From Liolophura sinensis (Eukaryota; Mollusca; Polyplacophora; Chitonida; Chitonidae): 64,000 bases of DNA. Shown in pieces: positions 1 to 64,000 of this stretch. Under the pieces are notes generated by a model. It did no database searches, was not told the DNA's origin, and saw nothing but the letters and a program-made list of their open reading frames with translations. A program made the position numbers and the translations under genes. Location: the NCBI RefSeq assembly GCF_032854445.1, contig NC_088300.1, positions 43,085,682 through 43,149,681 on the forward strand. The letters run 5' to 3'. Within the stretch, counting starts at the first letter, position 1. Each line of letters opens with the position of its first letter.

Positions 1-1802
1 CGGGCGGAAGAGACTGTAAACACTTTGTAAACAAACAAATCCAACGCTTTGGCCTGGTGATGCACATGATACATAAAGGGCAAGTAGTTTTCTGTCAAAC
101 ATTAACAGCCTAATGGTGAGTTTTGTTCAAAATGGCTCGGTACGAACGTGATTATGTTTAGACTAGAGTAGAGTCTAGCTGGCCATGTTCCGAGCTCAGC
201 TCCCACATTAACGGCTTGAAATCTTTACATTCACTAATCTGGAACTCGTTTGGAAAGTCTTCAATCTTTCAAAGCAGTACGCCTCAAAAACCCGTAGTCT
301 TAACGTAATTCAGAATTCATGTTACTTCATTATGCATCACGTGACTCCGTTGATACAGGGTATACTCAGCTGTTCTTTCCAAAATTAAGATCATCTTCTA
401 TCTTCACAACAGCTGCTTACAGTTCCTATTCATTATTAAAAACAAAATCTGAAGTTAAGACGCCCAAAAAGTTTTTAATCGCCCTTTAAATGGTGTAGAC
501 TCGTTGACTTCAATCCAAGCGTTCCACAGACGACTCTAATGGAAAATGGCAGTTGGCCAAGTTTGTCTTGCTGTCAAAAGAATAACTATGTGATATGAAG
601 TCAGAAATACTGTAGGATTAAAGGAAGCATGCTGGTGTAGTGTACAGCGTTGACATGTTGAAGCGTTCGCGCGAGGACCAAGATCCAAGTTAATGAATGG
701 CAGATTACAGAAAATAGCTAAATTAGGAAGAATGACGCAGATCTCAAATCTAAGATGAAGGCCACGAAGTCATACACAATCTGCTGTTCTAACACCTCGG
801 AGTAGTTCACGTCACACAATTTACACACCTGCTCAAAGCCGCTTGTGCAACTAGATTGTATAAGGTGAACAAGCAAAGTAGATCAGGTCTGGCTCAGTGT
901 AGGCCAACGGTGAAGTTGGCCAGATTAGGAACTTTGTCGACTCACCCTCAAACAGGCTGCAATAAACCCTATTCTTACACAATACAAGTCCTCCAGTATA
1001 CGCCATTCTACTGGTAATGTGTGTTTACATGAATACTGTATACTCCAGTCACGTGTGCAGGCCGTGTGCAAATTTACTAACTAAATCTTCTGTTGTTATA
1101 CTGTGACTTTGGACAACTGCATTGGCTTCTGAGTTTGGCTAAATTTTAAACATAAAGTATGACTTGATACCTGTATTAATTAATACATTTTCTATCAATT
1201 GGGCCCTGTTTTATCACAAAACGTTACCAGCCAACTTCGTCCCATATATAAACTTTGCGTCGGTGACTTGCCAAAGTTTCCTCCACTTGGAAAATGACCG
1301 TTAAACAAAAACCCATCAGTCCAAAACCATTGTGAAGCAATTTTTCGTTTTTGTATTCCTCTCGTTTTAAGGCCTTATTACTCTAGAAGACATCCATTTC
1401 GAAAAATGTACAAAATGGATTAAAAAATATTTGTAGCCCTGATGTTAAAGACATCCTGGCTATTAAAAAACGCATACAGGAAATTTTACATGATAAATCT
1501 GCTTTAGATGAAAGGGAGATTTCATTTTCGGTCAAATTACACAACACCAGGTCATAAGCGGACGTTCATCTCAACATTATTTGTCACCAAGATGTGCTAC
1601 ATATACAAGGGGGAGAGAATACTAACAGTCGTATAAAAATCTACTTTGTCTGGTCCGTCGAAAATTTATTTTGAAACTGGGCAATCGAAGTGCAGTCCAG
1701 AAGATTTTAGATCATGATCGGCTAAAACTAACAAATTTAATCCTTTCTGAACCAATTCAAACGTGGGAAAGACTACAAGTTTTACATGTCAGGCTGCTTT
1801 AA
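1..1802. other. No feature recognised
   Basis: AT-rich sequence with stop codons in all frames at short intervals. No exon, SINE or tandem repeat was seen. Confidence 0.6.
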
Positions 1803-1960
1803 TTATTTATTTATTGAGTGTGGTTTAACGATATACTGAAGAATTTTTCACTGATATTGTGGCAGCCAGTCTTTTGAGTGGAGAAAACCGGGTTGCCCTG
1901 AATAAACATTCAACTTTTGGCAAGCTACTGATGAATTTTCCCCATTCATGATGTGCTGAC
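1803..1960 (-). mobile_element. Old Meta-tail SINE fragment
   Basis: A diverged minus-strand copy: TTATTTATTTATTGAGTG, then ACGATATACTGAAGAATTTTTC and a damaged GGCAGCCAG core. Recognised only by comparison with the better copies. Confidence 0.55.
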
Positions 1961-4042
1961 GTGTAAGCCATATTGCCAGAACGTAAGACCGTCATTGACC
2001 GTTTGTTGTCACGAAAGCTCCTTCGCGTATACAAACAATGGCAGAGGCTAAGTATACGCAGAAAATATGAGGAAATATTAAGATTGGAATATATGGATTA
2101 CACTCTCACCAAAATTTCCAGAATTTTGCTCTTACCCTTTTGCATATCACGACAAGATACCGAAAACAAATGTCATGGTGTTTTCGTGTGTAATATTCGT
2201 TGCAGACAGACACCGCAGACATTTAACATTGCTAACTTTTTGGAATGTACCACCGATTTATCGAGGTACCAAAATTCATCCCAATATACCAAATTACTAT
2301 ATAGGCAGACCGTTAATCTGTTAATAAGGTGCGGCGACAGCTTGATTGAAGCGACAGAAGTAAAACCATGTTTATTGTTTATTATCAGTGTCTGTCATGG
2401 ACGGGCCATTCTTATCTACAGGTGAACTAGACAAAACGCACCTGGAAACCCGATTATATATTAATCCCTATGCACAAGTGATCAATGGTAAATCCTCTTC
2501 ACGTGGTATAGAGGCACGAGGTGCACTGTGATTTGTGTCCAATCAAGCCAGCTGCACACCTACCAGCGAGCACTGACTTTTCGTAACCTGAAGGCTTACA
2601 ATGGAGAAGCAAAGAGAGGTAAGGCGACTTAATCAGTGCTATCGGTGTCAGGAATTGCCAAGGGTATGTTGATTTGACCAGGGGTTCACTGGAAGCGTAG
2701 AAAAGAGGAGTAGCATGAAGCTTCACGCTGCCTGCTTGCTGATAGCGAACCACCATCGATTCCTGCCACCCCGGACAACGCCTGTAGCCATCTCCACGGA
2801 CATTTCAGTAGGATTTCGATAAAAAAAGCCGTGACACATTAATGAAAGCTGTTTTCTCGATGTGTTGGGACTGACATCGAGCGAGTTCTTGTCTGTTCTC
2901 CCCTTACAACTCTCGGACATCGGTTGAACACAGACGACGCGTCAGCCAGGGCTCTCCAAGTTCGCAGTTTACTATTTTTTACGACTTATATACCACTTAT
3001 TTTTTCCAGCTGCTTTCATAATAGACATCAACAATATTCACCCAGAATGTTGGTGTAGGATGATACTCTCTCTTGGCAGTTGCTAAGGACACCCTTAAAG
3101 AAGATTTCACTGAAGCCTTGGATTAAAACATTGCTCACCTGTTTAGATGAAAACACTGGGTAACATTTCAAAACTCATTTCTCGACCGTATTAAGCCCAT
3201 ACGTAGTGTTCACAGAAATTCTAAAGCCGACCAACCCTAATTGAGCAAATGCAGAGATAGTTAAGCGCTTTGAAATGGCTGTTAGTCTGCTTGATGTTTG
3301 TGTCCGAGGTCAATGGCCATTATGCATGATTAAGATGATACAACACCAGACACTGTATGTCACAGCAAACTAACCAATGGCCACCTAGGGGCACATTTCC
3401 TCGGGCTAAGCTGGAGTGGTGGCATGTCAAGGTTAGACGTTGCCATATAGTCGAACCCGGACTGCTTGATTCTCTTAAAATTGTTTATGACAGCACGTGA
3501 AAAAGCAATAAACGATACCCATGACCTCGAAAGCATAAGCGACGAAGCAGTAAAGAACAGTAGAAATGCCCCTTCCCTTGCAACGAAAACCGGAAATACT
3601 GTTAAACGTTAATCTCACTTGACCTTGAGTCAGTTTAATATGCTGTACATATAACTGTTGATGGAGGATATAAAATAATTAGACTGATCTACTTTGCTGC
3701 CTTATTTTTTTTTAATCACTTTCGCGACAGTAATCATGTTTTTGGTTACACACTAAATGTAAGTGTTTATTTTTTAAACACATTTCTGTTGTTTGTTCAT
3801 AAATAGGCTATATTTAGTAACTTAAAAGTGTGTTTATTATATTAAACATTTGAAATGTTTATACATGTATAGTAATGTGGCAGATATTTTCAACCGACAC
3901 AAGCAGTCAAGTAAAACTAAATTAGAGTTTATATATTGTTTGAAAAGTCGATTAACATATGAAATGTCACATGTTTACACAACTCTTTACTTACTAAATG
4001 TATTATTTCGTGAATAAACACTAACACATGTTTATGAACTTC
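1961..4042. other. No gene recognised
   Basis: Only short open frames (the longest is 150 codons at 1973-2425, plus strand) without domain, signal peptide or convincing splice context. Nothing else was seen. Confidence 0.55.
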
Positions 4043-4052
4043 AACAGAAATG

Positions 4053-4298
4053 GAGGGAATGCGTGGCTGAGTTATTAGCAAGCAATGACCCAGCCTCTCA
4101 CCAATGCGGTCGCTGTGAGTTCAAGTCCAGCTCAGGTTGTATTCCTCTCCGGCCGTTTGCCAGCAACCTTCGGATGGCCGTAAGTTTCCTCCGGGTTCTG
4201 TCCGGTTTCTTCCCACGATAACGCTGACTGCCGTCGTATAAGTGAAATATTCTTGAGTACGGTGTAAAATACCAATCAAATATATAAATAAATAAATT
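4053..4298 (+). mobile_element. tRNA-headed Meta-tail SINE, near full length
   Basis: Flanked by a perfect 10 bp target duplication AACAGAAATG (4043-4052 and 4299-4308). The head has tRNA-like A and B box sequence (GAGTTCAAGTCC), the middle is the shared CTCCGGCCG...GGATGG stretch, and the tail reads CGTCGTATAAGTGAAATATTCTTGAGTACGG and ends in AAATAAATA repeats. Confidence 0.88.
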
Positions 4299-4308
4299 AA
4301 CAGAAATG

Positions 4309-5910
4309 TGTTTTAAAACGAAACGCTTATTTTAGCGTGTTTGTGGACATGGACAAAGGCAGGAAAGAGCCACAGCCTGTTCGCTATTCACTTTGGTAAG
4401 TCTAGTTAAAAACAGACGTATATAACCGCCATTCTATCAATCGCCCTATCCACTAACAATATCCAAGGCATTTTGTTTGACTGTTTTTAAACAATCACAG
4501 ACGTCTGGTTGTAGGCACTGTGTTAACTCACATGTTCATGTACCACCGAAATTCCGCCAAAAGGCCTTCGCTGACTGGCGGGTAATGATGCTACTGATAT
4601 CCTTGGGCGTAGGCCACCAGAGGTCGCTGATACCTCTGGCGAAGACAAATCTCACGTCGTGGGTATTTAGGAAAATGATCATGTTTCTATTAAAAAGATA
4701 TAGCCAGAGCGCAGTCATTGTCATTTATCAAGGAACTTGTCTTCAGGGAAGACATGGCATAAAACACTACCATCTAAACGACAATAAGGCGCTAATTTCC
4801 ACAGCCAGAGGGTGGATCTATCAGCGTTTCCTGTAACACGATAACTATCCCAATACTTACAAGTACAGGCAGCTTTAACATCTTACGATCTCTATGAATA
4901 CAGCTTTTCAAACAGTATAAAAAATTTGTTTTAGCCAGTTCTGATCAGCACACGTCTTGTATGTCCAGTCACGTGTTCATTATGTCAATTGCTGAACACG
5001 TGTGTTCTTTGTACCCTGAAGCAGGAATTCATTTAACATTCTTCGATTATTCTGAGTATTTAAAAGAGTTTAGAAAGGTGTGTTTCAGTAAATTTGAATG
5101 AAAACTGTACTAAAATTCTGTTTTTGGCTAACAGCGTACTTGTATAGGACCGAATCATCTGTTAGCTTTATTACACAACCAATCTCTCTGAACTGTGTGT
5201 TTGCCAGGTTTGATCAGCTACAAATAATTATGTGTATCCGGTCGGATCTTATCCGCCGATCGTTATACCAAATGCTGTGCCTGGGAATAGCACCAACATA
5301 AACACTACATGTTGTTAATTTACAAATCCCTGGGGCTCGGACATCCGCAATGCGTTTCTATGATCTCAATGAACATCTTCAATGATTTTCCGCTTGGTAA
5401 AAGCGATTGTTTTTGCCCGATCTTGATACCGCTCGTTTTATTTAATATTTATATTACCTTAGAAGACTTCCTGAATTTTGTCACGTGCTTGAGCGCTATC
5501 GGATGACATGGTATGTTTATGTAAACATCTCCAAGAGTCGCCACTGAAAAATGTACCACGACACATTTCCAGAAGCGTGTCATTTATGAGTCAAATTGCC
5601 TTGTAAATTTGGGATACCGTCGTATTAGGGTATCTTGTCTGAAATTTCGTCACGCAGACACCGCTGAGTAGGGATCAGACTGGTCGAGAAGTAATCTAAA
5701 AGTACGGCTTTGACCTTTTAACATTGGTGGTGATAAGTTCCGGTGAATAAGACATAACATTAGACTTAGGTGTCAAGATAAGACAATGCATAATTACAAG
5801 TGTCCGAATCAGTTGTTCAGACAAGAAACGTGAATTGGGTAAACAATTACACGACTGATGGTGCAGCTGGACATTGTTTTCTTAGTGCGCGATTGTAAGT
5901 AAACCAATCA

Positions 5911-5960
<50 letters not shown>

Positions 5961-8900
5961 ATAACGATGTTTGTCGTACTTTGGATCATTACTGGAAATC
6001 AACTTCTAATTTGCATTAACTAGAGGGTGCAGCATCACTGTCATTAGCCGCGGGTAACAGTAGGCCTATGTGGTGTGCATGAGCAAATCAACGATTCCGA
6101 TAATCAGGGACCATGACTCCGTCAAAGAGAAAGTAGCGAATGCCAAAATGATGATGCCATCTCACTGCATACGTGTAGAGCAAGGTATATAAGGTTATAT
6201 GCATGAAGTGAAAGGAAATTGTTGATCCGAGTTGACCTGTGGACAAACCAACGTTCCATATTGGTTCCACAATTTGAAAACAGGTTTACTGAGTACCGGG
6301 TTGCTGCATGAGAGGAAAAAGATATTCCCTTATTTTAACATGATTTACCTGTAATCTAATTATGCAGTGGTAAAATGTTACAAGTCGTTACCATAAATAT
6401 AAATGTGTGTCAGGTCACTGGTTGAAGACGTCGAGCAAATTCACGGGCATCGACGCATGTCGTTCAACAAGGTTGTTATTTACTGAACGCATATACATGT
6501 AGTTATCATTCTTGTACACTCAGGCATAGAGACAAGATCCCCTCATATAGCCCCACTTTAGCTTTAAACTAAGAATGTGGTATGTTCATGTGAAAATGTA
6601 CACCAACAAAGATGGCCGACAAACGGACGTAGATTTAAGGCTTGGTTTCATTGCGGCGATTTAGTGTTATCCAGATTGTTGTGTTCACAATCGTGTTTAC
6701 CGCGGGAGGTATAACGTACGCAGCGCTCAGCAAGAACTGTGAACGGTATTATCCACGGGAGTACTCACTTCTAGACACTCATCAAGGATTTAAGAATAAC
6801 GAACGGGTCTTTCTTCTATCTCACGTTCTTTTAATCTCTTATCTGAAAATAATCTCATCTAAATCCAATATTTATCAGCAGTATCTATTCAGATTTAATC
6901 TACGTTTGATGTCTATCTGTAAGTGTACATTGTGGTATTAATAGCAATCTTATTATATCTGGGAAGAGACGCTCAGTTATTCTATTACAAAGCGGATGTA
7001 GAACAGGAAAGCGCCAACCCTCCAAACAGTTTCGCAATTCGACAGAAGTGTGTTTTTTTCGCGTTATCTTTGTGATAAATCTTCCAGTTCACTGTTCAGC
7101 TCTGGATTGAGGACCCTGCATACCCCGACTCGATCGGAATTCTTGGAAAGGCCGCCGAATATCCGATGATGCACATCAAAATTTTATTTGTTAAGCTCGA
7201 CAAATATTTCTCGAGCCATCGATTTTGATCTGGCGCGATCCATACGCTCGAGAATTCGCATCTAGGAAGAACCAATGGACTAGACTGGCAGCAGTCAATG
7301 TGTTATAACTCTATCAATTCCAATGACTAGGGCCTAAGCCCAATAATGCAAAAATACAACATCGTAATTTGTTTAGAAATGATCACATCAATATTTGCGG
7401 CCAATTCCAGGTTGATGGAACCACAAAACCTGCATCTGACTCACTGGCTTTCAGCTGTTGGGAATTTTATATGCGAATTGTTAGAACGATGCATGCGCAA
7501 TAATACAAAAATTTCAAGCATACATATTACTACTAAACTGACACAGAAGTAATGAGTGGCCATTTCCTGGCGTGTAATGGGCTAAACGAAAGTATTTTTT
7601 TTTTATCATGAACTCATCAACATACTTTTCCCAGAAATTAGCTGTTTTTCCGTGAACTCGAGATTCAAATCAAGTCATAGGTACTCGAATACCTGTCATC
7701 AATGAATTATCTGGTATAATACTCTGTTCAGCGTGTCAATCAGCTCCCCGCGAAACAATGGTGCTAAAATAACGTTCCATGCACACCATTTTGTTCTCCA
7801 GTTGTAGGTGTCCAGTTCACCACCTTTTAAATGCGTATCTGAGTCGTTAAATAGCACGACTTCTGGGCGTGACACAACGCCACTCTATTAAGTAGAAATT
7901 TACATTCTGTTGTATCATGCAATTTGATGTAAAATTAATTGTCTTAACTTACGCTAGTTTTTGCATTTGAGATCAATTAAAATCTTGATTTTCGATTTTT
8001 GATGCTGGTCAAGGGAGATGGAATTGAGATTATGTACCGTGAAGGTGTTTGTGAACTGAGACGGAATAAGGATTTCTAAGACACCGTTGTTAGAAAGATT
8101 GCGGGGATGAAACAAAACTGACGAATCTTTATACTGAATGATGGTCACTTCTATTTAAAACACTATGTTTATCCGGCGAATCTCTTGTTGATAAAAGAGT
8201 GACAAAGTCTTTCTTTGGAAGAATTTTTCTACATTGTAAATTTGGGGTTGAACAGCTCAGAAAGAGTAAATATCCTTAAGACTTGATCCCCCTGCTAATC
8301 TTTATGTGTAGATCATTATTGCTTCTCCCTCTGTCTGAACGCTTTAGACACAGATAATGTGACCCATCCTTCCACAAAGACATTCATTGGTCTACAACAG
8401 CTTAATCAATAAATGTAGTCTTGTGTAAAATACAATTTCATCCAAAGGTAAATTCGTAATTTGTCTTTTAGATAATCAAACCCGTCAGGACTAACAAATC
8501 TAGCTTGTGCACTAATTCTTAAATTTAATCCTTAAGTTGCTTCATGTGTTGTCTAAAAGTAAATCCATTTCAGAAATGAGTACAACTAACTATTGATGAT
8601 AACACGTGGTAGTTCGTGCGTGTATCGCGTATCAAGGAAACCGTTGCCATCAGCTATATTACCTGTAGCTATATAGGTGAGAGGTAACATCCCGCTACAA
8701 CATGCTGCACAGCGTTAAGAATGGTAATTGTGCGCAGGCATAAGAACCGTTAGATTTTTGCCAGCGGTAAATGGACTTTACGTTATCACCGGTAATGACC
8801 TATTCCGGCTGATACCCATTACCGAGCGTCTAACAGAGAATAACCATCCGGCCCAATATCAGCACATACAAATGAAGACACAGATCACAATTCCACACCA

Positions 8901-10396
8901 TCTGCAAATTACTGACTACATTTCATCCATTTGTGAGACAAATCACTTTATTTACCGATCAAACCAGTTAAGGCAACAGGCCATTTGAGAAACCCACTGA
9001 TGTACTCTCATGTGACCTGACAGCGTTTAAATCTGGCTAGAGGGAATCGTTCAGACATTCTCTGCACGGGGTCCCTACTAGAAGAGACAAACGCCTGGCT
9101 GTTTGAAGCCAGAGGTCTACGATTTTGGTACCAAATGGCCTTAGGCAAATGTGACCCAAGGAACTTTATAATAATTAATATAAGAACATAAATATCTTAT
9201 TTCATTCTCCATTCCATTTCATAGAATTTTTCTCTTCTGGTTTATTAGATTAGGTGATAATCTTAATTCTGCAGTTGAAGCGAAAGGAAATCAGTTTACA
9301 CAAACTCTGTCCAACTAGAAAACACTGGCATTGAAACGTCTGTACGGCATTTTTATATTTTCAACCCCTGAATACATCTCCTATCTGATTTAGCAATCTA
9401 GATGGTCGCCCATTCCTAATTATCAAAGCATCCAAAAAGGCTGTCAATAACAAAGTCAAGTGGGTATGTATGTAACCCTTCAGCTAGCGCCGTGTACATG
9501 GAGTTGTACGTGGAAACGGAAATAAATATCTCGTCATCTGGAAACTGGTGAAGAAATAAATCTGGTGTAAATTACCGCTGGTCAAGCCGAACCTAATGGT
9601 ATCAGCGCGTGGGGCGAGTTTAACCGGCGATGGTGTCAATCTGGCCGGCTGTGTTAATCCCGTTTGTGGCTGCTGGGTTCTCACGACAGACAACATAAGT
9701 GGATTGCCAACCCACCTGCGTTCACTGGTAACTACATCAAAGCGCGAAGTCTGTGCGGCCTGAGGTGTGTAGATGACCACATTGTCAACAGCTAAACCTC
9801 TTCATCAACAACTGGCTCTTTGATCAGGTCTCAGTACTAATTGCCCTCATTTCAAGCTCCCCCAACCTTGGTCATTTCAAATATCCGAACTGAGATATAA
9901 TCAGTTTTCTCACCATTTGCTTATGAATAATCCGGCTTGGATATAATGTTGTAAAGGGATGTTGTAGTACGTGGACAAAAAACAGGATTCTACAATCCTC
10001 TTGTTACTTTTTCTTCTGTTGGCTCCCACTTAATAGCTCGCTGCATTTAAATTGCTTTGTAAAAAATCGTTGAACAATAACTCTTGCTTTAGGCCGATGA
10101 CACACGTTAAGCGATTACCGGATATCAGGATGTTTTTCTTTTGGCTTTAAGGCACCGCTTGTGTCGGCGTCTGGTTGTTTAGGCGCACTTTAGTTAGTTC
10201 TAACCAACCGTTATGCCACTTGAACTGGTCAGAAGTCCTTTCCGAGGAAATGATCGCCCCACAAATCACAGAGTCTATCAAAGATCGGCTCAACAGGCTC
10301 TTGCATTAAGTCATTAACAGATCTAGATTGAGGATCAGGTGCTTGGCTGGTTTCCGAGATAGCGGGCAGTCAGGAGACCAGCCTCTGCCAGTGGAG
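4309..10396. other. Intergenic or 3' flank of the peptide gene
   Basis: Apart from the TA tract at 5913 no repeat or gene is recognised. A GC-richer minus-strand open segment at 9576-9791 may be exon or 3' UTR of the peptide gene (see findings). The first minus-strand AATAAA below the stop at 10397 that I noticed is at 9246-9241. Confidence 0.5.
5913..5957. repeat. (TA)n microsatellite
   Basis: Uninterrupted TA dinucleotides for 45 bp. Confidence 0.98.
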
Positions 10397-10530
10397 TTAT
10401 CGTCCGGCTGCCATCAGCCGGCGCAGATCTGCCATGGACAGCCGAATGGACATGCGCTGTGGACCTGTTCTATTTCGAGCTCGGTCCAATGTGGTTGTTA
10501 TTGCATCCATGTTGTCAAGCCCAGCTATAC
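10397..10530 (-). CDS. Secreted peptide gene, proposed terminal exon
   Basis: A strong acceptor (TTTCCAATTGTTTCAG) precedes GTATAG at 10530. The frame reads two bases plus 43 codons to TAA at 10399-10397. The product is rich in Arg, Met and Leu with no low-complexity bias (GPQRMSIRLSMADLRRL) and ends Gly-Arg-stop. The coding capacity is too short for ORF scanners. Acceptor strength and the amidation-type ending argue that it is real. Confidence 0.55.
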
Positions 10531-13500
10531 CTGAAACAATTGGAAATGGACACGATATGAAAGTGTAAAATAAGAAACAATAAGTCAGACTTACGTTAAT
10601 CTTTAAAAGTTTAATAATCTAATGAGATCAGCTTGGTTCCGGTTTTCCGGACGTGAGACCGCCATTGCCTGTAGCCCATTAGCCCTACTCTATGGTTTTA
10701 AAATAGTGCTCGATTTATAGACCGTTCGCCTGAAGCTTTTGTATCCATGTTCAATCTGGAAACATATCCCAACGCCCTTAATTTCCGCCATATTAGGGAA
10801 AATGTATTCCTAATAAGTAAAGTATTTTGCAGTGACATTCGATGACGGATGTGACGTTCGGAGGCTACCATTACATGCGTCACTGGTAAATAGACCGGAA
10901 AGTTCGGATTTTAATACAAACCTAAAAGTTGAACGAGAGTTAGACTAAAAGAATGTCAGATCACACACAATGAAAATACCAGTATTTGTGTCTTGTTTTC
11001 AATACAGGTGACATAAAATTTTTACAGAAATCCATGTTGAATTTTCAAAAGTTTATTCTGAGGATGTGTTCCAAGAACAGATTAAAATTCGTCGGTCTCT
11101 AATTGCAGCCGCTCCCGCGAATGTATACATAGGTAAGTTAACGCTAAGAAAACAAATTATTATGAATCAGTATGAAACAGTACTTTAGACGTTTCTTAAC
11201 GGTTTTGTTCACAGATAAACTCACCGGAAATTGATTGGTGATTGATGTTTTAGATTATTGACCAAGTATTTCCTGGGTCAAATTCTTGATGTGTATAACA
11301 AATGATGTGCGCAAATACCTCCATATCCTGATTTTCACACGTGGGTTACAGACAACAAGCCAAATTTTAATCATAGCGATCCCACAAAATGACATAAAAA
11401 TATGTTTTTACCAAATGAAAAAAAAACACTATTCCTATGAGTATCAGAATATATTCATTAGCGTACAACATGTCAGTTTTGTGAAACATTTTCAGGAAGA
11501 GATTTTCTCGCATTTGAGATATTGGTTTGCAGCGTACCAACTCACAAAATATTTTACAGGTGTAAATGTAAATTACATTTTGCTATTAGAAATCACCCAA
11601 AGGTTAAAAGCCAAGGAAAGGCAACACATTATGTCTGAGCCACGTGTGTCGCGGGACATCGCTTAAGGAAAGCAGGTAGTTGAAATCAAAATCGAAAACG
11701 TCCTATGAAATCACATACACTAAGAGGTTTTAACAAAAGAGCGATATCACACCATAAACATAAGTAGGTAACTCTGATGTCCAAGTGCGCTACACATCAA
11801 TCGCATATTACTGGGCTTTGCGAAGTTACGTGGTAAAACTATTACTAGATTTGCCATCTCATGTGATTGAGAGGCACATTACCAGGTAGACACTTGTGCT
11901 CACATTTGATTGGGTGTTACGAAGATACATGGAAAAGGTTTTGCCAGATGCACATTTTATGATCACATGTGATTGGGCGTCGTGAAACTGGGTGATGAGC
12001 ATGTTACCTAATGGGCACATTGAGGTCACACACGATATGGTGACATAAAATTTCGTGGTACAGATGTTACCAGATGGACACTTTGTGGTCACACGACTGG
12101 TTGTCAAACAAAACGGTAAAGAAATCACTTGACCTTTATGCGGAATGGCAACACCGTGTGCGACTTACTCAAATCTTACTCAGGGCTTCCAGAAACTTGT
12201 TTTAAGTATATATACATTTAACAGTCTTTGCTTTACTTAATCACTCCTGCACGTCAGAATCGTACACTATTGAGAGTCGTAACACATCTTCTACGGTGTT
12301 AAAATTTTCAGTACATTCACTTCCTTGTTGTCTGTCATACAGGTCTTTGATAATCAGCATTTAAAACTCAATGAATGGCCTGACTTGCAACATAACGTCT
12401 TAAAGGTTTATAAAACACACACGGATGGTAACTTTCATTTAGCACACTGAGCAGGATAGAATACAGGATGCACTCGATTTTAAATGTATAGAAAAAGTTT
12501 GTTCTCATAGTTCGGCAGAGCAAAGAAACTTGTCCTTTGAGTTTTTTTTCAACCGTAGTTAATGACACTTTCCTACGCTCTATGGATGTGTGGTAGGTAA
12601 AAGTCAAACACTAAGCTTACACTAAGTGGCTTCTGAGCGCCATATTGATCCCCAGGGTATATTTCTTACATTGTAAGTGTTGCTATATTATAATTTATTC
12701 AGTAGTTCCCTCGCTACTGATTCAAAGAAGAAATATGTATAATGTATCGAGTAAGTAGTACAGAAGTAAACAACGGTTTGTTTGTTAGAGTGTTTGGTCA
12801 TATAGACGCATTAACCGGCATAAGAGTCTATATGTATGCCCAGTAAACGAGATCAGGCAAGTGATCAATGAGTGACACTAAAACAAAACAAAAAAAAATA
12901 CAATACCATGTAGAGGCCTTCAAAAAAGCCGACATAGGAGTAACTCCAGCAATTAGAACATATATCTTAATAGTGTGGATATATTTTCGGTTTATGGAAT
13001 GTGTTGTAACGTAGTATGCGGCTATACAATATTAGCATTTGCTTTCATTCATAAAGACTAGGATTGTTGAATATAGCGTATTCTGTTATTTTTTCCCATA
13101 TGTTTCTATATTTAAGTCCGTGCTAAAGACTATTTTACGTTTACGATTTTGGTCAGGTTTGGAGGAAAGGAAGTCTTGTAGAGCCCACGTTGGCAGGTAC
13201 ATGTAGCTGAAAAAACCAAAGCCAATGAAAAGAAAGCTTCGATCTTGTTCACAATCTCATACGTCAAGGGCTGATCATCATCTGAGAGCTCCCCCGCCAT
13301 ACACTATTAGAGGACCCGGTACAGCTAGATTAGCGGATGAAAATTTCCACTCGAAAGAAGAGAAACATTATTGGATGATTTTTTCCTTCTCGAGAGTAGC
13401 AATTTCGATCTTATAATCAAGATATGTTTTGTCATATAATAATGTAATTTCCATCTTATAATCAAGATATGTTTTGTCATATAATAATGTAATTTCCATC

Positions 13501-16500
13501 TTATAATCAAGATATATTTTGTCATATAATAATGTAATTTCCATCTTATAATCAAGATATGTTTTGTCATATAATAATGTAATTTCCATCTTATAATCAA
13601 GATATATTTTGTCATATAATAATGTAATTTCCACCTTATAATCAAGATATGTTTTGTTATATTATAATGTAATTTCCATCTTATAATCAAGAAATATTTT
13701 GTCATATAATAATGTAATTTCCATCTTATAATCAAGATATGTTTTGTTATATAATAATGTACACCAGGTATACATACCCGAGAGTCAATAGGCACACGAA
13801 AAAGGAAGCACAGTGGAAACACTTTGCAGTTATACTAACATTTCCAACATAAAATAGATATTACAGCGCACAAAAGAGTAAATATGCCGAAACGGGAAGT
13901 ACTGTTCTGACGTGAAACTTTTAAACTTTCAGTGAACTTAAACAAGAATGTAAGGAAATATTTAAAGTAACTTCGTTGGCATGGTATCTAACGTGAATCC
14001 TAGATGTCCTCTATGTTTGATTTAATGCTAGTAACTTCGTGGGACAGTTTTTCACGGTTTCATTTGAGAGTGAAGAAGAGGGAGACTGGTTTTGGACAAT
14101 TCCCGCAGTAACTGTGAACTTAAATTTCTTCAATTCCAGTTGAGACTGTGAAATCTTCCCAAGGAAAAGAAGCAGTTGACCGCGGTGCGATCAAAGCTGA
14201 TAAATGCCGTGGTTTTGTTCACATCCTACATAGCGTGGGATACCGTTTCCTATCACGTTTTTTTTACACAGGTTTTTGTAGACGTTTTACGGGAATATGA
14301 AATCTGGAGCTACTTGAGCAATAAAGCAGCCATGTGGGCACATGGATCCTTCATAAATGTTGACATATGGACGTGGCCACAATAAAGCGGATAAGCTATT
14401 GTTCTACTACGTGTATGACGTTTTATGCAAACTCTGTGGGCCTATAGCTATGCAACCTGGACGAACGGGCAATAACATTAACACCAGCACTAGTATCAAA
14501 ATCCAAATTCGTTTGATTGTAAATGGCGCATATCCAAGCAGCCTCAGCCACAATCAAACGTCTGCCGCTCTAAAGTGTTGTTAATGGCCCGTTGCAAACA
14601 TCATGAAAGCTTCCGCCAGACAATGGCTACTGCGGGAATCTCTGGTTAAAGTAGCATTTTATTGGACCGAGAAAATAGTTAACGTTGTTTTCAAACTCTG
14701 CGAGTGATATTTCTTTCACGAGAATGAAATTTTAACCAAGACATGTGAAGTTTGATCTTTTCAACTCAAATGCACCTATTCAGTATATGCGGTATATGTG
14801 AGCATATTCCTGACAGGTGGCTGATAAAGTATTTATAGGTTTGGTGGCCACGACAGGAAATCTCACAAAAGATACACCACAGGCGGATATCGGTGAAGAT
14901 CAGAGGAACTCCCCACATAATGTAATATTTAACCACAAATATATTCCCCACCTCAGACGAATGGCATTTGTGACAAAGCTTATTGTTCCATTGCTCAGAA
15001 GTGGACGAAACCTGCTGGTATGATCATTGAATGGAAGTGAACATTTGTAGCCAACAGGTTTTCTTATGAAATGCTTCAACCATTCAGTTTTTTTTATAAA
15101 TCTACATTAAATAGCCTTAATGGCAAGAATGCGTGTACAAGTTTCACCCCTAGCATGATTCCTTAATAACCCTTCTCTGTTTGGGAAGTAGTTTCTAAGA
15201 TGTTATTTGACGGATTACCGCAAACTTTTAAAGCCCAAAAACAGAATATAATAGCTCTTTTCGTGCTATTTACAATAATCCTTCCCGCAGGGTGCTGGTT
15301 TTTCCTAAACTAATAATCACTTGATGGCTATTTCCGTATGCTTTCTAAAGCTGTTATATACGCCTGAACCATCTTTTACACGGGTCTTCAATATTGATAA
15401 TAGTAAAACATTCTTTCTATTTCCTGTAAACAGCCATGCGACAATCGGCTATTGACGACGCCCCTACACTTAACCTCTCCAAAGCAATCCATGCCAGGTC
15501 TCCTGTTGGAGATATTGACATTGCTGTCTAGCAAAGATGGATTGCACCGATGCAAAAGTTAATACAGATGGAATTCCCTGAGCGCTTTTTACCTGCAGGG
15601 CCACATTTTAAACACTACTTAATATGAACCAGTTTATATACGTATCCGCAACCAAGTCTGTAACATTATACAGGTAGACACCATACTAGTACATGTGCGT
15701 GGTTACCTTTACTGTTAGGAATAGACACCATACCATATAACACAAACAGGATTTCAATGGCCTCTGTCATTAGAGGTACACTAGTATAAGTTGGTGGTGG
15801 CCTTTACTGTTAGGAACAGACACCAAACTACATAACACAAACAGGATTTCAGTGGCCTCCGTCCTTAGAGGTACACTAGTATAAGTTGGTGGTGGCCTTT
15901 ACTGTTTGGAATAGACACCAAACTACATAACACATACATGATTTCAGTGGCCTCCGTCATTAGAGGTACACTAGTATAAGTTGGTGGTGGCCTTTACTGT
16001 TAGAAATGGACACCAAACTACATAACACATACATGATTTCAGTGGCCTCCGTCCTTAGAGGTACACTAGTATAAGTTGGTGGTGGCCTTTACCGTTAGGA
16101 ATGGACACCAAACTACATAACACATACATGATTTCAGTGGCCTCCGTCAGTAGAGGTACACTAGTTCAAGTGCGTGGTGGCCTTTACTGTTAAAAACAGA
16201 CACCTTATTACATAACACTTATAAAAGATGACAGTGGCCTTTGTCATTAGAGGTAGACACCACAATGCTTAACAGGTGTACAATATTGTAGCGGTTAATT
16301 CTAAGATCGACGTGTTAAATAACAGATGGGACCCATGCAGAACTTCATATAAAAGATGAGTCCAAAAACGTAGGTGTACGTGGCTGGTCCTGCTACAGCC
16401 TGAAATCGTGCCAGGTATTGCTATACAACAACATATAAAAAGCGGAGGAAAGAAATGATATAACAGGAAAAAAGAAAAAAACAGAAAACAAAAACTGCAG

Positions 16501-19500
16501 TGAAATTTACAAAGGATTTCCAGAGAAAAATCTACACATTTTCTTTAGCTAAAATCTAGCAGTGAAATATACTTACATCTTATGGAAAGCCATTACGATT
16601 TTACATTCTGTTCGGCACTATAGTCTGAACTAACTTGTACTTTATACATTCATTACTTATTGGTTAGATTTTGAAGGTACATATTTGTTAAGTTAATAAT
16701 AAAACATTTCACAGTCGATGGCACTCCATTATTTGGCAATGCTGTTGTCGCTCGTTTCATAAAAGTCAACAAACCAACTTAACCAAACTCAAAATTACTT
16801 CATGATGTAAGAAATAAAAAGTAGTTAGGCCTAGTTATTATTTCTTTCAATCTGCCAGGCTTTTTTGAAAGTGGATTTACAAAGCATTTCATCCAAATCC
16901 ATTGAAATTTGTTATTATTCATTGTCACATAGCAGAGTTTTCTTCGAACAGAACCTAAAAACAATGTAGTCATGCAGATGGCTGTATCAAATGTAATTTA
17001 TTTATTTAGTTTGGGCACTTGGATAAGTTTTAGCGAAAAAAGAAACTTGGCATAAACGACTGCATCTCTCGAGGTATCTGAGAACCCTCCTGGCCATGTT
17101 GAAGCCGACGCAGCGGGATGTTTCTTCGAACCTAACACCTTCAAGAGCAGTGCCTAGTATAGACGCTGTGCGATAACCCTTAAGCCCTTGGCTATCTGGA
17201 TCCTCAAATTAGTTTATTTTGAAATTAATTTAGAAAATAATTGCGTGTTTAAAATGAAATCTAATCCATTAAAACAGCAAATTCTGCATCTTCAGCCAGG
17301 AATCATCTACATGATGACAAAGATGTCAGTCCACCCTCCGACTGAATTAATATCCCATGGGACTGAGCCGTGAATAGAAATATAAGAAATTGAGAAAAGT
17401 TTCACTAACGCAGCTTTCAAATAATAGCTGATTTATCATCAATCTGGTCGCCACACTGAAATCTCTTTTATATATTTATGGCATGCACTGATAAATCGAT
17501 CTAAGAGGCTTGACTTGTTTCTTCCGTTCCTGTACATCGACTGGAAGAAACGAACAAGGCCAGAGTCACACAAGGTTCACTTCAAACCAGTTTGTCTTAT
17601 TCGAACAATACAAATCTATGTTTTTATACTGTAACTACCTAGAAATTATCACTAGATCAGTTTGAAATAAATGAAACTACCAGTAATGAATGCATGCAAT
17701 AAAGAATTTAATATTTATGGAAATGGTTCAAATTATCACTTTACTAATAAACCAGCATGATTAAGAACAGAAACAATTCTGATACTGCATATCCAATCGC
17801 GCGGAGGAAGCGTTTGCGTGCAAATTTCATGAGCAAATGATAAAACTAACTATAATAAAACTGTACTGTAATAATGAGTTGCTCAACACATTGACTGACT
17901 ACGTCTTTCGCAATTGTTTTTGGACATTTATTAAGCCCGTCATTTATTATGTGTATGATAAATATATATCACCATCAAAGCTTTGCACATGAAAATCTAT
18001 ATATCAGTAATGACACGTGAATGACATTCATGCCAATAACATTCGTTCGAGTCACTTTCATTCCCTAACTCGTAGCGCATCTGCATTATTAGTCCAATAT
18101 AGGCTTATCAAGCATACTATATTACTTGTTTGATTGTTGTTTATTGCATACTTTTCATTTATACGACGGTTGTAAGTTTATTGGGTGGAGAAACGTACAT
18201 CACCCGTGATAAAACCACTGACTTTAGGCAAGTCACTGACAGATTTTTTCACTTACAAATATGTACACTACATTGCTGGAAGACAAATGGTCTGCAAGAA
18301 ACGTTCGGCTACACAAACGATCACACGAGCGAAGTGGACTGTCAAGCATTCGGAATGTGCAGTATGGCGGATATAAGTATATAACATGAGAGTTTCAATT
18401 TCCGAGTGCTGAGCATTAAGCTGGTAAAGTCTGGGTGTGGTTTATATCTACAGATCCTTACTGAGTTATAGCTTCATGCGATTACAACAGACATGAATGG
18501 ATCGAATGCTTGCCGAGATGTAAATTAAAGAACTTAGCTGGTCACAAAGCCTGGGCACGTGTACAGTGTACTAATATAACGAATAATCATGGCTCAAATT
18601 CACTGAGGCAGAATTTTAGCCATCTCGTCGCGACATATCGTTTCTGTCAGATGTTAGCTACAAATGTTAGCGACATATTGACTTTACCAGAATGTGCCAT
18701 TCGTCATTTTTCTGACTAACAACAGTGTGTGTCACTTTTCAGCTGATCTAACCTTGTCAACGCACCATCAAGTACATATATAACCATGCTGAAATGTGTA
18801 AAAAACAAAATAGGCTACAATAATAGAATTTATAACAAAAACAAACATCGCTCATCATGTAAACCCCGATCAAAATGAGTTTAGTAGAATGCCTTTTTTG
18901 AGTAAAACTTAATTTCTACAAAAATCAGCAATCCTGTTGCCAAATTTAAAAAGGTATTTAATTGAAATTTAGTGACAACACCATGTGATTTTGTGAGTGG
19001 AATTCATTTGATACGTTGAACTATAAGTACTATATCAGTGTAGGTTTGTTTTCTTTTCATATCGACTGAAATCTGCCTCTTAAGTTATTTTAGCTTTTTG
19101 TGTAACTACCATTAAGGTTTATGATTAAATCCAAAATGTTGCACGGAATCAGAATTCATATATCTGCCATGAAGAAGTTACTCGTGACATGTACATGGTC
19201 AGTTTAGCTCCTGTACATCTTCTGTTGTACATTGCAGAAAATAAAAAAGCATCCTATGCAGGCTAACAAAATCATACGATGTCATGTAGTTTGCATGTAC
19301 TTAATCTTCGTTCAGAATTGATATTTTGAGTTGGTGTGTCCGTACGCAGAAAATTTCCATGGCGGCTTCTAAGGTATTGTTCGGACAATCAATGGTTAAA
19401 ATGTGCAAAATGTATTCATGAATCTAGGCGTCGTAACATTTGTATACCTATCGTAAACCATATAAACTGGACGTTCCAAACCAATAATTGCAAGATCAGT

Positions 19501-22267
19501 CACGTTTAAAACAAAGTTCGAAACAAACCACCATAGTGCTAACAAAGTTCTGGTAAGAAAAGTAAGAAATTAGGACGGAGTTATGTAAAAATAAGCAATC
19601 AAAGTCTTCAATGATAGTGTGTTGGCTCAAGAAATGTTCTAGACTCGCAAATAAAATCAATATCAAAATCATTGAAGTGGTCTTTCCCTAAAATGGATAG
19701 GGTCATTGCTCTTATTGTTAATACAGGTATTCTTATCTCAGGCAGTCTGTGTGCCAAACGGCAGCCATCAGTATCGCTTCATCTCCCTTGGCAGCGTATC
19801 TCAGTCGCGCTTTCATTGCAAATGTTCATTCCATTTACGTTTTCAAACAGCAAATCTCGATGCTAAGGTTCAAAGAAATATAGTGACGATGAAACAGGGT
19901 GGCAGAGATCTGGAATGTCTATATTCACAACAAGCAACTGAGATTAAAGGCGATTGATAGTCTACTGAGAGGAGATAGCGTCTAAATGAAGAAAATCAAG
20001 CTCATCATCGCTACATCTCCAACACCATTCTTGTGACGTTTCCAGTACTTTACATAAGCCTGTCACTCTTTGTTGCACATCACGGGCAAACCATTAAGGA
20101 ACTTACCACGGTTTCATTTTAGTATGACCCCGTGAAGGTTGGGTTAGCCCGGTGGTCAACTAAACCTTCATATACTTATTTATTTATTTGATTGGTGTTT
20201 TACGCTGTACTGAAAAATGTTTCACTTAAACGACGGCGGCCAGCATTATGGTGGAACCTTCATTCACTTGTAAACCAGAGCAATCATCAGATTTAAAAAC
20301 TTCAACAGTTTACAGTATAAGATAATCAACTATGCAGTTCCTAACTATGATAGAACTGAAAACTTACAAGAGCACAGGTGTGGCATACTGGCCGTGATGA
20401 TTGTCATATTTGGGATCTGTTCAAAGGTTTCATTTTGCATCAACTGGTCTTGTGATTATCGTGTTGTCCACTCTACTTACTTTTAAGACACGTGAGGCAC
20501 GTAAACTTGAAAAAACCTTATTTAACTGTACTGATGCCCAAAAAGCACGGCGACGTAATACCGAAGAGACTGGTTGCCGTGCTGTTTGAATAGACGTTTT
20601 AATAAAGGACCCCTTTACTTTGTATACATTTTGGAAGTGAACAATCAAGCTAAGTGAGAAGTGTCATTTGAAAATTTCGTACATGCAGAAAATCTGTCTC
20701 AGTTACGAAGCATACATTTTCACGTTTAAACTCAAATCCTGTCAACCTCCCAGCTATCTCGGTTTTCTCTAGAAACTAACTCATAACCTGCTAACTACAT
20801 AAAAATCACTGTAGCCACGACCATTTTTCAGCTTTACTGTATTTCCTGCAGGAAAGTATATTATATAATCTCGCGCACCTGTTTTTCTGTAAATGTAATC
20901 TACAGGCGTCTTTTTGGGACAAGGGAAAGGTGCAATGTGGCGATTAGGACAGCCCGATAACGAAATAAAAGCCACTATGAGGTGTTTTTTCTTAATTATT
21001 TCTGTCAAGCCTGAGATCGCAATTTCAAAAAAGTCTCTGGCCCTAGAAGAACCCATCTTCGTCGTAATAATTGGATTAAATATCACTTCCCGTAGAAGTA
21101 ATGGTATGTGTTACTTAGAGAGTGCGTCTCTTGAGAGGCAGGCAAACCGAGCATTTCTTCTCTGACACTCACGTGTAAACAGGGGAAATAGAGAGAAAAC
21201 TGTTTCCTTCTACAATGATAGGATTTTCAAAACATTTTTCTGACAAAAACGTTACCACTTCATTTCATTTCAGGTATCCTATGATATTTGAGAGAGTTCG
21301 TTGGCCTCAACCCATTCCTTGTTTTCTCCGTTGTATTATTTCACCAGGTTAGAGTATTAATTTATGTAGCAAACATGATGGATAGGCTGCTCCTTTGTCT
21401 ACTCAGCTAGTTACAGTATTCCTCGCATTCCTAATTTTCAGGTGCATTGAACCCTGCTGGAGGCAATCAGTGAAGAAATTAGCACTTAACCAGTATGTTC
21501 ATCAATGCTCCTTCGTACATTAGGTGAGTTAGTGATGTGGTATGTGAAACCCTAGCTAGTCCACTACATCTGGCTTTATAACGTCCACGGGGAGAGGCAC
21601 ATGATATACTCACCTATCCTTTTAAACAGTGACGAAGCCCCAGAAACTGAAAAACGAAGACAACGCATCGTCAATTTTTTTCTATCAAACATAACAAGTA
21701 TACTCTCAGTAAACAGCTTATATTCTTGTCACATGGACAACGGCGAAAATGATTCCATTTGAAAACAAATATATCAAATACCACGATGCGATAAGCCCAT
21801 GTTTTTTGAAAGTAAGCATGTAAGCAAGTAAAACTTTTGTCAAGTTTCAAGGCATATTCAAGTTTTGACATATTCAAGTTTGCAGGACATATTCAAGTTT
21901 GCAGGACATATTCAAGGAGAAAAAGGATTGTTTTGCCTCTTTTGTACCTAGGTGGGACGTTTGTGAACGTTGATAAATGTATTTCCGATTTATGCAGACT
22001 TCCATGCCGTAAAGCTTCAAAATTCTCAGGAATAAAATGGTAATTGACAACATGAAAGAAGAACTTACCTCTGAGTTGGTCCAAACGTCGAATCCGTGCA
22101 CGTAATAATGAACTAAACAGTGAGTTTATAAGAGGGAATGGTTGACGTTGCGCCTCTGCTCCTGCCGGGGACCAGTTAGCCGTACCACGGGGAAATGCAC
22201 ATGACAAGGTGAAGCACAAAACTACTGTGAGGGAGAAAAATTTGCACGAGTGCTGGCAGGACATCAT
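10397..22267 (-). CDS. Small secreted peptide precursor, neuropeptide-like, two exons proposed
   Basis: Proposed CDS is complement(10397..10530, 22069..22267), 333 bp, 110 residues. Residues 1-24 form a signal peptide (hydrophobic FFSLTVVLCFTL, likely cleavage after SCA). R58-I-R-R61 is a furin-type site. Residues 62-108 then end in Gly109-Arg110 and stop, the usual signal for C-terminal amidation, predicting a 47-residue amidated peptide ending RRLMAA-NH2. Sequons are at N31 and N86. The first exon ends in phase 1 and the second begins in phase 1. The C-terminus (RRLMAA-GR-stop) recalls CRF (RKLMEII-GK-stop), and the AIT...ADLR pattern recalls molluscan egg-laying hormone; both comparisons are by eye. 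Extra exons between the two may exist. Each exon is good alone; the join is inferred from phase only. Confidence 0.55.
11775..12115. repeat. Diverged tandem repeat, about 63 bp, 5 units
   Basis: Recurring ACCAGATGGACACTTTGTGGT-type block and ACATGTGATTGGG block at about 62-64 bp spacing (near 11881, 11943, 12006 and 12070). Old and diverged. Confidence 0.75.
13401..13760. repeat. 45 bp minisatellite, 8 units
   Basis: 360 bp, exactly eight units of the type AATTTCCATCTTATAATCAA...ATAATAATGT. Most units alternate GATATG and GATATA or GAAATA variants, giving a 90 bp higher-order period. Because 45 is a multiple of three, the array creates an open minus-strand frame of 15-residue repeats that is probably not a gene. 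Confidence 0.95.
15672..16270. repeat. 95 bp minisatellite, about 6 units
   Basis: Units start near GACACCAAACTACATAACAC and include GTGGTGGCCTTTACTGTTAG. Starts at about 15722, 15817, 15912, 16007, 16102 and 16197 keep an exact 95 bp spacing. The outer units are more diverged. Confidence 0.93.
20172..20262 (-). mobile_element. Meta-tail SINE 3' fragment
   Basis: TATTTATTTATTTGATTGGT at the low end, then ACGACGGCGGCCAGCATTAT. A tail-only copy on the minus strand. Confidence 0.8.
21850..21917. repeat. Short 19 bp tandem repeat
   Basis: GACATATTCAAGTTTGCAG repeated about three and a half times, in the proposed intron just downstream of the signal-peptide exon. Confidence 0.85.
22069..22267 (-). 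CDS. Secreted peptide gene, signal-peptide exon
   Basis: ATG at 22267 lies in AAAAATGATG context (A at -3). It codes 66 residues plus one base and stops at a perfect donor (AGAG then GTAAGT, donor bases 22068-22067). It encodes a clear signal peptide followed by a Pro/Ala-rich spacer and PLINSLFSSLLRARIRRL, an amphipathic-looking, arginine-rich helix. Composition is more GC-rich and codon-like than the flanks. Whatever the second exon is, this looks like the first coding exon of a secreted protein. Confidence 0.75.
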
Positions 22268-22630
22268 TTTTCTTCTCCTGGAAGCGAAAGAAGAGACTGG
22301 AGTTTTAGTTCTGTCCCGGTGATAAGGATATCAGGAGGCAGAGTGAAGTTAACACCTTGCGCTAGTAAAAATCATCATAACGCATATCTATAAGGTAGGC
22401 CGCAATACGCTGGTGTGAGCGACCAGGGAAGCTGTATTACTAGAGGTGACGGAGGTAATCTAGTCCCGCGATAAACTCGCTCAAGACAAAAGTATATCTG
22501 GCTGGATACTCTACAAGCGGGGCAAATACAGGCTTCGACTAATGGTTTGCTTCCTTACAAAGTCATATTCGGCTCCGACGTCGAAGCTCAATAAAAACAC
22601 ATCCAGATCAACTTAAAGAGAGAAGACTTG
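22268..22630 (-). other. Probable 5' UTR of the secreted peptide gene
   Basis: Lies between the predicted start site and the ATG at 22267. GC content is higher than in the surrounding DNA. No upstream protein-coding sequence is recognised. Confidence 0.35.
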
Positions 22631-22657
22631 CCTGTTCCGAGTAGCAAAGTGGTTTGT

Positions 22658-22666
22658 CTTTATATA
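22658..22666 (-). promoter_or_regulatory. TATA box of the secreted peptide gene
   Basis: Reads TATATAAAG on the minus strand, a full match to the TATA consensus. It lies about 390 bp upstream of the signal-peptide ATG, in a locally GC-richer stretch, which would place transcription start near 22630 and give a 5' UTR of about 360 bp, unless a 5' intron intervenes. Confidence 0.5.
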
Positions 22667-24457
22667 GGAGGTAGAGGCCGTCGGTAGTGCGAGGGTTGGT
22701 AGAAATGCCGGCGGTTCCGCTCTGACTGGCTGCAGCTTACACGTGTTAGCGCAGCTCTGGTCACACCCCGACAGACTTAGCGCCTCGTGCTAATCCTTCT
22801 GGCGCACACGCGGAAAACTAATACACCAAATTATTTAGACTATAGATTTCCAGCGGGAATATCCTCCTTCAGTCTCTAGAGGCATTGAACAAAAGATTTC
22901 CGCCTAGAATTATCTCACTGATTCCATCTCGATCACGTGTCTGTAGCAAGACAGAAACGACAACTCAGGAAACAATGATCGTCTTATATAATGCATATTA
23001 GGAAGAAAACATGGTGATCTGTGGTAGGTAACTAGTTTCTAGCTGTATCTTGTATTCATTTGTTTCGGGGAAGATAGGGATATTACGAACATGCACTAAA
23101 ATATAGTCTTGGATAGTAATCTGTCTAGTAACTTAATACACAGATATCTACATATCTCTTCTGATGTAACACGTCCAGTATAACGCTTATCTGACCTCTA
23201 TATGTTTATTTGTTAAATTAGATCATTTACCATGAAAACTGGGGAAAGGGTATTGAATGGGTCACTGCAAGTATCTAACGCCCTGAAAGGGCAAATATTG
23301 TCAAGCAACAGGTGGATGAGGACAAACTGATTTGGACCCGCCTCGCCAGGAAATGACATTATATTTGATCATTGAACACAACGTGAAATCAATAGTACTT
23401 GGCCTCCTCTCGTTGTACAAGGGCTGCTTGACTTCAGCAAAGCACATCAGAATATTCCCAGATTATTATTGCTAAGTATTCCGAAACTAACAGCTTTTGC
23501 CCCTTGAAGCTTGGAATATTTGGAGGTGAATGCCGGTGGGATGTGGTGACAAAGGAAGATATGTGCGTCATAGCTGCAAGGAAGTAAGCAATATCCAGAT
23601 CTCAAAAGAGTTTAATACTATTGGAGTACTATCCACATTATACACCGATGGCGTATCGGATTCGGCCTCTGCCTAATCTATGTTTCTGAGAGGAGATGAG
23701 AAAAGAAGCTTTTTCTTGAAGTAGTTTCAACTGAAAACTTACAAAGACAGGCATCAACGACGAGAATCAGAGACAAATCAAATTTAAGTAATGAAAAAGT
23801 AAAGTGAGAAACCTTAGGACGGTCAGAATCGCCGAGTTTCAGTAATTTATTTTATGGGCACATGTAAGAGAGAGATAACATAATGAATAGTTAGATAAAC
23901 GTCTTCTCACACGGCACGGCCATCCGTTATGCGTCCAAAGATGTCAAGCCATCCCACAGCTTCTCTCCAATCTGTCCCCGATCTATCAGAAGTTAATACT
24001 TCTTAGAAAGTACGGTTCCACTAAGCTTGAATGACGGGAGAATTCGACGAAAGCTTTGTGCTTGGAATTTTTGCATTTTTTCATTTCAATTTATATTCAC
24101 GCTGACTGGGGTGAAACTCTGTTTTTGCCCGTATATGTTAAAAGAAACGTTTGTTTTTTCGACACTATTGGTCATGTGAAAAACATACATATTTTCCTGT
24201 CTCTATTGCAAACTGCTGATATCAGGGGGTCAGTGAAAACCTTCGTTATTTTACTTAGAATTAAATATTAAACGTGCTTCAAAACTGTAAACCGACGGAA
24301 ACCATTCTTTATGCTGTAATTATAAAAGCCAACCACATGCTGCTTGACACTTTAATGATAGCTCACTGTCTGGCTTATTTACTTAAAACTTTATTGTCAG
24401 CCAATCAACCATTGAGATCAGCTAGATTTATTGTCACTTTATTGTCGGCTAGAATTT

Positions 24458-24494
24458 GGGAGCGGCTTTGGGAGCGGCTTTGGGAGCGGCTTTA
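24458..24494. repeat. 12 bp repeat, 3 units
   Basis: GGGAGCGGCTTT three times in a row, a GC-rich patch in AT-rich DNA. Confidence 0.85.
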
Positions 24495-24539
24495 AATCAG
24501 AAAGTTTGTAATGTACTTGCTGAAGGTCGGTGGTTGACA

Positions 24540-24652
24540 CCAGTTAGTCAGGTTTTCTCCCCTAACTAACCTGACCGTCGTCGTACAAGGCTCTCCTGAT
24601 GTCAGATATATGCAAATCAAACACCAGTATAATTAAATAAATAAATAAATAA
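24540..24652 (+). mobile_element. Possible diverged SINE tail
   Basis: GTTTTCTCCCCTAACTAACC, CCGTCGTCGTACAAGG and ATCAAACACCAGTATAATTAAATAAATAAATAAAT resemble a decayed Meta tail with an A-rich end. Weak match. Confidence 0.4.
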
Positions 24653-25799
24653 TCCTTGTCAAACAGCCTTGACAATGACAATGGTATGGAACAAAACGCA
24701 CGTATCTCTTTTTATTTATCATACTGATGTATAAATTATCATGTAAAACATTCATCACGTGTCCTTGTGGCGCACCATTCTGTACTTTTTTTGAAATATT
24801 GTATTTCATACAACTAAATAGCTAAAGAAATGTAGCTGACATAAATAGTGAAATTTTTATGATTAATTTAAGACTGTTGTTGTTAGAAATTACCAAAAGT
24901 GTGGGAAGGGTGCCGCAGCGGGATAGAGAAGAATTGTTTTGCGTCATAATCTGGGTCATTATGTTGAAATTGTTCGAGTTCATGGCCTTGTCTTACAGGA
25001 TAATAACTCACAATCAGTAAGGATATGATTAGTGTATAATCTTGATATGGGCGGTATATTCTATCTATCCTGAGCACTACGTTGATGGGCTGACTGTTAT
25101 GCTGTGTAGAACAGGGATAAGGATAATCACATGCAGATAAGCACATTTTCACATTTTGTCCCATCAAACATTCCTGGGTATGGCGTTTAATATAAATACT
25201 AGTCTGATAAATAATTAAATAATATTACTGGATTTAGTGGCGATGTGAATGGATGATTACAAGCAGTGTGACTAATGTGTTATAATACAAATTATTGTCA
25301 TGGCAAATATAGGTTTTATATATTGAAACCAGGTGGTGTGAGTTCAGAGCAAACATCTCTGCCAACGCAAACACTATTGACAAAGCAAACAGTGTTTTCT
25401 GATTCTGGTACTACATGTAAACAATGGCAGTACTGTACACGAATAAGTGTTAGCGTTAAGAAAAGAGTGGTGTTAGAATGAAAAGAAGCTCACACTATGG
25501 TGAGCTTTCTATCCACAAGCTGCAGTATCAATGAATGCACCGTTACATTTGTCAGTTGTACGTGACTTCTACTATATTCAAATGAATAATGGAAACTACT
25601 CAAAATTCCATCTGTGCTACATATGGATAACATCTTTAAGACTTGCTTTTTTCATATGTTTTCTTAACACTATTTTCTGGCAAGACAAGGGGGGAAAAGA
25701 TGAAGTATTCATTATAGATAAGATAGGCTTGCAGTCCAATAAAAAAGTAGAGCTGACGGAATACAAATACACGATGTAATGGCCATAAAACAACTCTTC

Positions 25800-25958
25800 T
25801 CTCCGGCCGTAAGTGGGAAGGTCTAGCAGCAGCCTGAGGATGGTCGCGTGCTTCCCACGGCCTTAGCCTGATTTCCTCCACCCTTCCAATGATATCCACA
25901 GTCATATAAGTGAAATGTTCTTGAGTACGGCGGAAAACACCAAGGAAATAAATAAACA
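25800..25958 (+). mobile_element. Meta-tail SINE, 5'-truncated
   Basis: Begins in the CTCCGGCCGTAAGTGGGAAG middle region and ends TCATATAAGTGAAATGTTCTTGAGTACGG then AAATAAATAAAC. The first part of the tail domain is diverged. Confidence 0.8.
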
Positions 25959-26496
25959 AAACAAATTCGTGATTTCCAAGAAGTACACCAACATTTAATT
26001 AAGACCAACGGCACTGAGAGAAAAAAAGAGCATCGACGACAACGTGATAGCTGGTAAATGGTCAAATACTTGCACCCTTTTAAAAATGAACACCTTTGTC
26101 CCAGAATATATGCTACATATAGGTGACGTCTTCATGGGAGATCTACTGCTTTCTGCTGAGAAATATCGCCATCTTGCATTTTTTTACCAACCATTGTGTC
26201 AAGAGTTACAGCTATATATCTTTCAATTTTGTGAGTTTCCGAATAACTGATCACGAGCACAGTCGACCACTTTTTGTCACCAAGGACACATGGACAAACA
26301 GAACGCATTGATCTTGGAATTCCATGTTTATGGCTGGGCTGAAATCGAAACCTCTTGGGGCACGTGGTTGTTGATTCGCATAGTTCGCTCAGCTACATCC
26401 TGTTTCCCTGGTCGTTCGATTCTTTAATTTGAACTGAAACCGAAGTTATTCTCTACAATGAACTTCAACGCAATACTGATGTTATTTTGATATTTG

Positions 26497-26562
26497 GTAT
26501 TTATTTGTTTGTTGCTTAACACCGTACTCAAGAATTTTTCATTTTTATGGTGTGCTGAGCCT
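26497..26562 (-). mobile_element. Old Meta-tail SINE fragment
   Basis: GGTATTTATTTGTTTG, then AACACCGTACTCAAGAATTTTTC; only the tail end remains. Confidence 0.6.
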
Positions 26563-28614
26563 TCTAATAGTTAAAATTTAGTGTCTGAAAACATCAAACG
26601 AATTGCCGAACAACACAGTTACCAGGAAAGAATTGAACTGGCTATGGGGGGGAGTGAGACCCGTTGTTCATTAGCCTTGACTTCACATTTGACATAGTAA
26701 ACTAAAGCTACACACTAGGGACAACAGGTGGCAAGAAATGCTATAAAACATCCCTAGAGGAACTGGTGGTCAGTGATAGAAGTACCAGCATTAGTAACAC
26801 GTTTAAGCTGCTATGACAAGGGTTAACAAGTGGATGTAAGATGAGTGTTTAACCCAAACTCTCCTCAAGGATTATCTTGCATGGCTGACTGGTTAAGGGG
26901 ACAAGAAGGCAGTGATGTAGTGTGAAGTTAATCAGCAATCGTGTCACCGACAGAGAACTCGTCTGCTTACTGAACCAGCTTTCTGCTCAAGATGACAATC
27001 ATCTTTAATCTAGCTTGAGGGTTTCTTACAGAGGAAATGAAATCGAAAGGAAATTATAGAAATATCCAGATTCTGTACAGCCGTCATAACCGTCGACGAA
27101 TGTCATGTTTTACGATGTACTGCGGGATTGCTTTTTTTCCCAGACCGTCACATAAGCTGAACGTATTGCAAGACAAGTCGTGATTGTGAAGAACCCTTTG
27201 TGGAAATGTCAAGGCTGCACAATCAGCAAACTTTTCATACTTCACAATTTTAAGCCAACACAAGAACCGTGGGCATCATCTTGTTTACGTTCTAAGACAG
27301 TAGGGAAGAAGGGGGAAAACGCCTCTTGAAGATGGGGGCAAGTTTGCGTGGGCTATTGCCTAAGTCCTCACCATAGGCAAGCTTTTCGAAAACCTCCCTT
27401 TTCCGTCTGCTGACCCCGACGAGATACAATCGCTCCTCTAATTGGTTTAGTTATACTGGAAGGGATGAATTAAGGCAAGAAAGTGCAAAGGTTGAAAACG
27501 TTTACCGCAGGTGTATATTGTCGATGAAAGTTGGGACTTCTCCAATTGTTTGTGGTCACATTTCAACAGGTACTTGGGGAATTTAACATTGCCAGGCATA
27601 GTCTTTATGACACAAGAAAGTATTACACTGTAATTTACACCGAACAGCACCATTTCAGGCTGCTTGATAGGTCCGCCGAATACGAGCGCCAGTGCTTACA
27701 CAATGTCATGTCTCCCGCTAATTGGACTTGTTAACCGACACAGTGTTACATATGTGATAAAAACTGCATTTCTGCCTCATTTAGTGATTTGGATCCAGAT
27801 GTAGTGGGCCTATAAAGAAGCAATAAATCTGCGTTATAGTACTAATTACTTTAAGAGTGGAATCGGGCTGTTGTGTTCATATAAGTCAATGACTGGATGC
27901 TGGCGACGGGCATCTTTAATCGATTGGACAGTGGTGCGGGCAGTCGACTGAGCGGAAAACTAAGTCAAATTCAAGGCACAGGAGCATCGCTGAAGATATT
28001 CATTGCTTCAGCGGAGTCGGGCAGAAAAGATTGACAAGATGTGTGGAGGAATATGTCCTCGTTCAGATCAACGGCGTTCATCCATAAGCTTTGATCACTC
28101 CGCTCTTATCGACCAGTGTTCACCGGTGAGAACGTCATTGCATATACATAACATGACAGACCTTTTTCATTTATATTCCCGCTCTCAGCGCAGTAGTCAG
28201 AGAAATTCGTAGATATCAAATCAAACTAATTTTTTTCCATTTCGCAGGGGATTCGAAAATAACATTTTATATTAATCTTTAAAATGACTGTAAAGTTTTG
28301 TTTTGCCGGAGTTCTGTAAGGAAGCACTTCATCAATTGAGCCATTGCAATATTCAGAACTCTACAACACCTACGCCTTTCATCCCGATATATTGATCAAA
28401 TTCAGTGTTATATCCTCTGTGTGTGTCGTCTTTGATTCTGAATCAGCTACCATCTGTCATTTAATTAACACCGTTTGCTTTTAGCATCGTCATTGTTCTA
28501 ACACATCCAATGGTCAGTTGGACTAACACTATATACTGTACAATTATATTACTGTATCCGGTATTTGTGTGGTAGGGACAGGTTGCACACGCGATGTTAA
28601 TATGTCTGTCTTCC

Positions 28615-28975
28615 ACAGGTTATATGGTAACAGTGTCCACATCGAAGTCGGGAGACTAGGGATCAATCCCAGGTCGGATCATACCTAAGACATTAAAAAT
28701 GGTACTTGTTGTTGCCTCGCTTGGCGCTCAGCACTGAGAAGTTGGAGCAGAGGAGCTTGATTGGCTCGGTGTTAGTAAAATGTGACTGGGTGGGGTGTCA
28801 TGTCTGGTGTCTTCGGCATGATACTCCAGTGGTGGCTGCCCTGTAGCGGCATGTGCTCGCTCTGCCACAAAAAGACACAGTACATGTACAGAGACATAAT
28901 GACTTCTCGTCATCATATGTCTGAAAAAATGCTAAGTACGACTTTAAACCCGCAAGCATTCATTCGTTCATCCCA
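28615..28975 (+). mobile_element. Second-family tRNA-derived SINE, diverged copy
   Basis: Shares the tail CATATGTCTGAAAAAATGCTAAGTACGAC...TTAAACCCGCAAGCATTCATTCGTTC and the head region with a B-box-like GGATCAATCC and CATACCTAAGAC with the copy at 61670. Confidence 0.72.
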
Positions 28976-31398
28976 ATCGGTATGACACTGGAGGGGAGGG
29001 TTCGATTCCGCCCTCGGGGAGGGAATTTGTCTTTTGTGTCATTCAGGGCCTTGTATGCAGTGCTCGCCGCGAAGATTGTCTTAATGAATAGCATTTGCCT
29101 TCCGCCACTTGCCAAACTCTTTGCGTCAAATGTGGGAAAATTAGTTTCTTTCAAATTTTCCAAATACAGCCAAATACATTGAAAAATTATGAGACACCAG
29201 AGAATTCTGTTTTACACTTTAATTAGAAAAAGTGAATTTTGAAGGACTTTTGCGACAAGAGCTTTAAAGCTCAATTACTTGTACAACGCATTTTCACACT
29301 GTAGGCCTACATAAACACAAAATCAAAAAATCAATTTGTTTGGAATTTGCAGAGTTGACATTATAGATGTATGATCAATTTATTGATCATTTACTGTTCA
29401 TAATCTCAAGGTTATGTTAATGTTAAAAAAAATTTAGCCAGGTACAGTGGCTATGGGAAGGTTCAAAAACTTGATTTATCTATTTACTTCAATATCATTT
29501 ACTGCAAGACCCAAGGAATATTTTATTTTTCTAACGGCGGTGTGTTTTATGAGTGGAGCGGCGGAGTGTCCGGCGTAAACAACCAACCATGTCCACGTGT
29601 AATGCATGCAAATGTGCATATAACATACTTGTGAGAGACAAGTGGACTTCAACGAACGTTAGATTGCCCAAACTAGTCTTCGACTGCTAGTAGTCACAAA
29701 GGCCTCACAACCATTGACACTGAGGGAAACTGCGTTTCCTGGTGATTGAAATGCAAGCAAGGCTACTATCTGAGTCTAACCTGGTATACTTTATCTTGAT
29801 ATACACCATTGCTATCGACCGCCTGCCTTGCCAAAGTATCCCTGATCTAACCACATTATCCAAGGAGACTCGGCAGAGCCACTTTTCACCTTTCTACCTA
29901 ATGTCTTTTGTATTACTATAGCAAACACCATCTAGCTAACAACCAGTAAACGTGTCTATACAAGAAAAATAGATGATATGAAATTTGGTGACACTATTTT
30001 CCACTTCTCTACACTAGATGACAATATTCATCTCGGCATTTCCATTTGCATTGTTCTAATGTTATTCTAAGCACGTTAAATGTGACAACACAGCCTTTTG
30101 AGTGATTTCTGCCCAGTGACGTAAAAAAATTGCATTAAAATCGCTACATGTTTTTCTTTTTATAACTTTGCATGAGTTATGGTGCTAGGGGGGCGTGTAA
30201 TTTGGTACTATTAAAGCATTTACAGAGATTAAAACCCTAACTGAGGTAACTTGACAAGACGCCGTATTTCATGTATGTCAAAGTCTTTTACTATAATTTC
30301 ATTTGAATTTATTGTCTAAAGGCTCAATGTAATCAGCACAGGTTATTATATCCACTCTTTATCGTCATACAATAATTAATATGGTTTAATTCGATTAAAT
30401 CTACCGCCAGTGGTTTTCAAGGATATCGCTTTTCAAGTCTGACCTCGTACAGGCCTGTTTACTGCAGAGGTACACTTTCACAAGTTATAGAATTATATAA
30501 GTAGATAGTCTTTCGGCAGAACTAGTGCATTTGAGGGACAGTAAAAGACTTGCGCAGGGGGCGTGTAATTTGCTACTGTTTAAACATTTACATGAACAGT
30601 CAGAATAAAGCCCTAAATGAGGTAAACTGACAAAAGGCCGTGTTTCAACGGTTTCACGCGACCATTTGCCAATAATTACAGTGTCCTCTCTGCTCTGGTT
30701 TTACTCTGTACATGGTAAGCTTTTTTATATTGAAGGAATGTATAAAAAGGCATGAAACAATGCTGTGAAGATCTTTTCTCGTTTACAAAGCATGAACTCC
30801 TTCCAAATTTAAAATGACTGGCCTTGACAGATTTGACATCCAGGATTGTGAGGTTCCTGAACTCCTTTTGCATTGCCCAATTCAGATCGTTCACACAGAA
30901 GCATGTTCGTGAGTTGGAAAGTGAGTCGGGTGAATCATTTCACTGTGTTTGGAACGGTCCTCTAACCAGACAGGCTCTCAGTAGATGACCTCATCAGATA
31001 TGTCTGTATTAAAAGACCAACAAGACCCACTGACTGCGGACTCTCACAAGAATGCCATAACCAAAACAGTCACACAATTGAGACATCAAATTAAGGAGAT
31101 ATTTATAAACCATGGCAAACTGACGAAGAATAGTGTGATTTCTCGTCCTGCCATTCTTCTCCTGTATACTCTGCTGAATGGCGAATGTGAGAATGGAAAC
31201 CCCTTTCTGACACAGTCAAAAGTTCCGCCGTTTCTTTTGGTGTTTACTGTCACCAGTGGAAAGACCCCATTCTGTCCTCAAATTGCCGTTTACCCGTTAT
31301 TCCTTAACTTGGAGTCAACAGGATGGGTTTGAGCAGAACGTCCGTAAATGTTGCACAATTATATAACGTTTCTGTCTTTTGCCGTTTTTTTAGTGCGA

Positions 31399-31506
31399 TT
31401 CTTCTCCTCACAATGATTCTTTCAGTTCTGAAAAGGTTAAAATATCTTCTTTTAACAAAAGCGAGGACAGTTTCACGCCTTAAGTTAATGGACATTCGGA
31501 AAAATA
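31399..31506. repeat. 108 bp direct repeat, copy 1
   Basis: Nearly identical to 31994-32102. Both include CGAGGACAGTTTCACGCC and AGTTAATGGACATTCGG with only a few differences, mostly in the first third. The function is unknown. Confidence 0.88.
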
Positions 31507-31993
31507 TAACGTTTTCTGTGTATTAATCAAGTGTGATATATCCCCACCGCTTACGTTATAGTCACTGGTGTAAGATGCCCCAGACAAAAGCGGTTGTAAC
31601 TGACTCGGAAGTGTATGCTTAGAGAACTGGAGAAAACAAGAACGGAAGGCAGGCAATTGGAATTTTAAAACCAATTAACAGGACTTTTTTCTGTTAAGTT
31701 CAGCAAAGAAGACGATTTCATCAGCAGTTCACCTCAAATTGAAATGAAAAATTCTGCGCAAAGTAGCGTTTTTCATGGCTGGCTAAACCTAAAACACTTT
31801 TACGGTGATTGCACACCGGAGCAGAAAGAATCTGATGAAGAAAATGCACAAGTAATGAGACATTTTGTTTTAAAGTCTCCAAATTAATCTGTCCATTCCA
31901 AGAAAGAAATGTTTCATAGTGATGCAACTTCTTCAGTTGATGATTTTATGTATGTACAAATCTTAACGTATTAACCGACATCTAACAGGCTGA

Positions 31994-32102
31994 ATTCTTC
32001 TCCTCGCCATAATTCTTTCAGTTCTGATAATGTTAAAATATCTTCTTTTATCAAAAGCGAGGACAGTTTCACGCCTTAAGTTAATGGACATTCGGAAAAA
32101 TA
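31994..32102. repeat. 108 bp direct repeat, copy 2
   Basis: The partner of 31399-31506, about 595 bp apart in the same orientation. The sequence between the copies is not related to a known element by eye. Confidence 0.88.
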
Positions 32103-32424
32103 TTCGCCCGCTAGGCGCTCGGATAAGGAAGACAAGCCAAGTATTGGCTGAACCGATATCAGTATACTATGGCTAGGATGCCAGATATTTGGTGTTTCAG
32201 CATAACCTCTCAGGCAGCCCCATACAGGGAGAGACTGTCATGATATGTCCAATATATAAAGTCATGTTACACGAAGGGAACAAACAAAACCACAAACAAA
32301 TATATCTATCGAAGAGCTGACGGTGTTGATGGTTATATTTGCTTGAACTACATGTATGTGTTTTGTATGTTTTGAGGTTTTAATATCGACCCAAATCTAC
32401 TGAAACAAGATGCTGAAAATCTTC

Positions 32425-33945
32425 AAGTATGAGATGTACCCAGACATGCCTAAACTGCCCGTTATACATCTTACTGTATAATCTAGATCGCTGTGCCTGT
32501 TGTATGTCATGATGTATAACCTAGGTTAACTGTACAATCTGAGGTATAACATAGACCCAGGAGTACCGAAAACACTTGTTGTGTGCCTTGGGGTATAAAA
32601 CCATAGACCCAGGAGTACTGAAAACACTTGTTGTATGCCTTGGGATGTAAAACCATAGACCCAGGAGTACCGAAAACACTTGTTGTATGCCTTGTGGTAT
32701 AAAACCATAGATCCACGTAAACTGAAACCACCTGGTGTATGCATTGAGGTATAAAGCCAAAGGCTCATATGTACCGTAAACACTTCCTGTATGCCTTGGG
32801 GTATAAAACAATAGACCAAGGTGTACCGAAAACATGTGTTGTATGCCTTGGGGTATAAAATCAGACTCATGTAAACTGAAACCACCTGATGTATGCAGTG
32901 AGGTATAAAACCAAAGACCCAGTTGTACCGAAAACACCTGTTGTGTGCCTTGGGGTATAAACCATAGTCGCAGGTAAACTGAAACCACCTGGTGTATGAC
33001 TTGTGGTATTAAACCATAGACCCAGGTGTACCGAAAACATTTGTGGTATGCCTTCGGATATGAAACCATAGTCCCAGGTGTACCGAAAACACGTGTTGTA
33101 CAGCCAGAGATACAACCTTCACCCAGGTTTATAGGAACTGCCTGTTGTATATCTTCAGGTATAACTTTTAGACATACATGTACTAAAATTACCCATTGTA
33201 CGGCTTGAGGTATAATCTAGACCCGGTTGTGCTTGTTTACGTCTTCATGTATAACCATATAGACTCAAGTGTGCCAAAATTACTCGTGTTTCTTCTCGAG
33301 GTATCACCTAGTCACAGGTGTACCGGAATTACTTGTTGTAAACCTAGAGGTAAAAACTACAACCAGATGTGCGTGTCCCGGAACTACCTATTGTATGCCT
33401 TGGGTATAAGACCACAGACCCAGGTGAACCGATCCACTTGGAGAATGACCTACCCCCAGGTTTATGGGAACCACCTGTTGTTCATACTGAGGTAAATGTA
33501 TAGCTTGTAGACCTAAGTGTACCAAACTGACCCGTTCTATGTCCAGAGATATAACTAGGACAAAGGTATAGAAACTACCTGGTGTACATCTTAGCATGTA
33601 CGTAGATGTTGAAAATCTACATCTAGGACCTCCGTGGCCAAGGTGGTTAGCGTACCTGGGCAGCGCAATGACCCAGGAGTCTCTTACCAAAGCGGTCACA
33701 TTGAGTTCAAGTCCATGTCATGCCGGCTTGGGAAAGTCTTCCAACAACCTGCGGATAGTCGGGGATTTACCCCGGGCTCTGTCCGGTTTCCTCCCACCTC
33801 AATGCTGGTTGTCGTTGTATAAGTAAAATATTCTTAAACACGGCGTAAAACGCCAATCAAATAAATAAAATCTACACATTGAGGTATAATCTAAACACAG
33901 CAGGTGTGCTGAAATTATGTTGCATATCATGGATCACAATCCCAT
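32425..33945. repeat. 53 bp minisatellite, more than 20 units, interrupted by a SINE
   Basis: Units of about 52-53 bp containing GGTATAAAACCATAGACCCA and CCGAAAACACTTGTTGTATG. The best-conserved units are at 32540-33110, with older, more variable units to 33600 and a last piece after the SINE at 33870-33945. Long minus-strand open frames here are by-products. Confidence 0.9.
33622..33866 (+). mobile_element. tRNA-headed Meta-tail SINE, full length, inserted in a minisatellite
   Basis: A complete copy from a tRNA-like head (CTCCGTGGCCAAGGTGGTTAG, GAGTTCAAGTCC) to the AATAAATAAA tail. The 10 bp duplication AAAATCTACA stands at 33612-33621 and 33867-33876. The interrupted 53 bp minisatellite resumes right after it. 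Confidence 0.9.
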
Positions 33946-34805
33946 GAATGACATCGAGAGACCTGTAAGAAAATCTGGACTGCGGATCAGTTAAATGAGA
34001 TCTAGATCCTTGGCGACTTAATCAGGATAAGCCATAAAAATTCATTTTGTTTCTTTATTTGTTTCAACAGGTCAAACGCCGAAAATTGTTCCACTAACCC
34101 GCTAAAGATTTTTCGTGGTCACTACGTCCCGATTCCACGAATCACGGGCTTGATTTCACTATTCCAAATAATATATTTAGAAAGATGTTAAAGAGATATT
34201 TATAGAGAAATCCAAATTTAGATGGATTGATTTCACTGGCGTGTGTCTCTGACAGATTGTTTGAAATCCCTACAGCTAACAATTGCTCTCCAGTGCTCCT
34301 GTGTCAAACAATTTGAGCAAACCTTGAGCAGGCATTGTCAACAGAAATGAAATCGAAATGGAAGAGAATATTGCTCGCAAACAGAAAAGCTGGCGACTGT
34401 AGGAAAGCGATTCGAGCAACTGTTTCTTGAGCCGGTTATTTTCGCCTCGTGGTCATAGTAGAGCGACAGCTCAGATCGGAAGCCGCCTTAGCTTGCAATC
34501 TTACTCCAAGAAGGCAAACAAGCGTCTATAAACCGGCATCCAATTAGACACAATGTCGGCCAACAGCCGTGTTAAATTGCTATATGGGTCATTGGATCAG
34601 AGCCAAAGTTAATCCCAGCACTTTATTAAATGTGTTTAGAAGAGAAAGTCGACAAATCTACTTAAGACTGTTACTAACACTCGGGTTACAGATATAAACA
34701 CCTAGTTCTCTTATCATAAAAGCACTACGGATGTGTTTAACACTGATACAGTGATCAGCGCGTTAAGAATTTAGAACGGAAAGTAAAGTGATATAAAGTG
34801 ACAAA

Positions 34806-34909
<104 letters not shown>

Positions 34910-37900
34910 CGCTATATTGTTTTCCTTGCATCTACTGTATTGTTATTATTGATGCTGAAAAAGGCTCTGCAAGTCTGACAAGATGTAGTCATTCTGGTAT
35001 GAGAGGCTAACAATGAGCGGCCTATGGTTATTCTGACCAAGTTCTGACGTTGGCACATTCATGGCAACATACATTTGTCGATATACCTCTTAGTACATTG
35101 GTACCAGAGGTATACGCCTACAACACTCCTGTCCAAATAGATCCACACATTAGAACATCTGCCAAGTAAGTACCCACGGTATTCAGTTGGTTTAAGATCA
35201 TGCTGGTTTAAGATCGGGTTTTTTGTTGGAAGCTGAATGGCGGGATTCCAGTTTGAGCAAAACACACACACATGCACGGAATTCGTAAAAGTAAGCTACA
35301 CTGTGCACGTTATGCGAAATATGTTTCTTACCGTGGGGGTTACACTATGGCTTCTGCATACTGTTAAGGGTTTTGCTAACATTGTAAGATCTTTTAAGTA
35401 ACGGCCACGTATTACCTTTATGCCCTGCAAATCCGATATAACGCATTGCCATGATGGATGTCCCAGACGGCTCTATGAAATATGAACCTGGTGTTGAATA
35501 AGGAAGTGTGTCTGTCTGCCTCCCGTAGCCTTAATTCGGTACATTACATTGTTGCAATCTGGGCTGTCCAGGTAGAGTTGTTACAGGAGAAAAAGTAGCT
35601 AGCAGTTTTGTGAAATGCAGCAGGCGACGGGAACCTGTCAATTTTTAACTGCGACTTACCAGCTCTGTAACTCGGTTCATTTGTCTGTATACGTCTGTAA
35701 GTCGGTCGGTCAGTTGGTTGGTGAAACGTTTGACATATGTTTCAACACATTCCCATCTGGGGATATTTGATGAGTGCAAGAGGATGCGAAATTACGTACA
35801 GGGAATGTTGCAGGTGTGGCCAATATACTCTTCTTTAATAGCAAACAAGCATTAAATTTTGCAACACAAGAAGGAAAACTTTAAACTTGCGATAAATTTA
35901 GTCCATTTTGGATAAAGTGCACATCACAAAATTAGCAATTTTTTCAAGGTACGGAAGGTAGGAGAAAGATGAATGTCTGGTACCTTCGTCAGTATAGAAA
36001 AAGGAAAAAACGTTTGTCCACTGTCTATGATGAATATAAGCCGCTTGCTCTTTTTCAGTTCTATTGATTTCTGTCAATAACGGGGCTCAGTGGGCTTAAA
36101 TCTTCTGTTCGGCAGACTCCTGGGATTCTCCCGAATATAGTGTAATTGGGGCAGGCTGTTTCTAACACACCAATTCTGACGATCAATATTTGATGTTTTA
36201 GACGGAGTTCATTCTCATGGGGACCTTAACACACGCTGTGACATGGAACCGGGCTTGCCTTTGACCGGTTTTCTCAGTCAAGCTACGTGACTAAAGTCTG
36301 TATCCACTGGGGTGACTAACGAGCGGTAATAGCGACTAATGACTATGCTGTTAGAAAGTAGCGTGAACGATTTGTGTTTGAGGCACTATCAGTGGATCAG
36401 GGTCTACTGAAATGTGAGTACACGCCTGTGGACAACGTTGGACATTATCGGACAACTGTCACTAGAATCGTCCGTACAGCACTCTAGGGATCAGGGATGA
36501 CGGAATATGTACTGTTAAAAGAAGACTCGCCATGTCTTACGGATTGTTCTTGGAATTAATTGCTGTTTGACGCCAAACCCAAGACTTTTTCAATTATACG
36601 ATGGATTTACCTTTTTGGTTGGAGGAAAGCGCAGTGCTCATGGCAAACCACCTACGTTGAGCAAGTAAATGACAAACTTTAACATGTGTGTATAATCTTT
36701 GACACACTTGAGAGAATATGTCCATTGAAGAAAAGGTTCCAACTAAGCGTATTTGGCAGCAAAATCTATCTAACAACAATTCTCCAAATAATACAAAATG
36801 GTTGCGTAACAATATATTACAGTATACAACATCAAGAATAAGCTCATGCGTACAATTAGCCGAAAACACTTGCACATGCAAAGATTTTATTTTTTGTAGA
36901 GATGAGTGACGTCATGAAATATACATATATATATATTTGATAACAGGAGACTAACTATCTGTGAAAGTCAGCAACATGTAAACCAATCATCCGGTAAGAG
37001 TACATACATCCACTCATTCCCACACAACATTTATATCTTTTCCAAATCTTACGTAAAATTTAAACACCTTTTCTCAACATTACGGCCTTATTGTCTCGTT
37101 TTTGATACGTTGTTGCCGTAATAGACTAATGGACATAGATTAAAGTTACCAAACAAAACAAAGCTCTCAGCGTGTTTCTGTCACATGAGGGAGGCGGAAC
37201 ACTACTCAGACCTATATTAATTGATGATCTTCGTAAAGTATTGATTAATACCAGCTATTTTCACAAATCCGCATTGCTCTTATGCAAGATACTGTGAAGT
37301 ACCTGATTTTCGCGGATTTCGCGGTCAATAATTTACCGCAAAAAATAATTCCAGCGAAAAATATCCAGTATTAAAGTGTGTACAACAACACAATGGTCGT
37401 TTGACAGCCACGACAATGTTTGCGATTTCTGACCTGCTACAGAGGACGATTAAAACCGAAAACAATGCAAAACTTACCGTGTTGCTTGATAAAGAATGAG
37501 TGACTGGCGCAGATAGTGGTAAATTCATATGTTTTGCGTTGAACTGCTCAAGAGGTGACAGGTCATTTTACCAGGTGTTTAAAAGTACTCATCAATGGTT
37601 CGAAAAATAGTGACACTTCTTTGAGTACTGCTCACGGTAGGTGCCAAAGTAATCTTCTTACGCAGTGATAATCCATTCCCCATTGTTTTAATCTCTGATC
37701 CAGATCACGAGGATTAGCGACACTGCAGGAAACAAAGGAGAATTAAAGCCACCCTTGATTATACCTGTTTGACGTGCTTAAATGATTTCGGTCATATTAT
37801 ATGTTGGAAAATTTTCCATTTTAGGATTTTAACATTTTTTTTTCAGTATTCTTTTAAATTCGTGAAAAGTATTTCCCTCAACATATTCCTGGAGAAAATC

Positions 37901-38027
37901 CGCGAAAATAAATTCCATTGAATAATAAGTACCCTACCGTAATATTCCTCAGCTGTGGAACACAAATTAATTCGTTGTACATTGTCATGCACTAGGGGAT
38001 TAAAACCACTACCAAAAAATTATTAAA
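34910..38027. other. No gene recognised
   Basis: AT-rich sequence between the long TA tract and the LTR element. Only an old SINE fragment near 36565-36690 was recognised. Confidence 0.55.
36565..36690 (-). mobile_element. Old Meta-tail SINE fragment
   Basis: ACGCCAAACCCAAGACTTTTTC, then TTATACGATGGATTTACC and GGTTGGAGGAAAGC, aligned with the minus-strand tail and middle of better copies. Confidence 0.5.
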
Positions 38028-38032
38028 CACAT

Positions 38033-38398
38033 TGTTACGAGCCCCGCCTAATCATTGTATTATATATTTTTTATTTAATTTTAACGGGTCAATGTCTGTC
38101 CTACATTTTCCCCATTTGTGTATGTTATAGTCCGCAGTGTTATTTAGTCGAGCGTTCTTGAGGCTTCTGGTGTTCATGAATTTAGTGTCATTGCACCTAG
38201 GGTATACATTCAGGAAATATGTATCGGTGTTGTAAACATGTTTACGATCAAACCATCCAGAAAACACTCCACGTTAGTGTATACATATATCAGCGAAGGA
38301 GTTGTGAAGCTCGCAGTCATTTACTCCAGTACACTGTTACTGTCATTTGAGAGCAGTCACATTTACTGTCATTTTACCCAGTTTGGAGGTATTGGCAG
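38033..38398 (+). repeat. 5' LTR, truncated
   Basis: Aligns by eye along its length with 41904 to about 42290 of the 3' LTR, with scattered substitutions and small indels. The remaining LTR part, the primer-binding site and the leader are missing: gag-like sequence begins at once near 38395. Confidence 0.88.
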
Positions 38399-39420
38399 AT
38401 TTAAGGAAAATATGTGACAAGTTTGATTTAAACTTAAGCCAGAAAAAGTGAAATCGCGGAACACTTGAACTTAGGTAATACTTAACGTATTACAGTGATA
38501 TTAAGTGGTGATATTGAGTTAGTTAAGCTTCAGTTAGAGATGGAAAGTTTTAAGTCAGAAAAAGAAAAAAAGAGGAGCAGAACAGGAGTTCAAACTGAAA
38601 GGTCTCCAGGTTAAAAGTAGAGATAATGAAGCTGTTGGTCGTAGTCATCAAGGATTTGTTTTGGCTCGAAAACATTCGATTAGTGCCCAAATTTAATGAT
38701 AAGGATGTAGAAAGATTTTTCTGTTCTTTGAGAAAGTGTCTGTTAGCATGGAGTGGCCTGAAGGGTATTGTGCAATGTTACTGAATGTAAAGCTGCAGAG
38801 GTCTATTCTGCTGTGTTGTTAGATCAGTCTTCAGATTACAACACACTTAAGGCAGTGGTGTTGTCTGCTTATGAGGCTGCGCCGAAGACCTATCGACAGA
38901 AGTTCAGAGAGTTAAGGAAACAGTCTGGTGAAACTTACATGGTAGCTGGTACATGGCTCTGAAGTTAGATCATTCCTTTTTGAGTTTAAGGGAAGTTGTT
39001 CTCTTGGAGGAATTTAAGAGCAATGTTCCTAATGCAGTCAAGATTTATTTAGATGAACAGAAGGTCAAGGACGTTAAGACCGCAGCTAGCTTGGATGATG
39101 AATCTGAGTTAATTCATAAGACTAATTTCATCAGAAGTGGAATTTCATCAGAAGTGGAATTTCGATAAGAAGACTTCAAATTGTAGCACGGACAAGCAGA
39201 CCGACCAGAAGCATAAGTCAAATGTCGGGTTTTCTTCTGACAAGAAGATCTTCCAGTCCAGACGTCAAGTTGTAAGTCCACCTTCTTGCCGTTATTGAAA
39301 AGCCTTAGGACACATATTAGCCACGTGCCCATTTTGGAAGAGGAGCGTAGTAGCTTTTGTTAACTCTAGTTGTAAACCAGAGAAGCCACAGACAGATATA
39401 GGTGGCGTTGGGTCCCATCG
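38395..39420 (+). pseudogene. Retrotransposon gag remnant
   Basis: Capsid-like coding sequence in broken frames. The best stretches are 38768-38946 and 38953-39166, containing AAEVYSAVLLDQSSDYNTLK and YRQKFRELRKQSGETYM, typical of the SCAN-like gag of this element type. A zinc knuckle follows near 39287-39331, but its second cysteine codon is now a TGA stop (39296-39298), leaving C-x2-stop-x4-H-x4-C. Confidence 0.8.
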
Positions 39421-39429
39421 TTAAACCAC

Positions 39430-39840
39430 AAGTTAAAGAGGTAGGGTGGACTCCAAAGAAATACTGGAGATTCCTGTCTGATGGTGTGGTTACCGGGAAT
39501 GGAGTTCGTGTACTAAGGATACTGGGGCTAGTCAGTCTTTGACGTTGGCAGATGTGTACATTCTGATGAAACCAATAGTCATGTTTTGATTCGGGGTATT
39601 ATTGGAAAGCTTATGCCTGTTCCATGGTGTAGTAACTGTTGGGATTGTTAATACTTTGTCTGTGGAAGGTATTTCCTGGGTAATGACTTAGACGGAGATA
39701 AAGTTAAGGGGTGCCCTCATGTCTGTGTTCCGGATTGGACGGAAATATAAAAGACCTACAGGAGTAGTTTTCAGGTATATTTCCCTCTTGTGTAGTTACC
39801 AGGTCACAGAAAAGAGCTAGGGACAAGGAAGACAATTTTT
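39430..39840 (+). pseudogene. Retrotransposon aspartic protease remnant
   Basis: The active-site tetrapeptide D-T-G-A is at 39518-39529 in the context KDTGASQSLTLADVY, typical of retroelement pepsin-like proteases. The frame is lost before and after it. It sits between gag and integrase. Confidence 0.75.
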
Positions 39841-39875
39841 CTGTTACCATTGGGAAGTCAGCGGGTAATATTATT

Positions 39876-40830
39876 TTGGCTGAAACTTTCTCTTATGGTA
39901 TTGATGATGTAGAACATGGTCGGGAGTTAGACAGACCTGTGTTCACTCGATTTGATGTGGTTAAACCGCAGTCAGATCCCGAGTTAAGGGAATTAAGTAA
40001 ATCCGCTTTATCTGTGGAGGAAATAGCTGATGTACTAGTTGGTTATTACATAGAGGATGAACTGTTGAGAAGAAAGTATAGAGCCCCGTATGTGTCAGCT
40101 AACGATGATTGGGCAATTTTTAATCAAGTTGTCTTGCCTGTAAGTTACAGACAGGAAATACTTAGGATGGCCAATGAGATTTCAATAGGTCCATTTAGGG
40201 ATTAGAAAGACAGAAAGTAAAATTACTCGCCATTTTTAGCGGTCTAAGATTCACAAGGATGTGGTTAATTTCTGTAAGACATGTAAGACAAACACCTGTC
40301 AGCTGGTAGGAAAACCACAGCATAGAGTAAAACTTGCACCACTAATTACAATTCCTGCTTTTGGTGAACCTTTCAGTAAGGTACTTATTTATTTTGTTGA
40401 TCCAGAACTATGTCAGGATACAGAGATCTTTTGATTATTATGGGTACAGCTACTGGATTTCCGGAAGCTTTCTCACTGAAACAGATAACTACTCCTCAGA
40501 CCGCTCATATTTTGTTACAGTTTTTCACCAGGTATGGTTTACCTAAGGGAATATAATCTGACCAGGGGTCAAATTTTTATGTCAGGCTTATTGCAGAAAG
40601 TTATGTATCAGCTGGGAATTAAGCAGCTTAAATCCACAGCTTATAACCCTCAATCCCAAGGGGCTTTGGAAAGACAGCACCAAATCATGAAGAGTGCGCT
40701 ACAAGCATATAGTATGGAATACCCTGAAGATTGGGACAAAGGGATCCCATTTGTGTTGTTTGCCACAAAGGATACTCCTAATAAGTCCACTGAGTTCAGT
40801 CATGAGGCTAGAGGTCCTTTAGCTTTAGAG
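39876..40830 (+). pseudogene. Retrotransposon integrase remnant
   Basis: It begins with the linker and H2C2 zinc-binding region (about 39960-40310; NFCKTC and TCQLVGKPQH visible), followed by the catalytic core. The position of the first catalytic Asp reads Tyr (KVLIYFVDP); the second is kept (SDQGSNF) just after a stop; the third, Glu, is kept in GALERQHQ. The C-terminal domain is missing: the core runs directly into mid-reverse-transcriptase sequence near 40825. Confidence 0.82.
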
Positions 40831-41730
40831 CTTTTCAGTTTCGTGTCACACCGTTTGGCATGAAAAATAGTGCGGCGACGTTTCAGAGCTTAACCAATAA
40901 GATTGTAGAAGTTCTGTACTTCTCTGCAGCCTATATAGACCACATTCTTATTGTGAGTGATACGTGGACGACCATTGCAAACATCTGAAAAATATTCTCT
41001 AGATTGTCTTTATTAGATTTAGTAATTAATCTTAGGAAGACAGAGGTTGCCAAAGGACGAGAGACATACCTTAGTTATGAGGTTGTCGGTGGACAGGTAG
41101 TCCCTCGTTCAACTAAAGTCCAGGCCATAGTGGATTTACCAGTGCCTACTTGTAAGAAAGACATTCTAGAGTGCTTGGAGTGTGTGGTTTTGAGTGCAAG
41201 TATATACCGAATTTCAGCGATGTTGCTGCTCCACTGACTCAGTTACTTAAAACAAATTCCAGGTTTAATGATCGGACAGTTGTCAGTCAGCTTTTGATAC
41301 ATTAAAGACCATTCTATCTAGCCCTTCTATTTTGAAGGATCCAAATTTTCGCCGTCCTTTTAAGATGTCAGTAGACGGTAGTGACATCGGAGTTGAAACT
41401 GTTTTGCTCCAGGAAGGAGAGGATGGGATGGAACAGCCTGTGAATTACTACTCAAGGAAGTTAAATAAACAGCAAAAACAATTATTCCACCATAGAGAAG
41501 GAGGCATTGGGCTTAGGGCTGGCTATACAGCATTTCGAAGTGTAGTTGACCAGTTGTTCTGGTCATGTCACTGTGTTTACTGATCACAAGCTTTTGGTGT
41601 TCTTGGAGAAGTTTAAGAACAAAAATCAGAGATTATTACGATGATGTTTGACCTTACAGCCTTATGCTCTGAAATTGTATATATTGCTGGTAAGGATAGC
41701 ATTATGGCTGACATGCTTACCAAAGCTTGA
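40831..41730 (+). pseudogene. Retrotransposon reverse transcriptase and RNase H remnant
   Basis: It starts inside the palm at FRVTPFGMKNSAATFQ, so the finger/palm part with the first catalytic Asp is deleted. The catalytic YxDD box reads Y-I-D-H. After a frameshift come the thumb/connection (NLRKTEVAKGRETYL; DLPVPTCKKDI) and RNase H (SVDGSDIG, NYYSRKLNKQQKQ, TDHKLLVFLEKFKNKNQ), ending ADMLTKA-stop at 41728-41730, about 150 bp before the polypurine tract. RNase H is thus the last domain of pol. Confidence 0.82.
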
Positions 41731-41903
41731 ACGACATTTGTGTATGTATATTTCTTTGTAGATGTACATATATCACTATATATCACATATATCATCATAT
41801 ATTTTCATTATTGTATGTATGTGTTATATTTAGTGATTGTAATGATCACCGTACTTATGTACAGTTATCTTTTCTTTAGAGTAGGGGTGGGCGGGGAAAG
41901 GAG

Positions 41904-42874
41904 TGTTACGAACCCCGTTTTTAAACATTGTATTATATATTTTTTATTTATTTTAACGGGTCAATGTCTGTCCTACATTTTCCCCTTTGTGTATGTTATA
42001 GTCCGCAGTGTTATTCAGTCGAGCGTTCTTGAGGCTTCGGTGTTCATGAATTTAGTGCCATTGCACCTAGGGTATACATTCAGGAAATATGTATCGGTGT
42101 CGTAAACATGTTTGCGATCAAACCATCCACAATTTTCTTTACGTTAGTGTATATATATCAGCGAAGGAGTTGTGAAGCTCGCAGTCATTTACTCCAGCCC
42201 ACTTTTATTGTCTTGTGAGAGTAGTCACATTTACTGTCATTTGAGAGTAGTCACATTTACTGTCATTTTATCGTTTTTGGAGATATCGGCTTTCACATCA
42301 TTCGACATTCGTCATTTGTACCCCATTTTCTGTTCAGAGCACTTTGTGAGCTTGTATTTTACCACTTGATATTATTGAGACGGTATTTTGGAGCTGGTAT
42401 CGCTCATTGTCTCTTTGAGCGATTACATACGTTTCATCCCAGTTTACCTGAAAGGGACTTTGCGTATCTTTCCGAGGAGTGAAACATACATCGCCAGCTC
42501 GGCATCACGGACCCCACCAGAATAAATTATCGTCAGCGTGCCGTACCAAACATTGTCATCCCATCACCCGTCGATTGATGAATTCCTCTTCACTGTGGAT
42601 TTTATATTTAGTCTACTGAATCGTCTTTGGAAGCCCGAATATTCCATCCGGATTTAGACGCTGTCTTCAATAAGAGACCACATATATATTATTTTTACTG
42701 CTTTGTATATCATTGTCAGTTGTATTATTTGCATTTTGTTCAAATATATGTATTGAACTTATTCAAGCGTCTTCGTGTTTCTTTGTTGGATCTTGTGTAA
42801 GGCTTATCGGTGATCCGAGAGTGAAACAAGCCCGTTGTTGCTCATCTTTACATTGCGATAGTGGTACCCTTACA
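41904..42874 (+). repeat. 3' LTR, apparently full length
   Basis: Begins TGTTACGA after the polypurine tract and ends near CCCTTA or CCCTTACA at 42872-42874 (the exact end is ambiguous because of the flanking CACAT). It is about 970 bp and contains a short internal duplication of GTCACATTTACTGTCATTT around 42224-42268. Confidence 0.82.
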
Positions 42875-43897
42875 CATATGTTATACAATGTGATGTGACA
42901 AGACACAGCCCGACAGTCAGTCTGACGTCCATTCAGCAAGGCCGTGTCGCTTATATATTCATTTTGTATTGTCATGGACGTTGCGTCAAACTCAATACGT
43001 TGAGAGGACAACGCGGCTTTACTTAATAAAGAGGTTAGGCATCTAGCCGTTATTTATTAACTTAATTGACTGAATATTTCTGCCACGCTAAAAGAATATT
43101 TCCTTTATACAACGCTTGGCCGTTACTTTGTGTATTCACATAAATAGTTATTCGCAAAGGCGATGCACATACTATTTTTTGTATTCTGTAACAGGTAGGT
43201 AACTAGACCCTAGGCATGACGTTCCCATTTCGTGTACTTAGCTTCTGCTTTTCACAATGAACATCTGAGAAGACGGGTCAGATGCCTGAAAAAAGCCGAT
43301 TCCGCACGTTACGAGTTAAGGACCGTTCATACTGAAAGACGTAAGGTTCTTCCAATCCAGTATGTAAGATGTTCATATTGTCCAGCGATGTTAGCGATAC
43401 CTACGTGGTAACAAACGCTTAAAGCGAGACTTTAGAATGAACATGCATACTGGTTCCATTGTTGCTCTTTTGTGCTTCGTGTCGCGTATGTGTCAGATGT
43501 TTCAAATGCACATGGCTCATCGGCATCTCAGGACAGATAAACAACGAAATGTTTTCCTATGTCAAAGTATTGTAACCTTCAGCAGTCACACACAATTCAG
43601 TTAAACTTCTCGCAGTGTGTGTAAATATGTTACCATTGAGGCTTTACATGCACTAAGTGTTACGTTAAAAAGTTAGAAAATTACACACACAATAAACAGA
43701 ACTGGCCTGAATGCAGTGATGTCGCCAAAGTATATAAGCTTAAGCATAAATCGCTATCTGAATTTTTTGGGTGACCAATTTTGGGCATGCTGATGCATAT
43801 ATCACCCAATTTGGAGAGACAGTGATTGCATTTGATATTGTGTGATGTTGAATTTTAACAGTCAATGGTATTACTATATGTAAACGGCCTACCAGCA

Positions 43898-44010
43898 CCA
43901 AGGAGTTTCACCCTGGGTCTGTTTCGTCCCACCATAATGCTGGCCGCCGTCGCATAAGTGAAATATTCTTGAGTAAGGCGTAAAACACCAAAAAAATAAA
44001 TAAATAAATA
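43898..44010 (+). mobile_element. Meta-tail SINE 3' fragment
   Basis: Contains CACCATAATGCTGGCCGCCG, CATAAGTGAAATATTCTTGAG and an AAATAAATAAATA end; 5'-truncated. Confidence 0.82.
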
Positions 44011-44465
44011 TTAGATGTAAGCCGACATCAACTCTCCTAACAATATTGTCTCGTCTCCAACTACTCAACAACACACTTTATTATTGAAATATTTAATAGT
44101 TATATCTATTAATTAATTAATAACAAGTTAGTCATCTCGTATCACATGTTATAGCCACTAGAAACTTGGAATGAAAAAACTCTGGCAACATGAAGCCAGC
44201 ATGTAACTGTGGTTAGAATCGGCTTAGCCTGTCTGTGATCTGTAGAGGACAGCCATATCTTTAACCTGGGACCAAACCTGGTGGCAATCTCCACCGCCTC
44301 AGATCTTTTGGGTCCGGTACACCGTGACAAAGGTTAGAAAGCTCCCTCCGTAGAATGGTCAAAGTGGAAAAAGTTAACTTTACCTAACGTGAAATTTGCT
44401 TTTGTCTTGAACGTTTGTAAGAATTCGCAAAATTTCTGACAACACGATTATAAGAGAAAAAAACA

Positions 44466-44720
44466 GCGTAGTCGTGAAGTGATTAGAGCGCCTGTCTCTT
44501 AGGGATACATCAAGGGTTCGATCCAGAGTTCAGTCACACCAAAGATTTTTAAATCGGTAATCTTACTGCTATCTTGCCTGAGTGTCAGCGTAGGAGGATT
44601 GAGCTAATTACTGGTCGGTCCTATGTCAGTATTTGCTTGGGTGGACGCGTCGCGTCTAGTGTAAGAACATGGACTTCCACGCACTATAAATATGTCGACA
44701 CTGGGTCCTGTCTATTACAT
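44466..44720 (+). mobile_element. Second-family or related tRNA-derived SINE head
   Basis: A tRNA-like head with A box region GAAGTGATTAGAGCG and a perfect B box GGTTCGATCC, spaced as in a tRNA, followed by a middle region with patches like the copy at 28615. The tail is not recognisable. No functional tRNA fold is apparent downstream of the B box. Confidence 0.55.
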
Positions 44721-45073
44721 GGAGACACATTCATCATATAGCCATTAAAAAAACATGAACGAAGAGATAATAATTAATTGAAAAAGAGCAAAACTTTCAA
44801 ACGATGCTGACTCTCCAAAAAGAAAAAAGGGTTTCTGTTGACCGTATTCGTGCTTTTTACGATTTTGTGTAAGCGAGTTATGGTATATTAAGCACAGTAT
44901 AAGTACTCGGGCCATGTTTAACTGAAACACATGGAATTGAACCCTAAGATCTCCAGTATCTGGAGGTAATATTGTATCGCTTTACGGGTCTCCTGCCACA
45001 TGTCAGCCACTATCGGACACTGTATCTGCACAACCATGTTATTGACGTGAAGGATTGTCCGGAATTCTGTCTT

Positions 45074-45834
45074 TTTATTAGTTAAATGATCATAATATGT
45101 ATATTCCGGTAAAGGTACGGCTTTTCTGGTTCTTCTGTATTCGGAGTCTATTAGTTTCCTAACTGTAATCAGCAAAAAGTAAAAGCTCTTGCTACATTTG
45201 CTACTGGCAATGGACTTTCAGTTCGACTGTAAATGATCTGAGAATTTATGTTGCTCGTAACTTCTAATTTTTTCTCTCCTCCATGTCTCCATAAAGGAGC
45301 TTATGTAATGAAACAATCTAAAACTCTGACCTCTAATGCCCGGAACTAAATAGGTTAGGTAATGGGTAGGGACACACAATGTAAAGGACATATATAGACA
45401 ATTTAGAGTTAACATTTGAACATCTTGGCACAAATTTACGGAACATGTATATCCGTGGTATCTGGTCTGGGAGCGCATCTGGCACAGCATGAATAAGTTG
45501 GTTCATGACCGATGCTGATCATGAGAATTGAGGAGTAAGATAATATGTGGATGTCTTTATCGGTTGGTCTTCATATATTCCGTAGATAATGGCGATATTG
45601 TTCATGCTGGCCGAACTTATCTCCCAGTCGCTGATAGGGATATAGTATGAGAGTATTTCACTGCGCATGAAGTATCATATGTCGTCCGTCCTTACCGCTA
45701 ATTCTTAGACTATGCTCTCGGCGATGGCCGCCTCGAGTCATTGTTTGGTCCGCATGCCCACAAAGGAAGGCCACATTCTCCTGATCAGATGATGTTTTTG
45801 TGTAAACTGACACTGCAGCAATGTCAATCTGGCT
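45074..45834 (-). other. Probable 3' UTR of the homeobox gene
   Basis: Sequence after the stop at 45835. The first AATAAA I find on the minus strand is at 45079-45074, which would give a 3' UTR of roughly 0.75 kb. Two modest open frames here (44918-45175 and 45218-45490, minus) show no recognisable domain and are not called genes. Confidence 0.35.
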
Positions 45835-46071
45835 TCAGAAGGACTGACGAGCATGTAGAAGTGCCAGAGAAGCGGCGTGCTCTCTTGCTTTAAGCTGAAG
45901 ACTTGTCCTCGTCGTACCCTCCATGTCGTCATTGATGGTTGGTGCAAGAAGCTCGTAGGCCTGTAGGGGTAATGTCGGCGGTGGTAGATGAGGCACGAAA
46001 CTCGGGGTCACTCCACCTGCACCGAAACTCGGATAAGTACCCAGGTAGCCACCGTACAGACCTCCGGATAT
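45835..46071 (-). CDS. Homeobox gene terminal coding exon (OAR-like motif, stop)
   Basis: Encodes residues 220-297 and the TGA stop at 45837-45835. The acceptor is CTTTTCCAG before ATATCC, phase 0, compatible with exon 3. The N-terminal half is rich in Gly, Tyr and Pro ([17 protein letters not shown]). Near the end, [14 protein letters not shown] resembles the OAR motif (consensus around SLRLKAKEHS) that closes many PRD-class proteins. The exon lies 7.7 kb from exon 3, so a simple ORF scan would not link it. The OAR match and phase are the reason for joining it. Confidence 0.88.
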   Translation of the reverse strand: MSGGLYGGYLGTYPSFGAGGVTPSFVPHLPPPTLPLQAYELLAPTINDDMEGTTRTSLQLKAREHAASLALLHARQSF

Positions 46072-49000
46072 CTGGAAAAGAAGTCATACAAACGAAGCCA
46101 ATTATGAATAATTAACTAGAACCTGCTCTTGTTCCGTCTCCATGTCCTCCGAAAGACTTGTACTGGGCGAGTGGTCACAGACTTCAACCGCATCGCCTCA
46201 AAAGACTAGGCACATGAAAGGCACTTCCTATTGGAGTGCAAAGACAGGTTGAGAGATGCCGCGGACCTGGTGAGACCAGTCCAATTAACAAAGCCCTTAC
46301 CACGCGTCAAACATGAGCACAAGATCAACGCCTCCATCCCGGGTCTTCCAGTGTACTCAGGCTAATAGTGACTTCTCATTAGAGGCAAACTAGTGAACAA
46401 TGACTATAGAACAGTCCCTGAACAACCTATAGCGGGCTGTTATTAACCGGAAGTCCGGGTGGAAATCTTCAGAGGGCATGATCAGAGCTTACAGTACAGC
46501 TCGGTACTATTTTCACAGATATATATTGTAACTCTAAACCATCGGCAAATCGGTGGCAGTTGGAATCCTATCTACTGAAGTTTGTCTATTGAAAGAGGAC
46601 GACCATTAGAGATTTCATGTCTATTGTTACTGTACATAACAATAATATTTATTTATTTATTTGATTGGTGTTTTACGACATACTCACGAATATTTCAGTT
46701 ATACGACGGCGGCCAGCATTATGGTGGGTGGAAACCGGGCAGAGCCCGGGGGAAACCCACGACCATCTGCAGGTTGCTGACAGACCTTCCCACGGACGAC
46801 GTAACAATAATATAATTTCCTGGAATTAACTATTATGCTATGTTTTGGAATCAATATTCTTCACATACAACTCACACTGAGGTCTTACATCGCTGTTTAA
46901 CGCCATCTTCAAGTTTTCACTTATCCGAAGGCTGTCAGTTTTATGGATGGAGGGCCATGCACTGAGTCCGGCAAAACCAGCGACCGTTGGAAATTTACTG
47001 ACGAACTTTCCCACATATATATGTGTACTTGCGGTTTTACGTCGTAACTTTCCCATGTGTGACGTACAGAAATGCACGCCATAGACTGATGGAAGACAAA
47101 TGGTCTTCAGCGAATGATAGACTGCACAAATGACAACTAGGGGCCTCCGAAGCCGAAGTGGTTAACGTGCGATGGCGGCATAATGGCCCTGGAGCCTCTC
47201 ACCAATGCTGTCGCTCATGCTGGCTTTCTCACCGATCGTATGTGGGGAGGTCTGAAATAACCCGCGGACCGTCGTGGGTTTCCCCGGGGCTCTGGCCGGT
47301 TTCACCCCACCATAATGCTGGTCGCCGTCGTATAAGTAAAATATTCTTGAGCACAAAACACAAGCTCTACACATGGATATGTTGACAGCTGATTTTCTTG
47401 CAAAGCGAAACCCGTTACCTAAACTGTCTCCAGTTTTACTCTAAACTATGTTTCTGACACTGCTGCATTTGAAATTGTTCACACGTTTTAGTACAATATA
47501 ACCGTAAAATAGATTTTATCTAATTTAAGGAAATATGATCTCACGGCAGTATGGTTTTAGAGTTGAAAGTTAGGATATTCGGTTATAAAAAGCAATGGAG
47601 TGTTATCTAACCCCCGTGTTTGCGTTAATGAGTTATTGGTGTCGAAACCGAGCTTATGAAGTTTAACACGAAGAATTAGAAAACGTATTCTGAGTCCAGT
47701 TTCTTTTCAATAATGTAAACGTCGCTGACTACAAGCAATTCTGGACTGATTTTACAGGCAGCTGAATATAGGCAAGTGACTAAAAGAATTTTGAACTAAA
47801 GCTGGAACTGAACAGATAGGGGGCGAATTCTGTCTGGGCTGGTAATAAGATTTTAAAAGGTGGTATTATCGAGTTAGAATTACTATCTACGAATGGTTTT
47901 CGTGAATATAACACATAATGCACCGTTTGTATAATTATATCTGTGCGGTCAAAAATGTTAAACAGACGAACAGCGAATTCTCTGAGTAAGCCTGCAGTGA
48001 CACCAAGGTGTAAACAACTGGAAAACGAGGTATACAAATGTGCCGTAGGGGGCAATGACCTTTAAACAGATGGAGGAAGAATTTTATAGGTATGTCTGTG
48101 ATCTAAATGGCACGAAATCATTTTCTTGCATACACAGTGATAGTGCTTAGGAATACAATACTTTCTACGCATTGTTAACTGGCTAGCCTTCCGTGAGAAC
48201 GTAGTACCTGTAAGAGAATATCGGACTCTACGTATCGTCTAAGGTACGCTGACGGATAACTTGCCGATGGCGATCGGTCTGTTTAATTTCGCAATGTTGA
48301 CAAATTGTGCGCGATTTCCCCAGAAAGTATCGAATACGACTCTGGCTAGTCAGATAGGTTTCCGTACGTGGTGAATGTTGACCTAGTAGCGCCGGGCTGG
48401 ATAACCTCTCCCGCCGGTGGCTAAGCAGAGTTCTTGTGAGAATCCCGAAATGGACATCGATCAATTTGTACTGGGTATCATCCGATAATTCCAAATGTAA
48501 TTGACGTAAGAAGATAAAAAGAATCCGTTTTCGGGGCTTGGCTTATGTTCAGTTCACATCTTACGATAACTCGGGTAGCCTGTGGCACGCCCGGCGAATG
48601 CGGGGGTTGGAAAGCGGCAGGTGTACATCGGGTTGTAAAATTTCGGGTACTCGTGACGGCAAAACCATAATACCTCAGGATAGATTGTTTCGGTGTAACA
48701 GCATTCCCATGGTTGGGGAGTATATGCACCTTCAACAGATGTTCTGTTGTTGAAAATCGCATCGCGGAATCAAAAGACTTAAATTCAGTGCTTTGTTCAT
48801 TGGCAGCTGTTTTTGGTTTACAATGTTTAAATTTTCTATTTCACTAGTTTATTTATCTACATGTGAAGGATTAACAAAGGTGTCCGAGGATATGCCTACA
48901 CTCCACCACCGACAGAAACCAAATGTGTCCAAGGGTACCTTTAATCCCCACAAACAAATAACAGATGTCAGAGGGTGCACAAACAGATAACAAAGGTGTC

Positions 49001-52000
49001 AGATGGTGCACAAACAGATAACAAAGATGTCAGAGGGTGCACAAACAGATAACAAAGATGTCAGAGGGTGCACAAACAAATAACAAAGGTGTCCCAGGTG
49101 TCTTATGCGCCCACATCACCGAATATTAAAGATGTCCGCATGTCTTAAACGCCCGGACCAACAAATAAGGAAGAAGAGCGAGGCTGTCTGTACAGCCACA
49201 TTAACGGATAACAAAGCGGTCAGAGAACGCCTATGCGCCTCCACCAACGGATAACCTGATGCCCGACGGTGCCTGTGCCCCCCCCCCCCCCCCCCCACAA
49301 CATATAACAAAGGTGTCCGAGGATGCCTATCATGCCAAACAACAGAAGGTGTCCGAGAGTGTCTATATGCCTCCACCACCAGATAGCACAGATGTTTTGG
49401 GATGCCTGCATACCCCTACAAGCATATTACAAGATGTCCGAGGTTGCCTATACGCCCTCACCAAAAGAAACAAAAATGTTCAGGGATGCTTATACTCCCC
49501 ACTTCCCCTAGGCTGTGTCCGGTTTCCTCCCACCATAATGCTGGCCGCCGTCGTATAAGTGAAATATTCTTGAGTACAGCGTATAACACTAATCAAATAA
49601 ATAAACAAATTTACTTAACACAAACAGATAAGAAAGATGTCTGAGGGTGACTCACCAACAGGTAATAAAGGTGTATGAAGACGTCTATACACCTCTACCA
49701 GCAGATAACAATACGTTCTGCCAACAGAAAAGAAAGGTGCGCGCCCTCAACATATAAAAAGGAGTCAGAAGGTACCTTTAAGTCTCCACAAACAGATAAC
49801 AAAAATGCCCGACGGTGCCTATACGACTACGCAGATAACACAGGTGTACGAAAGGATCAGTATGTTCCGCAAACAGATAACAACAGTTTCCGAGGGTGCC
49901 TATACGGGCACACAAATAACAAAGGTGTACGAAGGGATCAGTAAGCCCCGCAAACAGATGAGAAAAGTGTCCGAGGGTGCCTATACGTCTACACAGATAA
50001 CAAAAGTGTACGAGGGCATCTGTACGCCCCGCAAACAGATGACAAAAGTGTCCGAGAGTGCCTATACGTCTACACAGATAACAAAAGTGTACGAGGGCAT
50101 CTGTATGCCCCGCAAACAGATGACAAAAGTGTCCGATGGTGTCTATACGACCACACAGATAACAAAGGTATACGAAGGGATCTGTATGCCCTGCAAACAG
50201 ATGACAAAAGTGTCCGAGGGTGCCTATACGGGCACAGAGATAACACAGGTGTACGAAGGGATCTGTATTCCCCGCAAACAGATGACAAAAGTGTCCGAGG
50301 GTGCCTATACGATCACAGAGATAACAAAAGTGTACAAGGATGCATGCACAGCCCCACTAAGGGATAGCTAAGCTGTTCGAGTGTGACTATATTAACTCAC
50401 CAAAGGATAACTAGGCTATTCTAGGGTAGCTATATCCTTTAATTTAACGATAGCCATTGTCCTAGATAGCAATGGTTCCAAAGGATAAGAAAACTTCTCA
50501 AAAGGTTAGCTATCTCTGGGCGTGGGAGTACAAATATTATCGGTCAGCTTTGTTCTCTATTGGCGTGGGAGTATAGGCCCCATTGTGTGGCGGGCAAAAT
50601 TACCATTTAATCGCAAGTATCGATAAGAGTAAAAAAATTCTCACGATCCAGGAATATATATCGATATCAATAATTCTTGATCGAAAGTTAATTCCCCAGA
50701 TGAGTACTTGGTGTGGGAATATCGGTACTCCCTACGCAGCTTATTTATCCCTGGGTGGTCTTCTCTGGGTAATTGACGACAGCGTATTTGAAAAAAAAAA
50801 CAATAACAAAAAAACTGACGTAATCAACAGAAGGAGGAGTAAAACCATTCATCATAAACATATCATAACTGACCAGATACATCGCTATCGGCTGGCTGTC
50901 GAATATATTCATTGCTGGGAAAGACTAACGGTTAATGGCATCTTTTCTCAGTAGATTGGTTAAATATGTACTTAGCGGCCACCTTGTTCAGTTCTCACAG
51001 AAATGCAGACACTTAACCCTATACAAAATCTTCACCTCATTTGTACCGAATAGCAGCCACAAACCTATACCCTTTCATACAGCAAAGTGAAGGTTTCCAG
51101 CGATTATCACAGTATCTTGATAACTGGAAATGTTATGTGTAGGCCTACAGGTTTCTGTCAGACTGATGTTAGAGGTGCATTAAAATTAAAAAAAGACTTC
51201 AAAAATAGCTGCTACGTTTGGAAAAATAACAGGTAGCTCCAGCGACTTTGATTAATCCAATCCTTGTGTTTTAATGTGAACCAGAGAACGACATACCTGG
51301 GCAAACGTATGTGCAATGTATTCTAAAAATCAAAAAAGAGAATGAATTATTTCTGAACAAAAAAATTAAGTCACAATTACTGCTCTAGTAATATCCGTAG
51401 ATTACAATTTTTTTCTTTTTGCTAACTAACTAAATAAATACACAACTCAAAGTAGAGACAAATAATGGTATCGTGCATCCGTTTTCTTAATTCAGTACCA
51501 TACATATGCTAAATCTACTTGATAATTTAAAAACATTTTATATAAATATGTTTCAAATTTTATACCTATGCGCATTGAAAAATTGCACCTATCTTTCAAT
51601 AGCATGCAAGCCATGTAACGGGTGTTTAGCAAGTCCACAGCTTAGTTGACGGCAACTCATTTAACCTCCAAGAGTTGTTTCCCTTATACCAGCTACAGTG
51701 CATAAACAACATAAAACTTAAATGTATCATTGCCACCATCTTTTAAAACTACTGCTGCTGGAAGTGAGCACAAAGCATTTTGTCACGTTGGTAACCTACA
51801 CTGAAGTGGATAGTATTCCTGGGCCAAAAAGTTTCTTTTCTTCCAAACAGCCAAAACTCTTAAATATTTACAATTTGTACAGAAATAATTGTGCAGAAAT
51901 TTAGGGTGTCTAACAACGGAGCAACGTCTCAAGCAGTGCCCCAACACTTGTCTCAGGATAATCTTGATTACAAGTTTTTGTATTGCGCATGTGTAGCCTA

Positions 52001-55000
52001 AGCCGCTAACCAAATACAGGAGGAGTGCTAAATGTTGAAACATTTAAGACACCATTTCAAATCAAGTCATACTACACGCATTGCTTCAAAAACAAATTTA
52101 CTGTTGAACAATAATCAAATGATAAAAAAAATAAAACAATTTATTCTTGTAACTGTCCTTGGAAACATCCTGGTTATGGATATACGGACATCTAAAAGCA
52201 AGCATCTTCTTAAAAGTTGCATTTCTTATGTGAAATGTCTTTTTTAATGCAAATAAATAATAATTAGACCAAACATACACTGTATTTAAAGTCTGAATAC
52301 AGGTTTGAAAATTTCATCTAGTGTGTGTCTGGGATTTTATGTCCTTTATAGTAATCCAATCAATTAACATAGTTCCGAGGAACAAACATAACAAACATAG
52401 TTCCGAGGAACAAACATAATTCCGAGGAACAAACATAGTTCCGAGGAACAAACATAATTCCGAGCAACAAACATAGTTCCGAGGAACAAAACATAATTCC
52501 GAGGAACAAAACATAATTCCGAGGAACAAACATAGTTCCGAGGAACAAGCATAATTCCGAGGAAAAAACATAGTTCCGAAAAACAAACATGATTCCGAGT
52601 AACAAATATAGTTACGCGAAAGCTACGCGACTGAAAAACTGCAAGTGCTTAAAAAGCCAAATTCGGACCAGAAATAACTAAATTTGTGGTTGTTACAATG
52701 TTCTGCAATAGAGAATCAATGTGTACACATTTTAAACTTCGAAGAGCACATCACTCTAACTGCAGTTATGTTTGAATGTATGACTGAAGTCTAAAGACGT
52801 ATGATAAACCAGACTTTGTTGTAGAGTGAGGCGAGGCACGTTTGATGTTCACGATGTGGATCGGCTAGCCGAAATGGTTGCCCCCCAGGTCTACAACAAT
52901 TTGCGCTTTTTCTTACTAATATGTGCTTTTTAGGTTAAAATTAAACATTAGTCATCGAAAATTTTAAACAATTAATAAATCATACGAACGTTTCACTTTG
53001 CTCTAAGCTGTATGTCTCGACGGTAAATTGTACATACATTGGAAGAGTTATGTCCCTTTCTACACAAACCCTTTGCTCGTAATAGTGCAGATATCACATT
53101 TTGCAACAGACCTTACCACAAATTTTCATTTTTGCGCACATACAGTTTCAATATAGGCTGTTTTAATAATTATTACAAGTTGAATTGGTATTCTATTAAA
53201 ATTAAATTATCGCACATACATATATAACAAACAGGCAAATCTAAGATCTGCCTCACAAAATTATTTATCAAATCATTTTACCAAATTATTTATTCCTTTG
53301 AAGCATGTAATATTTAACAAACTCAAATAAAACTGCATTCACCTGAACAATGCAAAGGTTTAAAACCTGTTTATGCTTTAGTAGGACATAAAGCACGGTA
53401 CGGTTGGTACAGATTTCTGCCGGATTGAGAATAAGGCCGTTGAGGGTACTGTAAATATTGATGTGATATCAAATAACATACCTGCATGCCGGCATCCTGT
53501 CAGGGCTTCTTCACATAAACACAAATCTGCTAACTAGAATAGCACTTCAGTTACATCAGACCAAAGGGACGGTATGTAATAAAAACCCGGTGTTGCTGTG
53601 TTTATCGAAAACGGAGCTGTTAAAACCAAGTCTGGGTTCGAGATAATAGATCGGTGTCGGGGTCTGATATATCAGGTCGGATTTGAGAAATCATGTCGAG
53701 GTGTGAGATAACATGTAAATTCCCTTTTAAGGCTGCGTAACGCTGGAATGGTGGAGTTTATTCTTAATAAAAAAAATCTTACCACGAGTCCACTGTGTTG
53801 TTGTGACGTCCACTGAGGGGACAGGGACATCCTTAACCCCGGGACCCCTCCCGGCGGGATGTGTTTCTCCCTCTTCCGCCACTTGGCTCGTCTATTCTGG
53901 AACCACACCTGCAACCAAATTAAGGCAGGAACTACAATACCTGATGAAACTGGTGAAAGGATGAGGTTTCCTGTTGTTTTGGTCTAGTTTACGGATTGAC
54001 GGCTTTAGTATGAGTTACCAACACTCAAGTACAGAAAGATGTTTGATTTAACCACGCTTTTATTTTTTTATTTATTTGATTGGGTTTTTTATTCCACACT
54101 CAAAAATGTTTAATTTGTACGACCGGGGCCAGTATTATGTTGGGAGGAAACCGTGCTGGCACTTTAACTTCTCAGCCCACCCCGTCATATTTTATTCGTT
54201 TACCCCACCGGTGTTTAACGCCATACTTGAAAGTTTTCCTTTATATAAAGGCGTTAAGGGCTAGTGGAGGATGAAAGTGGAGAGCCAGGAGCGTGCCTCC
54301 GTCTCTCGCCAGGCACTTAACAAATTTCTTGACTGAAAGTCGCTGGATTCGAATACTCAGCCTCACTGACCAAGATTTAACGAGCATGCGCTTAAACTCT
54401 ATGAGGTAGCGAGGGCTCATGCACTGCATGAATATCGGCACCTATTCCAGACTATAAGTTAATACCGGTTTAAATTCCACAACTGTGCCCAGAAGACCAT
54501 CATTCAAAACTCTGCTTAAAATCTGATAAGTCTGCTATAATAGTAATTTAACGAGTACACAGGACAAAATAAATCGTTTACATGTATTTTTCAAATGGAT
54601 GTCAGATAAGACTTTATTTGAAAACTACAACGCTTCAGGGAAGATTTTGTCAAGTGATATTGGAAACAATGGTCAGGTAAATTTGCGATGAAACGGATAT
54701 TATCCGAAAACCAGCTGTCTCTAAAATCTTCTTGAAAAACACAAAACACACTTATAACGCTCAATGACCATGTATAAAGCGACGCTGCGCTCGTGCATCA
54801 GGGTTGCTATGGTAACGACATGGCATCGTGTAGCAGTGATATCGAACCTGTATTCTGGACTCTGGTAACTTGATTCGGTTGGCCAGTTTCTCCCGCATGA
54901 AGATGTCGGGATAGTGTGTCTTGCGGAAGGCTCTCTCTAACTCCTGAAGCTGACGTGTGGTGAACGTTGTACGGTTTCTCTTTGTTCTTTCCCCGGTTCT

Positions 55001-58000
55001 ATCCTCACCAGCGCTCATTTCCATCATCCCGCCAGCCTCTGCTAGCCGAGCCGTGCCGCCCAGCTCACCTAGATACACAACAAAGCCAATCAACATCAGG
55101 CCTTCACAGGCTTGTTTGTGCACGAAACTAGGAGGAATAAACTCATTACCTTTTTACCTCACAGCACAAGTATACTGTGAGGGCGAATTTAATATTAATT
55201 TCAACATTTTCATCAAAATGATATGAATTATTTCTTGAATATATTTGTTTAGTTTTTATGGTAGGAGGAAACACACGACCACACGACCACACGACCATCC
55301 GTACGTTGCCGGCATTTAGCGCCGGAGAAAAGCCAACATGATGTTTTGAATTAAAATATCATCAAAATTTATCACTTTCGTCTTGAAGTTTAAAATGATA
55401 TTGCCACAACACAGTATGTATATCAGTAGTATACACGTAAAAGACACCCTGGTGAGCTGAAGGCATGTAGGAGAAGAGAAACATTAATAAACACACCCAC
55501 ATTCTTGGAATGCTCTGAGACATCTAATAGTAGAGAAACATTAATAACGCACCCACATTCTTGGTGTGCTCAGAGATGTGTGGGGGTAAAGAAACATTAA
55601 TAAACACACCTACATCCTTGGTGTGCTCGTAGAGATATATAGGCGTGGAGAAACATTAATAAACGCACCCACATTCTTGGTGTGCTCTATGACATGTAGG
55701 AGTAGAGAAACATTAATAAACGCCCCCACATTCTTGCTGTGCTCAGAGATATGTAGGCGCGTAGAAACATTAATAAACGCACCCACATTCTTGGTGTGCT
55801 GAGAGACAGGCAGGAGCAGAGAAACACGAATAAACACACCCACATCCTTGGTGTGCTCAGAGATATGTAGGAGTAGAGAAACATTAATAAACGCACCCAC
55901 ATTCTTGTGTGCTCAGAGACATGTAGGAGTAGAGAAACATTAATAAACACACCCACATCCTTGGTGTACTTAGAGATATGTAGGAGTAGAGAAACATTAA
56001 TAAACGCACCCACATTCTTGGTGTGCTGAGAGACAGGTAGGGGTAAAGAAACATTAATAAACACACCCACATTCTTGGTGTGCTCAGAGATATGTAAGAG
56101 TAGAGAAATACGAATAAACGCACCCACATTCTTGGTGTGCTAAGAAACAGGTAGGGGTAGAGAAACATTAATAAACGCACCCACATTCTTGGCCTTCTCA
56201 GAGATATGTAGGCGTGGAGAAACATTAATAAACGCACCCATATTCTTGGTGTCCTGAGAAACAGGTAGGGGTAAAGAAACATTAATAAACACACCCACAT
56301 TCTTGGCTTGCTGAGAGACATGTAGGAGTAGAGAGTCACGAATAAACGCACCCACATTCTTGGTGTGCTCAGAGATATGTAGGCGAGGAGAAACATAAAT
56401 AAACACACCCACATTCTTGGTGTACTTAGAGATATGTAGGAGTAAAGAAACATTTATAAACGCACCCACATTCTTGGTGTGCTCAGAGATATGTAGGAGT
56501 AGAGAAACATTAATAAATACACCCACATTCTTGGCTTGCTCGGAGACATGTATTAGTAGAGAAACATTAATAAACGCACCCACATTCTTGGTGTGCTCAG
56601 AGATACGTAGGAGTAGAGAAACATTAATAAACGCACCTATATTCTTAGTGTGCTCAGGGACGTGTAGGACTAGAGAAACATTATCAAACACTCCCATGAT
56701 ATTGGTGAGCTCAAACCGTCTATGTACGTATGTATGAGTAGGTAAGCACTTATAAACCCAACAGGGTTTCCCAAGAAAACACCATGGATGTGGGTGTATT
56801 AATGTTTTTTTCGTCACTCATAAACGATCGTTTCGGACTTAAGCAGGCGGGAGTATCGCTGGTTTATGTGGTTAAAGCCTCTGCAACAACCAAGCTCTTG
56901 ACCACTACGCTCGTGTCTTCTAGCTCTTACTGCTTCAGGTATGAGTCAGGAGGACTGACAGGTACCTAGCGAATGTCGTCGGTTTACTCCCACATACACC
57001 TATTTATTTATTTATTTATTTATCTGATTAGTGTTATACGCCCTACTCAAGAATATTTCCGTTATACGACGGCGGTCAGCTTTATGGTGGGTGGAAACCA
57101 GGCATAGTCTGGGGGATACCTCACCATAAGCAGGTTGCTTCCTAGGAATGGCGGAGGAGGAAGCCAGCATGAGCCCACAGTCACTGCACTCATACACCTG
57201 ATAGTTGTCGTATAAAAGCTCTTGAGCACGGCAACGAAATAAAATAGTTACATATACATTTAACGTATGAAATAAATGTCATCAGTAAAGAAAATCCTGA
57301 CATTTTACAAATAATAAGTAAATTGCATCAGGGGGTCTAAGTGACGATATTTATATTGCTACCTCACAGGAACACCATGCCGAAAACACCAGGCGTGACG
57401 CTCTACCGTCACTGCATAATGACACCAAGCCGGCCAGTTTGGAACTATCTTCTTGTTCTGAGAGCCAAACCAAGCAAATAACAAGTTGTCAAGTTTACAG
57501 TGTACATGTAATTCGACCTGAACTGAACTCCTTGGGCTGATCACTCAAATACTTCTTCTAGAAACCCGACTACTTCTTAGTAAAGCGTTTATACCGAGAT
57601 GTCTGAGTGTAGCGTTACATCAATTACACAGATCCCGTCTTCCGAACACAGCTTACCTATAATTTGTAACTGTGCCTACTCTAGACTAGAGGCCCGCACA
57701 TGACTGCGCAGCAGCCATATAGTTTGATTGAGGTTGCTTTGAGACTTTGATATCTACGTCAGGGATCGATTTGTACGGACAAATAGTTTAATTACTTCTA
57801 AACGAAAAGCCAAGCGTTGAATTTCGCTTAGGCCTGGAGTTTGTAGTCAGGCTCATTGACAGTAATTGCAACAAACATATTTATTTCGGACAGCCAGTCT
57901 TCCACGCAATTTAACAATGCCTGATATAGTATTAATATGTCAAGCTTCTACACTCAGGTGGTAACCACATTCAATGGCTGTAATAGGCGAGTTTCGTCTT

Positions 58001-61000
58001 CGAACTCTTTTATGGCTAAAAGTAAACCATGTCCTTGAGTATCATGTTACCTATCAAAACTGTGAGGCAACTATTTTTGATAACATTTACTATAACATGG
58101 ACGTACGAAAAACGTTTCACGAAAAACAATTTAGAGGAGACGAACGATGGATAAAATTGAGGAGGTGAACGTTTGTGAACTGGGGAAGTTCCTAATGGAT
58201 CGAGGTGTCACTTGTGCCTACGGGACACGGTTCGACAGGTGACCGGTAAATTGATATCAGCAAACGGTATCTATCATGTTTTACAAGTCACATGTACAAT
58301 ACGGAATTTTTTACCTTTCACGACAAAAGATTTCGAATTCGAAACTCCTCTTTATAAATATACGTTTTCATTTTCCTATGCACAATCTTTCATGCAATTC
58401 AACAGCGTACGTAACAATAATTTGGCAAGCTTCTAAAGCCTTGTGGGGTTGGCGATTGGTCGAAAGTGATATGAAGTACATGCGAATTATAAGAGTATAT
58501 GTACGGTACGTTTGCACTGTTTGTGCTAGGAAGATGTGTTAACTACAAAGGATGTAAATTACAAATTAAATAAAACAGAATGACACCCAGACTTCGTACC
58601 ACTTTCATACGACATCACAGGCCGTTTTAAAATCACGACAAAAACCAAGGAAATCATACAGCATCACCAACTGACTGGTCTCCTTTATCTTGACGATCCA
58701 GCGATAGCTGGCTTCTCCGACTGGCCAGTAGAGTTAATACTTACACAGTTACAACTCTGATGTGTATGTTTTTATTTTTTCAAGTAACGGTCATTTCACG
58801 AATTCAAAAAGAATTCAAAAAGATTCTAAATGTTGTTGTAATCTTTATAAGCATTTTCCATTATCTCAAGAAAAGACTTGAAGACTTAATTTTCGAAACG
58901 CTTACGCTAATCATTAACTAACAATGCATGGTCCTAAAATATATTATAGGGTATTATGTATAGCATGTCAAGGATTATCAGTTATTTTCACACGTAACAC
59001 GCATATATATGCCAACATTGCACGAGTAACAAGATGCTGAGTACAATAACTCACTTAGCAGAAGTAAGACACAACAAGACCAGGTGTGCATATGCATGTA
59101 TATAGCACCGCAGGTATGTAAGACTGGGCACATTGGGAAAATTTAAAAGTGTCGCCATGTTAGATATATATGATTATGTTCTCCGCTGACGTCACGCGAA
59201 CATTGTATTACCTGTTAGCCACATGAGGTACGAGTGACGCAATATTTCCGGTTTCTCTAACATAACATGGCGTATGGCCTCGAGAAAAGTGCAGATTAAA
59301 AGTTGATTTATAGAGTTAGTAGGCACGTCGGCAACAAATGGCTCTGGTCGATTAGGTCTTTCACAACCATCTTTCAAAATAACCAAGGTTACCGCATATT
59401 ATGGGTTGTGTTTTTATCGAAAATAGAAGCATAACGCGGTAGAGTGTGACAGGCCTCGTTTTTCTTGTCATTTACTGAAAGTAGTTTTTATCGTGTTGTA
59501 TAAAAAAAGTTGTGTAACAAATTATAAATTACGCCCATAGTCACGCCTGCCATTTTTTAAAAATAACTATGACGTCATCTGAGGCAATGAGTTCTTGGAG
59601 TTAAAACCAGGCTTATGGAGTTTAACGTTATGAATTAGAAAAGATATTCTGACTGGATTTTCCTTTCAATAATATACACCTACAACATATCAATGTGTAG
59701 AGCTTGTGGCGTTAAGTGTCACTAACTAAATACAATTTTAACTGAGTATAGGTGATTTTACAGAAAGCTGAATATAGATGACTGGCTAAAAGATATAGAC
59801 TATTATACCGTCACCTATCATAATATGGATATTACTACCGCCATCTATGTTGTTAGAACAAACTATAAGTTAATCCCCAGATTGGCACAAAACAATTATC
59901 TACACTGCGCCTGTTCATTTATTTTCACATCAGCGGTTGAACATATGGATTAGCTTTAAGATGTAATCTTAAAAAGAATCTGTTCTTTTCATGAAAATTT
60001 TGTACATAAACTGTTGTCTAAGAGTATATGTAACGCTGGAGTTAAAAGTAATAAACAGTATGCAGAGAAGATGCAAAATTGTTACAAACACAAGAGTTAG
60101 TAATTGTCTTCTCTTCTCTTGTTATACCCTAGTCTTGATTGTTACAAACACAAGAGTTAGTAATCGTCTTCTCTACTCTTGTTATACCCTAGTCTTGATT
60201 GTTATAAACACAAGAGTTAGTAATTGTCTTCTCTTCTCTTGTTATACCCTAGTCTTGATTGTTACAAACACAAGAGTTAGTAATCGTCTTCTCTACTCTT
60301 GTTATACCCTAGTTTTGATTGTTATAAACACAAGAGTTAGTAATTGTCTTCTCTTCTCTTGTTATATCCTAGTCTTGATTGTTACAAACACAAGACTTGG
60401 TAATCGTCTTGTCTTGTTATACCCTAGCCTTGATTGCTATAAACACAAGACTTAGTAATCGTCTTCACTTAAATCTTGCAAATACCATTTAAAATTTAAA
60501 AAAAACGTAACTTTTTTGTTCCCATTTAAAGACACATGTAAATGCATTTAACTGATATCGAAGCATACAACATAGTCCTCCATATTTAGAAAAATATGTA
60601 GAGATCACAATCTCTATAAAATTCGATCGTTTCGTTTTGGCTGCGCTGCATGCTTTGCATCTGTATTTATGCATATCGCATTCTGAGCAATTCTGCACAG
60701 CGAAAACGAATGGATCTGATTTAATTGAGATCATAAAAAAGCCTTGCTGGTAGAGTTAGCGACAGTATTACATCTGTACAGTCATTAACCTTCCTAGATC
60801 TGCCCGTTTTTTTACTATACACGGTTTTTATATATGTAAAACAAGAAAATGTTCGGCGTAATACACAAGTGTATAAAAACAGTTTTCACATTCTAACAGT
60901 AATTATTTAAGGTACTATATTATCTGACCACTTCTTTTTGTTACTCTCTTGAGTTTGTTCCATTACCAATACTTGATTTTGTTTAATGTTTAATTGTGTT

Positions 61001-62426
61001 ACAGTTTAATGTTTTCTGGCGTTGTTAGGAAATAACTTTTTTGAAATAGTTTTTATATTTATTGACAATTACTTCCAGATTGCTATATTATCAAAGTATT
61101 ATAAGAATATAACCTGTAAATATTTAACTATGCTGGCGGGATCCCTAGCACGAAATGGAAATTGTATTTCTGATGCGCATGTATTAAAAGTTTTCTTGTT
61201 AACTTACTTAATTTTATTTACTTCGGCAAACCTTCGGGAAATTAACATATCAATTTGACAGGTGGGACATAAAAGACAGTGACTGAGATAGACATGGATT
61301 ATGAAAATTGTGATAAGTGGGTTATAAGCGGTTCTCTACATTATATATCTCCCGTACAATATTCTGACTCCATTCTCACCCTTAAACCTATAGTAAAACT
61401 CTCGCCCCTCTGGCCTTACATACGTCTTTCATTATTGTTGAACTAGTTTTAAGCTGAGTGTGGCTCTAAGTCAGGTGGTACGTGTAATTCTTAGGGATCT
61501 GTCTGTTTTCCTGCACTCAAAAATTTATAACCATCGCGTAGGCTTAGTAAAATTCGTGAAATTCAGTTTGCTGTATAACCAACTGCACAAATATCTACTC
61601 TACTGACTCTACTCTACTGACTCTACTCTACTGACTCTATACTCTACGACCCACATATCCTTAAATTGGACCGGCCCAGCTCAAGCACAGTTGGTAGAGC
61701 GTCTGATTCGGGAGCGGTAGATCCAGGGTCAACCCTTGGTCGTGTCACACCTAAGACCTTAAAAGAGGGCCTTGAAGGGGATAGTGCAACAACTGGTTGA
61801 CCCGTTTCAGTATAATGGCTCGGGCGGGACGGCTACTTACCTTCGGTAAGGCGTCTCAGTGAAGCAGCACTAGATAAAAGAGCGGTGCAAATCCGTCCTG
61901 CAACAAGGAGGCACATCACATGCACTCTAAGGATTCTTTTGTCGTCATATGACTGAAAAATTGTTAAGTATGACGTTAAACCCCAAGCACTCACTCACTC
62001 ACTCTTTTAATTGCCGCTATAGAGAAATGTATCTACTCTACTGATTCTACGGTATTGACACTTCTCTACCGACTGTACCCTACGGTCCGCATACCCTTGT
62101 GTATATTGTGACCTACCGGAGGCTCCACGCCCAGGGTAATCCTCGCGATCACCAATCACCGTGTCATCACGCTTCAAGATGTTCGTAATGGAAAACTTCA
62201 AGTCTGACACAGGTGTTTTTGTCTCTTGTGGTTTTTGATCATTCGTGTCTCTCTCTTCGTCACCACTCTCAATAGCTCCACATTCACCGACTGTATCTTC
62301 CTCAACTGGCTCTGTTTTGACGACCCCCTGTGTGTGGTCTGTGTCACAGGGGCTGGGTGCGGGCCCAGGGGACGCGTTGAACAGCCGGCAGGGGTCAGGC
62401 GATACACTACCCATCTCCAACGACAT
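45835..62426 (-). CDS. PRD-class (paired-like) homeobox transcription factor, Isx-like, four coding exons
   Basis: Spliced CDS is complement(45835..46071, 53783..53908, 54848..55068, 62117..62426), 894 bp, 297 residues. Domains: eh1/octapeptide-like FSITNIL at residues 78-84 (repressor recruitment in this family), homeodomain at about 132-191 with R5, W48, F49, Q50 and N51 present, and an OAR-like motif at about 274-288 ending nine residues before the stop. Q50 is typical of paired-like factors, which bind TAAT palindromes as dimers. All three introns join in phase (1, 0, 0) with GT-AG ends, and the intron between homeodomain residues 46 and 47 is a hallmark of the class. The FSIxxILKR context and the homeodomain resemble Isx; other PRD-class families with OAR motifs (Alx, Arx, Rax, Drgx) cannot be excluded without a tree. 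A nuclear DNA-binding regulator is inferred. The class is near certain; the orthology is not. Confidence 0.93.
46649..46801 (-). mobile_element. Meta-tail SINE, 5'-truncated
   Basis: A minus-strand copy with its ATTTATTT tail at the low-coordinate end, containing ACGACGGCGGCCAGCATTAT. It is flanked by a 12 bp target duplication TAACAATAATAT (46637-46648 and 46802-46813), so the 5' truncation occurred at integration. Confidence 0.87.
46880..47020 (-). mobile_element. Old Meta-tail SINE fragment
   Basis: GTTTAACGCCATCTTCAAG, then TTATCCGAAGGCTGTCAG and a degraded middle region. It lies between two younger copies. Confidence 0.55.
47141..47358 (+). mobile_element. tRNA-headed Meta-tail SINE, near full length
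   Basis: Head GGGGCCTCCGAAGCC, middle region, then CACCATAATGCTGGTCGCCG and the TATAAGTAAAATATTCTTGAG tail, cut off before the usual A-rich end. The B box region is damaged. No clean target duplication was found. Confidence 0.82.
48870..50370. repeat. 40/81 bp minisatellite in homeobox intron 3
   Basis: Starts with about 31-36 bp units (CAGAGGGTGCACAAACAGAT, 48960-49090), passes through variable units and a C19 run (49278-49296), and becomes a regular 81 bp two-part unit at 49850-50340 (GTGTACGAAGGGATCTGTA...GTGTCCGAGGGTGCCTATAC). A SINE fragment sits in it at 49505-49612. Confidence 0.9.
49505..49612 (+). mobile_element. Meta-tail SINE 3' fragment inside the 81 bp minisatellite
   Basis: The tail domain only (GGTTTCCTCCCACCATAATG to AATAAATAAACAAA). 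The tandem array continues on both sides, so the SINE landed in it. Confidence 0.82.
52365..52612. repeat. 19 bp palindromic tandem array
   Basis: About 13 units of ACATAGTTCCGAGGAACAA, with some as ACATAATTCCGAGGAACAA. Each unit has the dyad GTTCC-GA-GGAAC. Confidence 0.93.
53783..53908 (-). CDS. Homeobox gene coding exon 3 (recognition helix)
   Basis: Encodes residues 178-219, starting [15 protein letters not shown], the third (DNA recognition) helix with Q50 and N51. The acceptor is TTGCAG immediately before GTGTGG, and the donor is GTAAGA after CTCGTG. Exactly 42 codons, phase 0 on both sides. After the homeodomain the sequence is rich in Pro, Gly and Ser with no recognised domain. Confidence 0.96.
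53909..54847 (-). other. Homeobox gene intron 2
   Basis: A 939 bp intron interrupting the homeodomain between residues 46 and 47. About 54058-54330 contains one or two diverged minus-strand Meta-tail SINE fragments. No coding sequence is seen. Confidence 0.93.
54058..54330 (-). mobile_element. Diverged Meta-tail SINE fragment(s) in homeobox intron 2
   Basis: TATTTATTTGATTGGGTTTT, then ACGACCGGGGCCAGTATTAT and GGGAGGAAACC, followed near 54210 by what looks like a second, older fragment (GTTTAACGCCATACTTGAAAG). Confidence 0.7.
54848..55068 (-). CDS. Homeobox gene coding exon 2 (homeodomain helices 1 and 2)
   Basis: Encodes residues 105-177: a short linker, then homeodomain positions 1-46, including R5, F8 and the helix 1 and 2 core ([22 protein letters not shown]). 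The acceptor is a T-rich tract ending CTAG at 55069. The donor follows CAG at 54848 as GTTCGA, weaker than consensus but exactly at the conserved intron site between homeodomain residues 46 and 47. The first two bases complete the glycine codon begun in exon 1. Confidence 0.95.
55256..55343 (-). mobile_element. Old Meta-tail SINE middle fragment
   Basis: ATGGTAGGAGGAAAC, a three-fold CACACGAC expansion, ACCATCCGTACGTTGCCGGC and CGGAGAAAAGCCAACATGA match the middle region of the family on the minus strand. Confidence 0.5.
55430..56720. repeat. 57 bp minisatellite, more than 20 units, in homeobox intron 1
   Basis: Units of about 57 bp: GTAGGAGTAGAGAAACATTA, then ATAAACGCACCCACATTCTTGG and TGTGCTCAGAGATAT. 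The array stays in register for long stretches; 57 is a multiple of three, which explains the long open frames on both strands. Confidence 0.95.
57002..57190 (-). mobile_element. Meta-tail SINE in homeobox intron 1
   Basis: A minus-strand copy with a (TATT)n tail, ACGACGGCGGTCAGC core and part of the middle region. The 9 bp duplication CATACACCT is at 56993-57001 and 57191-57199. Confidence 0.85.
60077..60465. repeat. 60 bp minisatellite with 120 bp higher-order unit
   Basis: 60 bp units (ATTGTTACAAACACAAGAGT...GTTATACCCTAGTCTTG) alternate two variants (AATTGT with CTCTTCTC; AATCGT with CTCTACTC), about 6.5 units. The last units are shortened. Confidence 0.95.
61592..61640. repeat. CTACTCTACTGACT short array
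   Basis: The 15 bp unit CTACTCTACTGACTC is repeated about three times just before the SINE at 61670. A diverged version lies after the SINE at 62028-62095. Confidence 0.85.
61670..62006 (+). mobile_element. Second-family tRNA-derived SINE, full length
   Basis: A tRNA-like head (CAAGCACAGTTGGTAGAGCG as A box; GGGTCAACCC in the B box position), a unique middle and the tail CATATGACTGAAAAATTGTTAAG...GACGTTAAACCCCAAGCACTCACTCACTCACTC. It differs from the Meta-tail family in tail and 3' end. It lies about 110 bp inside intron 1 from the homeobox exon 1 donor. Confidence 0.8.
62117..62426 (-). CDS. Homeobox gene coding exon 1 (start codon, eh1 motif)
   Basis: Encodes residues 1-103 plus the first base of codon 104. 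The frame has an upstream in-frame stop (TAA) before the ATG at 62426. A second ATG four codons later has the stronger context (G at -3, G at +4), so initiation could be at either. The exon ends TCC-G before the donor GTAGGT at 62116. The encoded region is acidic in the middle and carries FSITNILKR at 78-86. A phase-1 end matches the next exon exactly. Confidence 0.88.
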
Positions 62427-64000
62427 TAAGCAAATATTTGATCGCGAAAAGACACCAGCTATTTATGGCAGTTTTTGCTGTTTTGGAACAGGATATTACA
62501 AAATGGATTGCCATCAAAATGTATTTGTTGAGAAATCAATTGAGGTTTCATCTCCTGCCCGTGTCAAGCGAGCGCTGTCATTTGCACGGCTTCACGGCTC
62601 TTATTCCCGCTAACTCGCCACGCTAATCGCTCGCCTGACAGAATTATGGAGCACAATAACCTAACTGATCGTGGTTGAAAACAAAATTAATTGGTAGACT
62701 TGTAGAGATTCGCGTATTTCGTGCGATTGACTCTGATCAAAACCCCCCAACTTAATTACCCGACGGCGTCTCCTCTTCCCCGCTACATGCGCACAGGTAA
62801 AGTAAGTTTTATTTCAATTAGGAACAATAGACCGAGCTCAAAATTAAATGTCAAACAATTCCTAGACGAGCACTGCCGGTCGCTTTCTTAGAGGGATTCA
62901 AATAATTGATTTATAACGCTAATTGCCGACGTCTGAATGGTAACAAAGTTAACAGTGAATAATAACTGTGATACAAAGATAACAGAGCGAGGACAACCGG
63001 GTGATGTGGCTCCCCGTTTACACAAGTGGCTGTCTCCAGCCGACTGGGAAAGACAGGCAGTTAGTCATGGGGAACTTCTGGGTCTTCTCTCTTATGCTCT
63101 CGCTCAGCACACAATGCTGCCTAAATGCCAGTGCCCGTATTCAGGATACATATCGAACTATAACGTTCCGAGACTATGCAGATAAATATAGAGCTGGATA
63201 TGTTCCATCAAAACCCTAATAAAAGACCTCATAATAAGGAAAACTTTTAGAGATGTATATGCATGGATAACATGACCCGATGTGTCTTTAACAAGTAAGC
63301 GAAAGATTAAGGTTAGCATGTACTTATATCTGGCCCAGCAGCGTTGTAAAGGGCTGATTTTGTAGTTTTTATTAACAACAAAGATCTGAATTGAATAATA
63401 TCCGTTACAACGAAGATCAGCAGAAGTTTTGATAGAGTAGATTTGTTACGGATGATGTTTGGCAAACTAACAGAGGTTAGGCGACAATTATCAATGCGAC
63501 AAATTCTTCAGGCTACATCTCAATATGCGACAATTTTGCAGGCGACAGATCTGAATGCAAAAAAATCGGCATGCGACAGTTCTGCTGCCGAATGCGACAA
63601 ATTCTGCATTCGACAATCCTGGCCATTAAAAGGCCATTATATATTCATGAACACTATCATATTTAAAAGAAATCTTTCTCTAGTATAATGATATTATGAG
63701 TAAAAAATCTCTATACTACCATACTAAGTTCATGTATCACAGGTGTCTGTTATGATGTAACGAAAACTGTATAAATTGTCTGATTGAACTAGTATTCTAT
63801 GTTTTGACCAATACTTATTTTATACAGTCAAATCATTGTTACGGTGTTTATAACACCAGAGTAGTAAGTAATTCTGATGTATGTTATTTCTATAATTCAA
63901 ACATTATATTTGAAAACACATGAATCATCACTAACGCATGTGGCATGAGATTCTGCATTCAGTTAGTGATATGTTAAACACTGGTAATGGTAATATGTCA
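62427..64000 (-). other. Upstream region of the homeobox gene
   Basis: No coding sequence recognised. Several TAAT-containing sites lie close to the start codon (for example TAATTGG-type sequence around 62687-62695 and TTAATTA around 62751-62758), the kind of site PRD homeodomains bind, so autoregulation is possible but unproven. A TATAAAT-like box occurs near 62910 on the minus strand. Around 63470-63620 there is an irregular repeat of GCGACAA/GCGACAG units. Confidence 0.3.

Follow-up and report, generated by a model that had tools for sequence, protein, structure and literature searches.

The window analysed here is a 64-kb stretch of a chiton genome, C6:43,085,682-43,149,681. The assembly has 632 contigs with a total length of 609,464,459 bases and was first published as Liolophura japonica (PMC11068029), and an authors' correction changed the species name to L. 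sinensis (PMC12441733). A candidate gene is located on the minus strand of this window and comprises two coding pieces, at 22267-22069 and 10530-10397, which together span C6:43,096,078-43,107,948. The two pieces flank a proposed intron of 11,538 nt (10531-22068), which is predicted from their sequence signals. The GC content over the two exons is 49% and 55%, compared with 39% for the window. No Rfam family at gathering scores and no tRNA (ARAGORN) was detected in the window.

The coding part of exon 1 (22069-22267, minus strand), recognised by its reading frame, its donor and its single copy, consists of 66 codons and 1 nt. Its frame begins with the ATG at 22267 and remains open up to a GTAAGT donor in phase 1 (22063-22068, minus strand), with the boundary GAG/GTAAGT lying in frame at 22069/22068. 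Between 22267 and 21894, this GTAAGT is the only donor that scores above 2 bits. The N-terminal part of exon 1 forms a hydrophobic segment, FFSLTVVLCFTLSC, which satisfies a home-made signal-peptide rule based on the hydrophobic core and the -3/-1 residues. Cleavage after SCA appears plausible by eye, and the first site permitted by the rule script lies after residue 20. The remaining spacer ends with ...RARIRRLDQLR. A signal-peptide-like start followed by a GTAAGT donor was the first claim of an earlier note on this DNA, and both elements are present at the positions it gave. The same note described an upstream TATA box. An element does lie 120 nt before the ATG (22387-22392, minus strand), but it reads TATAGA and is a weak match. 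In the pattern scan, three upstream ATGs (22385, 22378 and 22375) were located at most 20 nt from TATAGA, with no further ATG between them and the start codon.

Exon 2 is preceded by a pyrimidine-rich 3´ splice region (10531-10588, minus strand), whose upstream end carries a branch-like CTGAC motif and which terminates in TTTCAG. The acceptor at 10531/10530 reads ...TTCCAATTGTTTCAG/G, and both sides of the proposed junction are in phase 1. The coding part of exon 2 (10397-10530, minus strand), identified by its frame, single copy and codon score, encodes GIAGLDNMDAITTTLDRARNRTGPQRMSIRLSMADLRRLMAAGR-stop; the codon of its first Gly is split across the intron, and the frame closes with Gly-Arg-stop at 10397. 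The acceptor, the matching phase and the Gly-Arg-stop ending that had been described for this exon are thus all observed. The nearest AATAAA/ATTAAA element 3´ of the stop lies approximately 1.15 kb away (9241-9246, minus strand).

The pairing of the two exons has competitors within the window. From the donor to the low end of the window, 27 acceptors score at least 4 bits, and five of these open phase-1 terminal frames of at least 30 codons. Exon 1 may genuinely open the gene of a secreted protein or peptide and yet be spliced elsewhere, either to one of the other four frames or to additional exons outside the window, in which case exon 2 would be a foreign exon or no exon at all. Against this reading, none of the four alternative frames ends with G[KR]-stop, and the highest score among the five belongs to the acceptor at 10530. 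Splicing of exon 1 to a different partner is unlikely in our assessment, and still deserves to be taken seriously.

Joining the two frames in phase reproduces the 110-residue product of the earlier note, with a signal-peptide-like start, an RIRR site and a C-terminal Gly-Arg-stop. The predicted basic cleavage site is RARIRR immediately before LDQLR, and the C-terminus ...LMAAGR-stop forms an amidation signal. The C-terminal part of the product would then yield a single predicted amidated peptide of 47 residues. The amphipathicity of this peptide did not exceed that of its shuffles.

The two-exon arrangement is rare. A pair was counted when a first exon with a signal-peptide-like start and a donor was combined with a terminal exon that opens at an acceptor and closes with G[KR]-stop; the two had to share strand and phase, with an intron shorter than 15 kb and a basic site. 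Exactly one pair was found on either strand of the 64-kb window, even at loose thresholds. Among 1000 windows simulated with a Markov-3 model, at least one pair occurred in six at loose thresholds and in none at mid or candidate-strict thresholds; in a smaller initial run, for which the signal-peptide rules differed slightly, the counts were 1/40, 0/40 and 0/40, respectively. Genuine sequence of this chromosome served as a further control, and its 260 kb (stretches of 40, 20 and 200 kb) contained no pair at any of the three settings. Because the splice matrices were approximate, the signal-peptide rule was home-made and the thresholds were picked with knowledge of the candidate, this rarity is strong but not decisive evidence that the arrangement is non-random and exceeds the chance expectation. 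The rarity is unevenly shared between the exons: the simulations yield 0.003 strict first exons like exon 1 per window, compared with 0.07 for exon 2, which also favours a genuine exon 1 with another splicing partner.

These counts also bear on the reading that neither piece is coding and that a strong GTAAGT after a hydrophobic open frame and a short open frame with a Gly-Arg end coincide by accident. This reading draws on the fact that the candidate was first picked by eye, and on codon usage. Codon log-odds were derived from 20 kinase exons of this genome, picked from 103 matches, and separated held-out coding pieces from stop-free control runs with an AUC of 0.97 for the whole codon signal and 0.86-0.89 for the synonymous signal alone; the control DNA was used without gene masking, and the coding controls were kinase pieces throughout. 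Of 1823 stop-free control runs, 1.7% reached the total score of exon 2 and 12.6% its synonymous-only score. The score of exon 1 was reached by 70% of 582 stop-free runs (52% for synonymous codons alone), and all 36 held-out kinase pieces scored above exon 1 on the full measure, a comparison in which signal peptides are atypical. Furthermore, exon 2 is overlapped on the plus strand by three frames that score 10.5, 9.8 and 9.3, compared with 8.4 for its own frame, and the plus strand over exon 1 (22152-22295) scores 12.9, among the best segments, while the exon's own frame is absent from the top 45 codon-scored segments. These higher-scoring opposite-strand frames suggest that base composition explains part of the codon signal. 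Exon 2 is weakly coding-like by codon usage, and exon 1 is not coding-like. The coincidence reading also draws on the lack of a Pfam family at E<=10 and of another genomic match for the peptide (see below). Set against the empty simulations at mid and matched stringency and the empty 260 kb of real DNA, we regard a chance origin of both pieces as distinctly unlikely.

Both exons are single copy. Each exon with its flanks, searched against the whole 609-Mb genome at E<=10, matched only itself; the 47-residue peptide gave no other match at E<=10, and the whole 110-residue product matched only its two exons at E<=0.001. Since very frequent words are passed over in the genome search, a separate local blastn with a repeat control was performed over 324 kb. 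Apart from self-matches, neither exon with its flanks gave anything better than E=0.06, and the positive control, an interspersed repeat near 47.2 kb, had matches at E<=0.001 in 19 or more of the 27 records, counting its own. A transposon origin of either exon is ruled out by the single-copy searches and the local blastn. In viral contigs, 21 stretches matched a pattern, and tblastn identified no relative among them.

The earlier note had tentatively interpreted the product as a divergent relative of the CRF/DH44/ELH hormones and had proposed a profile comparison with these families. This comparison was run with Pfam, and hmmscan found no family at E<=10 for either the 110-residue product or the 47-residue peptide. 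The same library recognised all six family members used as controls: the CRF profile (PF00473) matched four of four CRF/DH44 controls at 1.1e-13 or better, and the ELH profile (PF02323) matched both ELH/CDCH controls at 2.9e-17 or better. The CRF and ELH profiles missed each other's members in this control test and could miss the candidate in the same way, so the absence of a profile match is compatible with a distant relative. A sequence search of the PDB returned a single match, yeast transaldolase, at a chance-level E=0.36.

Pairwise alignments gave no preference for the family. In Smith-Waterman comparisons against 2000 shuffles with 11 family members and 10 unrelated peptides, the best family members were sauvagine (p=0.032) and Aplysia ELH (p=0.042), and the other nine ranged from 0.17 to 0.82. 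Two of the ten unrelated peptides, galanin (p=0.019) and DH31 (p=0.021), scored better. The mature peptides of the CRF family start with an S-[IL]-x-[LV]...L-R block. In the candidate, RMSIRLSMADLRRLMA resembles this N-terminal block with a score reached by 1.9% of 20000 shuffles, and its SIxLxMxxLR pattern recalls the receptor-activating start of CRF peptides; however, the block occupies residues 31-46 of 47, which is the wrong end of the peptide. The score for the C-terminal CRF block was reached by 6.0% of 20000 shuffles. The AIT...ADLR spacing that had been likened to molluscan ELH is not shared, as it spans 24 residues in the candidate and 18 in Aplysia ELH. By Pfam, the PDB search, shuffled alignments and block PSSMs, the candidate resembles CRF/DH44/ELH peptides no better than it resembles unrelated peptides, and the proposed kinship is rejected on these measures.

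A residual argument for a divergent family hormone comes from the genome itself. The chiton Acanthochitona crinita has been reported to possess a DH44 precursor with two ELH/DH44 motifs (PMC6425005), and no canonical DH44/ELH gene was identified in the present genome with PF00473, PF02323, locust DH44 and Aplysia ELH as queries, which are possibly too distant. PF00473 gave four matches across the genome, none of which reached the curated cut-off; the best of them (E=0.78) is interrupted by a stop. The single PF02323 match was a tandem repeat. The Aplysia ELH query gave one match, which contains a stop (E=1.95). The locust DH44 query pointed to a frame at C8:18393327-18393431 (E=3.4) that resembles a coiled coil and may contain a DH44 exon. 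Since these queries identified no occupant of the DH44 slot, the CRF reading retains a small probability. This reading is further weakened by the two motifs described for the A. crinita precursor, compared with at most one in the candidate. Taken with the local resemblances and the likeness to the N-terminal block on one side, and the misplaced block, the wrong spacing, the Pfam result and the better scores of DH31 and galanin on the other, membership in the CRF/DH44/ELH family is highly improbable.

Taken together, the observed reading frames, the splice-site sequences and their phases, the single copy and the rare arrangement suggest that the locus is, on balance, a genuine two-exon gene, present once in the genome, for a small secreted-peptide precursor of no recognised family. 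The precursor is probably a neuropeptide precursor. The earlier description of a peptide-hormone-like gene with a long intron is therefore plausible and beats chance, but its assignment to the CRF/DH44/ELH family is unsupported. From these DNA signals we infer the transcription, splicing, cleavage and amidation of the candidate as well as its receptor. In the predicted pathway, the signal peptide would direct the precursor into the secretory pathway, and furin or a PC-type convertase would cut after RIRR. A carboxypeptidase and the amidating enzyme (PHM/PAL) would then convert ...LMAA-Gly-Arg into the 47-residue amidated peptide; a shorter peptide would result if internal R-sites, e.g. after GPQR, were also cut. 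The released peptide would signal through a receptor at the cell surface, probably a GPCR.

More tentatively, and with considerable doubt, the gene may be the first representative of a chiton (aculiferan) neuropeptide family that is unrelated in sequence to known families, with its signal-peptide and mature-peptide exons 11.5 kb apart and located beside a paired-class homeobox gene. According to a 2019 survey, chitons and four other classes of molluscs still awaited systematic studies of peptide signalling (PMC6425005), and no nervous tissue is among those listed as RNA sources for this assembly (PMC11068029). If verified, the orphan precursor would add one signalling peptide to the chiton repertoire and would indicate that peptide genes with long introns and short exons can escape annotation. 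At present, it constitutes a specific and cheaply testable gene prediction rather than a discovery, namely a candidate orphan peptide gene of a familiar kind.

The candidate was compared with its closest known systems. With the PDF/PDH/cerebrin peptides, it shares the spacer sequence LINSLFS, which resembles LINSLLS of Drosophila PDF (p=0.031). Unlike the motif of PDF, the LINSL of the candidate lies in the spacer, lacks flanking basic sites and is not amidated, and no Pfam match was found. Crab PDH (p=0.26) and Aplysia cerebrin (p=0.68) showed no comparable score, and kinship with PDF through LINSL, which reaches p=0.031 for just one of three peptides, was rejected. A literature search with C-terminal motifs of the candidate (ADLRRLM, LMAA-amide etc.) returned only titles on plant and rice peptides, oral antimicrobial peptides and a cancer study. 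With molluscan ELH and lophotrochozoan DH44/CRF, the candidate shares a long (predicted) amidated peptide and scattered AIT, ADLR and RL elements; it differs from them in the missing profile match, the spacing and a similarity at the level of unrelated peptides. It also differs from the two-motif DH44 precursor reported for A. crinita in having one peptide (PMC6425005). Unlike known neuropeptide precursors in general, the candidate matches no Pfam family at E<=10 and is known here from DNA alone. It shares with single-peptide metazoan neuropeptide precursors the order of (predicted) signal peptide, spacer, basic site, one C-terminal peptide and Gly-basic-stop. In the CCWamide/agatoxin-like precursors, the signal peptide and the mature peptide are reported to be encoded on different exons (PMC8557429), and the predicted chiton precursor is organised in the same manner.

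The window also contains a paired-class homeobox gene of several exons on the minus strand (62462-45916). Its homeodomain, recognised with Pfam, is split near residue 46 between segments at 54761-55153 and 53672-53983 (minus). The nearest solved homeodomains are those of aristaless-like 4 and aristaless. The N-terminal exon is acidic and carries FSITNIL, which appears eh1-like by eye, and a possible C-terminal exon lies near 45916-46065 (minus). Judged by eye, the gene resembles Isx.

Decayed pieces of an LTR retrotransposon occupy 39768-41583 on the plus strand, comprising an RNase H domain (41272-41583; Pfam RT_RNaseH_2) and a stretch that looks integrase-like by eye (40489-40863). An interspersed repeat, probably SINE-like, lies at 47101-47340 and in many further places; at E<=0.001 a copy turns up in 19 or more of the 27 local records, counting its own, and some frames within it give coding-like codon scores. 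There are also several long tandem arrays with 45-95 bp units (55450-56683, 49789-50339, 32550-33100, 15685-16255 and 13401-13761), and some of these are open in long frames.

Exon 1 of the candidate peptide precursor encodes LINSLFS in the spacer (22112-22132, minus). Drosophila PDF contains a similar segment, LINSLLS (p=0.031); this likeness is probably due to chance. Opposite exon 1, an open segment on the plus strand (22152-22295) reaches a codon score of 12.9 under kinase-exon training, above most of the window.

The earlier note had proposed a CRF/DH44/ELH relative. Searches of the whole genome with PF00473, PF02323, locust DH44 and Aplysia ELH found no convincing gene of these families; a match to locust DH44 within C8:18393050-18393650, on another contig, appears coiled-coil-like by eye. 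A DH44 precursor is on record for another chiton, Acanthochitona crinita (PMC6425005). In exon 2, MSIRLSMADLRRLM (10412-10453, minus), close to the C-terminus, has a CRF-block score that 1.9% of shuffles equalled or exceeded. It resembles the activation block found at the N-terminus of CRF peptides, and an amidation signal follows this CRF-like block nearly immediately.
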